50,974 nucleotides of DNA from a virus. Within the stretch, counting starts at the first letter, position 1, and each line of letters starts with the position of its first letter. Shown one piece after another: positions 1-50,974 of this stretch. The stretch covers positions 1 to 50,974 of the IMG/VR virus record IMGVR_UViG_3300043411_001266. One strand, given 5' to 3'. The notes beneath the pieces were generated by a model. That model ran no database searches and was not told the DNA's origin. It worked only from the letters and a program-made list of their open reading frames with translations. Both the position numbers and the translations under genes were made by a program.

Positions 1-400
1 TTCCTTCAGTTTTGTTATTCTTAGCTCGCATTTCCTTTATTTTTTCGGTTTTTTCTTGGATGGTCAGAAGCTTTTCAGCCGATTCTGCCATCGATTTAAT
101 AAGTTTTCCTATCGAGTCATAGGCCATCGGATGATCAAAATGCTTAGCAGCAACTTCCAATTTTTCTAAAGTGTTTGCTCCAACACGCAAGCTTTTTGTG
201 ATTGTTCTTTTGATGAAATTTAATTGTTCTTCCTCAGACAGATCATCGTTATCGATTGCTTCACCTGTAGTTTCTGAAATCTCCAAACCTTCCTCTATAT
301 CACTTGGCTTAGTAATTTCATTGACCATCGGTTGTTGTAAACTGTTTTGCGAAACCAATGCATCAACATCAAAAATTTCATTCTCTAGTTCTTTATTCAT
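1..400 (-). CDS. gp16: Small terminase subunit (T4 gp16-like), partial at window edge
   Basis: The gene reads leftward from an ATG at 398-400 and is still open at base 1, so 133 codons are visible. The product has an acidic N-terminus of about 55 residues followed by a charged helical region containing SLRVGANTLEKL, AYDSIGKLIKSMAESAEKLL and then a Lys/Glu-rich helix. T4 gp16 is the small terminase subunit that recognises concatemeric DNA and regulates the gp17 packaging motor. The helical pattern is compatible with that family, and the position directly after gp13-gp14-gp15 matches the T4 order. The start overlaps the gp15 stop by 8 nt, suggesting translational coupling. The assignment rests more on synteny than on motifs. 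Confidence 0.75.
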   Translation of the reverse strand, partial: MNKELENEIFDVDALVSQNSLQQPMVNEITKPSDIEEGLEISETTGEAIDNDDLSEEEQLNFIKRTITKSLRVGANTLEKLEVAAKHFDHPMAYDSIGKLIKSMAESAEKLLTIQEKTEKIKEMRAKNNKTEG

Positions 401-1214
401 TTGGGTCTACGTCCGTGTCAGTTTCGGGGTCATACACGAACCCATCTGTATATTCTGTAATGGTAGTGTCTGGTGTATATGCATCTCCAGGATCAGCACC
501 AATTGGATCAGGAACAGTAAGAATTCGAGCAATTCTTGGAACATCATTTAGATCATCCATATCTTCTGGAATGTGGAAATCAATTTGAACTTCTCTGATA
601 ATTCCTTGGGTATTCGTTGGTCCATATAACCAAGATTTCATAGTGAAAGGAATCGTCCAGACTATAGTTTGCCTAGTCGTTGCAAAATTCCCTGAATAAT
701 TATCTTCTTTGGATGGCGTACCCAAAACAATCGGAACACTTATATTATGATCCATGGCTAGAGGATCAATTAAAGTTAAGGTAAAGTCTGGAACAAAGAA
801 TGGTAAAATCTGTTCGATGATTTGGTTTGCATCGAAGTGAGTGGTAGTCATTACATATAATTCATAACTGATATCATATGGGACTGGGACATAGACTTTT
901 TTGTATGTGGTGTCATTGATTGCAGATACAATTGGAAGAATTGGATTTCTCGATCTCGAACTGTCATAGACTATCCCCACGTCATGATATCCAAGTCTTG
1001 GAAGAATAATTCCAGCCGGTTTATCTAGAGATGGATCTTGTATTAATCTATTATACCAGGCTCGTTTTGATGCATATGCAATTGGAACAGTGAATCTTTC
1101 CGTTTCGGTTCCTGCACCGTCAGATCGAACAATTTGAATATCATTAAAGAGTGTTGCGAATGCAGACGCATATCGAGCCATCAATTTATGATTGTATGGA
1201 TTGTGACCTAACAT
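393..1214 (-). CDS. gp15: Tail terminator / sheath stabiliser (T4 gp15-like)
   Basis: The 273-residue product matches the usual length of T4 gp15 (about 272), the hexameric ring that caps tube and sheath and docks the tail to the neck. The N-terminus has the family look: a short loop followed by YNHKLMARYASAFATLFNDI and a basic strand. The central VYVPVPYDISYELYVMT segment is typical of the gp15 beta core. The C-terminal 30 residues are acidic and Thr-rich. The start ATG overlaps the gp14 stop by one base and the stop overlaps the gp16 start, so the neck genes form one translationally coupled block. Confidence 0.88.
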   Translation of the reverse strand: MLGHNPYNHKLMARYASAFATLFNDIQIVRSDGAGTETERFTVPIAYASKRAWYNRLIQDPSLDKPAGIILPRLGYHDVGIVYDSSRSRNPILPIVSAINDTTYKKVYVPVPYDISYELYVMTTTHFDANQIIEQILPFFVPDFTLTLIDPLAMDHNISVPIVLGTPSKEDNYSGNFATTRQTIVWTIPFTMKSWLYGPTNTQGIIREVQIDFHIPEDMDDLNDVPRIARILTVPDPIGADPGDAYTPDTTITEYTDGFVYDPETDTDVDPNE

Positions 1215-2071
1215 TAGATATCCTCAGAAAACGGATCGTCTTCAGTGAAATCTATAATGCCATCTCCAACATCTTCAATGTCTTTGTTGTCCGAAATTGG
1301 ATCGAGAACATCATCAAATTCATCGGTTGATGTTAGTGCATATGATGCAGCCGATGTTCCACCAATAACAAGAGTTGTGGCTTGAAATTTTCCTTTTATA
1401 TTTCTAACCCGTAGAACCTTTGTTCCGGAATCCCACGAAGTCACTTTCGCAGTTGCGACAATTACTGGACCAGCGATAGTTTGAGTAACTGTTTCGTCTA
1501 CAACATAATTACCCGAACCAGCACCAAGGACGATTTCTTGCGTGAAGGCAATTTCTTTTTCGATGTCATCCACTTCGTCGTATCCCGTATCAATTTTTTG
1601 TTGCGCGTATTCAAACATTTCAACCGTCATGTCATAGACAAAGTTTTTTCCGAGTTGAAAGAATGGGGTTTTGTCTGTTACAAATTTTATTTCTAGAAGA
1701 ATATTATTGAGTGGGAAGAACAGAAGATCACCTTCTCTTGGTCTTGTGAATTCGTATTCTGTTTCTTCTAAAAATCTGCTTTTGGATACGGTAATTGTTG
1801 CCGAATCTCTAATTTCTAGGCCAAATTTATTCATGAAATGGCCATCACCCTGAAAGCCATCAACACTTTTTACATACATTTCAATTTGGAAAACTCTTGT
1901 GTATGTTGAGAGTACGTCTTCCCCAAAAACAGGACTGACATCTCCATCTTCGCGGGGGATGTAATAGAATGTTATTCCATAAAATTTAATGGACTCTATG
2001 ATCAGTTCTTCTTGGAGACCTTGTTCTCCACCATGATCATAAAAATTTACATATGGATTAGTTTTACTCAT
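1214..2071 (-). CDS. gp14: Neck protein (T4 gp14-like)
   Basis: The 285-residue product contains the T4 gp14 signature near its start: NPYVNFYDHGGEQ, then ESIKFYGITFYYIPRE, equivalent to the PYVNF...ESI...G.....YYVPRE block of gp14. The protein is part of the neck ring complex between portal and tail. Compared with T4 gp14 (about 256 residues) there is extra sequence around residues 185-240, where the run IKGKFQATTLVIGGTSAASYALTS resembles the small beta-hairpin repeats found in gp13 here. The C-terminus is strongly acidic. It is preceded by gp13 with a 3-nt gap. Confidence 0.9.
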   Translation of the reverse strand: MSKTNPYVNFYDHGGEQGLQEELIIESIKFYGITFYYIPREDGDVSPVFGEDVLSTYTRVFQIEMYVKSVDGFQGDGHFMNKFGLEIRDSATITVSKSRFLEETEYEFTRPREGDLLFFPLNNILLEIKFVTDKTPFFQLGKNFVYDMTVEMFEYAQQKIDTGYDEVDDIEKEIAFTQEIVLGAGSGNYVVDETVTQTIAGPVIVATAKVTSWDSGTKVLRVRNIKGKFQATTLVIGGTSAASYALTSTDEFDDVLDPISDNKDIEDVGDGIIDFTEDDPFSEDI

Positions 2072-2074
2072 CGA

Positions 2075-3028
2075 CTACCCAACAAAAAATGGTGGGGGAA
2101 GTTGATATGTTTTACTAGCTGATTCGCGAAGCGCCCTAATTTCCGCATCGGCTTCATCATAAATTTCTTTTCCGTTTAAGCTGACTCCACCAAGAAGTTG
2201 AACGTTTCCAAATTTCTTTAAATTTTCTCCCCACTGTTTTTTGATTAGTTGTGTGGTGTATTCGATCAAAAATTCATCTCCATAAATTTTTGGATATGTT
2301 TCTGGATCGAGAATTGATATGCATCGAAACACTATATAATCATCAATTTTTAAGGCCACTTTCCAATTCCAGTCAATAGTAATTCGATTCATTTTTCTAC
2401 TGAAATCGATTGTTGGTTGTGTGTTAAACAAATCATTGATGAGTGAAATGTGTTGCATCTTGATGTAATATCCAACCAAATCCATGTTGGATATTTCTCG
2501 GATATTGTTCAGCATGTATTGATATCTAAAATCGAACAAATTAAATTTTGTCGAACCGAGAGGAATGGCAGATATAACAGCCATGATCGCATCAGTTGTA
2601 GGAATGTACTGGTTATCCAAATCTCCTAGAGTAACAGGACTCGCTCCAATTAAAGTTGCGGTTGCGCCGGATGTTCCACCCGTGATGACTTCATTAATCA
2701 CAAATGTTCCAGAATCAACAAGCATTCTTGCAACAACCGTTGTACTCATGTCGTGGAATTTTGCTTTTGCACCAGACGTTCCTCCTGTTAAGGTTTCTCC
2801 TTGGACAAAAGTTCCGACCGGAACCCCGGTGAAAGTCATTGTTGATGCAGTAATTTTTCTTTTGAAGAATGTTTCTTGCGTTCCTTCTTGATGATACTCA
2901 CGAAAATACTGCAAAGCTTCATCGATCCGGTCTTCTAGCTGTTCCGGGGATAGGTTGATCGTGAGGACAGGTGCGCCTAATTTTCTAAGGCAATACGTCT
3001 CTAGTTGGTCTCTGCTCGCTGGAATCAT
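2075..3028 (-). CDS. gp13: Neck protein (T4 gp13-like)
   Basis: The 317-residue product begins with the gp13 pattern: a leading helix, LRKLGAPVLTINLSPEQLED and ALQYFREYHQEG. T4 gp13 is about 309 residues and forms the neck with gp14. Residues about 70-130 hold two tandem beta-hairpin units, GTFVQGETLTGGTSGAKA and GTFVINEVITGGTSGATA, that T4 gp13 lacks; similar units occur in many marine T4-like virion proteins. The C-terminal half (DDYIVFRCISILDPETYPKI and following) is typical of the family. The gene start overlaps the end of the upstream membrane-protein gene by 44 nt. Confidence 0.9.
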   Translation of the reverse strand: MIPASRDQLETYCLRKLGAPVLTINLSPEQLEDRIDEALQYFREYHQEGTQETFFKRKITASTMTFTGVPVGTFVQGETLTGGTSGAKAKFHDMSTTVVARMLVDSGTFVINEVITGGTSGATATLIGASPVTLGDLDNQYIPTTDAIMAVISAIPLGSTKFNLFDFRYQYMLNNIREISNMDLVGYYIKMQHISLINDLFNTQPTIDFSRKMNRITIDWNWKVALKIDDYIVFRCISILDPETYPKIYGDEFLIEYTTQLIKKQWGENLKKFGNVQLLGGVSLNGKEIYDEADAEIRALRESASKTYQLPPPFFVG

Positions 3029-3458
3029 TATCCTTTACACCCTCTCGATGGTTTCTACTTATATCGATGTATTTAGACTTGATATTTAAGTCTTGTTCGC
3101 CAACTTCTCGTAGAAGTAAAATTCCAGCAAAAACGATGATTGAGACCACAAATAGGATAGCAATGAATTTAAAGAGTTTTAAGGTGTTCATTCCCAATGC
3201 AAACCCAGTGTTTAGCGTTGTGGTAAAATTTCTAATTTCTGTAACTACGGTTTTGGTTGTTTCGACCAAATCTTCGGTGATCTTGTGCTGTTCTCGTTGT
3301 TCGTTCCGGATTTCGGAAATGTCCTTTCTGATGGACTGGATGCTACCAAATATTTTTTGAATAGATAACGCCTGTTTATCAAATTCTTCTTGATAAACCT
3401 TGGAAATTTTTTCCTCGGAGCGTGGTTCTTGTGTGATGGAATCGAGTGGTTTGTTCAT
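2985..3458 (-). CDS. Single-pass membrane protein with coiled coil, unknown function
   Basis: The 157-residue product is not recognised. Residues 15-80 are a charged coiled coil (VYQEEFDKQALSIQKIFGSI, then EIRNEQREQHKITEDLVETT). Residues about 95-117 (LFKFIAILFVVSIIVFAGILLL) are one hydrophobic segment. The last 40 residues are hydrophilic. That layout would suit a membrane-anchored lysis or injection accessory protein, but no catalytic motif or lipobox is seen. It lies between the DUF4815 gene and gp13 and is probably late. No convincing Shine-Dalgarno sequence precedes the ATG; a CTAAATA late-promoter-like element lies 26 nt upstream. Confidence 0.7.
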   Translation of the reverse strand: MNKPLDSITQEPRSEEKISKVYQEEFDKQALSIQKIFGSIQSIRKDISEIRNEQREQHKITEDLVETTKTVVTEIRNFTTTLNTGFALGMNTLKLFKFIAILFVVSIIVFAGILLLREVGEQDLNIKSKYIDISRNHREGVKDNDSSEQRPTRDVLP

Positions 3459-3483
3459 TGGTAATGTGTGATAATTCTAGTTG

Positions 3484-3490
3484 TATTTAG
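3484..3490 (-). promoter_or_regulatory. Late-promoter-like CTAAATA upstream of the 3458 gene
   Basis: The minus strand reads CTAAATACAA, 26 nt before the ATG at 3458, nearly the same spacing as the element before gp25. It lies in the 34-nt gap between the two small genes. Weak on its own. Confidence 0.3.
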
Positions 3491-3492
3491 AA

Positions 3493-3708
3493 TTATTTCG
3501 ATCTAGATAAAGTTTCGAGGATAAGTTTAATGGTCCTCTCCAAACCCTCTATTTTCTCATTTAAACCAGTTTTCCACTCTTCATCGAGTTTTGATTTTAA
3601 TATTCTTTCTTTATACGATTGGTAAGACTTGGTATCAGAATTAATGACTGCCTTCGAATGTAGGTCTCGAATTAGTCCTTGTCGATCTTTAATATTGACC
3701 GTATCCAT
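3493..3708 (-). CDS. Small conserved-type virion-region protein with C-terminal coiled coil
   Basis: The 71-residue product has the layout DRQGLIRDLHSKAVINSDTK, then a Tyr/Lys/Arg-rich helix and a C-terminal coiled coil (EKIEGLERTIKLILETLSR). Small proteins with a D-x-x-SKAVxNTD-like block beside baseplate genes are common in T4-like phages, as I recall. Their role is not established and I infer only a structural or assembly accessory role. It starts 6 nt after the DUF4815 stop. Confidence 0.7.
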   Translation of the reverse strand: MDTVNIKDRQGLIRDLHSKAVINSDTKSYQSYKERILKSKLDEEWKTGLNEKIEGLERTIKLILETLSRSK

Positions 3709-3714
3709 ACCAAA

Positions 3715-6700
3715 TTAAGCTGTATACGCAATCGTTTTTAAATCTTCAACAATTGGTGGTTGTGCGTCATTACTTCCGCGAAGAACTAACTTAACAGCAA
3801 CCCCGCTAAAATCTCCCAGTAATTCTTCAGTATGAACGTATTCCCGGAAGTCATCTGAGTTATCAGACACAGGAACAGTTTCATCTACGGTCGATTGAAT
3901 CCAAATTAAATCATCGAAGTTAGATGTGTTTCCGGCTGGAAGTAATTTATAATACAATTCAATTGTTGCTGTACTTGGACGCATTGCCGTGTACGCAATT
4001 TTTAGCGCGTTCGCGGGATTGGTCAATAACATTCTTCGACAAATATATCTTGCAGATGCACTTCCCTCAACAGGAGCAATTTCAGAAACGAAATGATCGT
4101 AGTGAGCAATATCAATAGTGGTTGATGCACCAGCCGCCTCAGTCGTTAAAGAATTAGAAACTTCAATAACGGTCGATACACCCTCGGTGTGAACAACAGA
4201 TTTTACCAACATAACCGCATTGTTTCCTGAGTTAGAAGCATCGGTTACTTCGATGTAATGTCCGGGCTTAATGACTGACAATGCAAGAGCTTGTGCAGCA
4301 TTGTTGTTAGTAATTTTTTTAGTAGTGGAATCAAATGCTACGTTCGATGAATTAGTAACCAAAGTAGTTTTATCAATTGCTGTCACATTTATATTGTTGG
4401 TCGATCCGGTTCCATATGGATCATCCAATCGATTTGTTACTGTGACAACACTAGTTCTCGATAAATCAATCACCGGGGAAATATTCACGTTTTCAGAAAC
4501 TAAACTAGCTCTGAAGAAAAGAGATTTATTTCCAGACAAACTAGTTGTTTCATTTATCTGTGAACCAATTAATCTCGGACTATCAAATTCTATGTTCTGA
4601 TTTGATGTGGTGTTAACATATGAACTATCAGTCGAGTATGCCGATTGACTTCCATGGACACTTTTTCCGGATGTAGTTTTTATTCCATAAATTATTTGGG
4701 TTTCGGGAAGAATGATTTCTCCGATGATAGGTCGCAACACACTGAATGGTACGTTTTTGGCTACAACAATCGTAGTTCCACCTGTTCGACCAGAAGCGTT
4801 CGCCGATGTGGTTGTTGTGATTGTGTAGCTATCCAATTCAACATTCGCGATAACTTCGTTGCCATTAAATTCAGCAGCGGGAATGTTGTTCATCGTCCCG
4901 GTTGCACCCGAAATAGTTACGGTAGAACCGACAGGCATTCCATGATTTGGATGATATATTCGAACGATGTTAGATCCATTCGATGTTTCAAATGGACTGG
5001 TTTCTAGAGTATCACTCTCCAAAATTGCGTTATGAAATTCAACTTGTCCTGTTGTAGACGTATCAAATACACAATGGTTAATTCGAAGCATCAAGTCAGA
5101 TTCTTGTTCTGGAGTCCAGGTTGAGGCATTCTGACTCTTGAATAGAGATCCTGCATATGGTTGTTCAACAACAGGAAATTCTGTTCCGATTTTATTTTGT
5201 CCTAGAACGGCTCTCCAAATGTTGTAGTTATTTGAGTTAGCCATAACAACTACGGCATATTCATATCCCTCTTGTAGATAAACTGGAGATTCAAAGGTTG
5301 CCGTTGTTGCTGTGAAATTTGTGGAAACTGGATCAAGAACACTTTCGACTCCATCAATACTTAATACTCCACTAGAAACAACGTTTGTGTGAACATCAGC
5401 CGCTTCAATATAAGTTCTTCCGAATGGAATTACTCTCTGTCCAGGAGATCCATTGATCATTTCTCGAAGCTCTACGATCACCGGAATATTGTCATCCTTA
5501 GTTGCAAACCAAAGATCTACGGATGAAATAAATGCTCCACCTTTTTTGGTGATGAGAAAACTTTGAGCTAGTGGATCGATCCACTTAGTTGTTCTTTGAA
5601 CATCGGTTGTTGTACTAGTGACAACCTTTGATTGTGTTACTACTTCAGGAACTAGTTCGGCATTTCTAGTTGATAGAATTGTTTTTTGTTTTGTTTCGAG
5701 TAAACCCTGTGCGCGATAGTACGATTCTCCAGATGTTGAAAAGTTTTCGTCATTGGTTGAAGAATCAGTAAATCGAACGACACGCTCTCCCGTTTTGAAT
5801 CTGAGAGAATCTGAGTTTGGAATTCGTAGTGTTGCGCCAACATGTCCACGCGCATCAGTGATTAATTTTGTTCCGGTAGAAACAATATCTCCACCATCAA
5901 AGACTTCCGCAACATCCGGATCGGCCCACGCCGTCATATGTGCAGCAACAGATTCACCATCGAAATATGGGTAAAGTCGGCTATTTGGTTTGAAACCTTT
6001 ACCACGAATTTCAACATCTCTTGAACGAATAAATGGAATGTATGCAACAGAAACTACGCGCTCACCAAGATTAGTTTCAACAGTTTTTGGAACTACTGTT
6101 AACTTATCTCCAGATCGTGTGGTAACTCCACTTTTAGTTTCAGTGATTCGAGTGGTGGTTTCCCTTAGTGCTGGCCACTTTCTAGAGTGAACTTTATCGT
6201 TAGTATTATCTCCGCGCTTAATGATTTTGCGAGTTTTGGTTTTGGTCGTTGTACTTCCAAGCCAATTCGTTTCCCATTCATTCCAGGTCGTTCCAAACGC
6301 ATTGGCAACGGAAACCATGGCATCATAATTCCCCTCTTGATTCACGATCAAGTCAGGAAGTGTTGTGGTATCCTTCCACTCGTCATTTGGAGGATTGAGT
6401 CCAATCGTCCCTAAGAAACTGAACACGGCGTATGGGTTGACGTTTAAATACGAACTTGCAATCAATTGTTCAACCATTGCCGATGTCGAATAAGGTAGGG
6501 TTATAAGATCCCCTGTCTTTTGATAGTGGTCTGCTAAACGAGCAATGTCTGTAGAATTGATTTCTTCTAGTTCAACCAAATCTTCATAGAATTGTGGTCT
6601 GAGTTGACCCTTGATCATATCGATTGAACATTTGTATCCTGAGTTTTCTACGTCTCCAACAGCATGTCCAAGGAACGGATCAACCATGAATCCGTTTTTG

Positions 6701-9522
6701 TATCGATCAAATCCACTAGCATCAAGAATTTGAAAGTCAGCCGTTTCTTTCTCAAGTAAACTTAAGGCAGTATAATATTCTAGGTTATCGATTCTCGTTT
6801 CGAGTTTACCGATGTCTCTCATTGTGTATCGTTTATTTTCAATGAATTCTCGGAACACTTCATCGGTGTCGAGTGTATAAGCTCGAACCATCAATTTATA
6901 AATGATCATTCCATCGTCTGGATCGTTTGGTTCCATCGGAACAATGGCAGAATTTCCTTTGATGATATGGAAATTTCCTTTGTAATCGATGTACAATTTG
7001 TCGATTCGGTTTAGGTAATATTCATAGTCAGCCGACACATCACCCTTCGGAATGTGAGTGAGTGATCCGGTTGCGTTATCAAATGCAGTTCCGGTTGAAT
7101 TTACTGTTGGCCTAAAATCTAGACAATCTCTAAGTTCATATCGTTCTCCGGTTTCTGGAGAAAGATAATTTGGGATATCTTCATAATTTATGGAATATGA
7201 GTTAACTGAAAAATATGTTCCGCTAACAGAGTGAGAGAAATAATCATAGGTAACTAATAGTCTTCCTGTCGGAGCAGCCGCGCTATCATTTAAAACAATT
7301 CTTCCGAGTCCATAATAGTTATCTTTTTGACCATTATCGAGAGTGTATCGATCAGTAATATTTGTGTGCGAAGTCGTTGGGACAGTAGTAAAATCCGGTG
7401 CCATGTAAATGGAACGAATTTGGTAAATGTCGGCTTTGGTTAAGCTAAAAGATTTCAAATCTTGAACACCAGAACCAGATGTGTCAGTTGCACTTACTTG
7501 TAATGTTTTTGTTTTTTCTTGGGAAGCCGATCCACCAGTTTTTCTAACTGTAGCTAGGACTGTCAATACGTTTCCGTTTGAAAGACCATTGATCTCAACA
7601 GTTGTAGAAGATGGAAATGAAACTTGACCAGAAGTAATTGTCAAAATATCACCGACCGCGTTTGCTCCACCACCAACGGTTGTAACAGTCACAACATAAT
7701 CTTCATTTGCAAATGAGACAAACTCTTCTCCGCTTGATGCGGTTAAGGTAATTTTGTCGGTTGCTACAGTATTACCAGTGAATATTCGGAACGTTTCGTA
7801 TGATGTATCGACAACACCGACAGAATCACGAATTGTTTTAATTAGGTTATTTGGTACAGGGAATACCAATTTGTTATTGGACGATTCAAATAATTCTGCG
7901 TAAACGTAAGCATGACTGACTCCAGTGAAATCCGTTGGATCAACTGGATCTGCTGATGTGATTGAGTTATCATTAGTTATGGTTGATACTTTAATTAATG
8001 CTCCAGTAGGAACAACCCTAATGTAATCCCCCGTGACAAGTTTTTGGCTGTCTTTCGAAACCCAGAAAGTTCCAGCACCAGTAATAGTTGCGGTTGCGCC
8101 CGTTGTCGTAATGGCACCCTCAAGCAAAATTTCCGACAAGTAAATATCAGCCGTAAACGATGCTGATGAATCATGAACCTGTTTTACTTGTTCAAAAGAA
8201 TATCCCGCGCTCATCGTGATATCGAATAAGTATACTCGATAGACCGCGCCCCGATCTCCAGAGGTAGTTCCGACATCTCCTGAGTGGTACATTATCGCAC
8301 GAACCTTTGCTGTACCGATAACCGATCCAGCCCCAGTTCCCCTACTGGCAGTAGGCGTATCTCGTAAATTCACAGAAATGTAGGTGGAAATATCTGGAAG
8401 CTTATAAACGTTATCGACTATACAATAATTTCCAACAGGTGTACGAATTGTCTTGTTATTTTCTCTTGCAGTATCCCGCGCTTTGTCTAGATCAACGGTT
8501 GTTTTTCCGATGGTTTCAATTTCGTATCCACGGACATATCCCTTACCAGGCTCGATAGAAACAACAAGTTTAGTGTCATCGGTTTCATGATCTTTCATTT
8601 CAATCAACCAAGGCTTGGTTGTATAATCCCCAGATTCGTCATATGTACGTCGAGCGAATTCATCACCCAATCTGGAATAATCTGTGTGAGTTTTTTTGAG
8701 TTTTGCCTCTCCACTTTCGAGGATTAACAGTTCAATAAAATTAGCATCATCCTCAGAGCTTGGAGTTAACTTAACTAGAGTCAAAGAAATTTTTAATCTG
8801 TCTGCTCCTGGACCAGCGTAGTTTGGAGTCCCTTGAGCATTTGATAATAGTGAAGTATCTTCAGAAGAATCGATCAATTCTTCTAAAACTTCTAGTCCCA
8901 CACGATATGATGGGGTTTGACTTGATTCTTCGAGAATGATTAGTTGATCTTCTACTCGGACAAAGTATCCGCGCACAAAATAAACTCCACCCTTGATACT
9001 TGCCGAACTACCAACCCCACTAGAGCTAGTAGAAGAAAGAGTCATTGATATGCTCGTATCTTCAACAATGACAATATCAGAATTTTCATAGACCGAAACG
9101 TCACTGTTATCTCCACCAGATGATAAGTATTTTAAATACAACTTGACTCTGTTATCAGAATCTGGATCTGATGAGGTTAAAACTAGCGCCCGAATATCAC
9201 TTTCTGGATCTCGAACGATTATTTTATTATGAAGATTTGCTTCTCTCCAGCTAGCCGAAGTTAGGTTTGAGTTTGAACCGGTTGTAACGTTGATCCATCT
9301 TAGCTTTGTATCGAAATCAATTTCCCCACCAAGAACCCGTGTATCTGGTTCAAAAATGTGTTTTCCAAATCGCTCAATTTGGTTTTGGATGATGGCTTGT
9401 AGTTGATTTAATTCTCGACCCTGAACCGCATTTCTAGGTTTAAATAATATTCTATAGAAATTTTTTGATTCGGAAAAATTATCCCAGTAAGGATATTGGT
9501 TGAGATCGGTATTTTGTGGCAT
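3715..9522 (-). CDS. Giant DUF4815-like baseplate/tail structural protein
   Basis: The 1935-residue product opens with NFYRILFKPRNAVQGRELNQ and IQNQIERFGKHIFE, the signature of the DUF4815 structural proteins found next to gp8 in marine T4-like phages. These occupy the place of T4 gp10/gp11-type baseplate periphery and probably hold or form fibres. The middle has helical blocks (LEYYTALSLLEKETADFQIL), a Lys/Thr/Arg-rich stretch near residues 1095-1125, and long Ser/Thr-rich beta segments. The C-terminus (FSGVAVKLVLRGSNDAQPPI and following) is also family-like. It is longer than most relatives I know. The ATG has no Shine-Dalgarno, and CATAAATAT ends 8 nt upstream, so the mRNA may be nearly leaderless. 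Confidence 0.85.
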   Translation of the reverse strand: MPQNTDLNQYPYWDNFSESKNFYRILFKPRNAVQGRELNQLQAIIQNQIERFGKHIFEPDTRVLGGEIDFDTKLRWINVTTGSNSNLTSASWREANLHNKIIVRDPESDIRALVLTSSDPDSDNRVKLYLKYLSSGGDNSDVSVYENSDIVIVEDTSISMTLSSTSSSGVGSSASIKGGVYFVRGYFVRVEDQLIILEESSQTPSYRVGLEVLEELIDSSEDTSLLSNAQGTPNYAGPGADRLKISLTLVKLTPSSEDDANFIELLILESGEAKLKKTHTDYSRLGDEFARRTYDESGDYTTKPWLIEMKDHETDDTKLVVSIEPGKGYVRGYEIETIGKTTVDLDKARDTARENNKTIRTPVGNYCIVDNVYKLPDISTYISVNLRDTPTASRGTGAGSVIGTAKVRAIMYHSGDVGTTSGDRGAVYRVYLFDITMSAGYSFEQVKQVHDSSASFTADIYLSEILLEGAITTTGATATITGAGTFWVSKDSQKLVTGDYIRVVPTGALIKVSTITNDNSITSADPVDPTDFTGVSHAYVYAELFESSNNKLVFPVPNNLIKTIRDSVGVVDTSYETFRIFTGNTVATDKITLTASSGEEFVSFANEDYVVTVTTVGGGANAVGDILTITSGQVSFPSSTTVEINGLSNGNVLTVLATVRKTGGSASQEKTKTLQVSATDTSGSGVQDLKSFSLTKADIYQIRSIYMAPDFTTVPTTSHTNITDRYTLDNGQKDNYYGLGRIVLNDSAAAPTGRLLVTYDYFSHSVSGTYFSVNSYSINYEDIPNYLSPETGERYELRDCLDFRPTVNSTGTAFDNATGSLTHIPKGDVSADYEYYLNRIDKLYIDYKGNFHIIKGNSAIVPMEPNDPDDGMIIYKLMVRAYTLDTDEVFREFIENKRYTMRDIGKLETRIDNLEYYTALSLLEKETADFQILDASGFDRYKNGFMVDPFLGHAVGDVENSGYKCSIDMIKGQLRPQFYEDLVELEEINSTDIARLADHYQKTGDLITLPYSTSAMVEQLIASSYLNVNPYAVFSFLGTIGLNPPNDEWKDTTTLPDLIVNQEGNYDAMVSVANAFGTTWNEWETNWLGSTTTKTKTRKIIKRGDNTNDKVHSRKWPALRETTTRITETKSGVTTRSGDKLTVVPKTVETNLGERVVSVAYIPFIRSRDVEIRGKGFKPNSRLYPYFDGESVAAHMTAWADPDVAEVFDGGDIVSTGTKLITDARGHVGATLRIPNSDSLRFKTGERVVRFTDSSTNDENFSTSGESYYRAQGLLETKQKTILSTRNAELVPEVVTQSKVVTSTTTDVQRTTKWIDPLAQSFLITKKGGAFISSVDLWFATKDDNIPVIVELREMINGSPGQRVIPFGRTYIEAADVHTNVVSSGVLSIDGVESVLDPVSTNFTATTATFESPVYLQEGYEYAVVVMANSNNYNIWRAVLGQNKIGTEFPVVEQPYAGSLFKSQNASTWTPEQESDLMLRINHCVFDTSTTGQVEFHNAILESDTLETSPFETSNGSNIVRIYHPNHGMPVGSTVTISGATGTMNNIPAAEFNGNEVIANVELDSYTITTTTSANASGRTGGTTIVVAKNVPFSVLRPIIGEIILPETQIIYGIKTTSGKSVHGSQSAYSTDSSYVNTTSNQNIEFDSPRLIGSQINETTSLSGNKSLFFRASLVSENVNISPVIDLSRTSVVTVTNRLDDPYGTGSTNNINVTAIDKTTLVTNSSNVAFDSTTKKITNNNAAQALALSVIKPGHYIEVTDASNSGNNAVMLVKSVVHTEGVSTVIEVSNSLTTEAAGASTTIDIAHYDHFVSEIAPVEGSASARYICRRMLLTNPANALKIAYTAMRPSTATIELYYKLLPAGNTSNFDDLIWIQSTVDETVPVSDNSDDFREYVHTEELLGDFSGVAVKLVLRGSNDAQPPIVEDLKTIAYTA
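6403..6412 (-). repeat. AGGGACGATT word, copy in DUF4815 gene
   Basis: The word reads on the minus strand, along the gene, in the frame giving GTI. Confidence 0.6.
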
Positions 9523-9539
9523 AATCGGTAATATTTATG

Positions 9540-11111
9540 TTAAAATGATAGGACAATTTTAATATCTTCAGTCTGGTCAGAGGATCTAGTAATGGCCTTT
9601 CGTTGCTCCACTACCATGAAATTTCCACTAAGTTTAACTACTTCTGGTGGAGTGACTACCGAAATATAACCAGACGCAAGAGAGGTTGACCCAGTTACAT
9701 AGACTCCGGTTACAAAGTCATCCTGGTCCGTTGCTGAGGTTTGAATGACAAACAAATCACTTCCAGACACCGAAACCAATTTCCCAGATGTGTCGTTAGT
9801 AGTAACGGTTTCGTCTGGTGAGAATGTTCCGGTCAAACTAGTTAATGTTAATTTTGTCATACCAGACAAAGAACTTTCGTCGGCAATTTCTCCGGTGCTA
9901 GTTGAGAGAACGTCTTGGACTATTCCAAAAATTCGGTAGTCATTGTCTTGAACAAAATCTGTTTCTGCATAACTGAATCGACAGTTAAACATCAATCGAC
10001 TAGCCCCCAGTTCTTTAACTGGATCAGATCCATGTCCACCAAACGGTCCAATTTCTGCAACAGCGGTTGCACCAGTTCCACCGAGGTTACTTTCCACGGT
10101 CACTGTAGCATGTGTGTAGTCACTTCCCACGCTCACGATATTAATATTTGAAATCGCATCTTCAACAATTGTGGGTTTGGCGGTTGCACCAGAACCATTT
10201 CCGACTATGGTTATTGTTGGAAGAATTTCAAATGAATCGGTCGTTGTTGGAATTCTAAGCCATGGTGTAGATAAAGTAGCAACCTTAGTAGAACCAACAT
10301 AATCAGAAATAACTCTCGATTGGCCCCCACCGACAGAACCAGTGATCCATATTGTGGCACCATTATAGATGTCATTTGTTGAGCTAGCCGAGCTATCAAG
10401 TGTAATAGTAGTAATTGTGGCGGCAGCGACATCACCATCATAAGCATTTTCGTAGCCACTTCCTGCATTGGTTACGCGAATGATGTCAATTGAGCCATCA
10501 ACAGCGTATTCTTGAACGTCAAATTGTGGTGTACTATCGTCGGATGTTAATGTTTTAACCGGAATCCAATCTTCAGTAAGAAATTTACTTTGATCTGATT
10601 CCGAAATTGAAAATAAATATTTCCATTTATACCCATCGGCGGTTTCAATAATGTTGGTACTGGTTCCGGTTGGTTGAACCGTACTTTTTACATCGTTATC
10701 ATTTCCCAAACAGATGTATAATTTAAAATCGCTTGTTAGGACATAAAAACTTCCAGCGGTGTAATCTCCAGCGGTAGATGCAGCAGAAATTTCCGCTACT
10801 GTCGGATGATCAAATAAATCTTCATCGTCCTTGGACCAAGCGACATATTTTGTCAATCCAGAAGAATCCCAATTATGCCTTGGAATAACAAAAGATGTGT
10901 CGGTTAATTGCATTTTTTTCATTGCAATTAAATTGTCCCAGAGATCAATTTCTGAAACCCTAGTATCTACAGCTTCATCGGGAATATTTTCGTCGGCCCA
11001 TGCGAGTGATCTTGCGATAAACATGTAATAGTTATGGTCAACACTATCAACTTCATCTTGAATTGAACTAGCCGCATGAATTTTAAATTTCTTTGTGATT
11101 AGTGGTGCCAT
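9540..11111 (-). CDS. gp8: Baseplate wedge protein (T4 gp8-like)
   Basis: The 523-residue product has the gp8 pattern: YYMFIARSLAWADENIPDEA, then DLWDNLIAMKKMQLTDTSFV with IPRHNWDS, and ADGYKWKYLFSISESDQSKF. In T4 gp8 (334 residues) the equivalents are the W-x-D-E and PRRDW blocks and GDGYVWEYLFEI. gp8 is a dimer in the baseplate wedge that contacts gp10 and gp7. The extra 190 residues are beta-rich insertions (for example GATIWITGSVGGGQSRVIS), as in marine T4-like gp8. The C-terminus VEQRKAITRSSDQTEDIKIV is typical. It follows gp7 by 13 nt. Confidence 0.9.
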   Translation of the reverse strand: MAPLITKKFKIHAASSIQDEVDSVDHNYYMFIARSLAWADENIPDEAVDTRVSEIDLWDNLIAMKKMQLTDTSFVIPRHNWDSSGLTKYVAWSKDDEDLFDHPTVAEISAASTAGDYTAGSFYVLTSDFKLYICLGNDNDVKSTVQPTGTSTNIIETADGYKWKYLFSISESDQSKFLTEDWIPVKTLTSDDSTPQFDVQEYAVDGSIDIIRVTNAGSGYENAYDGDVAAATITTITLDSSASSTNDIYNGATIWITGSVGGGQSRVISDYVGSTKVATLSTPWLRIPTTTDSFEILPTITIVGNGSGATAKPTIVEDAISNINIVSVGSDYTHATVTVESNLGGTGATAVAEIGPFGGHGSDPVKELGASRLMFNCRFSYAETDFVQDNDYRIFGIVQDVLSTSTGEIADESSLSGMTKLTLTSLTGTFSPDETVTTNDTSGKLVSVSGSDLFVIQTSATDQDDFVTGVYVTGSTSLASGYISVVTPPEVVKLSGNFMVVEQRKAITRSSDQTEDIKIVLSF

Positions 11112-11124
11112 AACTTTCTATTTA

Positions 11125-14100
11125 TTAGTAATCTCTTGGGGTTATTGAGTAACCATAATGTTGCGCCATTACATAGTTAACATGTTCCTTTTCATCAGCA
11201 GACAATGCCCCGGTGAAGATAATCGCCTTTCCGAGTTTTCCTCGAAGTGGGTTATCAGATGCGCTATTACTTCCGATTATTCCGTCACTTTGTGCATCGT
11301 TTGATGCTGTGCTTCCACCGGAACCGGATATCGCGTCTCCATTAAACACAATCTTATTATTCTGGTATGCGTAGAGAGCATTATTAGTGTAATCCCATTC
11401 GATGATCCAAGTGTACCAATTGTCTTCGGATAGAATGAATGAAGATGATGCAGTTGATGTGTATAGAGTGTCAGAAGATGTTCTTCTAGATGCGACATAT
11501 AATCTAAATCCGGCCCCGCCAGATCGGTCAGCCTTAACTCGAATGAATGTTTTGGTTGAGTCATTTGTGAGCATGAAGAATATTTGTTGATCTTCACCCT
11601 CATCCCCAAACGGAAGTTCGAATCTAAACGAAAAAACGGCAGTAATTACACTTCGATTGTTTTTGAGTCCTTTCGGAACACTCATCAAATAATGACTTAC
11701 AAATTCACTTGTTGGATTGAAATCGATACAATTATTATTGTTGCTGTCAGCGTCATTCACTCGATATTTAATTGGTCCAACGCCGAGAACTCGTTTTCCG
11801 TTTCCATCAGCCGAATAAACATATTCGATGTCATCACCATCACCCGCTGGTGCTCCTGCATATGTGTCAACATAAGCATCTTCATCAGCATCCCACCAAG
11901 CCCAAACAGTTGCGAGAGTTGAAGGATCGAGATCGACAACGGTTGTAACTGTTGGTTCGATTAATGTTACAGCTATACTAAATGTATCTACAGAAACAAT
12001 CTTCGGAATTGAAGCAATCGGTTCTTGTAAAGTTATGTTCATGACGAATGGTAATACTTCGTTCGCGCTCAAAATATAAACAGATGATTCTGGAAGAGAT
12101 GATGTCAAAGATAAAACTTCAGCCGATGAACTAGCTCCAGTTCCAGTTGAAACTGTCGGTTCGAGCAAGCTAGATACTAGATCAATCGCAACCCCAACAA
12201 ATATATTCGGTTCTCCAATTTGTGGAGTAGGAATCGAAGATACTAAACTTAAGACACTCTGAGAGAATTCTTTATCAAGAATAATATCGGTCTCTAAGTC
12301 TATTGATATTTCATTTACATATTGGAATTCACCGAACATGATGGTTCCGGCTGGATGTAATAATGTCTTGATGTATTCTCGATAGAAGTCAATCGAGTCA
12401 TCAAGAATCAATGCATAAGAAAATTCTTGATAGTAGTAATCGTCCCTGAGATATTTTGTGGTATCTAGATGTCCATCCTCATTTAACCAATAACCAGGAT
12501 ATGAATATTGAACAGTAGGAACCATTTCACCAGAAGCAACAAATCCTTCTAAATCTAAAAATGAGCTTAGAGTATATGGATCTCTTAAATTATTAACCCC
12601 AGTTTCAGAATCGATCAATGTTAGCTTAAAGTCATGTATATACATTCCGTAGTGAGTTGGCGTAGCCGTTCCGGTGTATGAGATTGTTCCAGCCGTATTT
12701 GATAGATAAAATGAACCATATCCAAGGGTACTCGTTGTAACAGCTACACAATCAGCACTTAACTGATACCACCCACCCCCAATGTCGGTGATGGAAGCAT
12801 TAAACACTCCACCAGAGACACTGTGAACCACTGGACCGGTCAGGTTAAAATATGCATAGGACGATGCAGCCCACCCAGTATCAAATCGTAATGCACAAGC
12901 CGTTCTCTGATAAGACTTGACTTTTAAAGTCATCCTATAAGTTTCGCCAGCAGAAACATAGGCAATCGGCGCATATATTAAATGCGTACTATTTGCGGCG
13001 GTTTCATATAATAGATCCACATTTCTTAAAGAGTAGGTTGGATCTAATTCAACATTCTGATAAATTGTTGATTGAGATGTTGTACCAAAATCTAGTTGTT
13101 GTGGATATGGGAAAATATTTCGTTCTGATGGTACAACAGGCTTGATCGAAATGTTTTTAATAAACACACCGAGATAACCATCTAGTGATGGATTGGTACT
13201 TCCTGCATAACTGATTCCACTTCCATTATCAAGATAAATTGTTGTTGTGAATTCCCCATCAACTACCATTTGATATGTCAATGAACATTTATAATAATCA
13301 TCAACTAATTCGATTGTAGGAACAATTGCTCCACCATAACTAGAAACAGAAACCGTTCCGCTTCCTGTGAGTGTATATGTAATTACAATATTTCCTTTGC
13401 GGAAATTAACCCCCGGACCAGTGAGATAAAGTCTTACAATACTTCGACCGTGTGGTTTAACATAAAATTCCAACTTGTGTTGGTCAAAGGTTTGTTGATG
13501 ATATGGAAGATAATGCTGGACTGTTCCACGGACGATTGTGTTATAAATTTCTGGAGATAAAACTTTATTGAAAACAACAATTGGACCAATCGGACCATTG
13601 AAATAGTTTGTCGCAGAACCAGATCCAATTCGGAGAGTTCCACCCAAGGACGATGTTGATCCAGATGCAGTCGAAGCGTTTGCACCTGTATTTAATTGGG
13701 CTATTATGTTTGTTCCATCGTGAACAGATCCATAAACTGCTAGTTGATTTGTAACAGCAGTCAATGATGATTGTGTGTCACTCGAACCGTCATAGTTTCT
13801 GGTCGCCCACAAATTAGTATCAATATAAATTCTATATTTTACTGTTCCATCAGTATCCATTATGATGGCATGTGTTCCGGATGTAACAAAAGGAAGGGCA
13901 GAAACAATTGTAGTTTTTTCTGCTAAGGCCAAAATATCAGATGCTAGACTTACACTAGTCATCGAATCATTTGACCCATCGAACACTAACATTTTCTTTC
14001 CGGTATTGCTTCCGTAAATTGGAACAGCAGTAGTTGCCGTGTATGTTTCGTACATTTCCGCACGTTGCATTTGCATACCATACAAATAAATTCCACTAAC

Positions 14101-17100
14101 ACCATCACCAGTATAACTACTGTTGTTTAAAGTATTACTCAATATAGCATAAAAATTGACGGTTCCGGATGCTGTTGATGTTCCGACTGTCTGAATTCGA
14201 TACCAACCACCACCAACATCGGTCACATATCCAACCCAATCAGATCCGCTATCGGTTTGTGTAATCGTTCCATCGGATAAATTAACGTGCATTCCAGCAG
14301 AAGGACTCCAAGATCCTCCGACTGCAATATAGACCCTAGATCTTTCTTTTGCTTTTGCATAAAAAGAAAATCTGTATGGTATTCCAGCATAAATTGCTGG
14401 TGATTGCACCACATGATGGGTTCCGGTTGAACCATCCTCGATTAATGTCTCAGCCGTTAGCGCCCCGTCGATGGGGTTCGCTAGACTATTTGCCGATACA
14501 GAAGCCCCGTATTTTGTCCAAGCAGCATTATCAATTTGCTCACTATAAGTTAATAAGTTTTCTACTCGTGTTGCATTTGAAAGGAGAGGTCTGTTTGCTT
14601 CCGTTGTTTGAGTGAACGCAACATTTCCAATTCTAGAAGCAATAATTCCTACTCTTCCAACACTATCGACTGTAGGTGTTGGAGCATATTTTGCCAATGT
14701 AGTCGTAGCTACATATGTTGATAACTGAGATGCGCGTCTGATGTGCGCCCCATAAACATAAAGAGCAGATGTCGAATCTCCGTTATATGTTATTGTTCCG
14801 GTACTAGCCATGTAAATATAGGCCGGTGTAGTTGTTGCATTACTAGTAGCTGTTGCAGTAACAGTAAATCTCCACCAACCACTTCCAGCATCTTCCGAAC
14901 TATAAGAACTTAAGCCAGCACCAGCAGAAACTAATGCTCCAGTTGATGTATCAAAGTATGCAAATGAGTTAGCAGGAAATCCAGAATACAAATATATGTT
15001 TACGTTTCTGGTTCCGACAGCGCGTTTGATATAAGCAGAAAAACTGTAAGAATTCCCGGTTACAATTATTCCAGTTGCAATTTCGAGAGCATGGCTGTTT
15101 GCAGCCGTTCCATCTTCTGTTAGCGTGTCAGCAGTTACGGTGCCAGTTAATGGATTGGCAACGGTATTAGCTGTTCTTGTGGCTCGATAGATATTCCAAT
15201 TTGATCCAGTAATATCCTCACTTTGAATAATAATATTTTCTAAATCACTTGTAGTATAATTTGGATCGAGAAATAGAGTTGGGCTTTGTTCGAGAATATA
15301 GTCATCTAGATCTGATATCGGATTGAAGCTTTGTGATAGAGCATGATTTCCTGTAGTCGAATCTTCAGCTAGTAAGAATGTTTCTTCATCTTCTGTGGTG
15401 TGTTCGGTTTCAATAAATGCTGGAGCATAAATGTACGCGCCCAAATTTCCATCACCAGTATATGATGTAACCCCAGGGGTTTCGGCCAAACACAATTTAA
15501 TTAACGTGCTTGATCCTGTAGCATCGGCGATAGCCGAAACTTCGCACAAGTACCAATCATTTCCAATCCCAACAATATTTGAAGAATCGACTGTTCCTGA
15601 TGAGCTATAGACTGTACCAAGTGTCAAGTCGAAATTGACTGTTGGAGTAGTAGAAAATAATGCTGGTGGGAGTTTGATTGTTAAATCTCTACCAGCCGAT
15701 TTTACATAAACAGAAAACTTGTATGTCAATCCATTAACACAATAAACCGCATCAGTTGAAACAAGTTCATGACTTCCCGCCGCAACCGTTTCGATTATTC
15801 TAGCAGCATCTAAATTTTCATTGATTGGGTTTTCAATGAAATTACTTTCTGTTGTTGCACCATTTATTTGTGTCCAGTTGGTTTCAAAATCATCGTCCAC
15901 TGGCAACATGTTTTCTGGAGAGAATCCGATGATTGCGCTTGTTGCTGTTAAATCCCATGAATCGGATGTCAAATCGTCGGCATCAAGAACTAATTCTGGT
16001 TCGACTGTTTCTATTGAATTGAGTCGTTTTGTTGATGCGAGTCCTAGAGACTCTTCGCTCATCTCCCAAAATGCGTATAATTTTTCTGTGATCCCACTAG
16101 GAAGATCGTCATAAATTAAACCTTGACCGCCGTTGTATAGTGCTTCTCTTTCAGATTCAGAAAGACTTCCAGAACCAATACAAACTTTAAAAACTTTCCC
16201 GTGGCTATATGTGGTGGTTGTATTGATTGCACCAATGTTTATTGGACGATCAATAATATAAATTCCCTTGGCATGAGACTGATATATCAATGGATCATTA
16301 TTGACCGAAACTCCAATCCGGTCGAAATCAATGTGTTCAGCATAGAAGAAATATTTTTCATTTGGATTAAATGTCGTTCCAAAATTTGTTGCTTGAACTG
16401 TTGTGGTTGTCGTTCCATCAACAGTAACAAAAAATTCTCCGTATCCCCCAGATGTTTTTCTCAATCCAAATACGTTTGAACTATCATCACCTTTTTGAAT
16501 CAGAACCATTGAATCTGTCGATTGTTCCGGAACCCAAAATCCAGCAACCCAAAAAGATCCTCTAAGGTTTCTTAGTTGAGATGTTTGTCGATGTGGAGAA
16601 AGAGCTAATCGAGTTTGAGCATGTTCGGTAAAATCTACATATGTAAAATTTCTTTGTTGCGAATCGTTTTGTGTATACTCTTGTGGATCGGTCAACCATT
16701 CTTCTTTGAGGTATGTTCTTATTTTGAACAATTCATCCTCTGTTAAAGATTCATTGTAGAAAAGTAATTCAGGAATATATCCTTGGAAATAATCAGTAGC
16801 ATCTGAGATTGAAAATCTTTTTAGTGGTGTTGTTGGATTGTTCAAAACACCAGAACCAATTGGATTTCCATTCAAATAAATTGTTCCTACATCCTCAAAT
16901 TTTTTGAATTCAAGAATAGAAACTTGGTTGAATGGAATTTCTATTGCACTATGGATCTCGGTCGAAACCCCATCCTGAACTGTTTTTAATACACATCGAT
17001 ATCGTTCAAGAGTTGGATTCCATGAAAGGTATACGGCATATCCAGAAATCGGTTTTGATGCAGAATCTAAAGTTAGAGCATGGACGATAAAATATTTTCT

Positions 17101-20100
17101 AGAAATTACTCTAGTGATTGGTTTAATGACCGCGAACCAATGAAAATTTCCATTTACAAAATCTGTTTCGTTTGGGTTATAGCTAGGTCCAGTTGCAGTT
17201 GTTACTGTATTATTATCTGTTAAGTGATTGAGATTAATCTTGTCATATCTGGTTCCGGATGCTTCATCTAAGTTCCACCAAGAGAGTAGGCTTGTTTTAT
17301 ACCCGCTAAAATCAGGAACATCTTGATATCGAAGTGCGTTTCCACTATTATAGAACACGGTTTTTTCTGTTGTCGTTAGAGTCCTGTTCCAGAGAGAAAC
17401 ATTCGACAACCTTCCATTGAGGAATGTGTTCGCGGGGATGCTAGCCGCGCCCAATTGAAATGGTGCGCTACCGTTAAACATTCCTGTTGTGTGTGCAGAT
17501 GTTCCTGAAGTTCCGTTAATCGTTAGACCAATGACGTTGTTAACAGAATCGTGCCAAGCGACTACAAAATACCATGTGGATGTAGTTACCGTTCCAAAAC
17601 CAATAGTGGAGCTAGTGATATTCGTTTCGTTGGTTCCATCATTTGAAACCCCAAATCGTATGAGTGAAGTTGAGTTATTAAAATATAGTCTGTATTCTCT
17701 TTGATTGGTTGAAGTAGAATTCCATTTCGAAACAAAATACTGGTCAGCACCAGTTGATTCAATTCTAACCCATCCCATAATACTGAAATCAGTATCACCG
17801 AAAGAAAGTGCTGAACTATCAGCAATAGAAAGTGATTCAGAATTTGCAGATGTGAATAGTGCAGCCGTTCTAGTCGATTGAAGAATTGGAAGATTGAATG
17901 TATTTAAAAATACGAGAGATTTCTTTCCATTGATTCCTGGAAATTCCGGAACGGTTCCACTAGTAACAAGAACCGTTTCATCCCAACCATTTTCAATTAT
18001 TGCGGCCCCACCCATTAAAATTATTTCCGTTCCTGCAAGCGTAGTTGATGCAGATCCGGAAACTGTTCCGGCGAGGGCAAATGTTATGTACATTACTAAA
18101 TTTTGTGAGGTCGATAGAGAAACGAATTCAATAATACATTTATACCAACCATTTCCGACCGATGTTATCGATGAAGATGCAACGTTTGTGTTTAGTACGA
18201 CAGTACCAGTTGATAAATTGAAAACGGTTCCATGCCAGAGGGAATCCCCGCCATCACCCATCCAAACATAGTCATAATTAGATCGTTTTAAATAACAAAT
18301 ATATTTGTATGTTTTTCCTGGACTACCAACACTAGAACGATACCAGGATGTGCTTGCATTTGCTGAATGGTTTGCTGTTCCTGCGTTAGCTGTTAATTTT
18401 GTTGCGGTTGTGCTTCCGTCGAAGTTTGTTGTAAAATCTACAACAACGGCTAAATTTGTTTTTGTCCAAGAACCGTCTGATAGGTTCCGAGACATTATTA
18501 AATAATTTCCTTGGTTATCAGTTCTTGAAAGATATGGTCGAACTGTTGAACCAGGATCAGTGAATGTTAAATTATTTGGACTCTGATCTAACCACGAAGA
18601 AATTCTGAATGAAGATACCCCAGTTTCTCTTTCTCCCTTACACCACAGAGCAAGATTTTTGTTTTTAATTACCGAAGGAAGCCCATAAGAACTTACGAAA
18701 TATTTCTTACGAAGGTATTGTTCAATTTTTGGTGCAGAGAATAAATTTCTACTAGTGATTATAGAAAAGATTGTTCCATAAAATATGCTTGCACCAGCCG
18801 ATGCACCAAGGGATATGGTTCCGGATAATTGTGGGTTAGCTCCAGATACAACTTCGACATCCGTTGTAAATCCACTACCAGAATCGATTGATCCAAAGAT
18901 TTTTCCGTTCTCGTGTCTGAACCTATAAATTGTGGTTGCGTTACTTGCAATTGGTACAGTCAGAGTGTCAAGAGCAGTATCCCAGTTTTTTGCAACGATG
19001 TTAGTTGAATTAATTGCGAGACGGAAAAAATCTCCGCTTTCTTTTAGAATATACTTATCAGACGATCCGGTATACTCCGTTCGAAATACAAGGTATAAGA
19101 GTTTTTGATTTTCAGAAAATAGATCAACGAAATTGGATGGAGAGGTCATGTATTCTAGACCATCAAATTTAATTCCTGGATAACCGTTTTGGCCTCGATA
19201 CTGTTTAGAACCAGTTGTTTTCAAATAGGTCTCATCTGCCAAGGAAGAATTTAATTGGACCCCACTTAAGTAAATATATTTTGATCCGTCTCCGGTATAT
19301 GTGGTCTGCCTTTCATCGTCAAGCAAATATAGGTACACATATTTTTTTGTTTCGTCGGTGACGGCAAATGTGATTTGGATTCGATACCAATCATTATCAT
19401 ATGGAGTTATTTTTGGAGTGATGAGCGTAGAGGTTTCTCCAATTGCTCCGTTTTCTAAATCGAAGTTTGCATATGAAACTGTGTCATAAGCAAGCCTGAT
19501 ATATTTTTTAGTTCCTGCTTTTACAAAACAAGAAAATCTGTAGGTCGATCCTTCACCAGCCCCAAACAGATATGTTAGAAGGTGTGTGTTCGTTGCGGTC
19601 GAATCTTCAACAAATTTTGAAACTAGATCAACTTCACTCATCGAAATACTAGACGGCGCAATTGTTGATCTGGTATATGTAACGTAAGTCGTATCAGATA
19701 GATCTTCACTATACGGAATTCGGTTTTCTAGGTTATCCGAACGTGTGAGATATGGACGAATATTTGCTGTTGATTGGACGAAATTTTGAAGAACTGAATT
19801 GTCATCTCCCCAGGACGAAACTCGATTCGAATCATCCACAGTAACGTTTTCTTCTGGATCGAAAATACAATTGATATCTGTTGGATCTAAAATATCCGCG
19901 CTAGAAGTTAGATCGTTTTCTCCATATGAATCGAATCGTGTTCCAGTTTCTTCATCAAGATCCCAGTAAGAAATTAGTCCGGTTTTTAGATCTTCATGAA
20001 TTGAAGAATAATCTCTACCAGCGCCGAGGTTGTATAGATGAAGATGTTCTTCATAAGTTAGAAGTCGATCCCACATTCCTAAACGAGAAACCTTTCCGTT

Positions 20101-23100
20101 TAATTGTTTTCTCTGAACCAAATATTTTTCTCTGAGGCGAGATTCTAGTTCGGTATCAGGAACAGTATCCGTCCAGGTTAATATTGCGGCAATGTCTCCG
20201 TTAAAATACAGAGATCCAGAGTTTCCTCCAAGCCGAAGAGTTCCCGTGAGTAATCCAGTTGCGCCACTGGCCGCAACAACTTCTGAAGAGAATCCATTTC
20301 CGGAATCGATTGCTATATATAAGTTTCCTCCGGAATGTCTTCCTCTAATAATATAAGGTGTGTTGATCGTAACAGTAGCCGAGGCGGTATCATAATTTGA
20401 GTCATAGTTTCTGAAATCTAACGTTGTTCCCGCCGCAGGGAGACGACATTCAAAATATGCACTACTATCTAATAAAATTTCTTGAGAAGTGCCAGTTGCT
20501 TGAGAATTAAAACGAGCAACGACATATAAAATTTTGGCAGAATCGCTAAAAATACTAGACAAGGTTGTAGTGGCCGACAATTCTTGTCCACCAAAAAATC
20601 TCATGGCCCTTTGTCCGTTAATGCCTCGAAATCTAGGCAAGGACGTTGTTGGTAAATATGTCGGATCTGCGTCAATCAATTGGATTTGCGCTCCCCATAC
20701 ATAAACGCCAGAGACCCCATCACCAGGATAAAACGCCGAAGCGGTTCCTGTGTCGAACAACATAACAGCCCAATTCTGAGATGTTGTTGTTAGATCAGCC
20801 ACTTGTTCTACTATGAGACGACACCATCCATTTCCAACAGATTCAATCTTTTGAACGATTGAAGCTCCAGAACTTCCGTTGTTAACAAAATTTATTATAT
20901 CAAAATGAGCATAGCTAAGTGCGAATCCAGTTCCCCCAAAATTTGATCTGAGAGAAAGACTTCTAGCATCAGTCCCTTTTCTTTTTGCATATATGGAAAC
21001 TCGGTATGTATTACCAGCAACCACACCACCAGATGGAGAAGCAAAGGTTCCGGCATGACTGACACTTCCACCGGTTCCGTCATCATAAAGTGTATCGGCT
21101 GTACTTGCTCCGTCTGGTGCCACGGCAGAATTTGCGGTGGTATTTGATCGCGTCAAAGAAAGAAGCGTTCCCATGACTTCGCTATTTGTATATAAGTTTT
21201 CGAGATTTTGACTTTCAGTATAGCATGGTCGAGATCCAGACGTTGCTTGGGTGAACGTTTTTATTGTCCCTGTAACAGCCGCCGAGGTTGTTAGCGTGTG
21301 AGCATTTGGATACATGGCTCTCTGCCATGTGTGATTATGCAATTTGAATTGCTCTGTTCCTGCTGGAGTATATGTTGCTGGTGATGAGGACGAGGCCGTA
21401 TTATTAAACCAAACACCAGCTTGCCTACTACTTGCTAGCTGGACAACATATTCAAAAGAAACAACATAACCACCACCAGTTCGCGGTTCTATTTTAGCAG
21501 CCGTAACATTTTGATAAACGTTAGTGATCGTCCCATTTTGAACATCAACAATGATTCCGACCCAGGAGACATCATTTCCCTCTCCAACCCAAATATATTG
21601 ATTATTGACATATTCAACTTCTATCCTTTGTCGAACTTTCATTCCGATGTCAGGAGTAATAGAAACTGCTGGATATAATCCATGTTTGGCCGCACTTGCG
21701 GTTGCTGTGACAGTAACTCCACTAACAGAACATGGATATGTCGCTTTGTTCCATGCTGCATTGGTAATATCTGTACTATAGGTAATTAAATTTTCATTAC
21801 TATCAGTCGGAACGCTTGCCCATCCAGCAACTCTTCCACTAATTAAAGCAATACTATTATCATTTACTTCTAGATTTAATGTTTCGGTTGTTGATGGTGT
21901 CGTAATTGTTACATCGATGTCAGCCGGTTTTGCTATCATCAAAGGAAATGCAGAGTCATATGAACCGCCGGAATGTGTGACTCGATTTATTCCACCAGAA
22001 TTTAATCTAATTCCAATTAAGTTATCGGATGCATCGTGTTCACAAACAAAGAAATACCATGTGTAAGGTTGTAAAACTACGTTCGCGCTTGTTGCTGTAT
22101 GAGTAGATCCATTTCCAACTCTAAATTTTGCTTTCCTTGTCGTTCCGTCAATCTCAACAATGAATTCAAATTTGTTGTATGTTGAGTCGGCATCACCCTT
22201 TGAAACTATCGTTTGTGTTCGATCAGTTTCAGCAACATAGAACCATCCAGATAAAGTAAAATCAAAGTCTCCCCTGCTCAAATTTTCATTATCGTCGATT
22301 GTTAGATATTCATTCAGTCCAGAATTAAATCCCGCCGCATAGAAGGTATTTGGATTTAACGTTTCAAAATCTGGTGGAAGAATCGAATCAGCCAAATAAT
22401 TTTTGTGTGGATAGAATAATGGTCTAGCAGACGAAACTATTGTGTCTGATGTAGAAAGACCGTTACCCCACAAGACTGTGTTCATGTCTGCCAGATGATT
22501 CGTTCCATGCGAGTCGGATCTAGTTCCAGACAATTCATTCAAATCCCAATACGAAATAAGCGAAACTTTATGTGCAATGGTTAATTCCGAATAGCTTCGA
22601 CCATAACCAACATTAAATAATTCTGTTCTTTCTGTAGATGTGAGAACTCGTCGCCAAGCACCAACATATTGAATGTTTCCGCTGTGCTTACCAGAAGTCC
22701 CGCCGTTATTCCATGCGCCGATATTAAAATCGGCCACACCATTAAAACAACCAGCACTGTGCGCCTTTGTTGCGCTTACTTCGTTGATCGATAGACCAAT
22801 AATATTTGCTACTGGATCATGCCAACAAACAACAAAATACCACTCAGACGCAATGAGACTGATTCCTAGATCGGTGATACTATTAATTGATGTGTCAGAT
22901 GTTCCATTTCCGGATACTTGAAAATATATTTTTGCTCCACCAGAAAATTCTAAGTAACAAAGATATTCTTGGTTACTAGTAGCAGGATGATATTTGGCTA
23001 AGAGTGTGTGTTGAGCCAACACATCATCAAATTTAATCCATCCAGTAAAAGTAAATGTTTCATCTCCGAATGAGAGACTAGCGTTGTCGGCAATCGTCAA

Positions 23101-23958
23101 ATATTCACTATTAGCTGCAACAAATTGTGCTGCATATCTTTGCTCTAAAGTCGATTCTTCTACCGATGGATAATAGTCAATTCCTGGATCTTGAATTGAC
23201 ACTTCATCAATTCCACCGGTAGAATCTACAGAAACAATTTTAATTCTTGCCCCACTACCAGAGGAATCACTTAACCGCGCAAAATCTCCTACGGCGTAAT
23301 CTCTACCAGTATCAGAAAATTCAATGGCAGAAAACATCCAGTGTAGTTTTACGACAGTATCTTCGAAACTAAGATTTTCTTCTAGTTCAAAATCTCCACT
23401 TGCACTATCAGGAGAGAAAAATAATTCGTAGACATGATAATTCCCCATCGAGAAACGAATCACTCGTTCGATGAAAACTGTTTCTCCTGAGATCGATCCG
23501 GTGACAGTTTTTCCGATTAGATCAAAAGGATCTCCAGAAACGATTGTCGTTCTAAAACTATTTTCACGAATCCACTTTCCATCATCGACTCGGAGAATAT
23601 CTTCCCCAGGATAATAAAAAGAAACCATCTTATCAAAAAATGCCCTGAAGAAAAATTGATAGGATTTTTCTGTCCCTTTAGCTCGATAGAAATCTTTGAT
23701 TTCTTTTAAGAGAATATTATCCCGAATGTGAATTTCTCTTGGGATGTTCGGAAGAAATTGCTTAAAGAAATATTCTAAAAATTCGTCGGATGTTCTGTCG
23801 ATGTCAAATGAGTTTGTTAGGTTTTTGACCCGATCCAAAATCTGGTTATCACTTTCCAACCATCGATAGTATGCTTCCACAAACAAAATAAATTGTGGAT
23901 GATCAGACTTTACGAAGTCTGGCATCTGAGACTGAATTTGAGTAGAAATTTTTGACAT
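11125..23958 (-). CDS. gp7: Giant baseplate wedge gp7 with multiple lectin-like modules
   Basis: This 4277-residue frame, over 12.8 kb without a stop, has a gp7-type N-terminus (FVKSDHPQFILFVEAYYRWL, EIKDFYRAKGTEKSYQFFFR). A gp7-type C-core lies near 3800-3890 (YLRDDYYYQEFSYALI, EYIKTLLHPAGTIMFGE). Between them sit three repeating module types. LamG/ConA-like units (EYLTIADNASLSFGD...GWI, WYFVV..HD) start near 285, 550, 2040 and 2440. Carbohydrate-binding-like units (NLLTYSEQIDNAAWTK, GGGWYRI, YTGDGVSGIYLYG) start near 720, 920, 1410, 1820, 2680, 2910, 3130, 3500 and 3615. Shorter ConA-like relatives lie near 1120, 1600, 2280 and 3325. A last ConA-like domain ends the protein. T4 gp7 is about 1030 residues and organises the wedge; here it probably also binds surface glycans (inference). 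Confidence 0.9.
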   Translation of the reverse strand: MSKISTQIQSQMPDFVKSDHPQFILFVEAYYRWLESDNQILDRVKNLTNSFDIDRTSDEFLEYFFKQFLPNIPREIHIRDNILLKEIKDFYRAKGTEKSYQFFFRAFFDKMVSFYYPGEDILRVDDGKWIRENSFRTTIVSGDPFDLIGKTVTGSISGETVFIERVIRFSMGNYHVYELFFSPDSASGDFELEENLSFEDTVVKLHWMFSAIEFSDTGRDYAVGDFARLSDSSGSGARIKIVSVDSTGGIDEVSIQDPGIDYYPSVEESTLEQRYAAQFVAANSEYLTIADNASLSFGDETFTFTGWIKFDDVLAQHTLLAKYHPATSNQEYLCYLEFSGGAKIYFQVSGNGTSDTSINSITDLGISLIASEWYFVVCWHDPVANIIGLSINEVSATKAHSAGCFNGVADFNIGAWNNGGTSGKHSGNIQYVGAWRRVLTSTERTELFNVGYGRSYSELTIAHKVSLISYWDLNELSGTRSDSHGTNHLADMNTVLWGNGLSTSDTIVSSARPLFYPHKNYLADSILPPDFETLNPNTFYAAGFNSGLNEYLTIDDNENLSRGDFDFTLSGWFYVAETDRTQTIVSKGDADSTYNKFEFIVEIDGTTRKAKFRVGNGSTHTATSANVVLQPYTWYFFVCEHDASDNLIGIRLNSGGINRVTHSGGSYDSAFPLMIAKPADIDVTITTPSTTETLNLEVNDNSIALISGRVAGWASVPTDSNENLITYSTDITNAAWNKATYPCSVSGVTVTATASAAKHGLYPAVSITPDIGMKVRQRIEVEYVNNQYIWVGEGNDVSWVGIIVDVQNGTITNVYQNVTAAKIEPRTGGGYVVSFEYVVQLASSRQAGVWFNNTASSSSPATYTPAGTEQFKLHNHTWQRAMYPNAHTLTTSAAVTGTIKTFTQATSGSRPCYTESQNLENLYTNSEVMGTLLSLTRSNTTANSAVAPDGASTADTLYDDGTGGSVSHAGTFASPSGGVVAGNTYRVSIYAKRKGTDARSLSLRSNFGGTGFALSYAHFDIINFVNNGSSGASIVQKIESVGNGWCRLIVEQVADLTTTSQNWAVMLFDTGTASAFYPGDGVSGVYVWGAQIQLIDADPTYLPTTSLPRFRGINGQRAMRFFGGQELSATTTLSSIFSDSAKILYVVARFNSQATGTSQEILLDSSAYFECRLPAAGTTLDFRNYDSNYDTASATVTINTPYIIRGRHSGGNLYIAIDSGNGFSSEVVAASGATGLLTGTLRLGGNSGSLYFNGDIAAILTWTDTVPDTELESRLREKYLVQRKQLNGKVSRLGMWDRLLTYEEHLHLYNLGAGRDYSSIHEDLKTGLISYWDLDEETGTRFDSYGENDLTSSADILDPTDINCIFDPEENVTVDDSNRVSSWGDDNSVLQNFVQSTANIRPYLTRSDNLENRIPYSEDLSDTTYVTYTRSTIAPSSISMSEVDLVSKFVEDSTATNTHLLTYLFGAGEGSTYRFSCFVKAGTKKYIRLAYDTVSYANFDLENGAIGETSTLITPKITPYDNDWYRIQITFAVTDETKKYVYLYLLDDERQTTYTGDGSKYIYLSGVQLNSSLADETYLKTTGSKQYRGQNGYPGIKFDGLEYMTSPSNFVDLFSENQKLLYLVFRTEYTGSSDKYILKESGDFFRLAINSTNIVAKNWDTALDTLTVPIASNATTIYRFRHENGKIFGSIDSGSGFTTDVEVVSGANPQLSGTISLGASAGASIFYGTIFSIITSRNLFSAPKIEQYLRKKYFVSSYGLPSVIKNKNLALWCKGERETGVSSFRISSWLDQSPNNLTFTDPGSTVRPYLSRTDNQGNYLIMSRNLSDGSWTKTNLAVVVDFTTNFDGSTTATKLTANAGTANHSANASTSWYRSSVGSPGKTYKYICYLKRSNYDYVWMGDGGDSLWHGTVFNLSTGTVVLNTNVASSSITSVGNGWYKCIIEFVSLSTSQNLVMYITFALAGTVSGSASTTLAGTEIILMGGAAIIENGWDETVLVTSGTVPEFPGINGKKSLVFLNTFNLPILQSTRTAALFTSANSESLSIADSSALSFGDTDFSIMGWVRIESTGADQYFVSKWNSTSTNQREYRLYFNNSTSLIRFGVSNDGTNETNITSSTIGFGTVTTSTWYFVVAWHDSVNNVIGLTINGTSGTSAHTTGMFNGSAPFQLGAASIPANTFLNGRLSNVSLWNRTLTTTEKTVFYNSGNALRYQDVPDFSGYKTSLLSWWNLDEASGTRYDKINLNHLTDNNTVTTATGPSYNPNETDFVNGNFHWFAVIKPITRVISRKYFIVHALTLDSASKPISGYAVYLSWNPTLERYRCVLKTVQDGVSTEIHSAIEIPFNQVSILEFKKFEDVGTIYLNGNPIGSGVLNNPTTPLKRFSISDATDYFQGYIPELLFYNESLTEDELFKIRTYLKEEWLTDPQEYTQNDSQQRNFTYVDFTEHAQTRLALSPHRQTSQLRNLRGSFWVAGFWVPEQSTDSMVLIQKGDDSSNVFGLRKTSGGYGEFFVTVDGTTTTTVQATNFGTTFNPNEKYFFYAEHIDFDRIGVSVNNDPLIYQSHAKGIYIIDRPINIGAINTTTTYSHGKVFKVCIGSGSLSESEREALYNGGQGLIYDDLPSGITEKLYAFWEMSEESLGLASTKRLNSIETVEPELVLDADDLTSDSWDLTATSAIIGFSPENMLPVDDDFETNWTQINGATTESNFIENPINENLDAARIIETVAAGSHELVSTDAVYCVNGLTYKFSVYVKSAGRDLTIKLPPALFSTTPTVNFDLTLGTVYSSSGTVDSSNIVGIGNDWYLCEVSAIADATGSSTLIKLCLAETPGVTSYTGDGNLGAYIYAPAFIETEHTTEDEETFLLAEDSTTGNHALSQSFNPISDLDDYILEQSPTLFLDPNYTTSDLENIIIQSEDITGSNWNIYRATRTANTVANPLTGTVTADTLTEDGTAANSHALEIATGIIVTGNSYSFSAYIKRAVGTRNVNIYLYSGFPANSFAYFDTSTGALVSAGAGLSSYSSEDAGSGWWRFTVTATATSNATTTPAYIYMASTGTITYNGDSTSALYVYGAHIRRASQLSTYVATTTLAKYAPTPTVDSVGRVGIIASRIGNVAFTQTTEANRPLLSNATRVENLLTYSEQIDNAAWTKYGASVSANSLANPIDGALTAETLIEDGSTGTHHVVQSPAIYAGIPYRFSFYAKAKERSRVYIAVGGSWSPSAGMHVNLSDGTITQTDSGSDWVGYVTDVGGGWYRIQTVGTSTASGTVNFYAILSNTLNNSSYTGDGVSGIYLYGMQMQRAEMYETYTATTAVPIYGSNTGKKMLVFDGSNDSMTSVSLASDILALAEKTTIVSALPFVTSGTHAIIMDTDGTVKYRIYIDTNLWATRNYDGSSDTQSSLTAVTNQLAVYGSVHDGTNIIAQLNTGANASTASGSTSSLGGTLRIGSGSATNYFNGPIGPIVVFNKVLSPEIYNTIVRGTVQHYLPYHQQTFDQHKLEFYVKPHGRSIVRLYLTGPGVNFRKGNIVITYTLTGSGTVSVSSYGGAIVPTIELVDDYYKCSLTYQMVVDGEFTTTIYLDNGSGISYAGSTNPSLDGYLGVFIKNISIKPVVPSERNIFPYPQQLDFGTTSQSTIYQNVELDPTYSLRNVDLLYETAANSTHLIYAPIAYVSAGETYRMTLKVKSYQRTACALRFDTGWAASSYAYFNLTGPVVHSVSGGVFNASITDIGGGWYQLSADCVAVTTSTLGYGSFYLSNTAGTISYTGTATPTHYGMYIHDFKLTLIDSETGVNNLRDPYTLSSFLDLEGFVASGEMVPTVQYSYPGYWLNEDGHLDTTKYLRDDYYYQEFSYALILDDSIDFYREYIKTLLHPAGTIMFGEFQYVNEISIDLETDIILDKEFSQSVLSLVSSIPTPQIGEPNIFVGVAIDLVSSLLEPTVSTGTGASSSAEVLSLTSSLPESSVYILSANEVLPFVMNITLQEPIASIPKIVSVDTFSIAVTLIEPTVTTVVDLDPSTLATVWAWWDADEDAYVDTYAGAPAGDGDDIEYVYSADGNGKRVLGVGPIKYRVNDADSNNNNCIDFNPTSEFVSHYLMSVPKGLKNNRSVITAVFSFRFELPFGDEGEDQQIFFMLTNDSTKTFIRVKADRSGGAGFRLYVASRRTSSDTLYTSTASSSFILSEDNWYTWIIEWDYTNNALYAYQNNKIVFNGDAISGSGGSTASNDAQSDGIIGSNSASDNPLRGKLGKAIIFTGALSADEKEHVNYVMAQHYGYSITPRDY
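12438..12447 (-). repeat. AGGGACGATT word, copy in gp7
   Basis: The word reads along the gene and encodes RDD within the conserved gp7 C-core (YLRDDYYYQEF). Confidence 0.6.
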
Positions 23959-25727
23959 TATATTTGTTCGTTGGTAAGCGTGATGGTTATGTCAGATTCA
24001 TCAGCAATTAAAATTTGATTCCTTACACAACTAATATTGTTGTATTTTGGTGTTGCATAAAGTTGAATATATGTTTCGTCCGAAACAATAGACTCAGGAG
24101 AAAAACTTTCAATGACTACAGTGCCAGTCGAATAATCGATAGTACCGATTGAATCATTTACAATCACTCGACTACCATTAAGCAATCGATAGATGATTAC
24201 GTTCCCTGTTCCATCATCAGAAAAATAACATGTGTATCCATCTAAAATAAAAGCATCAGATGACACACAATAATCAGAGTTTGTTACATCACCCTTAGAT
24301 AGTTCATTTGAAAAATAAATTGTGTAGGTCGTTTCTACGTCTAGTTCAGCTTCTAATAGATATTTTAGGGTAATACTTGTGGTGTTACTTTGAATTGATG
24401 TGTCAGCATCATCGATTGCAGCCACTAGCCTTGAGTGTTTTAGATGTTTATCAAATTGATTTAGTTCGGTGTCAGCATAGTCTGTTATCGTCGATAGAAT
24501 TAAATTTCTGATTTCACCTTCAGTGAGTGAAGTCAAACCAGATTTGTAATTAACTTCAGAATCAATCAATAGATATATGTACTCAGGATCGACAACTTCG
24601 CTTTGAATTGATAATACACTTCGTCTTTGGATGATGGTGTCAACCAAATATTCCTTTTCAGCAGTTGATAAAACAAAACCATCGACAGGTTTTATTGCAA
24701 CAAAAACCTTTCCATAAACTGGTGGTATGTTATCTTCGCCGCCCCATACGCGAATCGCATCAATGTTTGGATAATCTCTTTTGATTAGTGTTTCATAATC
24801 TTGGCGCGTGACTGCGCGATTTTGTGACTCGTATGAGAGTGGTGCTAAAAATTTGATTGAATCAATATCCTCTTCGCTTGCTCCCCCGTAACCAACAAGA
24901 AGAGTCTCAACATCGATGTCATCGATGTCTGCTACTGTTGAAGCATATGCAAAGGAACTACATCCATTGGCATCCTCTCCAGCAGAAACAAGATATTCAA
25001 TGATGACAATATTTCCATCTTCTAGAGCCTTCCCAATCGTCCCGTTTCCAAATTGGATCTGAAATCTTTGGTCATAGTTTTCATGAAGCCAATACACTGT
25101 ATCATCTGATCCAATTTCAGTGATATCTTCAGACAAGGTGTAAACTACAGTTGTCGTATCGACAGAAGAATTTTGAACTTTTACAGTCAATACACTTGTG
25201 TCTACGCTGGCATTTGGGATGACGTATGTATCAACTTCTCCTACGGTATATCGGTGAGTTAAAACTACACCCTCAACAACTTCAATTTCGCTTACTCGAT
25301 ATTGTGTTTCGTCCGTTGGTAATACGACAACAGCTTCGCGCACTGTGAAGTTATAAGTTTTGCTGTTAAGATTTGTTGTGAATAATGTTCCTTTAGGAAT
25401 AGTGATACTATCAGGGAGTCCATCAGGATCAATTGTTAACCTGAGAGATGCACGAGCAGATCGAACTGACCTTGGAGTATATCCTAAATGTTTTGCAATT
25501 CCGACCGCGCTCTTTCTCAAAACGGAAGAATCGAGGAAGCTTTCATTTGCAACCATGTTCAAATAAAATCCGTTCTGAACAGCATTGTATGCAAGGATGT
25601 CAATCAATACTGATAGTCCAGAACCTTTGAAATTATAGTCACTGAATTCAGCTTGAGAATTTAGATAGTCACAAATCGCTTCGACATAATTTTCAAAATC
25701 GACCTGAGTTAAATTGATCTTACCCAT
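23958..25727 (-). CDS. gp6: Baseplate wedge protein (T4 gp6-like)
   Basis: The 589-residue product starts VDFENYVEAICDYLNSQAEF and DILAYNAVQNGFYLNMVANE, the gp6/gpJ family pattern of baseplate wedge proteins. A second typical block is ESQNRAVTRQDYETLIKRDY followed by WGGEDNIPPVYGKVF. gp6 forms the continuous inner ring of the baseplate and contacts gp25, gp53 and gp7. It is somewhat shorter than T4 gp6 (about 660). The ATG overlaps the gp25 stop by one base, and the stop overlaps the gp7 start, so gp25-gp6-gp7 are translationally coupled. Confidence 0.93.
   Translation of the reverse strand: MGKINLTQVDFENYVEAICDYLNSQAEFSDYNFKGSGLSVLIDILAYNAVQNGFYLNMVANESFLDSSVLRKSAVGIAKHLGYTPRSVRSARASLRLTIDPDGLPDSITIPKGTLFTTNLNSKTYNFTVREAVVVLPTDETQYRVSEIEVVEGVVLTHRYTVGEVDTYVIPNASVDTSVLTVKVQNSSVDTTTVVYTLSEDITEIGSDDTVYWLHENYDQRFQIQFGNGTIGKALEDGNIVIIEYLVSAGEDANGCSSFAYASTVADIDDIDVETLLVGYGGASEEDIDSIKFLAPLSYESQNRAVTRQDYETLIKRDYPNIDAIRVWGGEDNIPPVYGKVFVAIKPVDGFVLSTAEKEYLVDTIIQRRSVLSIQSEVVDPEYIYLLIDSEVNYKSGLTSLTEGEIRNLILSTITDYADTELNQFDKHLKHSRLVAAIDDADTSIQSNTTSITLKYLLEAELDVETTYTIYFSNELSKGDVTNSDYCVSSDAFILDGYTCYFSDDGTGNVIIYRLLNGSRVIVNDSIGTIDYSTGTVVIESFSPESIVSDETYIQLYATPKYNNISCVRNQILIADESDITITLTNEQI
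25035..25043 (-). repeat. GGGACGATT word, copy in gp6
   Basis: The nine-base core is exact but preceded by C instead of A; it encodes GTI. Confidence 0.45.
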
Positions 25728-26119
25728 TATCTTGCCCTCTCAAGAAAAACATCGACTGTGATTGGTTCTATGCCATTCAATACAAAAAATGTTATTGATG
25801 CCTGATACCCGTTCTTATCAGGATCGACTTCGACATCGATTCGAACAATTTCTGCCCTTGGTTCATACTTCCTAATCACCCCATCAATGGCACGTTTGAT
25901 CAATTCTCCAGTTATAGGAGTCACGTTTTCGAAAAGGTATTGGACAATTGAAGATCCGAGATCTGGTTGAAACGGTCTCTCGTAGTTATTGGTTAGGATT
26001 AACTGCTTAACAGAACGTCTAACAGCAGAGTCACCAGACAGTTTAAGGACATCCCCAGTAACAGGATGTTCAGTAAAATCTAGGCTAAAATCTTTGTATT
26101 CTCTGTTTGGGGATGCCAC
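25727..26119 (-). CDS. gp25: Baseplate wedge protein (T4 gp25-like, gpW/gp25 family)
   Basis: The 130-residue product matches T4 gp25 (132) in length. It has the gpW/gp25 core: SAVRRSVKQLILTNNYERPF, then the EPR block (KYEPRAEIVRIDVEVDPDKN) whose charged residues bind the sheath. The protein initiates sheath polymerisation and interlocks with gp6. The start is GTG (bases 26117-26119), chosen because AGGAAG lies 5 nt upstream. A CTAAATA late-promoter-like element lies 28 nt upstream, so this may be the first gene of the gp25-gp6-gp7-gp8 transcript. Confidence 0.93.
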   Translation of the reverse strand: MASPNREYKDFSLDFTEHPVTGDVLKLSGDSAVRRSVKQLILTNNYERPFQPDLGSSIVQYLFENVTPITGELIKRAIDGVIRKYEPRAEIVRIDVEVDPDKNGYQASITFFVLNGIEPITVDVFLERAR

Positions 26120-26146
26120 TAAGTCTTCCTGAAGGTTTCAGAAAGA

Positions 26147-26153
26147 TATTTAG
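26147..26153 (-). promoter_or_regulatory. Late-promoter-like CTAAATA upstream of gp25
   Basis: On the minus strand the sequence reads CCTAAATATC, ending 28 nt before the gp25 GTG. T4-type late promoters consist essentially of a TATAAATA -10 element and no -35. The same CTAAATA word sits 26 nt before the start at 3458. The motif is short and AT-rich, so chance is a real alternative. Confidence 0.35.
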
Positions 26154-26177
26154 GGGAATTTGCCTAAAGATTGTAAC

Positions 26178-26750
26178 TTATAGAACTTTTTTCTGAGCCT
26201 CGACACCCATAACCCAATAAGGTTTATTTTTGGTGCTAGGGTATTCCTTTCCAACGGACTCAAACACAAAACTTTCCCGTCCACCCTTTAGCTTGGACAT
26301 GTAATCAGACATCTTGTTATATTTGATGGTCCCTAGTGGAGATGTGGATTTGTTCGGAAATAGCAGATATGCATTCCTCTTTTCACCGACTTCTTTATAT
26401 AAGGCTGATTCTTGGTCGTACTTTTTGGCCAAGGTAGATAGGACGTTTTTTAATTCCCCATTATCTCCCGCGCTCCCAATAACAACCAATGATTCCTCTC
26501 GGACATTGTGTTTTTCTCCAGTGGTATCATCTGTTTCTGGGTATCCACCATTGACCGGGATGAAGCCAAGACCATAGGTTTTTAGATCGGCGATCAATCT
26601 TTTATTTCTTTGGCGATTTTCTGGGAGTGTGAATTTTTTTCTGAAGGCTGTGATGATGCCGACTGGAATATCTTCATTTTCGAAGTGTTGCCAGATACGG
26701 GCAAGGGACGATTCGACTAGATATTTTTTGAAGAAACTTAAGAAACCCAT
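26178..26750 (-). CDS. DUF3293-like accessory protein, unknown function
   Basis: The 190-residue product has the blocks VGIITAFRKKF, ENRQRNKRLIADLKTYGLGF, PVNGGYPE and EESLVVIGSAGDNGELKNVL. The arrangement (aITA, N...N..L...L...G, G.......E.S..V) resembles small DUF3293-type proteins of phages and bacteria, for which no activity is established to my knowledge. The C-terminal third is Lys-rich. It lies between the late-promoter-like element of gp25 and a 45-codon membrane gene, and reads in the same direction. The resemblance is from memory and unverified. Confidence 0.65.
   Translation of the reverse strand: MGFLSFFKKYLVESSLARIWQHFENEDIPVGIITAFRKKFTLPENRQRNKRLIADLKTYGLGFIPVNGGYPETDDTTGEKHNVREESLVVIGSAGDNGELKNVLSTLAKKYDQESALYKEVGEKRNAYLLFPNKSTSPLGTIKYNKMSDYMSKLKGGRESFVFESVGKEYPSTKNKPYWVMGVEAQKKVL
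26704..26713 (+). repeat. AGGGACGATT word, copy in the 26178-26750 gene
   Basis: The word lies opposite to the gene, whose strand encodes ESSLA there. Confidence 0.6.
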
Positions 26751-26759
26751 AATAAATTA

Positions 26760-26897
26760 CTATAAAAAGATTCTCAATATAACACCCAAAAACGGATCAC
26801 TCAAGACAATATTTAAGAAAATTACTGTAGATGTTGCTGTCGCTAGAGCATATGGTAGTAGGGGATTTTGCTTGATTTTGATGAGTTTGTTTAGCAT
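26760..26897 (-). CDS. Candidate 45-residue membrane microprotein
   Basis: A short minus-strand frame fills most of the gap between its neighbours. It begins with MLNKLIKIKQNPLLPYALAT, a basic amphipathic start. It continues into a mostly hydrophobic segment (STVIFLNIVLSDPFLGVILR) and ends IFL. That positive-inside single-span layout is typical of phage membrane microproteins. No Shine-Dalgarno is visible before the ATG. Upstream on the same strand lies an ATAAATAAAG stretch (about 26935-26945) that could be a late promoter. The antisense frame is also open but lacks a plausible start. Confidence 0.5.
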   Translation of the reverse strand: MLNKLIKIKQNPLLPYALATATSTVIFLNIVLSDPFLGVILRIFL

Positions 26898-26955
26898 ATT
26901 CAATATGATCTAGACGTTAGAGATCTCGACTTACTTTATTTATTGAAACCCATAT

Positions 26956-27360
26956 CTATGCAATCCTCGTATGATTCTTATTTGGGTACTCGCCTCTATC
27001 CTCCAACCAAATTTGCTCAAACTTCTTTTTGTTCTTCTCGAAGTATGCAATCAATTTATCGAGTAGATTCTCAAATGTTTGAGCATTGATTTTTCTAAAG
27101 AGCTTGTTTCCGTCACATTCAAACGAGAACTTACCACCCGTTCTTTCAGTTGTTGGAATATCAAAAACCCAAATCTGCATGTTTAATGGACAGTTCATGG
27201 CAATGCCATTCGTTGGGTTAACTCCAAAAAATCGGAAACAATAACTGGTGCGATTTACTCCACCCAATTCTGATTTCATCGTTCTCACAACGAATTTGTC
27301 TCCCATTATTCGTGCGATTTCTTGGCGCGTTCTCTCAATTTTTTTATCGTATATCAACAT
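26956..27360 (-). CDS. Hypothetical accessory protein
   Basis: The 134-residue product is not recognised. It has a helical start (DKKIERTRQEIARIMGDKF), a central beta-rich part with aromatic residues and two cysteines (TSYCFRFFGV, AMNCPLNMQIWVFDI), and a Lys-rich helix near the end (LLDKLIAYFEKNKKKFEQIW). No TM segment or catalytic motif is visible. It follows the 27950 gene by 8 nt on the same strand and probably shares its promoter at 27992-28020. Confidence 0.75.
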   Translation of the reverse strand: MLIYDKKIERTRQEIARIMGDKFVVRTMKSELGGVNRTSYCFRFFGVNPTNGIAMNCPLNMQIWVFDIPTTERTGGKFSFECDGNKLFRKINAQTFENLLDKLIAYFEKNKKKFEQIWLEDRGEYPNKNHTRIA

Positions 27361-27368
27361 ATGATTTC

Positions 27369-27950
27369 CTAGTTTATAAAAGTCGCTTCTCCAATCTGCT
27401 TCTTGGTGATCCGATATCTCTGACCACTTGGAATCAAAACCGCCGTATATCCATTTCCTTGCTGACTCTTTCCAACAATTTCATATTCCTTGTTATAGAG
27501 TCGAAATTGCATTCCAGGATTCGGCACAAATTTTTCTTGTTCTTTTTGTTTCGCTTCCTTCGCTTCGCGCTCCAATAAAGTCTGGACTCTCTCCAAACTT
27601 TTCTCTATTGGATACCACCGATTCATTATCTCTCGACGCGATTCAATGTAAGACTCTTTGCCCCTATCGTTACCAAACATCTTGTTTAGATATTCGACAA
27701 AATTGTTCCCGAAATTTTCGTGTTCCAACAATCCAATTTCAATTGCCGCAAACGCACAGTCTTCTTCAAACACATAGTAATTTCCCCATGGCGAACCAAT
27801 CGCCCGGACGCTCTCTGATAAATTTTTCTTCGCAAATGATTTGCCGACTAGGTATCCACCATGTCCAGCCGTTGTTACGAATCGAACACCAGGAACAAAG
27901 GGATGGCTTGTTTGAATTTCTCCCCAAGGGGAACTTCCACCAGATTTCAT
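27369..27950 (-). CDS. DUF7007-like accessory protein
   Basis: The 193-residue product starts with SPWGEIQTSHPFVPGVRFVT and TAGHGGYLVG, followed by YYVFEEDCAFAAIEIG. The SPWG ... G..fv.T.GHGG ... YEEDcdwa layout is that of a widespread phage/plasmid family (DUF7007-like) of unknown function. The middle is a charged helix (RVQTLLEREAKEAKQKEQEK). The C-terminal 50 residues form a small beta domain (GMQFRLYNKEYEIVGKSQ). GGAG lies 5 nt before the ATG and a good promoter lies 42-70 nt upstream. Confidence 0.75.
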   Translation of the reverse strand: MKSGGSSPWGEIQTSHPFVPGVRFVTTAGHGGYLVGKSFAKKNLSESVRAIGSPWGNYYVFEEDCAFAAIEIGLLEHENFGNNFVEYLNKMFGNDRGKESYIESRREIMNRWYPIEKSLERVQTLLEREAKEAKQKEQEKFVPNPGMQFRLYNKEYEIVGKSQQGNGYTAVLIPSGQRYRITKKQIGEATFIN

Positions 27951-27991
27951 AAAGTCTCCATAATTAAAAGTTCATTTCCATCAACAGGTAA

Positions 27992-28020
27992 AGAATACCA
28001 AAATCATCCAAACTTGTCAA
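27992..28020 (-). promoter_or_regulatory. Sigma70-like promoter of the 27950 gene
   Basis: On the minus strand, TTGACA (28015-28020) is followed by a 17-nt spacer AGTTTGGATGATTTTGG and TATTCT (27992-27997). The spacer is nearly the same as in the promoters at 28381, 32597 and 33975. It drives the leftward gene starting at 27950. Confidence 0.65.
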
Positions 28021-28023
28021 ACA

Positions 28024-28341
28024 TTAATCTGCAACCGCCTCGTCATAAACTGGCAGTCCAAGTTTTTTCAGATTCTCCGCAATCGCCCTAGCTTGAGCAA
28101 TCGGAACTCCCGTGAAATTGTCGTATCCAATGTACAGGCATCGTTTCCCTGCGCCATATGCTTCCGTCAAATATCTGACTCCCAGTTTCTTCGCTGCCTT
28201 TTTATACATCTCAAGAATTGGTCTCTCAACTTTTGACATTGAAACGTATGCGCGTCCCGCGCCAGACGAAACACCAGGAGCATGATTTTGAAGTCCGTTT
28301 CGAATCGCTTCCTCAATTTTCTCAACAGTTATATTTTCCAT
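28024..28341 (-). CDS. Hypothetical small protein, Gly/Ala-rich start
   Basis: The 105-residue product is not recognised. It reads EKIEEAIRNGLQNHAPGVSS, then AYVSMSKVERPILEMYKKAA, and ends in an Ala-rich helix (PIAQARAIAENLKKLGLPVY). The regular alternation of helices and the absence of hydrophobic stretches suggest a compact soluble protein. GGAG lies 8 nt before the ATG. Its own promoter (28381-28410) is 40 nt upstream, and the next promoter for 27950 sits just past its stop. Confidence 0.75.
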   Translation of the reverse strand: MENITVEKIEEAIRNGLQNHAPGVSSGAGRAYVSMSKVERPILEMYKKAAKKLGVRYLTEAYGAGKRCLYIGYDNFTGVPIAQARAIAENLKKLGLPVYDEAVAD

Positions 28342-28380
28342 TTTTTAGTCTCCAAAGGGTTTATTCCCAACCACAAATAT

Positions 28381-28410
28381 ATGATGACATAAATCATCCA
28401 AATGTGTCAA
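28381..28410 (-). promoter_or_regulatory. Sigma70-like promoter of the 28341 gene
   Basis: On the minus strand TTGACA (28405-28410) is followed by an 18-nt spacer CATTTGGATGATTTATGT and CATCAT (28381-28386). The spacer contains GATGA...TCATC, a short inverted repeat. Confidence 0.6.
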
Positions 28411-28430
28411 CTAAAATAACACAGATTTAA

Positions 28431-28727
28431 CTATCCGAAATAACTAGGTTTTTCCACCATTAACGATACCTTGGCCTCTCCATTGTACTGGAGAGACGGA
28501 ACAATACCAAATATTTCCTTGGTTTGACGTAAAGAATAGTAGTTTGTACGCCTACCCCACAAGCCGGTTCTGAACTGTTTATAAATGGGAACAAATTTTT
28601 TGATCAGTTTGCTTGGAATTTTTAATTGTTTGGAGATGGTCGTAACAGAAAAATATCCGTGAGATTCGGCGATAATGGCAAGGGACGATTTGCCCCGACC
28701 TTCGATGATGTACTGTTGAATTTTCAT
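28431..28727 (-). CDS. Small putative helix-turn-helix protein
   Basis: The 98-residue product contains GYFSVTTISKQLKIPSKLIK, which fits a helix-turn-helix (two short helices separated by a turn, with the Val/Ile pattern of recognition helices). It is followed by KFVPIYKQFRTGLWGRRTNY and YSLRQTKEIFGI, a second basic segment. A role as a small DNA-binding regulator is inferred only. The ATG overlaps the stop of the upstream gene by 4 nt (ATGA type). An AGGGACGATT word lies inside the gene at 28681. Confidence 0.65.
   Translation of the reverse strand: MKIQQYIIEGRGKSSLAIIAESHGYFSVTTISKQLKIPSKLIKKFVPIYKQFRTGLWGRRTNYYSLRQTKEIFGIVPSLQYNGEAKVSLMVEKPSYFG
28681..28690 (+). repeat. AGGGACGATT word, copy in the HTH-like gene
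   Basis: The word lies opposite to the gene, which encodes KSSLA there, the same reading as at 26704. Confidence 0.6.
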
Positions 28728-29080
28728 TTGTATTTGTTATTCCTCTCATAAGGGTTTGTGAATTCATTATAAGAAATGATCGCTCTTGGCTGTAACCAAA
28801 ATTCTAGATACATTCGCATCAGAAGAATTAAAATATTTTCTGTGTTATATTCGTTTCCTTCCGAGGTTGCATATTTGTAATGACTTTTGATGTATTCTTT
28901 ATTGCTTAAATACTTTGCTAGAGATTTCTCGAATATGGGCATTACATCTATGCAATAAAATCCATCCCAAAGTTCGAAATCCAAATTGATAAATTTCAAA
29001 ATTGGATCGGTTGCTTTTATATGTTCGAACCGACACAATTCAGTTTTTGTCGTTTTTAATATTATTTCCCAATTCATCAT
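28724..29080 (-). CDS. Hypothetical protein, helical and aromatic-rich
   Basis: The start is placed at the ATG at 29080 because GGAG lies 9 nt upstream; a longer TTG start at 29098 has no such support. The 118-residue product is rich in Tyr, Phe and Trp (FINLDFELWDGFYCIDVMPI, MRMYLEFWLQPRAI). It has no recognisable domain. It overlaps the preceding gene by 41 nt and the next by 4 nt, so the three genes 29282-28431 form one operon. Confidence 0.65.
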   Translation of the reverse strand: MMNWEIILKTTKTELCRFEHIKATDPILKFINLDFELWDGFYCIDVMPIFEKSLAKYLSNKEYIKSHYKYATSEGNEYNTENILILLMRMYLEFWLQPRAIISYNEFTNPYERNNKYK

Positions 29081-29282
29081 AACTTTCTGCTCCAACAAAT
29101 TTTCTTAATACATTTAAAAATTCTTCTGCGCCAGAAATATCATTAGCGACAATTCTTCCCATGAAGTATTCACGACATGAGTTAAGCCAGCAAGAGGTAT
29201 TCATATCTAAAGGAATTTTTCTCGCTTTTCCAATGGCAATACACCGATCCCAATCTATAGCTAATTCTTGTCGTTTTCTCAT
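29040..29282 (-). CDS. Hypothetical small protein
   Basis: The 80-residue product reads RKRQELAIDWDRCIAIGKAR, then CWLNSCREYFMGRIVANDIS and EEFLNVLRKFVGAESYDELG. It is soluble and helical, with three Cys residues but no CxxC pair, and I do not recognise it. A promoter with -10 TATTAT and -35 TTGACG lies directly upstream (29292-29321), giving a leader of about 5 nt or a start slightly further upstream. It is the first gene of a leftward operon that diverges from the rightward genes at 29551. Confidence 0.65.
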   Translation of the reverse strand: MRKRQELAIDWDRCIAIGKARKIPLDMNTSCWLNSCREYFMGRIVANDISGAEEFLNVLRKFVGAESYDELGNNIKNDKN

Positions 29283-29291
29283 GTTGATCCA

Positions 29292-29321
29292 ATAATATCA
29301 AAATATATCATACTACGTCAA
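29292..29321 (-). promoter_or_regulatory. Sigma70-like promoter of the 29282 operon
   Basis: On the minus strand TTGACG (29316-29321), an 18-nt spacer and TATTAT (29292-29297) are seen. The spacer is not of the conserved GTTTGGATGATTT type. The predicted start is only about 3-5 nt upstream of the ATG. Confidence 0.45.
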
Positions 29322-29385
29322 TGCATTGTTTGATGACGGTCTTTCTTTACGAGATTCAAGATTTATCTTATCCTTGGTTTTGTTT

Positions 29386-29552
29386 ATAAAAGAACCGTAA
29401 GTGCCGTTAAATATCACTGACTCAATTGCTAAAAGGGTATTCCGTTGTCTAGGCCGCGAATACCACAAGAATGCGTTGTAACAGAGGATCGGTTCGCCGG
29501 ACGTGATATTTGCGTGGTCTGAGCATAATTAACTCCTTTACGGTTCTTTTAT
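29386..29552 (+). ncRNA. Large nested inverted-repeat element, candidate structured RNA
   Basis: A 15-bp perfect inverted repeat (29386-29400 with 29538-29552; ATAAAAGAACCGTAA) encloses a second perfect 9-bp stem (29409-29417 with 29503-29511, AAATATCAC/GTGATATTT). Inside lie GGTATTC/GAATACC (29436-29442 with 29458-29464), ACAA/TTGT (29465-29468 with 29476-29479) and TCGG-TTCG-CCGG (29489-29500) with a UUCG tetraloop on the plus strand. This is a multi-branch fold typical of riboswitches, ribozymes or stable ncRNAs. The right arm ends at the ATG of the 29551 gene, so pairing would occlude its start. The strand is uncertain; the UUCG loop favours plus. I could not match it to a named RNA family. 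Confidence 0.6.
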
Positions 29553-29982
29553 GAACAACGAAAATACAGAAAAAATAATGAATGCAGCACCAAAACTTTT
29601 TGGTCTGTTTGAACAAGAACAACAAAAATTGGCTAATCGTTTGAGTGGAGACAAAACAACCCCACCATTTTATCCGATTGCGTTTGGTCTTGAGTGTGGA
29701 GATGGTTGGTTTAATCTTTTGCTAGAACTAGTGACTGGACTCGAAGCTGAAATTAATTCCCTTCCGACCGAAGAACAAACACATTTTAAAGTGATCCAAG
29801 TCAAAGAAAAATATGGCACACTAAGATTTTATATGAATGGGACAGATAAAATGTATGATCTAATTGCAGAAGCGGAAAGGAAGTCAGCCGAAACTTGTGA
29901 GTTGTGTGGTGACGTAGGAAAATTAAACACAGATGCTTATTGGATTACGAGTCGATGTGAAAAATGTTCAGAGCCAGAATGA
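29551..29982 (+). CDS. Zinc-ribbon-containing small phage protein
   Basis: The 143-residue product contains the block YGTLRFYMNGTDKMYDLIAE and a C-terminal zinc ribbon, CELCG near residue 117 and CEKC near 138. This G-TLRFY...AE..S...CE.CG layout is common in phage genes of unknown function. The four cysteines would bind one Zn ion. The ATG lies inside the right arm of the 29386-29552 stem and has no Shine-Dalgarno, so translation may depend on unfolding that structure. An alternative start is the ATG at 29578. The stop overlaps the next gene by 4 nt. Confidence 0.8.
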   Translation: MNNENTEKIMNAAPKLFGLFEQEQQKLANRLSGDKTTPPFYPIAFGLECGDGWFNLLLELVTGLEAEINSLPTEEQTHFKVIQVKEKYGTLRFYMNGTDKMYDLIAEAERKSAETCELCGDVGKLNTDAYWITSRCEKCSEPE

Positions 29983-30221
29983 AAGATTCGATTCTTCGCG
30001 CAACAGAACTAATTAAACGAGTTGGTAAAATTAAAACCGAAATAAACATCGATCAATCTAGAGAAAAAATGTTTGCGGGAATTCGTCGCATTTTTGATAA
30101 GGGTATTCCGGTAGAAAGAAGTAATGGAATTGCGAGTGTAAAACCAGAAGATTTAGTCGAGGCTGTTAGAGAATCGTTTGATGAAATATCGAGGTTGAAT
30201 GACAAAGAGGAAGAAGATTAA
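29979..30221 (+). CDS. Hypothetical small charged protein
   Basis: The start is placed at the ATG inside ATGA (29979), which overlaps the preceding stop. The 80-residue product is a charged helical protein (KDSILRATELIKRVGKIKTE, EKMFAGIRRIFDKG) with an acidic end (SRLNDKEEED). No domain is recognised. It overlaps the next gene by 23 nt. Confidence 0.65.
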   Translation: MKDSILRATELIKRVGKIKTEINIDQSREKMFAGIRRIFDKGIPVERSNGIASVKPEDLVEAVRESFDEISRLNDKEEED

Positions 30222-30432
30222 GTCAAACGATTCTGAACTTAAGAAAACTCAAAAAGCACTTCATGAGTGTTTAACTTTATTAGCAGAGGCATACCAAAGA
30301 TATGGTGCAGATGCGTGTCCAGGTTTCGAAGAAAAACCATGGATAACCATTAAGAAATGGGAAAAATTCATGGACAAGTTAGTGAAGATTCAAAAACTTG
30401 ACAAGTATATTCCAGACGAAATGTTCGATTAG
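30199..30432 (+). CDS. Hypothetical small basic protein
   Basis: The 77-residue product starts with a Lys-rich stretch (TKRKKIKSNDSELKKTQKAL) and continues as helices (ECLTLLAEAYQRYGADACPG, KKWEKFMDKLVKIQKLDKY). I do not recognise it. It ends 2 nt before the convergent end of the gp5-like gene. No terminator hairpin is visible between them. Confidence 0.65.
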   Translation: MTKRKKIKSNDSELKKTQKALHECLTLLAEAYQRYGADACPGFEEKPWITIKKWEKFMDKLVKIQKLDKYIPDEMFD

Positions 30433-30434
30433 AT

Positions 30435-32519
30435 TTATTCGACTGGAGGCTCAACTTCTGGTGCGCCGGTAAATCCCCATCCAGCACCTTCATATCGTAA
30501 AGATCCATCAGGAATAATCACTGTTCCCGAAGAATAAACAACAGAAATATTCATTCCAAACGCTCCACCAGGCTGAGAATAACGATAGTGTTGTCTGTTA
30601 CCATTTGCCACACCAGCATCTCGCCCAGAAGTTCCGTTAACCGTACAAGGTCCACCCGCGCCAGGTTCTAACAATACAGCAAGATTTCCATCCGAATCTG
30701 ATTGTGGTTTCCACAAAAATCCAATTGGTGCAGCAACAGGCAACCCAGGTTCGTGCGATCCACTTCCCGATCCACTTCCAGATCCATCCCCACCCGCGCC
30801 AAATCCTGTACTAGCAGACAAAAACGCTTCCGCTTCCGCTTCCGCAAGTGCTTGAATTTCTGCAATCGCATCTTCAATATTATCATTAGCAGGATTTGAT
30901 GCAGCCGACACAGCAGCGGCCCCACTTGCAATAGCGATCAGCGCGTCAATTCCTGGAGCATCAATACTAAATCCAGGAATGGCAGGAGCGCCTGGTAAAG
31001 TTGTGTCTCCGTTAGAATCCGTCATTCCACCTTCGAGAGCGCCCGAACAAGATGTCAGTGCGCCGGTATGCGAAATCAATGGGGCAAAATCTGCAATTAG
31101 TGTTGGAGCAATTCTTTGACAAGAAATTAGAGAAACATCCCCGATGGCTCCACCGGCGGCGCGAATATTTTCTCCAACACTTGCTTCAGTTCTAGAAGCA
31201 CACCCAAGAATACTAGATCCAGCAACACCAGTCGTTTCATCTCCACCGACAACAGTTCCTTTTTCACCTTCGACAATCATAGTATCATTGCCATAAACAA
31301 TAGCAGCTTTATCGCCTTCAACAACTAAGGTATCATTCCCCTGAACAACAACAGTCTGATTGACACCAACAAATAAATTGTAATTTCCATCGACTATCGT
31401 ACTCATATCTTCTTTGACATGAAGATTATAATCACCTTCAACAAGCATATTCACATCACCATGAATTGTGATATTCCAATTTTCATCAACTTCTAAATTG
31501 AAATGTCTTTCCGTTTTGCAATTGATATCTTTGTCTTTAACATGGATGTTTAATTTTCCAGCTAGTACGGTAAGGTTTAGATCTCCGTTTTCTCCGACTG
31601 TTAAATCATAGTTGTTTCCAGTTTCAGCATCCTTGTTAACAAAGAGTTTCATTCCCTTATCAACAGTGTGTAAAGCAAATGCTTCAACATGCACCCACCA
31701 TGATTTCAAAATGATCTGTGTGAATCCTTGAACTATTTTTTTGATGGTTAGTCCAGATGGATGAACTTCCTCAAACGTTCCTGTTCGGTGATACAAGTGA
31801 ATTCTTTCTTTCCCTGGTGTGTCATCCATTTCAAATAGATGTTCACCTTCACTTCTCCATGCATGGTTGTATGGATACTCTGCATCGTATGGAGTTTCTT
31901 CCTCATAAAATTCTCCGGACGGTGAGGAAACATCTGTTCCAGTACCAGCCGGATGATCTGAAGTTGGAATACTTCTTTGTCCAATATCTACGTTCGCTCT
32001 TTTTTCTTGAACGATGGTATCAGCAATTTTTTCGTTACGTTGAAATCGGGATGATGATGGTTCATCTAAAAAATCTGGATCTGGATAATTTGGTTTCTGA
32101 TTTGTCTCATCAATATCGGTTCCCGATCCGTCATCGTGTTGAGTGGTACTTGCAACAGGACCAGGAACTTGATGTCCGACCAATTCATCGATTCTTGGAT
32201 CGAAAAATGCTTTTTTTGGTTTCGCTTCATCTTCAGGAATACCAGAATAAATTCCAGTTATGATTGGTCTCTGAGCCTGTATTCCATCCCCAAAAAATCC
32301 ATAGGCCCAATCGCCTTCCCTTGGACCAACCACGTTTTGCATGTGGTCAAGTGGGAGAGTGGGATACGCCCACGGGAGTTCGTCTGTCGGCAAATCTTCT
32401 TTTTTATCTGAATGCCAGCCGAATATTCGGACTCGGACTCTGCCCAATTTTAGCGGGTCTTTTCGATCTTCGACAACCCCGCGCCACCAGATCATGTCCT
32501 TTCCATCACGATGTTCCAT
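30435..32519 (-). CDS. gp5: Baseplate central spike (T4 gp5-like), no lysozyme domain
   Basis: The 694-residue product has an OB-fold N-terminus (MIWWRGVVEDRKDPLKLGRV, then GDWAYGFFGDGIQAQRPIIT), as in gp5/VgrG proteins. Residues about 330-450 are a repetitive beta-helix (VVEGDKAAIV, GNDTMIVEGEKGTVVGGDE) that would form the trimeric needle. T4 gp5 carries a lysozyme domain between OB fold and helix; none is seen here. A GSGSGSGSG linker near residue 580 joins a C-terminal module of about 100 residues (PIGFLWKPQSDSDGNLAVLL, PGGAFGMNISVVYSSGTVII) of unknown function. It is alone on the minus strand between rightward gene blocks, with a TTAAATAC late-promoter-like element about 50 nt upstream. 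Confidence 0.9.
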   Translation of the reverse strand: MEHRDGKDMIWWRGVVEDRKDPLKLGRVRVRIFGWHSDKKEDLPTDELPWAYPTLPLDHMQNVVGPREGDWAYGFFGDGIQAQRPIITGIYSGIPEDEAKPKKAFFDPRIDELVGHQVPGPVASTTQHDDGSGTDIDETNQKPNYPDPDFLDEPSSSRFQRNEKIADTIVQEKRANVDIGQRSIPTSDHPAGTGTDVSSPSGEFYEEETPYDAEYPYNHAWRSEGEHLFEMDDTPGKERIHLYHRTGTFEEVHPSGLTIKKIVQGFTQIILKSWWVHVEAFALHTVDKGMKLFVNKDAETGNNYDLTVGENGDLNLTVLAGKLNIHVKDKDINCKTERHFNLEVDENWNITIHGDVNMLVEGDYNLHVKEDMSTIVDGNYNLFVGVNQTVVVQGNDTLVVEGDKAAIVYGNDTMIVEGEKGTVVGGDETTGVAGSSILGCASRTEASVGENIRAAGGAIGDVSLISCQRIAPTLIADFAPLISHTGALTSCSGALEGGMTDSNGDTTLPGAPAIPGFSIDAPGIDALIAIASGAAAVSAASNPANDNIEDAIAEIQALAEAEAEAFLSASTGFGAGGDGSGSGSGSGSHEPGLPVAAPIGFLWKPQSDSDGNLAVLLEPGAGGPCTVNGTSGRDAGVANGNRQHYRYSQPGGAFGMNISVVYSSGTVIIPDGSLRYEGAGWGFTGAPEVEPPVE

Positions 32520-32570
32520 TAATTGTTGGTCCTAGATCTGTTTAAATTGGGTTTGAAGAAATTTCTCGAA

Positions 32571-32578
32571 GTATTTAA
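32571..32578 (-). promoter_or_regulatory. Late-promoter-like TTAAATAC upstream of gp5-like gene
   Basis: The minus strand reads AGTTAAATACTTCG about 52 nt before the ATG of the spike gene. It is a one-base variant of the CTAAATA elements at 26147 and 3484. The motif is short and the call is weak. Confidence 0.25.
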
Positions 32579-32596
32579 CTAATTTTACCAATTTAG

Positions 32597-32625
32597 TTGA
32601 CGGGTTTGGATAAATTTGGCATCAT
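32597..32625 (+). promoter_or_regulatory. Sigma70-like promoter of the 32662 operon
   Basis: TTGACG (32597-32602), a 17-nt spacer GGTTTGGATAAATTTGG and CATCAT (32620-32625) precede a leader ending CTATGGAGAACAAAATG. The leader is almost the same as the one after the promoter at 33975, so the whole promoter-leader unit looks duplicated. Confidence 0.6.
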
Positions 32626-32661
32626 ATGTATGTGATTGAAAGAAACACTATGGAGAACAAA

Positions 32662-32925
32662 ATGAAAAATAAAGAACAAATCGAATTACTAGAAAAGATG
32701 ATTGGATATTCGGTACAAGATCAGGCTTTATCAATCGAATCTGCTAAAAAATTTGTTGAGGTTGGACTTAAGAATCTTAATAATCCTTCTGGCTTTTACC
32801 GACCAATTACAACATTAGAACAACTCGTTCGTGAATTGAGTTCAGTAGTAGCAAATTTAAAAACAGGTATAATTCAGGAAGAAAAATATAGGTTCGCACT
32901 TGAACGACTTTTTGAGGCTGAATAA
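32662..32925 (+). CDS. Hypothetical small helical protein
   Basis: The start is placed at 32662 because TATGGAGAACAAAATG gives GGAG 6 nt before the ATG; upstream in-frame ATGs have no such signal. The 87-residue product is helical (KNKEQIELLEKMIGYSVQDQ, TLEQLVRELSSVVANLKTGI) and unrecognised. It is the first gene of a rightward operon behind the 32597 promoter. Confidence 0.7.
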   Translation: MKNKEQIELLEKMIGYSVQDQALSIESAKKFVEVGLKNLNNPSGFYRPITTLEQLVRELSSVVANLKTGIIQEEKYRFALERLFEAE

Positions 32926-32941
32926 TTTATTGGAGAATATT

Positions 32942-33286
32942 ATGAATCCTAACAGAATGGCACTAAAATCGAATCGAGAAAAATTTCATTCGACGATTCT
33001 TCGGGAATTGAATCCATATGGATTGGTGGATACCGGAAATGAGGTGTATCGATATTCTTTGGAGAGTAGGGCAGGGACGATTCTAATAACTTTTTGGGAA
33101 GATGATTTAGATTCCGTTTTCTGTCGATTCGAGAATCCACAATTAGCAAAACACATTTTGGGAGAAGACAAACGACTAAACACATTTTCTGGAAAATGGA
33201 ATTTTCATTTTCTTGAAAAGGATTTAGACTATCGGTTGGCAACAAATTTTTTCTTGAGTGAAATAAAGAAGGTGATTGAATTATGA
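32942..33286 (+). CDS. Hypothetical protein
   Basis: The ATG at 32942 is chosen because GGAG lies 6 nt upstream. The 114-residue product has alternating helices and strands (REKFHSTILRELNPYGLVDT, GTILITFWEDDLDSVFCRFE). It has no recognisable domain. One AGGGACGATT word (33073) falls inside and encodes part of RAGTILI. The stop overlaps the next ATG by 4 nt. Confidence 0.7.
   Translation: MNPNRMALKSNREKFHSTILRELNPYGLVDTGNEVYRYSLESRAGTILITFWEDDLDSVFCRFENPQLAKHILGEDKRLNTFSGKWNFHFLEKDLDYRLATNFFLSEIKKVIEL
33073..33082 (+). repeat. AGGGACGATT word, copy in the 32942 gene
   Basis: The word reads along the gene in the frame giving GTI. Confidence 0.6.
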
Positions 33287-33573
33287 TAAAACAAATTCCT
33301 GGATTTAAAATTGATGAAGATAAGATTGCGGCTGGTCTATGGGAAATGATTAAAGAGCATCCAGACTTTGCATGTGTTCGCTTAGGAATGTTACCAGCGG
33401 AGATTATGAATTCTTTAGAACGAGAGTTTGAAGAAAGGATTCCGGACATTTACTTTGTTTCTGGAGATCCGCTATTCACTATAAAGGGTGAGCAATACAG
33501 GCACAAAGTTCTACATTCAATAACATGTAAGATTTTGAATCTGGCTGATGCGGCTGGAGTTTTGGAGGTATAA
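33283..33573 (+). CDS. Hypothetical protein
   Basis: The 96-residue product reads IKQIPGFKIDEDKIAAGLWE, then RLGMLPAEIMNSLEREFEER and YFVSGDPLFTIKGEQYRHKV. It is soluble and mixed alpha/beta, with two Cys residues. I do not recognise it. It is coupled to its upstream neighbour by an ATGA overlap and to the next gene with no gap. Confidence 0.7.
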   Translation: MIKQIPGFKIDEDKIAAGLWEMIKEHPDFACVRLGMLPAEIMNSLEREFEERIPDIYFVSGDPLFTIKGEQYRHKVLHSITCKILNLADAAGVLEV

Positions 33574-33978
33574 ATGGAAGAGAAGTTGGTTTGTTTTGCA
33601 TGTGGAAAAAAGATCAAGGGTCGGCAACATCTTGTAGATTGTGAGGATGATCAACAATTTGTAACCGTTGGTCCAGATTGCTATAAGAAAATTAAAAAAT
33701 CTGGGATCATGGGTTATCGACCACCAAAGGGAGGTCCGAGGCTCGTGCTTTCAAATCAAGAATTAACATTAAAACAGCGTTGTGAAATAATACAATGGTT
33801 GGCCGAGGGAGGTCTTGTCAATCTAGGTAAATCCAAAACTAAACTCGAAACTATTGAAAATTGTTTATCTGCAATATACGAAATCTCACGCAATGGCGCA
33901 GGAGATTTTTATCATCCTGGATGGGAAGATAGGTCCATGCGACTTTATAGAACATTGCGCGATAAAAATATAATTTGA
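33574..33978 (+). CDS. Small zinc-ribbon-like phage protein
   Basis: The 134-residue product begins with CFACGKKIKG and continues DDQQFVTVGPDCYKKIKKSG and GYRPPKGGPRLVLS. The CxxC, followed by a third Cys in VGPDCY and an earlier one in VDCED, suggests a treble-clef or zinc-ribbon fold. The VGPxCYxxI...GYxPPKGGPR pattern is one I associate with small phage proteins of unknown function. The C-terminal half is helical. The next promoter overlaps its last codons. Confidence 0.75.
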   Translation: MEEKLVCFACGKKIKGRQHLVDCEDDQQFVTVGPDCYKKIKKSGIMGYRPPKGGPRLVLSNQELTLKQRCEIIQWLAEGGLVNLGKSKTKLETIENCLSAIYEISRNGAGDFYHPGWEDRSMRLYRTLRDKNII

Positions 33979-34004
33979 CAAGTTTGGATGATTTATGGCA
34001 TCCT
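33975..34004 (+). promoter_or_regulatory. Sigma70-like promoter of the 34035 operon
   Basis: TTGACA (33975-33980), an 18-nt spacer AGTTTGGATGATTTATGG and CATCCT (33999-34004) are seen. GGATG in the spacer and CATCC at the -10 form an inverted repeat. The leader ends CTATGGAGAAACAAATG like that of the 32597 promoter. Confidence 0.65.
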
Positions 34005-34034
34005 ATGAATAGAAAATAAACTATGGAGAAACAA

Positions 34035-34403
34035 ATGAAAACAGAAAAGAGAAAGGGAATGAGATTGAACGTTTTTCGTTGGACTTTGGGAGATTGCACT
34101 AATGGTGGAATTTCTTCCACTCATAATAATGTCTTGTTAGTTGGTCCAGGAATTCCAGAAATTTTTGAGGAAGATGAGGATACTCCGGTTGTTAATTTGG
34201 TGAATAATTCTAGGGGCCAGGGAGCGCCGTACAATCCAGAAATTCATCATTGGCATGATGAGGATGTGTATTTGGTATTAGAACCGGCTGATGTGCCAAA
34301 AGGTACTTGGACAATGGCTGGTGGAAATTATGCTGGTTCTAGTGATAGTAGGATTCACGAAATTTGTCCGTATCCAATCTCGATACATGACCGAATCGAG
34401 TAA
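34035..34403 (+). CDS. Conserved-type phage protein (FRW...DCTNGGIS family)
   Basis: The ATG at 34035 follows GGAG by 6 nt and is preferred to the ATG at 34023. The 122-residue product contains FRWTLGDCTNGGISS, GPGIPEIFEEDEDTPVVNLV, TWTMAGGNYAGSSDSRI and a final SIHDRIE. The DCTNGGIS, AGGNYxxxSDSRF and HDRxE blocks are shared by small phage proteins as I remember them. Their function is unknown to me. It opens a rightward operon containing the DUF2786 and methyltransferase-like genes. Confidence 0.75.
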   Translation: MKTEKRKGMRLNVFRWTLGDCTNGGISSTHNNVLLVGPGIPEIFEEDEDTPVVNLVNNSRGQGAPYNPEIHHWHDEDVYLVLEPADVPKGTWTMAGGNYAGSSDSRIHEICPYPISIHDRIE

Positions 34404-34436
34404 TTTATTTCAAATTGCAATATGTAATGGAGGAAT

Positions 34437-35132
34437 ATGACACCAGAAGTTTTAGAGAAAATTAGAAAGATTCTTGAACTTGCTAAACGAGGCGGGACCG
34501 AGGAAGAGGCCGACACAGCTATGAAGATGGCTCGAAACATATTAGCTCAGTACAATATGACGGTTGATCAAGTTTCGTTCGATGAAGATGATGGAATTGA
34601 GAGAGATCAATTCGGACATCTCACAAAAAAATGGAAACGAAATTTAATGGCCGCAATTGCCAAACTTTATTTTTGTAAGGTCTATACCGATTTTCATAGA
34701 CAAAAAGGGAAAGGGATCACAATGATTACTGGTAAGGAATCCAATATCGAAATCACCAAAAATCTTTTTGAATATGTTGCCGGTGTGGGGGAAAAACTTT
34801 CCAAGATTTATGCATCGACCATCGACAGAAATTCATTTTGCATTGGATTTGCATCAAGAATAAACACCAGGGTTCTAGAGGAAATCGCAAAAATTAAGAC
34901 ACAACCAGAAACCCAAGAAATGGGATTGGTATTGAAATCGATGTACGAAACGGAGGAAGATAGGATCAAGAAATTTTTAATTGATGTTGGAGTTACCTTA
35001 AAGAAAGGTGCGCCGACATATATTAAAAATGAGGCTGCATATAAGCAGGGACAAGCTTCTGCGAACAATGTGTCTCTCGGAAGGAATCACATTACGGACA
35101 AATCTAAATCTCAACTTTTGATAGGAAAATAA
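34437..35132 (+). CDS. DUF2786-domain protein
   Basis: The 231-residue product starts LEKIRKILELAKRGGTEEEA and DTAMKMARNILAQYNMTVDQ, the characteristic DUF2786 N-terminal helical domain found in phage and plasmid proteins. The remaining 180 residues include KWKRNLMAAIAKLYFCKVYT, TGKESNIEITKNLFEYV and a Lys/Gly-rich end (EAAYKQGQASANNVSLGRNH), which also occur in relatives. No enzymatic role is established. GGAGG lies 3 nt before the ATG. The stop is 1 nt from the methyltransferase-like ATG. Confidence 0.85.
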   Translation: MTPEVLEKIRKILELAKRGGTEEEADTAMKMARNILAQYNMTVDQVSFDEDDGIERDQFGHLTKKWKRNLMAAIAKLYFCKVYTDFHRQKGKGITMITGKESNIEITKNLFEYVAGVGEKLSKIYASTIDRNSFCIGFASRINTRVLEEIAKIKTQPETQEMGLVLKSMYETEEDRIKKFLIDVGVTLKKGAPTYIKNEAAYKQGQASANNVSLGRNHITDKSKSQLLIGK

Positions 35133-35133
35133 A

Positions 35134-35904
35134 ATGGCAAAATATGAATTAACGGCTACTGAAGAAATTCTTGATGTACTAAAACGATCCACCATCGATG
35201 ATGTTGGATTGTTACTTCCAGAACAATTAGATCGAACCACATATATGAGTGTGAATAAATTTTTGGAAGTCTCCGGAACGAAGTGGAACAAGAAGTTAAA
35301 GAAGCACATCTTCGCTGATGTCGGCGCAAAAGAAAAAATTCTTGCTCTGCTAGATACGGGATCGATAGTCGATGAAAAGAAAAAATTCCAGGAGTTTTAT
35401 ACTCCAGAAATTGTCGCTGCCGAAATTGTTGAGCTAGCCAAAATTACTCCAGAAATGATCGTCCTTGAACCGTCAGCCGGTGAAGGTGCGTTTGTTAAAG
35501 AGATTTTGAGATTCACATATAAGGTTTTCGCGGTCGAAATTAATCCAAGGTCTGTCGAGATATTAAGGAAAATACCGTCCATAGATCCACAGTTTGTTTT
35601 CGAGGAAGATTTTCTTTCTTACAACTTAGTGGATGTGAAGTTTGATAAGATCATCATGAATCCACCATTCACGGAGGATCAGGATATCAAGCATATTACT
35701 CATGCATATCAATTTCTAAAATCTGGCGGGGAATTGTTTTCGATCATGTCTCCTGGATTTACGTTTGGGTCTACCAAGAATAGAAAGGGATTTAAAAAAT
35801 TGGTTGAAGACCATGGGGAGATTGTTAAAGAATATCCAGAGGGAACCTTTAAAGATTCAGGAACTAATGTCAGGACTGTTTTGGTAAAATTAACTAAAGA
35901 ATAG
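35134..35904 (+). CDS. DNA adenine N6-methyltransferase-like protein
   Basis: The 256-residue product has motif I VLEPSAGEGAFV (near residues 110-121), which binds S-adenosylmethionine, and motif IV NPPF (near 176-179), the catalytic NPPY/F of N6-adenine methyltransferases. QEFYTPEIVAAEIVELAKI before motif I is typical of type I/IIG-like enzymes. The first 85 residues are an extra helical domain (EILDVLKRSTIDDVGLLLPE) that may read DNA or be a separate module. No restriction partner or target-recognition domain is nearby, so it is probably an orphan that protects phage DNA or acts in regulation (inference). Confidence 0.85.
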   Translation: MAKYELTATEEILDVLKRSTIDDVGLLLPEQLDRTTYMSVNKFLEVSGTKWNKKLKKHIFADVGAKEKILALLDTGSIVDEKKKFQEFYTPEIVAAEIVELAKITPEMIVLEPSAGEGAFVKEILRFTYKVFAVEINPRSVEILRKIPSIDPQFVFEEDFLSYNLVDVKFDKIIMNPPFTEDQDIKHITHAYQFLKSGGELFSIMSPGFTFGSTKNRKGFKKLVEDHGEIVKEYPEGTFKDSGTNVRTVLVKLTKE

Positions 35905-35911
35905 GAATATT

Positions 35912-36238
35912 ATGGGTCAAGAAAGTGTTAAACTGAATGTCAATAAACAAGACTATATGTTAGTCCAAATCATTGTTCGCAGGGCAAAGGGACTTGGCGT
36001 AATTCATGATGTCTTATCGACAGAAATGGATCTCTGTGCTACACATGCTAATGGAAATCCGATGGACTTTGAGAAGTTGGCTAGTGCTGATGATTTTAAT
36101 TTAGCTCATGATGTTTGTGGAATTGCCAGACATCTTGATCGAAATACTGGGAAGTTGGAAAATTATTTTAGTCCGAGATGTAGTAGATCGGATATACCTA
36201 GCAAGTCGAATGCGTCTAAACTGAGATTGGTCAAATAA
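35912..36238 (+). CDS. DUF6874-like phage protein
   Basis: The 108-residue product contains IIVRRAKGLGVIHDVLSTEM, CATHANGNPMDFEKLASADD and DFNLAHDVCGIARHLDRNTG, then FSPRC. The HANG-P-d---L--ADDFNfAHDV-GI--H-DR-TG-L pattern is a recurrent family in phages (DUF6874-like, from memory). No activity is established to my knowledge. The gene lies 7 nt after the methyltransferase-like gene. Confidence 0.75.
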   Translation: MGQESVKLNVNKQDYMLVQIIVRRAKGLGVIHDVLSTEMDLCATHANGNPMDFEKLASADDFNLAHDVCGIARHLDRNTGKLENYFSPRCSRSDIPSKSNASKLRLVK

Positions 36239-36239
36239 A

Positions 36240-36470
36240 ATGTCACGAGAATATACTAAGGAAATTGAACAGGAAATTGAACAGGAAGTTTGGGGATTGT
36301 ACGATCAGTTTCAAATTGATCGACCAGAAAATTTGCCTGGTAGTAGACAAGTTCTGGCTGTTATTATGGCACTCGGATCGCGTATCAAGAGATTAGAAGA
36401 TGATAATTTTCGTCTTCGAGAATCGTTGGTTAAATTATTCAAACAAGCAGAGTTAAAATATGAAGAATGA
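36240..36470 (+). CDS. Hypothetical coiled-coil protein
   Basis: The 76-residue product begins with an acidic repeat (YTKEIEQEIEQEVWGLYDQF) made by a tandem 12-nt duplication around 36257-36286. It ends in a coiled coil (LGSRIKRLEDDNFRLRESLV). It may dimerise; no function is recognised. Confidence 0.65.
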   Translation: MSREYTKEIEQEIEQEVWGLYDQFQIDRPENLPGSRQVLAVIMALGSRIKRLEDDNFRLRESLVKLFKQAELKYEE

Positions 36471-36670
36471 TAATCATAGAAGGCGTAGAAATGATTAACA
36501 CACCACAATTTGCAGCATTTACTAGACTAAAACAGTTGGTTGAATTAAGGTTGTTTATTCAAACTTCAATAGTAGGACATAAGTGGATGACCGATCAACT
36601 CCATTTGGCAATCGAACGAGAAATGAAATTTATTGAGAATTCAAAAGAAACTTGGAAATTAATAAAATGA
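36467..36670 (+). CDS. Hypothetical helical protein
   Basis: The frame opens with an ATGA overlap at 36467; the ATG at 36491, 8 nt after AAGG, is an equally plausible start. The 67-residue product is helical (FAAFTRLKQLVELRLFIQTS, DQLHLAIEREMKFIENSKET). I do not recognise it. Confidence 0.55.
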   Translation: MIIIEGVEMINTPQFAAFTRLKQLVELRLFIQTSIVGHKWMTDQLHLAIEREMKFIENSKETWKLIK

Positions 36671-37089
36671 AGAATGATATAAAGTGTCCTGGAAAAATTA
36701 CAATTACTAGAACATATAGTTCGGATAACACTCGTCCTGTTCACATCGAAGTTGTTGACGAAAATAGTAGGATTCATGTTATTGAAGTTCGTATGTCGCT
36801 CGAAGCTTTTTCTAGGGCTGTGTTGGGTCAAGGACATATTGAATGTGAACTAGTTGGAAATCCAGAACAGATGTCAAATTTTGGATCGGATAGGGAATTA
36901 GTAGATGTGCGAATTGATTTAGCAGAACACAAAGAAAAAAATCTCTCCGAATTAAAAGATTTGATGACAAGAAAAGTTGCCTCATTTCTTCTCGATGGAT
37001 GGAAATTTCATAGCACAAACGAAAATAATCAGACTCGTTCGACATCAATGATTACAACTTTAGTTAGGTATATAAAGCCAAAAGAATAG
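36667..37089 (+). CDS. Hypothetical protein
   Basis: The start is the ATG in the ATGA overlap at 36667, preferred to an upstream TTG. The 140-residue product has a beta-rich N-terminal half (KITITRTYSSDNTRPVHIEV, HVIEVRMSLEAFSRAVLGQG) and a second segment (LVDVRIDLAEHKEKNLSELK). GWKFHSTNENNQTRSTSMIT near the end resembles short conserved pieces in other phage hypotheticals. Function unknown. Confidence 0.65.
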   Translation: MKNDIKCPGKITITRTYSSDNTRPVHIEVVDENSRIHVIEVRMSLEAFSRAVLGQGHIECELVGNPEQMSNFGSDRELVDVRIDLAEHKEKNLSELKDLMTRKVASFLLDGWKFHSTNENNQTRSTSMITTLVRYIKPKE

Positions 37090-37093
37090 TTAT

Positions 37094-37321
37094 ATGAAAA
37101 AAGTTATAGATGAATTTCTGAATTTAGCAGGATACAAATATGATACTTTAACAAGCATGTCAGAAGGCGCGTCCAATTCTAGGGTGTCATCAGATATTAT
37201 AAAAATTCTAAAGAAACATGAGTCGTGCCTCACGAAAAAACAACGTCATAGAATGGAGTGTATTGAGAAATCTGATAATTGGGACGAATATAAAAATTTA
37301 TTAACTAAAAGGAAAATGTAA
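37094..37321 (+). CDS. Hypothetical small protein
   Basis: The 75-residue product is basic and soluble, with KKVIDEFLNLAGYKYDTLTS, then SRVSSDIIKILKKHESCLTK. No motif is recognised. The stop directly abuts the next ATG. Confidence 0.6.
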   Translation: MKKVIDEFLNLAGYKYDTLTSMSEGASNSRVSSDIIKILKKHESCLTKKQRHRMECIEKSDNWDEYKNLLTKRKM

Positions 37322-37510
37322 ATGACTATTATCTCTTTAATTACTGTACTTGTTGTGGTTGGTGTAATTCTCTGGCTGATTAATACGATGATTCCAATGG
37401 AGGCAACGATCAAGAAAATTTTGAATGCTGTCGTTGTGATCATCGTTGTAGTCTGGCTACTACAATCGTTTGGACTTCTCAGCGCATTGAATACCCCAAT
37501 GATCCGATAA
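37322..37510 (+). CDS. Small two-span membrane protein
   Basis: The 62-residue product has two hydrophobic segments, ISLITVLVVVGVILWLINTM (about residues 4-23) and LNAVVVIIVVVWLLQSFGLL (about 33-52), joined by a short Lys-containing loop. This hairpin layout is common in phage membrane proteins, such as holin-like proteins or small membrane modifiers, and in Thivi_2564-type proteins. Nothing here decides between these. Confidence 0.7.
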   Translation: MTIISLITVLVVVGVILWLINTMIPMEATIKKILNAVVVIIVVVWLLQSFGLLSALNTPMIR

Positions 37511-37539
37511 TAAATTTAGTAGACAATCCAGAAATGGGT

Positions 37540-37613
37540 AGGCGTGTCGGTCGTATGGTTGGACGCAACTCTCTGCGGCTCCGGTTCAATTCCGGTACTT
37601 TTCTTCATATAAC
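37540..37613 (+). tRNA. Degenerate tRNA-like sequence, T-arm intact
   Basis: CCGG-TTCAATT-CCGG (37591-37605) is a perfect T-arm core with the GGTTCAA sequence. The distance from GAAATGG (37541) to ACTTTTC (37607-37613) is close to tRNA size, and these ends pair 5 of 7. A D-like segment TAGGCGTGTCGGTCGT is present. However, I cannot draw a normal anticodon arm with a 7-nt loop and U33. It may be a decayed tRNA or a chance match. Confidence 0.25.
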
Positions 37614-37657
37614 TAATTGAATCCATTAAGGAATAAAACATCTTAAATTTGCTTGTG

Positions 37658-37686
37658 TTGTAGTGCAAAACGCGCTACATTATAAC
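37658..37686 (+). promoter_or_regulatory. Promoter with operator-like hairpin, upstream of 37726
   Basis: TTGTAG (37658-37663), a 17-nt spacer and TATAAC (37681-37686) form a sigma70-like promoter. Inside it GTAGTGC-AAAAC-GCGCTAC (37660-37678) is a near-perfect 7-bp inverted repeat that could be an operator. Directly downstream AGCCAA-AATTGA-TTGGCT (37690-37707) is a perfect 6-bp hairpin in the 5' leader, followed by GGAG. Confidence 0.55.
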
Positions 37687-37725
37687 TGTAGCCAAAATTG
37701 ATTGGCTGAATGGAGACATTATACA

Positions 37726-38319
37726 ATGACAAAAGAACAATACATCCCAAAGAACGTCGAAAAGACATTCATTGATCCGACTGGATTTGTGAAGGTTTAC
37801 TTCCACACTAGCGAGATAAGTGGTGAGCCATGCGCGATTGCTTACACTGGAAAGAAAAGTAAGCCAGCATTTAATTTCCGATTCAAAACTTCGGAACAGA
37901 GAGAAAGTTTTGTTCAGGACAAATTAAATTATATCCTCGAAAACCATGCTAGAAATGAAGCTTACAAACTTCAACAAAGATTGGACAGGACCGAAGGTGC
38001 GGAAAAATATTCCAAAGAAATTAAGGTTGGTGATTTGTTCTGCTACACATTCAGTTACAACATGACATTTAATCACTTTTACCAAGTGGTCAGATTGGTC
38101 AAGGGAAGAAAAATTGAAGTTGTTAAAATCTCTTACGAGTATGTCTCAGGAGACGGTCATTGTGGTTCGGTGGTTGCGGTTCCAGTGAGTGGGGAAGAAT
38201 TAAAAAACAAAACTCCGATTGAAGCTAGGGTGGTTGGAAACAAATCAATCAGCGTCGAGGGAAAAGTGGCACAATACACAACAGTCGAACAGAAACATTA
38301 CGAAAACCATTTGGATTAA
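37726..38319 (+). CDS. Hypothetical protein
   Basis: The ATG at 37726 follows TGGAGAC by 8 nt; an upstream TTG is less likely. The 197-residue product has a helical first half (FKTSEQRESFVQDKLNYILE) and a beta-rich second half (VGDLFCYTFSYNMTFNHFYQ, then VVRLVKGRKIEVVKISYEYV). The YSYNMTFxxFYQVV block resembles a recurring phage/plasmid family of unknown role. The stop overlaps the ATG of the ribbon-helix-helix gene. Confidence 0.75.
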   Translation: MTKEQYIPKNVEKTFIDPTGFVKVYFHTSEISGEPCAIAYTGKKSKPAFNFRFKTSEQRESFVQDKLNYILENHARNEAYKLQQRLDRTEGAEKYSKEIKVGDLFCYTFSYNMTFNHFYQVVRLVKGRKIEVVKISYEYVSGDGHCGSVVAVPVSGEELKNKTPIEARVVGNKSISVEGKVAQYTTVEQKHYENHLD

Positions 38320-38531
38320 TGATGAACAGTAAACCAGGAAAAACTCCAACATCGTTTCGTTTCTCAAAAGAGACGAATCGATTGCTCAAAATTCTCTGCG
38401 AATCGTGGGGAGTCAATCGAAACGAGGCGGTCGAGAGAGCAATTGCGCTATCGACATTTATGGATAGTGTGGTGCAGGTTGAGACAATGAGTGGTTTGAA
38501 GGTGGAAGAATTTTTAAATTCTAAGATTTAA
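38319..38531 (+). CDS. Ribbon-helix-helix (CopG/Arc-like) regulator
   Basis: The 70-residue product has the ribbon-helix-helix pattern: a short beta strand with basic/polar residues (PTSFRFSKETNRLLKIL), then a second helix after a Gly turn (CESWGVNRNEAVERAIAL). Such proteins dimerise and insert the antiparallel strand into the DNA major groove. It lies between the 37658 promoter/operator and the 38535 promoter, both of which contain inverted repeats, and could autoregulate or control either (inference). The in-frame ATG at 38322 is an alternative start. Confidence 0.8.
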   Translation: MMNSKPGKTPTSFRFSKETNRLLKILCESWGVNRNEAVERAIALSTFMDSVVQVETMSGLKVEEFLNSKI

Positions 38532-38534
38532 TAT

Positions 38535-38563
38535 TTGACAAGTTTTGATTAATTGTATATGGT
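38535..38563 (+). promoter_or_regulatory. Sigma70-like promoter of a small RNA
   Basis: TTGACA (38535-38540), a 17-nt spacer AGTTTTGATTAATTGTA and TATGGT (38558-38563) are seen. The spacer start matches the AGTTTGGAT of the 27992 and 33975 promoters. The predicted start near 38570 is the first base of a long stem. Confidence 0.65.
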
Positions 38564-38569
38564 TTGTCG

Positions 38570-38648
38570 GTAGTCCACTATTGGGAATATCTACACAATA
38601 ACTCTGCCTTACGGGGTGGATGGGTTGACTGATAGTGGACTGCTTTTT
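38570..38648 (+). ncRNA. Candidate phage small RNA with terminal stem and U-tract
   Basis: A 12-bp stem (38570-38581 with 38632-38643; GTAGTCCACTAT / ATAGTGGACTGC with one wobble) closes a 50-nt interior and is followed by TTTTT (38644-38648), as in an intrinsic terminator. Inside, ATCTAC (38589-38594) pairs with GTGGAT (38616-38621). A strong-looking promoter places the transcription start at the first base of the stem. The result is a compact RNA of about 79 nt. No ORF fills this interval. It may instead be an attenuator for the 38661 gene. I do not recognise the family. Confidence 0.65.
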
Positions 38649-38660
38649 GGATAATTAATC

Positions 38661-38849
38661 ATGAAAGAACTTGGTGATTCAGACTCAATCACATTCGGGA
38701 CTCATAAAGGAAAGAAGTTGGAATTTGTTCCCGCGCATTATTTACTTTGGCTACTCGAACAAGAATGGTTAGAAGAAAAATATCCAGAATTATTTGAATA
38801 CATCTCAAACAGAGAACAGCAATTAGAGGATGAGAAAAGTGGAAGATAA
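38661..38849 (+). CDS. DUF3820-like small protein
   Basis: The 62-residue product contains ITFGTHKGKKLEFVPAHYLL and WLLEQEWLEEKYPELFEYI. The F-G-h-KGkkLedVP--YL-WLl pattern is the DUF3820 family, found in phages and bacteria. The biochemical role is not established. It overlaps the next gene by 20 nt. Confidence 0.85.
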   Translation: MKELGDSDSITFGTHKGKKLEFVPAHYLLWLLEQEWLEEKYPELFEYISNREQQLEDEKSGR

Positions 38850-39030
38850 TCTCGATAAAAAAGAAGGCCGCGAAATTGGCTTTATTACAATTTTCAAAAA
38901 TGGTATGGTTGCAGTTTGTGATCGAGACGGTCAACAAATGCCTTGGCTTCAAGGCAAATATTCTGAGATGGAACCTTTAATTTGTGAAGCGATTGGAAAG
39001 CAAAAATATTTACCTGAGATAATTTTATAA
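38830..39030 (+). CDS. Hypothetical small protein
   Basis: The ATG at 38830 follows TTAGAGG closely and overlaps the DUF3820-like gene. The 66-residue product is a short alpha/beta protein (GREIGFITIFKNGMVAVCDR, LQGKYSEMEPLICEAIGKQK). Nothing is recognised. Confidence 0.6.
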   Translation: MRKVEDNLDKKEGREIGFITIFKNGMVAVCDRDGQQMPWLQGKYSEMEPLICEAIGKQKYLPEIIL

Positions 39031-39041
39031 ACTAAAAGGAA

Positions 39042-40214
39042 ATGAAAATGATAACGACTAAACAAATAACATTAGTAGTGGTTGGTTTTGCAGCCGTTGT
39101 GTTGCTACTTTTGAGCAACAAAGTCTGGGAAACCAACAACGCCGGTTACATGCAAGTTAAACAAGATGCGATATCCGGAGAAATGTCAGTTCGTCTTGAG
39201 CCTGGTATGTATTACCAAGGATTTGCAAACATCACTACCTACAACGTGGCAGATGTTTATGATTTCAATTCCCCAGATTCGCAAATTAATGTAAGATTCA
39301 CAGACGCATCAGTTGCAAATATCGGTGGGCAAATAACATACAGATTACCAACAACTCAGGCTGAGGTGCTAAAGATTCATAAAGACTTTAGATCTTATGA
39401 ACCAATTCACAACAATATTATCAGACAGGTTGTAGCCGCTGCACTTAAACAAAGTGCAACTTATTTTACCGCCGAAGAGGTGTACTCGACACGTCGATCT
39501 GATTTTATTGATTTAGTAAATGATCAGATTAAGTTCGGAATTTATGCTACATCATATACAGAAGAGTGGAAGAAAGATGAAAATGGGGATGCAAATTTAA
39601 TTCGTCGGGTCAATTATCAAAGTGACAAAGATGGTCATCCGATTGTGTCAGAAGAAAGTGCATTTCACATATACGGAATCGAACTGATCCAGTTTGTGGT
39701 GGGTGATGTTGATTTCGATGAAAAAACAGACGCTCTGATTGCTAAAAGAAAAGAAGCTGAACAAGAACGTGTTGTCGCAAAAGCAAATGCCGAGAGAGCT
39801 AAGCAGGATACTATTACGGCTGTTGAACAAGGGAAAGCAAAGGTTGCTCTAGCCGAAGCCGCTGCACTGGTTGATAAGAAAACCGCTGTTGTAGCCGCTG
39901 AGAAAGAAACCGCAATTGCTGAACAGGTTGCGCTTCAAGCTGAACAACAAAAACGCGCCATCATTGCAAAGGGTGAAGCCGATGCGACCGCCGCGAAACT
40001 AAAGGTTGCCGCTGGTCTATCTCCACTTGAGAAAGCTAACATCGACAAGGATACAGCGATTGGTGTAGCCGCTGAACTTGCTAAGGTGAGGTTCCCACAA
40101 CTTATGGTCATTGGTGGTGGTTCGAACGGTGGTGCTATCAATCCATTCGATGCAGTTGGTTTAAAATCTCTCATCGATATCAGCAAAGATTTAAGTAATG
40201 GGGTTGCCAAATGA
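39042..40214 (+). CDS. SPFH/prohibitin-like membrane protein
   Basis: The 390-residue product starts with an N-terminal signal anchor (ITLVVVGFAAVVLLLLSN, residues about 8-26). An SPFH/band-7 domain follows to about residue 220 (RLEPGMYYQGFANITTYNVA, then VRFTDASVANIGGQITYRLP). Then comes a long Ala/Glu/Lys/Arg coiled coil (KRKEAEQERVVAKANAERAK). The C-terminus is Gly/Asn-rich. Prohibitin/HflK-type SPFH proteins form large membrane-bound ring or cage assemblies. In T4-like phages a comparable protein is rare but known; a role in membrane integrity or lysis timing is inferred only. AAAGGA precedes the ATG, and it overlaps the next small membrane gene by 4 nt. Confidence 0.85.
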   Translation: MKMITTKQITLVVVGFAAVVLLLLSNKVWETNNAGYMQVKQDAISGEMSVRLEPGMYYQGFANITTYNVADVYDFNSPDSQINVRFTDASVANIGGQITYRLPTTQAEVLKIHKDFRSYEPIHNNIIRQVVAAALKQSATYFTAEEVYSTRRSDFIDLVNDQIKFGIYATSYTEEWKKDENGDANLIRRVNYQSDKDGHPIVSEESAFHIYGIELIQFVVGDVDFDEKTDALIAKRKEAEQERVVAKANAERAKQDTITAVEQGKAKVALAEAAALVDKKTAVVAAEKETAIAEQVALQAEQQKRAIIAKGEADATAAKLKVAAGLSPLEKANIDKDTAIGVAAELAKVRFPQLMVIGGGSNGGAINPFDAVGLKSLIDISKDLSNGVAK

Positions 40215-40375
40215 TAAAACTAATCGCTAACATATCCTGTGGGGCATTAGCCCTATGGGTCTTTTACTCTATTTTTTATTTCAGAGTATTTCCGAGGATG
40301 ATTAATCACTATCGAGTGGTTACTAAGAGACAACGGAAGTATGATTCAGATATTGATGAGATCAAAAAATTATGA
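40211..40375 (+). CDS. Small membrane protein, 54 residues
   Basis: This frame joins the SPFH gene and the 40372 gene by ATGA overlaps at both ends. The product begins MIKLIANISCGALALWVFYS and IFYFRVFPRM, one membrane span, followed by a basic, hydrophilic tail (RVVTKRQRKYDSDIDEIKKL). Position suggests it works with the SPFH protein (inference). Confidence 0.65.
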   Translation: MIKLIANISCGALALWVFYSIFYFRVFPRMINHYRVVTKRQRKYDSDIDEIKKL

Positions 40376-40743
40376 AAATAAAAAATCCTCGTCGTAGAGT
40401 TCATGTTGTAATAACCTTTACCGATAACACAACATCCGAGGCTTGGATGGAAGTGTTAGATCATGGCCACGTTCTTCGATTCTTTAAGAGTATTGACGAG
40501 GACGATTGCATTGCATCAAGTACGATGAAAGATTGGACAATCAAAAAGTATGTCAACATAACTCAAGTTTTAAATGATTGGCAAAAGGAGCTTGGGTTCG
40601 AACCGATTATCTCTAGTGACGTTCACGATCTAACCAAAAGAATTTTTTCTGCCCTGATGAGCTATGCTCGACTCAATGAAACATTCGATGAAGACGGCGC
40701 AGCAATTATCACAATTAAAGATTTGGAAAAGTTTGGAGAATAA
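40372..40743 (+). CDS. Hypothetical protein ending LEKFGE
   Basis: The 123-residue product has a beta-rich start (RRRVHVVITFTDNTTSEAWM) and helical C-terminal half (DLTKRIFSALMSYARLNETF). It ends IKDLEKFGE, very like the end of the next protein (FEELKKFGE), which suggests that the tail was duplicated. The codons of that tail contain GGAG and serve as the ribosome site of the next gene. Confidence 0.7.
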   Translation: MKIKNPRRRVHVVITFTDNTTSEAWMEVLDHGHVLRFFKSIDEDDCIASSTMKDWTIKKYVNITQVLNDWQKELGFEPIISSDVHDLTKRIFSALMSYARLNETFDEDGAAIITIKDLEKFGE

Positions 40744-40970
40744 TGATGAGTAAACTAATCGAAGAATTTAAACGAGTATATGGAGCGCCAAGAAACGGAG
40801 AAAAATTTTCTGATTTCGAACTTCAAATTCTGGGACATTGGCAAATTTGTTATGTTACTATTTTAGAAAGTATGAGAGAGGTAGCTCGTGGAACAATATT
40901 GTCCAGTGGAGAAAACTGGTCCAATGTGTTGAATATTGATTTCGAAGAACTAAAAAAGTTTGGGGAGTAG
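40743..40970 (+). CDS. Hypothetical protein ending LKKFGE
   Basis: The ATG at 40743 overlaps the preceding stop; the ATG at 40746 is equally possible. The 75-residue product (LIEEFKRVYGAPRNGEKFSD, LESMREVARGTILSSGENWS) shares the C-terminal -L-KFGE with its neighbour. Function unknown. Its final AAGTTTGGGGAG again doubles as the ribosome site of the following gene. Confidence 0.65.
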   Translation: MMSKLIEEFKRVYGAPRNGEKFSDFELQILGHWQICYVTILESMREVARGTILSSGENWSNVLNIDFEELKKFGE

Positions 40971-40972
40971 AT

Positions 40973-41185
40973 ATGGCAACTTTTTGTATGGTGTCTAATC
41001 AAATCAATGTCAGGGAGGTTGTGTATGGATCACATAAGATAAACCTAATCCAACCCCTGTTATACAACACAATAAAATTTCCAGATAAACGTGCAATTGA
41101 TTTAGCAAAGTCACTGACACATCATCCAAGTTCATTTTTTGAATTGATGTTTAATACGGCTGCATTAAAAATAGAATTGAAATGA
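40973..41185 (+). CDS. Hypothetical small protein
   Basis: The 70-residue product reads ATFCMVSNQINVREVVYGSH, then DKRAIDLAKSLTHHPSSFFE. No domain is recognised. The ATG lies a few nt after GGGGAG. The stop overlaps the next ATG by 4 nt. Confidence 0.65.
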   Translation: MATFCMVSNQINVREVVYGSHKINLIQPLLYNTIKFPDKRAIDLAKSLTHHPSSFFELMFNTAALKIELK

Positions 41186-41409
41186 AGATCTACGGTAGGG
41201 GCAAAAATCTAGACTGTCTACTTCTAGTCAATGGAGACTATGTGGAAAATGGTGCTTATCGAGGGAAAATTAATAAGCAAGGAAATTTTGAGATTATCAA
41301 TCCCGATACAGGCAGAAAGAAAATAGCAAAGTATCTAGGTGAAGCTCCAAAAGGTGAGCATTATAATGACATCCTTGAGAAGTTTAGAAAACAGAGAAAA
41401 TCAAAATGA
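41182..41409 (+). CDS. Hypothetical basic small protein
   Basis: The 75-residue product is beta-rich and basic (NLDCLLLVNGDYVENGAYRG, FEIINPDTGRKKIAKYLGEA) and ends in a Lys/Arg tail. It resembles small KOW/SH3-like barrels in pattern, but this is only an impression. Confidence 0.6.
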   Translation: MKIYGRGKNLDCLLLVNGDYVENGAYRGKINKQGNFEIINPDTGRKKIAKYLGEAPKGEHYNDILEKFRKQRKSK

Positions 41410-41690
41410 CCATTTTTGTTGCTTGGGCAGTTGCGGGTTTCTGGTTCGGTGCTTGGATAAAGCTTTGTGGGGAAGAAAGTAACATGCGCTTATTTCCAAT
41501 TGTCAGTATGAACGATCCAAAATATACAGATGTCACCAACACTATTCAGTTTAAGATTCATCTGAATTTTGATTTTCTGTTCGATAGAAAATTGCAAAAT
41601 TTTGGTGAACATAGTTTTGAAAACAATCTTCAACTGGACCCAATCAAAAAATTACTTCAAAATAGTAGACAGGTAGAAATTTATGAGTGA
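41406..41690 (+). CDS. Hypothetical protein with hydrophobic N-terminus
   Basis: The frame starts with an ATGA overlap and a hydrophobic segment (TIFVAWAVAGFWFGAWIKLC) that could anchor it in the membrane. An internal ATG at 41484, preceded by GGGGAAG, would give a 68-residue soluble form (RLFPIVSMNDPKYTDVTNTI). The C-terminal part is soluble. Function unknown. Confidence 0.55.
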   Translation: MTIFVAWAVAGFWFGAWIKLCGEESNMRLFPIVSMNDPKYTDVTNTIQFKIHLNFDFLFDRKLQNFGEHSFENNLQLDPIKKLLQNSRQVEIYE

Positions 41691-41919
41691 TAAAGACGCA
41701 ACATATATGACCACAGAGGCCGCATTTCTATGTACGACATCCAACAAAACCAGATCTATTATCATGGATCACACTTATAATAAAATTCCATTTCAATTGA
41801 TGTCGAAGGTTGAGAAGTTATACAAGCACGATCTGTATTGGTTGTGGGATAAGGCTGGTCAAGACACATACATTTGTAATTTAATTAGACATCCGGACAT
41901 GAGGATGGATTTTCAATGA
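41683..41919 (+). CDS. Hypothetical protein
   Basis: The 78-residue product (TEAAFLCTTSNKTRSIIMDH, EKLYKHDLYWLWDKAGQDTY) has no recognised domain. It overlaps its left neighbour by 8 nt and the first array gene by 4 nt. It lacks the two-helix pattern of the array and marks its left border. Confidence 0.6.
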   Translation: MSDKDATYMTTEAAFLCTTSNKTRSIIMDHTYNKIPFQLMSKVEKLYKHDLYWLWDKAGQDTYICNLIRHPDMRMDFQ

Positions 41920-42083
41920 TCAACGAAACTCTAATTGATGTGAAATTAAAATTTGTTCTTATACAAACCATATTCAATGTAGTTGATCCACAGTTGAGGA
42001 TAGTTTCAGAAACTATCGAAGATGGATTTTCTGATTTGCTTGATAATACAATGATAGACGTAGATCAAGAAACACAAGAATGA
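41916..42083 (+). CDS. Micro-gene array member 1
   Basis: This 55-codon frame is joined at both ends by ATGA overlaps. The product begins INETLIDVKLKFVLIQTIFN and continues RIVSETIEDGFSDLLDNTM. The first segment is an amphipathic helix with the spacing I..K.K..I of the family. The second matches the family end pattern (I...I..GF...L). It is below the usual length cut-off for gene calling. Confidence 0.6.
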   Translation: MINETLIDVKLKFVLIQTIFNVVDPQLRIVSETIEDGFSDLLDNTMIDVDQETQE

Positions 42084-42265
42084 GCCAATATCCTTATCCC
42101 GAACAAACCAAAATGAGATTGAAACTGGAACAGATTGAGAAAAATCTGTATGCCCAATTAGGACGCTCGAAACTTGCGAGGACCGGCGCAATCAATGGAT
42201 ATCTCTTAGCCCAGGATATTAAAAAACAAATTACACACACTCTACGAAGGGCTGAGTATCGATGA
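42080..42265 (+). CDS. Micro-gene array member 2
   Basis: The 61-residue product reads EQTKMRLKLEQIEKNLYAQL, then LARTGAINGYLLAQDIKKQI. It ends with an Arg-rich helix (THTLRRAEYR). It is more basic than most members. ATGA overlaps on both sides. Confidence 0.6.
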   Translation: MSQYPYPEQTKMRLKLEQIEKNLYAQLGRSKLARTGAINGYLLAQDIKKQITHTLRRAEYR

Positions 42266-42525
42266 AGTGGGATCTCGCAGGACAAATTTATATGAACAGT
42301 CCAATCCAAAAGGACGTTGATTACAAAATTCGTGGTCCGATGGAGCGAATGGTGCTGAATACTGTAAATTTATTCATAATTCCACTAGCTCAAAACATCA
42401 TAAGAGATGCGATTAATAAACGAACGACAGACGATGTTCTACACTATCCTTATTCGGTTAATTTGAATATACTAAAGAATTCGGAACGACCGAGGGTTAT
42501 AAAGAGAAAGCGACTAAAGAAATGA
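42262..42525 (+). CDS. Micro-gene array member 3
   Basis: At 87 residues it is joint longest in the array. The first helix is DVDYKIRGPMERMVLNTVNL, followed by IIPLAQNIIRDAINKRTTDD, and a strongly basic tail (RPRVIKRKRLKK). ATGA overlaps join it to both neighbours. Confidence 0.6.
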   Translation: MKWDLAGQIYMNSPIQKDVDYKIRGPMERMVLNTVNLFIIPLAQNIIRDAINKRTTDDVLHYPYSVNLNILKNSERPRVIKRKRLKK

Positions 42526-42737
42526 AACGCGCATATACAAACAATCCAATTCACTTATTGATAGATCGAACAATTCGCGGAGCATTAAATCTAAACATAA
42601 AAGACTTTATTAGTTATTCTCCATGCCGGACATTCATGATGGTAAATGATAAAGCCAACGTTCTAATTCGATCTTCACAAGTTAAAATGCACTACCCACC
42701 AATTTTTTCTAATTTGGCCACGATATCAAATGAGTGA
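42522..42737 (+). CDS. Micro-gene array member 4
   Basis: The 71-residue product contains PIHLLIDRTIRGALNLNIKD and VNDKANVLIRSSQVKMHYPP. The second block fits the D-KV--LI pattern of the family's C-terminal helix. It stops 6 nt before the next ATG. Confidence 0.6.
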   Translation: MKRAYTNNPIHLLIDRTIRGALNLNIKDFISYSPCRTFMMVNDKANVLIRSSQVKMHYPPIFSNLATISNE

Positions 42738-42743
42738 GAAACC

Positions 42744-42959
42744 ATGAAATCAGTTAGAACAGTCTCTAGAAAAATTCGTTATCGAATTAATACAATGATT
42801 CACGAGGATGTTAGTTTTCGAGTTGAAAACAGTTTTCTCAATGAACATTGTTTAAGAGTGGATAAGATGCATGACAATACAGAAAAACTAATCGGGGAAC
42901 ATTTTAAATTGTTTTTTCGGTTTTCTCGAAGCAAGTTACCAAGGGATTATTTCCGATGA
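42744..42959 (+). CDS. Micro-gene array member 5
   Basis: The 71-residue product has VSRKIRYRINTMIHEDVSFR near its start and RVDKMHDNTEKLIGEHFKLF later. These two blocks align well with the member at 46020 (ARKVDYRISDKM, IHDKVDKFLDEDL), the best evidence of shared descent in the array. GAAACC precedes the ATG, and the stop overlaps the next start. Confidence 0.65.
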   Translation: MKSVRTVSRKIRYRINTMIHEDVSFRVENSFLNEHCLRVDKMHDNTEKLIGEHFKLFFRFSRSKLPRDYFR

Positions 42960-43168
42960 ATATAATGTTAGAAGAGGTTCGAGATAATGTCAGGTATCAT
43001 ATTAGCCTTAAGATATATGATATGCTAATTGTACAATCTCCATTGAGAAACCGTGAGAGAGATTTACATCCATATCAATTACTCCACAAAAATGCAGAGA
43101 TATTGAATAACGAACAATTGCAAAATTATTTTGCAGGTCTTCGCGAGATAAGGTATGAAAAAATTTGA
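42956..43168 (+). CDS. Micro-gene array member 6
   Basis: The 70-residue product reads EEVRDNVRYHISLKIYDMLI, then LHPYQLLHKNAEILNNEQLQ and NYFAGLREIR. The NYFAGL end corresponds to NYFVGL in the member at 46020. It overlaps the next gene by 14 nt. Confidence 0.65.
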   Translation: MNIMLEEVRDNVRYHISLKIYDMLIVQSPLRNRERDLHPYQLLHKNAEILNNEQLQNYFAGLREIRYEKI

Positions 43169-43364
43169 TCCAATAGAATTGAGATATGGTCGTTCAATAA
43201 GTCGGATTGAAAGTGCCTTGGATCTCCACATCAGAAAGTTTTTGATTTTCAGTGAATATATCTCAGCGCCCCATAGTGATTACTTCGAAAATATGGGTAC
43301 ATCAATTTCAAAACTAACGAGAAATTCTGGGTATGCGAGGTGTCCCATATATGTTAAACATTAA
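43155..43364 (+). CDS. Micro-gene array member 7
   Basis: The 69-residue product contains IELRYGRSISRIESALDLHI and RKFLIFSEYI, then ISKLTRNSGYARC. LTRNSGYAR resembles LARNTGDAK in the member at 43912, and the first helix (SISRIESALDLHIRKFLIF) aligns with that member's AITNIELVLDKAVKIFVAC. Confidence 0.6.
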   Translation: MKKFDPIELRYGRSISRIESALDLHIRKFLIFSEYISAPHSDYFENMGTSISKLTRNSGYARCPIYVKH

Positions 43365-43527
43365 TAACAAGATCATCGATGCGATTCATCATGCCGGACT
43401 TCAGATTAATAGAGAACTACAAAGTAAACTTTCTGATGTGATTGATCAGAGGTGGAGGGCAGAAGTGATACATCATGATCTTGAAAGAGCAATCGAATCA
43501 ACGATGGACAGGAGAGAAACAGAGTGA
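43351..43527 (+). CDS. Micro-gene array member 8
   Basis: The start is set at the ATG at 43351. The 58-residue product reads LNINNKIIDAIHHAGLQINR, then HHDLERAIESTMDRRETE. The end matches DIERAIRNSMDRDE of the member at 45814 and GIDRAIENSFDR of the member at 43706. Confidence 0.65.
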   Translation: MLNINNKIIDAIHHAGLQINRELQSKLSDVIDQRWRAEVIHHDLERAIESTMDRRETE

Positions 43528-43709
43528 TGGATACGGTCGAAAATTCCCACATCTTTAATTCAATCGATGACAAAATTTCGGAAATGCAGTACAAATTAGA
43601 TTTTCATTGTTTCAAAGAAATATTAGAATCGAATATCGTGATGATTCCGATGGTATTGGTAATTGAACACGCAATTGGTCAATCATTGTCCAGGGACGAT
43701 TTGTTATGA
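43524..43709 (+). CDS. Micro-gene array member 9
   Basis: The 61-residue product starts with FNSIDDKISEMQYKLDFHCF and ends VIEHAIGQSLSRDDLL. The last codons are the AGGGACGATT word (43692-43701), whose AGGGA may also serve as ribosome site for the ATG at 43706. Confidence 0.6.
   Translation: MMDTVENSHIFNSIDDKISEMQYKLDFHCFKEILESNIVMIPMVLVIEHAIGQSLSRDDLL
43692..43701 (+). repeat. AGGGACGATT word, end of array member 9
   Basis: The word encodes the C-terminal SRDD and lies 4 nt before the next ATG. Confidence 0.65.
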
Positions 43710-43915
43710 GTTTTAGAAGCTGGTGGTACAATCGCAGTTCTACACGCGCACAGAAATTTTTCACGATTGAAAGTGCTATGAATAAGGTTAATGAGGAATT
43801 ACGAATCAAAATTTCTCGTGAACTTACACAAACACATTTCGTAACTCAGAGAAATCTTATGAATGGAATTGATCGAGCAATTGAAAATTCGTTTGATCGG
43901 GTCAGGTTACAATGA
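43706..43915 (+). CDS. Micro-gene array member 10
   Basis: The 69-residue product has a Trp/Arg/Ser-rich start (SFRSWWYNRSSTRAQKF), then FTIESAMNKVNEELRIKISR and NLMNGIDRAIENSFDRVRLQ. It carries the family's I-RAI-NS-DR ending. ATGA overlaps on both sides. Confidence 0.65.
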   Translation: MSFRSWWYNRSSTRAQKFFTIESAMNKVNEELRIKISRELTQTHFVTQRNLMNGIDRAIENSFDRVRLQ

Positions 43916-44115
43916 ACAGCTTTTCAATAAAGTCCAAACCAATTTTTCCTAGTTTGGCTATAACAAATATTGAGTTAGTCTTAGATAAGGCTGTTAAAAT
44001 TTTTGTTGCTTGTGGAGTTGCTTCTGGCACAATAATCGATGAAGAACAAATATATTTTGATGAAGTTGCGAGGTTGGCCAGAAACACCGGAGATGCTAAG
44101 ATTTTAAAAGGATAA
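43912..44115 (+). CDS. Micro-gene array member 11
   Basis: The 67-residue product reads FPSLAITNIELVLDKAVKIF, then VACGVASGTIIDEEQIYFDE and LARNTGDAKILKG. Its middle is more hydrophobic than in other members, but not long enough for a clear membrane span. It stops 2 nt before the next ATG. Confidence 0.6.
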   Translation: MNSFSIKSKPIFPSLAITNIELVLDKAVKIFVACGVASGTIIDEEQIYFDEVARLARNTGDAKILKG

Positions 44116-44117
44116 TT

Positions 44118-44291
44118 ATGGATGCCGTTAACAAAATTGAAGAATGTATTCACACCGAAATTAGTTCTAAGATGTTTAGTCCCTTGAGTTCAATTTCGTT
44201 CTCAATTCCGATCACGATTCTCACAGATATAAAAAAATTCATTAGGGGAAAACAGATATTAGACTTCGATTGGTGGAAAGATGAAGAATAA
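44118..44291 (+). CDS. Micro-gene array member 12
   Basis: The 57-residue product reads DAVNKIEECIHTEISSKMFS, then SFSIPITILTDIKKFIRGKQ and ends FDWWKDEE. It follows AAGGATAATT and overlaps the next ATG by 11 nt. It is one of the frames too short for routine calling. Confidence 0.6.
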   Translation: MDAVNKIEECIHTEISSKMFSPLSSISFSIPITILTDIKKFIRGKQILDFDWWKDEE

Positions 44292-44484
44292 AATTTACTC
44301 CGCGCAACACAACATTGAGATATCGATTCACACTTGGGAGCGAAGGATGTGTGACAAAATTAATCTAATATTTCTTCCTGCTGAACATCCCAGAACAGGA
44401 AAGTTATATGAAATCAGTTTTGCGATTGATAATTCATTGGTTAGACATTCCAGAATTGAAGAAGGAGTTAATTTCGAATTATGA
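44281..44484 (+). CDS. Micro-gene array member 13
   Basis: The 67-residue product reads NKIYSAQHNIEISIHTWERR, then MCDKINLIFLPAEHPRTGKL and EISFAIDNSLVRHSRIEEG. The FAIDNSLVR end is a shifted form of the AI-NS-DR pattern. ATGA overlap to the next gene. Confidence 0.6.
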   Translation: MKNKIYSAQHNIEISIHTWERRMCDKINLIFLPAEHPRTGKLYEISFAIDNSLVRHSRIEEGVNFEL

Positions 44485-44678
44485 ACCTGAGACACATCAT
44501 AGGCGATCAATGTATGAAAATAATATCAACATCACTTAAGGATTCGGTGAACAGCCAAGTATTGTTTTACACAACGATCTCCGTTTTCCCATCAAACTTT
44601 AATATCCAACAAAATTCCAACGATAAGAAAATTTTCGAGGAAGTGCATTTTCCCATAATCGACAGATACCACACATGA
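44481..44678 (+). CDS. Micro-gene array member 14
   Basis: The 65-residue product reads NLRHIIGDQCMKIISTSLKD, then NSQVLFYTTISVFPSNFNIQ. It is one of the more diverged members; only the first helix follows the family spacing. ATGA overlaps on both sides. Confidence 0.55.
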   Translation: MNLRHIIGDQCMKIISTSLKDSVNSQVLFYTTISVFPSNFNIQQNSNDKKIFEEVHFPIIDRYHT

Positions 44679-44923
44679 ATGACACCGAATCGTCCCTGAA
44701 TCCACATCGACTAGATGCCCGTGTTCATAACCGTATCAATCTGTTCATTCTGGATATTCGATGTGCAAAACAAGAATCAGTTGAGAATTCACCGATGGGT
44801 TCTGTAGTCCCATCGTCAATTTTATTTGAAGTTGATGAAGTGGTTAGTCGATCAATTCCTGAACGATTGGTGGTAGCGTTAGCGCCTTTGGTAGACAGAG
44901 ATGGATTCTCCAGGGACGATTGA
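44675..44923 (+). CDS. Micro-gene array member 15
   Basis: The 82-residue product reads LNPHRLDARVHNRINLFILD, then SILFEVDEVVSRSIPERLVV and ends DRDGFSRDD. It contains the AGGGACGATT word twice, once inverted at 44688 (encoding ESSL) and once direct at 44912 (encoding RDD), so one gene shows the same DNA word read in two ways. Confidence 0.6.
   Translation: MNDTESSLNPHRLDARVHNRINLFILDIRCAKQESVENSPMGSVVPSSILFEVDEVVSRSIPERLVVALAPLVDRDGFSRDD
44688..44697 (-). repeat. AGGGACGATT word, inverted, in array member 15
   Basis: The word lies opposite to the gene, which encodes ESSL there. Confidence 0.6.
44912..44921 (+). repeat. AGGGACGATT word, end of array member 15
   Basis: The word encodes the final RDD and precedes the next ATG by 3 nt. 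Confidence 0.65.
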
Positions 44924-44924
44924 T

Positions 44925-45122
44925 ATGACAGAACCAACAGACTTTCAAATTAGGTTGGAACTTAATTTCGATAAGAAAATTACTAGGAATTTTGACGCAA
45001 TCATATGGTCTGAAATAGAAATCTATCTTTTTGTTCTGGCTCATGAGATAGTTAACGGTGGAGTGAATAATTCAATTCATCCTTCAAACTATAGGATCAA
45101 TCATGGAAAATCTTTAACATGA
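44925..45122 (+). CDS. Micro-gene array member 16
   Basis: The start is the ATG at 44925, one base after the preceding stop and 8-12 nt after AGGGA; an upstream in-frame ATG at 44901 is possible. The 65-residue product reads DFQIRLELNFDKKITRNFDA, then WSEIEIYLFVLAHEIVNGGV. It ends over the first copy of a duplicated leader (45091-45110). Confidence 0.55.
   Translation: MTEPTDFQIRLELNFDKKITRNFDAIIWSEIEIYLFVLAHEIVNGGVNNSIHPSNYRINHGKSLT
45091..45110 (+). repeat. Duplicated leader, copy 1
   Basis: ATAGGATCAATCATGGAAAA here matches 45339-45358 at 19 of 20 bases. In this copy the ATG is followed by a stop after four codons, while in copy 2 it starts a real gene. This looks like a remnant of tandem duplication within the array. 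Confidence 0.6.
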
Positions 45123-45334
45123 GCGACAATCCGTTTTCTGTAATTAATCACGCCATACATATTCAAATTAAAAATCGATTGCATAATATAATGTCGTTTG
45201 GTGATTTGTATCGGCATCAAGCAAGAGAAAAAATATTTCATATAATTGATTGGCGACATCACAAACTTTCTATGGGTATTGTTAAAGGGCATCCATATTC
45301 GTATGATGAATTGAACCTTTCTAAAAAGAAATAA
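45119..45334 (+). CDS. Micro-gene array member 17
   Basis: The 71-residue product reads PFSVINHAIHIQIKNRLHNI, then YRHQAREKIFHIIDWRHHKL. It is rich in His (9 residues). The last codons are Lys-rich (NLSKKK). It starts with an ATGA overlap and ends 16 nt before the next gene, the largest gap in the array. Confidence 0.6.
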   Translation: MSDNPFSVINHAIHIQIKNRLHNIMSFGDLYRHQAREKIFHIIDWRHHKLSMGIVKGHPYSYDELNLSKKK

Positions 45335-45338
45335 AATT

Positions 45339-45358
45339 ATAGGATTAATCATGGAAAA
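45339..45358 (+). repeat. Duplicated leader, copy 2
   Basis: ATAGGATTAATCATGGAAAA is the second copy of the leader at 45091-45110; here its ATG (45351) opens the next array gene. Confidence 0.6.
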
Positions 45359-45614
45359 ACATTCGGACATTAAAAAATTTGTTGATACAAGAATAGACCA
45401 GAAACTATCTTTTATATTTTCGACTGTTACATCGTCGGTTATTAATCAACTGGATAAAAATCAAATGATTCAAGTCCTATCCATCAAAGATAAAATTTTT
45501 GAGCGTGTTGATGACACGATTTTCTCCAGTAGGTTAAATCTTAAAACCAGTATGTCGGCGAATATTCAACAAGCAATCTTGAAGTCGGTTATGAATTTAG
45601 TGGGACCAGCATGA
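45351..45614 (+). CDS. Micro-gene array member 18
   Basis: The 87-residue product reads DIKKFVDTRIDQKLSFIFST, then LSIKDKIFERVDDTIFSSRL and ends SANIQQAILKSVMNLVGPA. It appears to hold more than one copy of the family helix pattern. Its start lies in the duplicated leader. ATGA overlap to the next gene. Confidence 0.6.
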   Translation: MEKHSDIKKFVDTRIDQKLSFIFSTVTSSVINQLDKNQMIQVLSIKDKIFERVDDTIFSSRLNLKTSMSANIQQAILKSVMNLVGPA

Positions 45615-45817
45615 ATCCAACACTAGCAATCGAAGGTGCAATTAATCAAATAAACCAGGCATCAGATAAAATCGCCACAAAAATTCAAGTCTCCATGGTT
45701 AATACAATGTCCGGTCAATTGAATAAAATTTGGCCAGATGCTAAGATGATAGTCTCGATATCACAATCGATACGCGAACCAATACTCAAAATTGTGAACA
45801 GAGGATTAGGATTATGA
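45611..45817 (+). CDS. Micro-gene array member 19
   Basis: The 68-residue product reads LAIEGAINQINQASDKIATK, then MIVSISQSIREPILKIVNRG. It is uncharged in the middle (VSMVNTMSGQLNKIWPD). ATGA overlaps on both sides. Confidence 0.6.
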   Translation: MNPTLAIEGAINQINQASDKIATKIQVSMVNTMSGQLNKIWPDAKMIVSISQSIREPILKIVNRGLGL

Positions 45818-46023
45818 AGAAAGAAGATAATCATGAAATTGCAGGACTTCTAGTTGATGAAGTTTGTTTTAAACTCGAAGACGCAATCTCACTTCAGATT
45901 TATGTTGAGGTGCAGAGAAAGACAAGAATCATGAATGCAGATTCATATTCGGCCAGAATGCAAGCCGGTATGCCAATGGATATCGAACGCGCAATCAGGA
46001 ATTCTATGGACAGGGACGAATGA
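45814..46023 (+). CDS. Micro-gene array member 20
   Basis: The 69-residue product reads EIAGLLVDEVCFKLEDAISL, then PMDIERAIRNSMDRDE at the end. This is the clearest example of the family C-terminal block. The last codons read AGGGACGAAT, a one-base variant of the repeated DNA word. Confidence 0.65.
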   Translation: MKKEDNHEIAGLLVDEVCFKLEDAISLQIYVEVQRKTRIMNADSYSARMQAGMPMDIERAIRNSMDRDE

Positions 46024-46229
46024 TCTCAATAGGAACAGTTGCGAGAAAAGTAGACTATAGGATAAGTGATAAGATGTGTGCTAAATTTTCACATAATATT
46101 ATTGATCATATCATCTTATCACAGTTAAAAAATGAGGTGAATAAAATTAGTATGATTCACGATAAAGTTGATAAGTTTCTCGATGAAGATTTAGAGAATT
46201 ATTTTGTGGGGTTGAACAGGGACGATTAA
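46020..46229 (+). CDS. Micro-gene array member 21
   Basis: The 69-residue product reads VARKVDYRISDKMCAKFSHN, then ISMIHDKVDKFLDEDLENYF and VGLNRDD. It is the best single representative of the array: two amphipathic helices and the RDD end encoded by AGGGACGATT (46218-46227), which lies just before the next ATG. Confidence 0.65.
   Translation: MISIGTVARKVDYRISDKMCAKFSHNIIDHIILSQLKNEVNKISMIHDKVDKFLDEDLENYFVGLNRDD
46218..46227 (+). repeat. AGGGACGATT word, end of array member 21
   Basis: The word encodes the final RDD plus the first base of the stop, and precedes the next ATG by 3 nt. Confidence 0.65.
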
Positions 46230-46230
46230 T

Positions 46231-46416
46231 ATGAATGAAAAATTTGTTACTAACTTACACAATAAAATAAGTCTAGCAATTTGGCGTGAGATGAATCTAA
46301 AATCAAGCGTCAATATGATATCATCTGGTGAGTTTACGGCTGATAAGTTAATTTATTCCCCACTCCGAGCCTTTCGTCCTAGAGATTATCATACTATACT
46401 ACTCAGATGGATATGA
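46231..46416 (+). CDS. Micro-gene array member 22
   Basis: The 61-residue product reads KFVTNLHNKISLAIWREMNL, then YSPLRAFRPRDYHTILLRWI. The ATG follows AGGGACGATTAAT. The RPRDY segment resembles LPRDY in the member at 42744. Confidence 0.6.
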   Translation: MNEKFVTNLHNKISLAIWREMNLKSSVNMISSGEFTADKLIYSPLRAFRPRDYHTILLRWI

Positions 46417-46619
46417 ATCTAAGAAACGACTCCATTAGTATTCGAATAAACGACACGTTAAATTCATTGCTCAATCCAGTAATGACCTTAGAGACTTGTT
46501 TACTCATAGAAAAATTACATAGCAAAGTTTATTTGGTTGTTCAAGAACAATTCTATCAATTAGAATCTCAGAGCAATTTGGATAGAAGGGCAAAGCTATT
46601 CGGGTTTAAAATTATATGA
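46413..46619 (+). CDS. Micro-gene array member 23
   Basis: The start is the ATG in the ATGA overlap at 46413. The 68-residue product reads RNDSISIRINDTLNSLLNPV, then LIEKLHSKVYLVVQEQFYQL. The LHSKV---V-EQF-QL block matches LHKNAEILNNEQLQNYF of the member at 42956. Confidence 0.6.
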   Translation: MNLRNDSISIRINDTLNSLLNPVMTLETCLLIEKLHSKVYLVVQEQFYQLESQSNLDRRAKLFGFKII

Positions 46620-46840
46620 ACAAACCAAACTCGTCCCTGAAACAAATCGATATCAGATATAACATTCAATACCACATCGACGAAAAACTCATCAAAAAAT
46701 TGTATTCGGATGCATTGGCATTAAGACTCCAAACGAAGGTTTCGCTTGTGATTGATCTCGCAAGATGTTTTGATAGGAAGCAACTTGATCCAAACTGTTC
46801 AGAAATTATTATTAATCCAAGGACGATTTATCATGAGTGA
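46616..46840 (+). CDS. Micro-gene array member 24
   Basis: The 74-residue product reads QIDIRYNIQYHIDEKLIKKL, then LRLQTKVSLVIDLARCFDRK. It ends NPRTIYHE, where AAGGACGATT (46818) falls in another frame from RDD. It overlaps the next gene by 8 nt. Confidence 0.6.
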   Translation: MNKPNSSLKQIDIRYNIQYHIDEKLIKKLYSDALALRLQTKVSLVIDLARCFDRKQLDPNCSEIIINPRTIYHE

Positions 46841-47033
46841 CAACGATGGACACAAACCGAACATTACCATCAATCGAAAAGTGAACGAAAAGATCCGCGA
46901 AACACTTGAACGTACCATGTATACGTTATGTGTCGTTAATTTAATTACGGTTGCGTCTTTCAAAATTCTCTACACAATTGATAGGGAGATTGGGGATAGT
47001 TATTCCGCACCACATATACAAGATCTTTTTTAA
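46833..47033 (+). CDS. Micro-gene array member 25 (last)
   Basis: The ATG at 46833 follows AAGGACGATTTATC. The 66-residue product reads ITINRKVNEKIRETLERTMY, then SFKILYTIDREIGDSYSAPH. It closes the array, 28 nt before the convergent end of the tape-measure-like gene. Confidence 0.6.
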   Translation: MSDNDGHKPNITINRKVNEKIRETLERTMYTLCVVNLITVASFKILYTIDREIGDSYSAPHIQDLF

Positions 47034-47061
47034 AAGAAATCGAGGATCGTTTGCGCCTAGC

Positions 47062-49836
47062 CTACCACCCACCATTAGTGATCGACCGATCTTCAGTTCG
47101 AACAAATGACGGTTCGTTGTTTCGAACATTCTTAGCAAGTGTAGTAACGCTTGTGTTACTAGTATTGTTATTCACATTGTTAACAACCGGAACAACAGGC
47201 TGACCGGTCATCATTCGAGTCTGATCATCCTTCATTGCCTTTCTGTACTCTTCTAATTTTTTAGCAGACTCATTATCAGACCCCATCATTTCAGATCTGT
47301 TATACTCATCACGCTTTCCAAGCACACCCGGAACATACGCCTGAGTTTCTTTAAATGGGGGGATACCGCCGTATTTGTCCACGTTCCCCATTCCACCATT
47401 GTAAGCAGCCAGAGCTAGCCTCTCATCTCCCTTATAACGCCGTTTAAGCATTGCAAAGTATTTTGCTCCACCTTTAACGTTCTGTTCAGGATCATGAGGA
47501 TTAACACCCATATCGCTGGCCGTCCCTGGCATCAGTTGAGTTAATCCGACCGCACCCACCGGAGACCTAGCACCAGGACGAAAACGCGATTCTTGCCAAA
47601 TTAGAGCCTTTAGGAGATTCGGTTCAATTCCGTAAATGTTGGCATATTTCTGAATCCAACCAGCCATCTCCCCAGTTAGCCCACCTTTATCAAGTGGTTT
47701 CTGAGGTTTAGCAAAGTTTTGAAGTTGAGAATTTACAGAACTAATCCGATTATCGACTTTATCAGTAATCGTCCCTGTTTCACTTTTCCCAAACCAGCCC
47801 TTAACCTTATCCATCCAACCTGATCGATTATCCGTAGTTCTTGCATTTGCCTCAGAATCCTCAAACCTAATGTTGTTATTGATAATTACCGATTCATCAT
47901 CGATAATTCCAGCCTTCATCAAGTAGCGTTTAAATAACTGTTCATTACTAGTCTTTAATTCAATCAGTTTTTTCTCTAGTGCAGAGATCTCTATTTCACG
48001 TTCGACTAGTCTTGATGATTTTTCTCCAGTTAGGCGAGCATGTTCTAAGGACGATTTTTTCTCTTTGATCATCTTGGACAGGTCATCTTCCAATACCTGA
48101 CCAATTCCTTTCTGTTCCTTAGCCTTATCAAGCCAAGGTTCACCCATAATGAAATTGAACTTTGATTCTGTATCCTTAACGAATTCAGAAATACCACCCG
48201 TGATTGAATTCCAACCCCTTGATAAATTTCCAGCCTCTTTTAAAAAGATATCAACAATCTTTTTGTGAGCATCATCAAAGGTACTTTCGATGGTTTTTGC
48301 TAATTGTTCTTCAGAATCAAATCCCGCAGCCTTAGCACCAAATATTTTCTTTCCAAGTTTCGATTCGATGTAATCACCAATATCAGTTCCCTCAAGTGCC
48401 GAGAGACTTCCACGGTTTATCACCTTAGCTAATCGAGTCGATGTTCCAGACGTTCCCCATTTTTCAGAATCTCCATTGTCTAACAATCCGCTTGCGGTAT
48501 ATCCAAGCTGTGCAAATAATGGGAGTAATGCCGCATTTGTTGCAAGACTACCGGCCATTCCACCAGCCGCGCCAAGTGCTAATCGTCCCTTGCCTAATAA
48601 GTGTCCAGCAGTTCCAGCAATCCCTTTTGATTTTAATAATCCAACAAGCCAAGTGCCAATACCACCAGCAGCACCAGCTTTTAGGAGATCGCTAGTTCCT
48701 GTATCAGATCCACCAGTAGGTTGTTCTCCTGTGGACATTCTAGAAACACTAGCAAGTGCAGCAGAATTTCTCAGACCGGGGAAAGCTGGCAACCGGGACG
48801 ATTCCATCTGATTCTCTAAATTCTTTAGAGAATTAATTCTTTCCTGATCAAGCATCTCATCATTGGATAGAACTAAATCACCCAAGTACCGGACAGTCAT
48901 CTTCCCTTGATCAACAATCAGATCAAGATAGTCCGAGTGAACTTCTAATTCCCTTAAGACCTTTTCATCCGTTGCACTACTATCAGCCCATGGATCATAC
49001 ATCTGGTTATAGTGTGGTTCATTATATTTTAAAGCCGGTCCATCATCATCGTCATCATCCCAAACTTTCTTTTTTTTCTTATCCAGTAATTCAGAGTTTG
49101 AAACTAATTGTTTTTTCCTCTCAGATTCTAATTGCGCCTTAACAACTAGCGCATCATTTCGCTTTGCTTCATTATCCCGCGCCTTCCGTTCACGCCGAGC
49201 CTCTAGTAATGAAGATGTCTGACTCTTAATAAATCCAAATGCAGCCGATGATAAAGGATCATCAGACAATCCGCGCTCAATAACCCCAACAAAACCTTCA
49301 ACTAGTCCCTTTGATTTCTTAACAAAAAATTCCTTAGTCTTTTTCGTGAATGCATTTCGTTCATCATGATCGGCTTTAATAGCAACACGCATCAACTCGA
49401 CTTGATTCTCAAATGCCTTGATCTCTCCATCGTCCTTGAGCATTAACCTTGCATTTTCAGAAAACTTATTCAGTCTATTCAGATTCGATTTTAAATCTCT
49501 TCCATCAGTCGATTTTTTAGCAGCATCCAATATCTCTTTAAAGACTTCGGATATTTCCTCAGACTTATTTGACATCCTACCATGTAGAGATGTGAACTTT
49601 GTTATCTCATCCATCTGAGATTTCAAATTGGCGTATAACTGTTCAGACTTGGACAGGGACGATTTGATTAATAGATTTTCCTTAGCCTCGATTTCACTAA
49701 TCAATTTCTTAAATTCTGGATTGCTCGATACCTTATTTCGTTCCCGAACTTCAGCCCGTTGCTTTTCAATTGCGTCATCGAGTTTCTTATTCGGATCGAT
49801 TTTATCTTTCATCTTTGCTTTCTTGTAGTTGCTCAT
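47062..49836 (-). CDS. Tape-measure-like tail protein with lytic transglycosylase domain
   Basis: The 924-residue product has a long charged coiled-coil N-terminal region (to about residue 340, including a DDDDDG stretch near 262). A hydrophobic Gly/Ala region near 390-450 (AGAAGGIGTWLVGLLKSKGI) follows. An SLT domain lies near 720-860: IYGIEPNLLKALIWQESRF with the catalytic Glu near 749, VGLTQLMPGTASDMGVN, and ALAAYNGGMGNVDKYGG. Soluble lytic transglycosylase domains cleave peptidoglycan during entry. The layout of coil, hydrophobic part and SLT, after a gp26 frameshift cassette, is that of a tape-measure protein (the role of T4 gp29); this is inference. The gp5-like spike here lacks lysozyme, so this may supply it. 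The gene start overlaps the -1 frame by 35 nt. Confidence 0.85.
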   Translation of the reverse strand: MSNYKKAKMKDKIDPNKKLDDAIEKQRAEVRERNKVSSNPEFKKLISEIEAKENLLIKSSLSKSEQLYANLKSQMDEITKFTSLHGRMSNKSEEISEVFKEILDAAKKSTDGRDLKSNLNRLNKFSENARLMLKDDGEIKAFENQVELMRVAIKADHDERNAFTKKTKEFFVKKSKGLVEGFVGVIERGLSDDPLSSAAFGFIKSQTSSLLEARRERKARDNEAKRNDALVVKAQLESERKKQLVSNSELLDKKKKKVWDDDDDDGPALKYNEPHYNQMYDPWADSSATDEKVLRELEVHSDYLDLIVDQGKMTVRYLGDLVLSNDEMLDQERINSLKNLENQMESSRLPAFPGLRNSAALASVSRMSTGEQPTGGSDTGTSDLLKAGAAGGIGTWLVGLLKSKGIAGTAGHLLGKGRLALGAAGGMAGSLATNAALLPLFAQLGYTASGLLDNGDSEKWGTSGTSTRLAKVINRGSLSALEGTDIGDYIESKLGKKIFGAKAAGFDSEEQLAKTIESTFDDAHKKIVDIFLKEAGNLSRGWNSITGGISEFVKDTESKFNFIMGEPWLDKAKEQKGIGQVLEDDLSKMIKEKKSSLEHARLTGEKSSRLVEREIEISALEKKLIELKTSNEQLFKRYLMKAGIIDDESVIINNNIRFEDSEANARTTDNRSGWMDKVKGWFGKSETGTITDKVDNRISSVNSQLQNFAKPQKPLDKGGLTGEMAGWIQKYANIYGIEPNLLKALIWQESRFRPGARSPVGAVGLTQLMPGTASDMGVNPHDPEQNVKGGAKYFAMLKRRYKGDERLALAAYNGGMGNVDKYGGIPPFKETQAYVPGVLGKRDEYNRSEMMGSDNESAKKLEEYRKAMKDDQTRMMTGQPVVPVVNNVNNNTSNTSVTTLAKNVRNNEPSFVRTEDRSITNGGW
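47767..47776 (-). repeat. AGGGACGATT word, copy 1 in tape-measure-like gene
   Basis: The word reads along the gene in the frame giving GTI (ETGTITDKV). Confidence 0.6.
48581..48590 (-). repeat. AGGGACGATT word, copy 2 in tape-measure-like gene
   Basis: The word reads along the gene in a third frame, giving GRL (GKGRLALG). Confidence 0.6.
48795..48803 (+). repeat. GGGACGATT word, copy 3 in tape-measure-like gene
   Basis: The core is preceded by C and lies opposite to the gene, which encodes ESSR there. Confidence 0.45.
49655..49664 (+). repeat. AGGGACGATT word, copy 4 in tape-measure-like gene
   Basis: The word lies opposite to the gene, which encodes KSSLS there. Confidence 0.6.
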
Positions 49837-49963
49837 CCACTAAAGAGATCACAAAGGATCTCTCAAAGGATATCATTTCACCTAATTCTGAATGACTGTA
49901 GTTGGAAGCTTGAACCACGTTAAAATTTGTTTTCACAAAATTAATGTAGTTATCGTGACTCAA
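49802..49963 (-). CDS. Frameshift extension of gp26 (or TTG-initiated microprotein)
   Basis: This frame follows the gp26 stop in the -1 frame and has no ATG near its start; the only standard-like start is a TTG at 49963. From there it has 53 residues (SHDNYINFVKTNFNVVQASN, SHSELGEMISFERSFVISLV), a compact helical domain. Read as a -1 frameshift product from 49972, it adds 56 residues to gp26, making about 298. The Y--F-----F--V---N-S-SEL--M--FE pattern is one I associate with small genes next to gp26 in other T4-like phages. See the frameshift signal at 49906-49978. Confidence 0.75.
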   Translation of the reverse strand: MSHDNYINFVKTNFNVVQASNYSHSELGEMISFERSFVISLVDEQLQESKDER

Positions 49964-49978
49964 GCCTATACGAAAAAA
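49906..49978 (-). promoter_or_regulatory. Programmed -1 frameshift signal at the end of gp26
   Basis: On the minus strand the heptamer T TTT TTC (49978 to 49972) lies in the gp26 frame two codons before its TAG. It is of the canonical X XXY YYZ type. Four bases later an RNA stem can form: AGGCTTGAGTCACG (49967-49954) pairs along all 14 positions with CGTGGTTCAAGCTT (49919-49906), three pairs being G-U wobbles. The 34-nt loop contains a further TTTGT-GAAA-ACAAA hairpin. Slippage moves into the only open frame downstream. The spacer of 4 nt is slightly short of the usual 5-9. Confidence 0.8.
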
Positions 49979-50697
49979 TCGGAGAGATCTCGCATCTGAT
50001 AAACATCTTCCTTACCACAGTCCTTACATGACAGGTCTAGATCATATTTAATGCTAGGCATGGTCTGAAAGAATGATTCAATCTTAGAAAAATCGTCCTT
50101 GTTCAAACTCTTCAAAAAACTAACCCGTTCTTCTAGATTGACATCCTTGGACTCAAAAACTTCATCACCCTCAATAAGCTTATCCATACATTCCGCAATT
50201 GATTCAAATGCTCCATCGATACCAAGTGCAGAATTTTTGAAGATGTTGGTAGTTGGATATTTCATTAATAGCCAGAGCGATTTGCCCCTGGACGATTCAG
50301 TTAATTCAAATTTGTTAGTATGGGCCGGATTAAACTCAACTTTGATTTGATCAAGAGGTACAACGAATGTCCGGACAACCTTACATTTTGGACAATCGCT
50401 CTTAGGGGAGTGAAATTTCAATGGGATACTTTCCCCTACCGATTTTGCCCGTAACTGTAAGAAGATGTACTCGATATCAAAATAGGCTAAATCCTCAACC
50501 TTGATATTCGGATCAATTATACAATTTGATATAACTTGGTTAACTGCTAGAAACTTATCCTCATCCTTTTCAGATGTCGCAGCTAACAATAGAATTCCCT
50601 CATCATTAGCCGTCCATGGTTTAAACGGGACAACTTTCTTCATTGAAGGAATTTCGATTTCGATGATTGGATGCTTGGTACGGGGGAGTGTTTTCAT
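49966..50697 (-). CDS. gp26: Baseplate hub / tail-assembly protein (T4 gp26-like)
   Basis: The 243-residue product has the T4 baseplate-family pattern: VVPFKPWTANDEGILLLAAT, then VNQVISNCIIDPNIKVEDLA and YFDIEYIFLQLRAKSVGESI. Two pairs of cysteines, CPKC (near 105) and CKDCG (near 229), probably bind Zn. T4 gp26 acts in hub assembly. Its position before a tape-measure-like gene, and the -1 frameshift signal at its end, suggest a chaperone that folds the tape measure, like the G/GT pair of lambda (inference). It reads leftward from an ATG at 50697, with repeats upstream. Confidence 0.88.
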   Translation of the reverse strand: MKTLPRTKHPIIEIEIPSMKKVVPFKPWTANDEGILLLAATSEKDEDKFLAVNQVISNCIIDPNIKVEDLAYFDIEYIFLQLRAKSVGESIPLKFHSPKSDCPKCKVVRTFVVPLDQIKVEFNPAHTNKFELTESSRGKSLWLLMKYPTTNIFKNSALGIDGAFESIAECMDKLIEGDEVFESKDVNLEERVSFLKSLNKDDFSKIESFFQTMPSIKYDLDLSCKDCGKEDVYQMRDLSDFFV

Positions 50698-50708
50698 AAA
50701 GGTAATTT

Positions 50709-50732
50709 AGGGCAAACCAGGAAATTTGCCCT
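50709..50732. other. Perfect 8-bp hairpin upstream of gp26
   Basis: AGGGCAAA (50709-50716) is the exact reverse complement of TTTGCCCT (50725-50732), with 8 nt between. On the minus strand it lies 12 nt before the gp26 ATG and could form in its 5' leader. Without a U-tract on either strand it is not a good terminator. Confidence 0.55.
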
Positions 50733-50765
50733 GCTACGCGCTAGGGGAAATGAGGAAAATAATTC

Positions 50766-50775
50766 AGGGACGATT
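50766..50775 (+). repeat. AGGGACGATT word, right-end copy 1
   Basis: This copy lies in the region upstream of gp26, between the hairpin and the palindrome cluster, with no clear gene over it. Confidence 0.6.
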
Positions 50776-50785
50776 TTGGAAACAG

Positions 50786-50838
50786 TGTCCCACGGTGGGA
50801 CAGTTACAACATTGTTAGAACATATGTTCCAACATTGT
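50786..50838. other. Palindrome cluster
   Basis: TGTCCCAC-G-GTGGGACA (50786-50802) is a perfect 8-bp hairpin with one central base. GAACATATGTTC (50818-50829) is a perfect 12-bp palindrome. It is flanked on both sides by the direct repeat CAACATTGT (50807-50815 and 50830-50838). This may be a regulator-binding or replication-related site. Confidence 0.55.
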
Positions 50839-50849
50839 GATAATGGACC

Positions 50850-50859
50850 AGGGACGATT
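50850..50859 (+). repeat. AGGGACGATT word, right-end copy 2
   Basis: This copy ends 3 nt before the 12-bp tandem repeat. Confidence 0.6.
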
Positions 50860-50862
50860 ATT

Positions 50863-50974
50863 ACCAACGGAGCTACCAACGGAGCTACCAACGGAGCTAC
50901 CAACGGAGCTACCAACGGAGCTACCAACGGAGCTACCAACGGAGCTACCAACGGAGCTACCAACGGAGCTACCA
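50863..50974. repeat. 12-bp tandem repeat running off the window
   Basis: The unit ACCAACGGAGCT is repeated without change nine times, plus four bases, to the end of the window; the true number is unknown. The unit is a multiple of three and open in five frames. On the plus strand an ATG at 50824 gives [13 protein letters not shown] followed by (TNGA)n; on the minus strand the repeat gives (LVAP)n. It may be a repetitive coding segment or a non-coding iteron array. Confidence 0.85.

Follow-up and report, generated by a model that had tools for sequence, protein, structure and literature searches.

The window, the whole stretch of DNA analysed here, comprises 50,974 nucleotides of viral record IMGVR_UViG_3300043411_001266 (IMG/VR). 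Judged from its sequence, the phage belongs to an orphan T4-like lineage of viruses of bacteria. The closest gp6 was 40% identical, and the searched collections yielded no close relative. Open reading frames of at least 50 amino acids were counted on the plus strand. Positions 41916-47033 hold 25 consecutive frames of 55 to 87 codons (Table 1), which cover 99.5% of the DNA and have a fairly even unit length of approximately 200 bp. Successive genes share a 4-base ATGA overlap at 14 of the 24 junctions. Random order-1 sequences matched to the array in composition (n = 500) held 5.5 ORFs on average, with 20% coverage and 0.06 ATGA junctions; none exceeded 15 ORFs, 53% coverage or 2 such junctions. 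The run of 25 small, ATGA-coupled frames described in the original prediction is therefore real. Its sizes and coordinates were mostly retained, with minor corrections to the lower size limit (previously 53 codons) and to some starts.

The array continues a plus-strand accessory block; the late genes lie on the other strand and converge on it. In relatives with the hub gene (30 to 33% identical), the stretch behind the tail block is occupied by other genes, larger overall, and lacks such a run; the locus is thus variable. Upstream, the gene at 41406 encodes a hydrophobic, possibly membrane-spanning N-terminus followed by a family-like region. It scored 5.8 bits against the array HMM (p = 0.00 against shuffles, 0.01 against pattern-preserving shuffles) and was a recurrent top scorer among the control genes described below. 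The gene between it and the array scored 1.8 bits (p = 0.10), and its membership of the family was not supported.

Table 1. Genes and repeat copies at the array locus. LOO, leave-one-out profile; SW, Smith-Waterman score.
Feature	Position	Strand	Remarks
Probable 26th family member, 94 aa	41406..41690	+	ATGA overlap with preceding gene
Small gene directly upstream	41683..41919	+	ORF; coupled to g01
g01, 55 aa	41916..42083	+	ORF, ATGA coupling, SD dG -8.5; LOO rank 2.2% of control genes
g02, 61 aa	42080..42265	+	ORF; family membership not supported
g03, 87 aa	42262..42525	+	LOO rank 0.7%
g04, 71 aa	42522..42737	+	LOO rank 3.3%
g05, 71 aa	42744..42959	+	pairs with g21: SW 67, z 8.0 / 5.3
g06, 70 aa	42956..43168	+	pairs with g21: SW 59, z 8.3 / 4.7
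g07, 69 aa	43155..43364	+	pairs with g11: z 7.1 / 5.7
g08, 58 aa	43351..43527	+	preferred start (most likely); pairs with g20 and g10; SW 56; SD dG -9.8
g09, 60 aa	43527..43709	+	preferred start, alternatively GTG 43524; LOO rank 0.4%
g10, 69 aa	43706..43915	+	LOO 11.4 bits
g11, 67 aa	43912..44115	+	weak by HMM (45%), yet pairs with g07
g12, 57 aa	44118..44291	+	LOO profile against control genes
g13, 67 aa	44281..44484	+	LOO profile against control genes
g14, 65 aa	44481..44678	+	family membership not supported
g15, 82 aa	44675..44923	+	LOO profiles
g16, 65 aa	44925..45122	+	start not 44901; start follows AGGGACGATT; membership not supported by HMM
g17, 71 aa	45119..45334	+	LOO profile against control genes
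g18, 87 aa	45351..45614	+	LOO 13.0 bits
g19, 68 aa	45611..45817	+	LOO profiles
g20, 69 aa	45814..46023	+	pair similarity; model one long helix, mean pLDDT 80
g21, 69 aa	46020..46229	+	similarity-network hub; model one long helix, mean pLDDT 89
g22, 61 aa	46231..46416	+	LOO profile against control genes
g23, 68 aa	46413..46619	+	preferred start; LOO profile against control genes
g24, 74 aa	46616..46840	+	LOO profile against control genes
g25, 66 aa	46833..47033	+	last gene, convergent with tail gene; LOO profile
Tail protein with SLT transglycosylase domain	47062..49836	-	neighbouring late gene, end of conserved tail block
AGGGACGATT at ribosome-binding position of g10	43692..43701	+	exact
Other AGGGACGATT copies in array	44912, 46218		exact
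Other AGGGACGATT copies in array	46012, 46819		one mismatch

A coding signal, which the original prediction had named as a check, was present in codon use, SD strength and codon position 2. SD energy was -4.7 kcal/mol at array starts and -1.9 kcal/mol at other array ATGs (p = 1.5e-6). The named frame was the best of six for 20 of the 25 genes when the codon model came from same-strand genes and for 13 of 25 when it came from the minus-strand genes. A rhythm at lags 4 and 8 (z = 6.7 and 5.6 for T) was found in codon position 2 only; positions 1 and 3 showed no such excess. This confinement points to selection on the protein and rules out a 12-base DNA repeat as the source of the hydrophobic rhythm. 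A scan of the array region for promoters of the sigma-70-like type only gave matches at or below chance.

Hydrophobic residues of the array proteins were autocorrelated at lags 4, 8 and 12 (z = 7.0, 4.7 and 3.0), far more strongly than in control small genes, and the heptad periodicity of a coiled coil (lags 3, 7 and 11) was not raised. A hydrophobic residue at every fourth position forms a narrow stripe along a helix, leaving the other surface free to change. With the paralogues supplied as alignment, AlphaFold2 predicted helix over nearly all of g21 and g20. Together with the profiles, the rhythm supports the N-terminal amphipathic helix and C-terminal helical segment seen earlier. A fold search with the two helix models returned nothing; a lone helix holds little fold information.

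Similarity among the 25 proteins was compared with that of shuffled sets, as had been proposed. Seventeen pairs scored at least 40 (Smith-Waterman, BLOSUM62), against a mean of 1.4 (maximum 6) in plain-shuffled sets and 2.3 (maximum 8) in shuffles keeping the hydrophobic/polar pattern; the mean pair score was 15 sd above shuffles. At p ≤ 0.05, leave-one-out HMMs found 19 of 25 proteins above plain shuffles and 12 of 25 above pattern-preserving shuffles; pattern-shuffled control sets put through the same tests gave 1 to 6 and 0 to 2, respectively. Ranked against 276 small control genes, nearly all of them taken from other phages, 16 of 25 fell in the top 1%. Two pairs singled out earlier, g05/g21 and g08/g20, were best or near-best. 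Single linkage at z > 3 united 21 of 25 and left g02, g13, g14 and g15 apart; membership of g02, g11, g14 and g16 was not supported by profile. The family alignment has no invariant column and individual scores are low. By these comparisons, most members belong to one highly diverged family, as predicted, and membership is not established for four or five of the 25.

Members further apart in the array were no less similar (Spearman -0.003), so recent duplication of neighbours is not visible; block duplication was likewise sought and not seen. Charge diversification, which could have hinted at different targets, was ordinary (sd 4.5, against 4.3 in other small genes). Divergence of the paralogues may simply reflect age.

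The 10-mer AGGGACGATT occurs in 14 copies across the window, on both strands and also within genes. The shared C-termini NRDD, SRDD and DRDE are encoded by AGGGACGA(T), a window-wide 10-mer whose copies in the array fall at ribosome-binding positions. Since a repeated 10-mer encodes them, the 3' ends do not demonstrate protein homology or tandem duplication. The C-terminal RDD motif, encoded by AGGGACGATT, is accordingly poor evidence for the family; both it and the related 3' ends of the original prediction come largely from repeated DNA. In IMG/VR, a scan for ATG preceded by the ribosome-site motif gave single, scattered matches among the matches listed; at least two exact copies occurred in only three IMG/VR sequences, 14 of them in the window and 2 in each of the others. 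Start-Associated Sequences of cluster K mycobacteriophages, short repeats before the start codons of several genes (PMC3203893), resemble AGGGACGATT in being phage-specific and placed just before starts. They differ in sequence and lie nearly always at starts in one orientation, whereas AGGGACGATT also lies within genes and on both strands.

No convincing match to the array proteins was obtained when GenBank phages were searched with all 25 by tblastn (E up to 10), by a peptide-pattern scan of IMG/VR, or in Pfam, PHROGs, PADLOC and PDB sequences. In these collections, of which PADLOC covers anti-phage defence families, no member convincingly matched a known inhibitor or a protein of defence or counter-defence. 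The family profile hit 21 places in the window itself, as it must, being built from them, and nothing convincing in 70 further viral records, seven of them complete T4-like genomes. Similar runs were sought, as the original prediction suggested; 3.2 Mb of viral DNA from elsewhere contained nothing comparable to the array. The top PADLOC match, Csn2 (E = 4.6e-4), concerned g18 only; with 25 members searched against 5027 models, and with the match limited to a 56-residue helical stretch unshared by other members, it was judged to be chance or a generic helix and rejected. An Rfam scan gave chance matches only.

Building on the observed frames, coupling, coding signal and helical rhythm, and on the family relation of most members, we favour a coupled operon of small, diverged helical proteins, mostly one family, acting as soluble binders of different host targets (probability roughly 0.4). 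The array lies in the plus-strand accessory, variable region of an orphan T4-like phage and would be expressed as one transcript. Its products, small and mostly helical, would number about 25, probably 26; no fewer than 16 to 21 of them trace back to one ancestral gene and have diverged almost beyond recognition. Each copy would be tuned to its own target, and the function is probably host takeover or counter-defence. Whether one small helical scaffold was copied about 26 times within one coupled operon and diversified, each copy binding a different host or defence protein, is more doubtful. If so, this phage multigene family would be the bacteriophage equivalent of the immune-evasion genes that large eukaryotic viruses carry in tandem families. 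The multigene families of African swine fever virus are tandem, diverged paralogues presumed to counter host defences; unlike the array, they belong to a eukaryotic virus and have much larger proteins and no operon coupling, and no homology is implied.

Mutual binding, in which similar helical subunits form a hetero-oligomer or filament and coupling sets stoichiometry and assembly order, is rather unlikely. It would suit the strict translational coupling, the shared stripe with 4-residue spacing over several turns, and the single long helices modelled for g21 and g20, which would need a partner to bury that stripe. Twenty-five different subunits, however, far exceed the need of known hetero-oligomers, the lengths and middles of the proteins vary, and the spacing is 4-4-4, not the 3-4 heptad of a left-handed coiled coil (lag 7, z = -0.6). 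It is improbable that unrelated small amphipathic ORFans, of the kind clustered in other T4-like phages, look alike merely because all are short helical proteins: pair and profile similarity exceeds both pattern-preserving shuffles and the 276 control genes, and the 15 sd excess in the array falls to 2 in the small-gene run of cyanophage S-PM2. The low individual scores, the absence of an invariant column and the four unlinked members fit such convergence, as does S-PM2 itself, which gathers small coupled ORFans without their being one family.

Internal head or ejected proteins might be encoded beside a late tail block, which the array adjoins. The opposite, convergent strand, the continuity with the accessory plus-strand block and the lack of any match between array members and virion families make such packaging very improbable. 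Descent from a single long helical repeat protein, broken up by stops and frameshifts, is hardly credible; such wreckage would explain related pieces of rather even length (about 200 bp) and would give neither ATG-over-stop 4-base overlaps at 14 of 24 junctions nor a codon-position-2 periodicity and ribosome-binding sites that were retained.

The accessory regions of T4-like phages are filled with small ORFan genes, most of which lack an explanation. In this phage such a run can be traced, from sequence alone, largely to one ancestor, with protein-level selection for a helical pattern. The array thus opens a direct route to studying how small host-directed proteins arise and multiply in phages, and offers one scaffold in two dozen natural variants for interaction screens.

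In the sections consulted of one account (PMC6873191), the host takeover module of Bacillus phage SPO1 spans genes 37-60, approximately 26 mostly small genes; in SPO1, small, early, clustered genes are host-takeover genes, which speaks for the favoured reading. Unlike the single run of the array, the SPO1 genes are split into several operons that have promoters of their own, and their early expression is known; those sections describe no common family. The statement that no described system resembles the array was too strong: the 'ORFanage' of the T4-like cyanophage S-PM2 (ORF 017-050; PMC4503421; AJ630128) has the same layout, a contiguous one-strand run of small ORFan genes without database relatives, sited in a variable region and absent in relatives. 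Four-base overlaps are shared too, at 18 of 53 junctions in the S-PM2 stretch examined. Gene sizes in S-PM2 vary, up to 266 aa, and the best match of the array profile in that genome (E = 0.02, a 273-codon frame) was not convincing. With the same scan, the longest run was 10 genes with a pair z of 2.1 in S-PM2, against 29 genes with z = 15.4 at the array locus. The S-PM2 ORFanage holds a few small paralogue groups; the array departs from the mutual unrelatedness of an ORFanage, and its novelty lies in most of it being, on sequence comparison, one family.

The array of 25 small plus-strand genes, numbered g01 to g25, was confirmed as real. Its open reading frames covered 99.5% of the stretch, and most were joined, as the original prediction held, by ATGA overlaps (14 of the 24 junctions, against a maximum of 2 among 500 random sequences). 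Ribosome-binding sequence was stronger at array junctions than at other ATGs of the same stretch (p = 1.5e-6). A coding signal was also present: the named frame was the top of six in 20 of 25 genes with a codon model from the other plus-strand genes and in 13 of 25 when the model came from minus-strand genes. The frames stand, with some start codons moved to the tabulated positions.

All-against-all Smith-Waterman comparison of the array gave 17 pairs scoring at least 40, compared with maxima of 6 in plain shuffles and 8 in shuffles keeping the hydrophobic/polar pattern. With leave-one-out profiles, 12 of 25 members beat the pattern-keeping shuffles at 5% (control sets, 0 to 2). When the members were ranked among 276 control small genes from viral loci, 21 of these controls being from elsewhere in the window, the top 1% took in 16 members and the top 5% took in 21. 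Clustering by single linkage joined 21 of 25 at z > 3. At the sequence level, these comparisons support a single family for most members; the prediction that the whole run was one family was narrowed, as g02, g14 and g16 did not pass the profile test. g11 failed it too, yet was linked through its pairing with g07. The upstream gene at 41406-41690 behaves as a family member with an extra hydrophobic N-terminus, and its 23-base likeness to g11 is possibly a trace of exchange between members. Similarity was independent of distance along the array; the duplications are therefore old or since reshuffled.

Shared C-terminal endings, previously read as a sign of family, were discarded. The endings NRDD, SRDD and DRDE are the translation of AGGGACGA(T), a window-wide DNA repeat, and are therefore unfit as evidence of protein kinship. 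The 10-mer AGGGACGATT had 14 exact copies in the window (0.05 expected) and 23 with at most one mismatch (3.2 expected), whereas 956 kb of related T4-like loci contained none that was exact. Copies lay on both strands, in several frames, within and outside genes, most densely from 43.6 kb to the window end (~51 kb); within the array they occupied ribosome-binding positions of g10, g16, g21, g22 and g25. AGGGACGATT may be a site of replication, recombination or regulation.

Array proteins carried hydrophobic residues at every fourth position (lags 4, 8 and 12; z 7.0, 4.7 and 3.0), with no peak at lag 7. In the DNA this rhythm was confined to codon position 2, and selection on the protein is therefore indicated; a 12-base DNA repeat as its source was excluded by its absence from positions 1 and 3. 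AlphaFold2, with paralogues as the alignment, predicted helix across nearly all of g21 and g20. Mid-sequence prolines occurred in several members, which would form two helices and a linker. Most likely, the coupled operon would make small helical binders aimed at the host, by analogy with the small, clustered takeover genes of SPO1 (PMC6873191) and with the S-PM2 ORFanage, a variable run of small ORFan genes that was lost on laboratory passage, with plaque growth gained (PMC4503421). The chief rival is that the array proteins bind one another into a multimer, and the narrow hydrophobic stripe on a lone modelled helix would suit mutual binding too.

Coordinates of the array and of other features
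Feature	Position	Strand	Remarks
Array	41916-47033	+	g01-g25
g02	42080-42265	+	
g07	43155-43364	+	
g10	43706-43915	+	
g11	43912-44115	+	
g14	44481-44678	+	
g16	44925-45122	+	
g20	45814-46023	+	
g21	46020-46229	+	hub of similarity network
g22	46231-46416	+	
g25	46833-47033	+	
Corrected array starts	43351, 43527, 44925, 46413, 46833	+	
AGGGACGATT, exact	26704, 28681, 33073, 43692, 44912, 46218, 49655, 50766, 50850	+	
AGGGACGATT, exact	6403, 12438, 44688, 47767, 48581	-	
23-base stretch, 41406 gene and g11	41412-41434, 43999-44021	+	91% identical; FVAWAVAG / FVACGVAS
Near-same ends of neighbouring genes	40718-40742, 40945-40969	+	76% identical over 25 bases; DLEKFGE / ELKKFGE
SPFH/Band 7 (prohibitin/HflC-like) protein, phage-encoded	39042-40214	+	Pfam PF01145, E 6e-17
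4277-aa open frame	11125-23958	-	immediately after gp6 gene; repeated segments
Perfect 12-base tandem repeat TACCAACGGAGC	50862-50974		at least 9.4 copies, reaching past contig end
S-PM2 p031, p041, p042 (sequence L202)	9101-9292, 11880-12167, 12160-12390		mutually alike (SW 51-80)

The virus record (50,974 bases) is linear and the window is probably a genome fragment; the TACCAACGGAGC repeat probably caused the assembly to stop. A T4-like tail and baseplate block is encoded on the minus strand (gp6-type wedge, hub and lysozyme, sheath stabiliser, hub, and a tail protein bearing an SLT transglycosylase domain). Accessory genes, among them a methyltransferase and the SPFH/Band 7 protein, lie on the plus strand from ~29.5 kb. 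Judged by eye, the repeated segments of the 4277-aa frame read like concanavalin-type (LamG-like) domains. By protein identity the phage lineage is an orphan: gp6 reached at most 38.6% in GenBank phages and 40% in IMG/VR, and a 1935-aa structural protein no more than ~41%.

Similar runs were sought in a total of 3.28 Mb of viral sequence, which took in the window as well as complete or near-complete genomes of Melnitz, HTVC008M, S-CRM01, S-CAM3, S-PM2 and one 169-kb IMG/VR record; no second run of more than 10 such small genes was found. The family profile had no convincing match outside the window in the viral sequences searched, where missing close kin is not proof of nonexistence as the collections may omit records very near the window. 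No member convincingly matched any known protein, and in relatives carrying the hub gene other genes occupy the array's place. Pair similarity was z 15.4 in the array but 2.1 in the S-PM2 run. The likeness of p031, p041 and p042 means that the described ORFanage holds small families too. The array belongs with the small-ORFan clusters of T4-like phages and is set apart by its large single-family expansion.

What the first reader, a model, noticed from the sequence alone, without database searches (positions are those of the whole stretch)
41916..47033. Array of about 25 tiny diverged paralogues in one coupled operon
Twenty-five consecutive plus-strand frames of 53-87 codons fill 5.1 kb with almost no gaps, most joined by 4-nt ATGA overlaps. 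They look like one family: an N-terminal amphipathic helix (pattern RKIxYRIxxxI) and a C-terminal helix ending I-RAI-NSxDR or NYFxGL-RDD. Clear pairs are 42744/46020, 42956/46413 and 43351/45814. A duplicated leader and related 3' ends support tandem duplication. Such an array of small, fast-diverging proteins could be anti-defence or host-takeover proteins, or a mutual-binding multimer. I know of no described system like it. Function is inference.
Basis: partly seen in the sequence, partly recalled or inferred. Interest (0 to 1): 0.88.

Follow-up and report, generated by a model that had tools for sequence, protein, structure and literature searches.

The report
Array of 25 tiny related phage genes
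A fragment of a T4-like virus of bacteria carries 25 tiny genes in a row, linked start-to-stop; most or all descend from one ancestor and share an unusual water-avoiding pattern repeating every four amino acids, so they are probably a home-grown family of small helical binding proteins aimed at the host.

Summary
Window 41916-47033 is filled by 25 consecutive plus-strand genes of 55-87 codons; 15 of 24 junctions are exact 4-nt ATGA/GTGA overlaps. Dinucleotide shuffles give chains of at most 4. Start sites carry real Shine-Dalgarno signals, and the strongest protein signal lies only in the proposed frames and only at codon position 2, so these are genes under protein-level selection. They are paralogues: array pairs score far above shuffles, control pairs do not, and a two-block family model beats shuffled sets at z=6. 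By profile alone about 10 of 25 are secure; the rest rest on size, coupling and pattern.

New here: I/L/V/M/F recur every 3.9-4.0 residues (z about 7), not 3.6 as in ordinary amphipathic helices or in other small proteins of this phage. Two AlphaFold models are single long helices.

No relative was found in phages, IMG/VR, bacterial genomes, Pfam, PHROGs or PDB. The layout has a precedent, the 'ORFanage' of T4-like cyanophage S-PM2, which mixes several families. This is a longer version dominated by one family. Function is inferred: host takeover or counter-defence binding proteins (about 50%), with a co-assembling helical multimer as main rival.

The parts
41916..42083 (+). array gene 1, 55 aa (pI 4.1)
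   Evidence: family membership by profile not shown
42080..42265 (+). array gene 2, 61 aa
   Evidence: not found by profile
42262..42525 (+). array gene 3, 87 aa; 4-residue ladder over residues 11-51
   Evidence: p=0.003
42522..42737 (+). array gene 4, 71 aa; ladder 10-38
   Evidence: p=0.017; not found by profile
42744..42959 (+). array gene 5, 71 aa; closest paralogue 46020; ladder 7-39
   Evidence: z 9.1; p=0.003
42956..43168 (+). array gene 6, 70 aa
   Evidence: p=0.03
43155..43364 (+). array gene 7, 69 aa; pairs with 43912
   Evidence: z 6.1
43351..43527 (+). array gene 8, 58 aa; closest paralogue 45814
   Evidence: (z 6.9)
43524..43709 (+). array gene 9, 61 aa, GTG start
43706..43915 (+). 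array gene 10, 69 aa
43912..44115 (+). array gene 11, 67 aa
   Evidence: not found by profile
44118..44291 (+). array gene 12, 57 aa
44281..44484 (+). array gene 13, 67 aa
44481..44678 (+). array gene 14, 65 aa
   Evidence: not found by profile
44675..44923 (+). array gene 15, 82 aa; ladder 41-73
   Evidence: p=0.003; not found by profile
44925..45122 (+). array gene 16, 65 aa; longest ladder, residues 7-51
   Evidence: p<0.004; not found by profile
45119..45334 (+). array gene 17, 71 aa
45351..45614 (+). array gene 18, 87 aa
45611..45817 (+). array gene 19, 68 aa
45814..46023 (+). array gene 20, 69 aa; ladder 1-33; AlphaFold model one long helix (pLDDT 82)
   Evidence: p=0.003
46020..46229 (+). 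array gene 21, 69 aa; ladder 7-31; AlphaFold model one long helix (pLDDT 89)
   Evidence: p=0.01
46231..46416 (+). array gene 22, 61 aa
   Evidence: p=0.013
46413..46619 (+). array gene 23, 68 aa
46616..46840 (+). array gene 24, 74 aa
46833..47033 (+). array gene 25, 66 aa; last gene, 28 bp before the stop of the convergent 924-aa tail gene
   Evidence: p=0.037
45086..45115 (+). duplicated leader, copy 1, with fossil start ATGGAAAATCTTTAA
45334..45363 (+). duplicated leader, copy 2, the live start of gene 18
43691..43701 (+). 11-mer CARGGACGATT upstream of the 43706 start; further copies at 44911, 46011 (one mismatch), 46217 and 46818 lie upstream of the 44925, 46020, 46231 and 46833 starts

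Best explanation
It is a lineage-specific expansion of a small (about 68 aa) helical protein family, in an ORFanage or hyperplastic region of a T4-like myovirus, on the strand opposite to the late tail genes. Shown: the 25 frames form one chain, are preceded by Shine-Dalgarno sequences, mostly overlap by ATGA, and are under protein-level selection; the proteins are paralogous as a set and keep a hydrophobic residue every fourth position while nearly everything else, including net charge (-9.5 to +8.6), has diverged. Inferred: ribosomes pass from gene to gene by termination-reinitiation, so all members are made together; the 4-residue ridge is the packing face of a helix or helical hairpin; the changed surfaces bind different partners. 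The likeliest use is as host-directed binding proteins (takeover or counter-defence inhibitors) made early or mid infection, kept as a diverse set because hosts vary.
For: Chain of 25 vs at most 4 by chance; ATGA junctions and SD signals. Paralogy (family model z=6.1). Hydrophobic autocorrelation peaks at lags 4, 8, 12 and is negative at lag 3, in codon position 2 only; period 3.9-4.0 z about 7; not in the other forward frames and not in 15 other small genes of the window. Conserved core with variable remainder; wide charge spread. T4-like setting. Precedent: 33 ORFans of S-PM2 in the same layout, dispensable and costly in the laboratory host (PMC4503421), which is what conditional host-interaction genes would look like. 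T4-like phages do amplify anti-defence genes (PMC13096335, abstract).
Against: No member matches a known takeover or anti-defence protein. The single PADLOC hit (45351 to Csn2, E=4.6e-4) is short and Csn2 is not a counter-defence protein. No relatives exist to measure diversifying selection. About 7 of 25 are not tied to the family by profile. Twenty-five separate targets is a large number, and a shared packing ridge could equally mean that the proteins bind each other. Early or middle timing is inferred from strand and neighbours only.
Confidence: 0.5

Rival explanations
1. The paralogues assemble with each other into a mixed helical multimer or filament. The common 4-residue hydrophobic ridge is the shared interface, and coupling keeps subunits in proportion.
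For: Shared ridge in spite of diverged sequences; mixed acidic and basic members; coupling; both AlphaFold models are long single helices lacking a fold of their own. A period above 3.6 fits right-handed helix packing (established coiled-coil theory).
Against: Two models from thin alignments only; no complex could be modelled. Interfaces between fixed partners usually conserve polar and charged positions too, which is not seen. The charge periodicity is weak.
Confidence: 0.25
2. An ordinary accumulation of unrelated ORFans, as in other T4-like ORFanages, in which a few families are multi-copy; the '25-member family' is an overstatement.
For: S-PM2 and S-SRM01 clusters hold a few small paralogous groups among singletons; about 7 of 25 array proteins fail the profile test.
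Against: Array-wide z distribution (mean 0.85 vs 0.22 in S-PM2), uniform size, and the period-4 signal surviving removal of five genes at a time.
Confidence: 0.15
3. The frames are not genes: an RNA or DNA element, or chance.
For: A dispersed 11-mer is enriched in and near the array. Codon-usage signal is modest (best frame in 14 of 25).
Against: Chain, SD and codon-position-2 evidence; no Rfam match.
Confidence: 0.02
4. A reservoir of gene fragments that recombine to generate variants of one expressed protein.
For: Relic duplication of a gene start at 45086 and 45334.
Against: Every member has its own start and stop and nearly all an SD; no near-identical cassettes; best pairs only about 30-40% identical.
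Confidence: 0.04

Closest known systems
ORFanage of cyanophage S-PM2 (ORFs 017-050; PMC4503421)
   Same: T4-like phage; run of about 33 contiguous small ORFans; many 4-nt overlaps; same strand; no database relatives; some internal paralogy
   Different: Several unrelated families and singletons, mean z 0.22; ordinary 3.4-3.8 residue periodicity; no sequence relation to this array; longest strict chain 11
Small-gene cluster of freshwater Synechococcus phage S-SRM01 (L160/L161, MW015081)
   Same: Chain of 13 small coupled genes with repeated families such as MTxEQILELA...LLKFAxxIY
   Different: Mixed families; the family HMM does not find the array proteins (best E=0.1)
T4-type hyperplastic regions with promoter-stem-loop (PeSL) cassettes (reviewed in PMC2984593; PeSL papers named in PMC4503421)
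   Same: Variable blocks of small genes between conserved modules
   Different: PeSL cassettes need intergenic spacers, and here there are almost none
Segmental amplification of anti-defence genes in T4-like phages (PMC13096335)
   Same: Tandem copies of small genes arising by recombination
   Different: Those copies are recent; these are at most about 40% identical

Membership tests
T4-like phage ORFanage / hyperplastic region | lies in a T4-like phage | tested here: met
   gp6, gp26, gp5 lysozyme, gp13- and gp15-type tail and neck proteins
T4-like phage ORFanage / hyperplastic region | contiguous run of small genes without database relatives | tested here: met
T4-like phage ORFanage / hyperplastic region | dispensable in laboratory culture, as in S-PM2 | not testable with these tools
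   no isolate
T4-like phage ORFanage / hyperplastic region | synteny lost between close relatives | tested here: inconclusive
   nearest gp6 relative is only 40% identical; no close relative in the collections
PeSL-shuffled cassettes | promoter plus stem-loop between small genes | tested here: not met
   15 of 24 junctions overlap by 4 nt and the largest gap is 16 bp; promoter-like sites not above chance
S-PM2/S-SRM01 ELA-FA small protein family | HMM match | tested here: not met
   best E=0.097
Known Pfam, PHROG or PADLOC families | profile match at accepted threshold | tested here: not met
   ten members scanned against Pfam, all 25 against PHROGs and PADLOC; one weak 18-bit Csn2 hit
Counter-defence or host-takeover proteins | inhibits a host function or defence | not testable with these tools
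   needs experiment

The most novel reading that the evidence does not exclude
A phage makes 25 co-translated, non-identical tiny helical subunits with a strict four-residue hydrophobic ridge that assemble with each other in a right-handed helical packing mode: a combinatorial hetero-multimer built from an in-house paralogue library.
Probability: 0.15. Interest if true: 0.88.

Novelty: new variant of a known kind. Interest (0 to 1): 0.64.

Why it matters
Phage ORFanages are common and mostly opaque. Here one family dominates, so the array gives an internal alignment from which a shared physical rule (hydrophobic residue every fourth position) can be read with no relatives at all. It offers a natural library of about 25 variants of one minimal scaffold for testing whether phages diversify small binding proteins against hosts. 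The period-4 plus codon-position-2 test is also a way to show coding and kinship in orphan small-gene arrays.

Tried and rejected
Whole-array nucleotide search and concatenated tblastn (nine members) at E<=10 against phages: nothing. SPFH and 924-aa neighbours as hooks into IMG/VR: nothing. gp6 gave 80 relatives at most 40% identical, none with such an array. The apparent chain of 8 in L009 is shadow frames of a GC-rich genome. Family profile against 27 other phage records: no match, though the profile is weak. Single-protein and pair-alignment scans of viral and bacterial collections: nothing; the 13-protein alignment was too diverged to scan. Foldseek for single-helix models: no hits and uninformative. 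PDB sequence profile: chance-level only. Csn2 hit considered and rejected as helix similarity. One cross-match, 44925 to S-PM2 ORF042 (z 7.7, best of 750 pairs), did not survive the family HMM. A DNA-level 12-bp repeat as the cause of the period was rejected: codon positions 1 and 3 carry no signal. Helical moment at 100 degrees does not separate the array from other small genes, which led to the period-4 test.
Full report
Setting. The window is a 50,974-base linear virus record of a T4-like myovirus: tail sheath stabiliser, neck, gp6, gp5-lysozyme and gp26-type proteins match PHROGs and T4-like phages of Pelagibacter, Methylophilales and cyanobacteria. The best gp6 relative in IMG/VR is only 40% identical, so no close relative is available. 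Late genes run on the minus strand; the plus strand from 32.6 to 47.0 kb carries small genes, an N6-methyltransferase-like protein and an SPFH/band-7 protein. The array is the end of that plus-strand block and meets the 924-aa minus-strand tail gene head-on.

The observation. Twenty-five frames of 55-87 codons are chained with 15 of 24 junctions at exactly -4. Chance gives chains of 0-4. The chain extends upstream through further small genes to 31 members, which are not of the family. In about 3.6 Mb of other T4-like phage DNA the longest chains are 13 (S-SRM01) and 11 (S-PM2 ORFanage).

Are they genes? Yes. Shine-Dalgarno pairing before the starts is far stronger than before internal ATGs. 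The annotated frame has the best codon score in 14 of 25 (expected about 4) and the best mean. The strongest argument is the periodicity test: the lag-4 and lag-8 signal sits only at codon position 2 (z 5.5 and 5.0), not at positions 1 or 3, and the period-4 power is z 6.6 in the proposed frames and not significant in the other two forward frames (one reverse frame, whose middle base is complementary to the same position, reaches 2.0).

Are they one family? As a set, yes. Pairwise scores, a leave-one-out two-block motif model (334 bits against 232 +/- 17 for shuffles) and a leave-one-out HMM agree, but the HMM places only 10 of 25 in the top 1% of decoys, and about 7 members cannot be tied in by profile. 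Similarity does not decay with distance, so duplication is old or was followed by shuffling. One relic is visible: the leader of 45351 is repeated at 45086 with a 4-codon fossil start (reading of the sequence).

What they look like. The family model shows hydrophobic residues at block-1 columns 1, 5, 9, 13, 17 (15, 22, 23, 25 and 20 of 25) and block-2 columns 3, 7, 11. Autocorrelation peaks at 4, 8 and 12, with strong avoidance at 3. The periodogram peaks at 3.9-4.0, while the S-PM2 ORFanage proteins peak broadly at 3.4-3.8 and other small proteins of this phage show 3.6 and not 4.0. Individual ladders run up to 45 residues, as in 44925. AlphaFold gives single long helices for 46020 and 45814 with pLDDT 89 and 82 but pTM 0.45-0.50, so helicity is likely and tertiary structure unknown. 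A hydrophobic seam with period above 3.6 winds right-handed round an alpha helix (established coiled-coil theory); with a period near 4.0 it drifts 40 degrees per step, which suits steeply crossed short helices or wrapping contacts rather than a classic heptad coil. That structural reading is inference.

The C-terminal motif. It is also one copy of an 11-mer, CARGGACGATT, found 27 times with up to one mismatch in the window (1.7 expected), with no exact copy in 3.6 Mb of relatives. The -IxRAIxxS- part of the motif is genuine protein similarity.

Function. Nothing matches known families. Given orientation with the non-late genes, coupling, size, divergence outside a structural core and wide charge range, host-directed binding proteins are the best guess (0.5). 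A co-assembling multimer is the main rival (0.25).

Novelty. The layout is a known kind: the S-PM2 ORFanage (PMC4503421) was read here and tested with the same statistics. It has some paralogy but in several families. The single dominant family, the length of the chain and the period-4 rule are new as far as the held literature and collections show; literature searches were narrow.

Noticed in passing
whole window, densest at 43.7-50.9 kb: Dispersed 11-mer CARGGACGATT on both strands: 13 exact and 27 with up to one mismatch against 1.7 expected; no exact copy in 3.6 Mb of T4-like relatives. Some copies serve as SD sites in the array, others lie inside or antisense to late genes. Function unknown.
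   Followed up: partly
50862-50974: Perfect 12-bp tandem repeat TACCAACGGAGC, 9.4 copies, running off the contig end next to gp26; probably why the assembly stops.
   Followed up: no
39042-40214: SPFH/band-7 protein, related to those of crAss-like and Vibrio phages, heading the small-gene run.
   Followed up: partly
41412-41434 and 43999-44021: 23-nt stretch 91% identical between upstream gene 41406 (IFVAWAVAGF) and array gene 43912 (IFVACGVASG), suggesting recombination between the upstream genes and the array.
   Followed up: no
L160, L161 (S-SRM01) and L129 (S-PM2): A small-protein family MTxEQILELA...LLKFAxxIY is multi-copy in the small-gene clusters of both cyanophages.
   Followed up: partly
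11125-23958 (minus): 4277-aa open frame among the baseplate and tail genes, unusually long for a T4-like phage.
   Followed up: no
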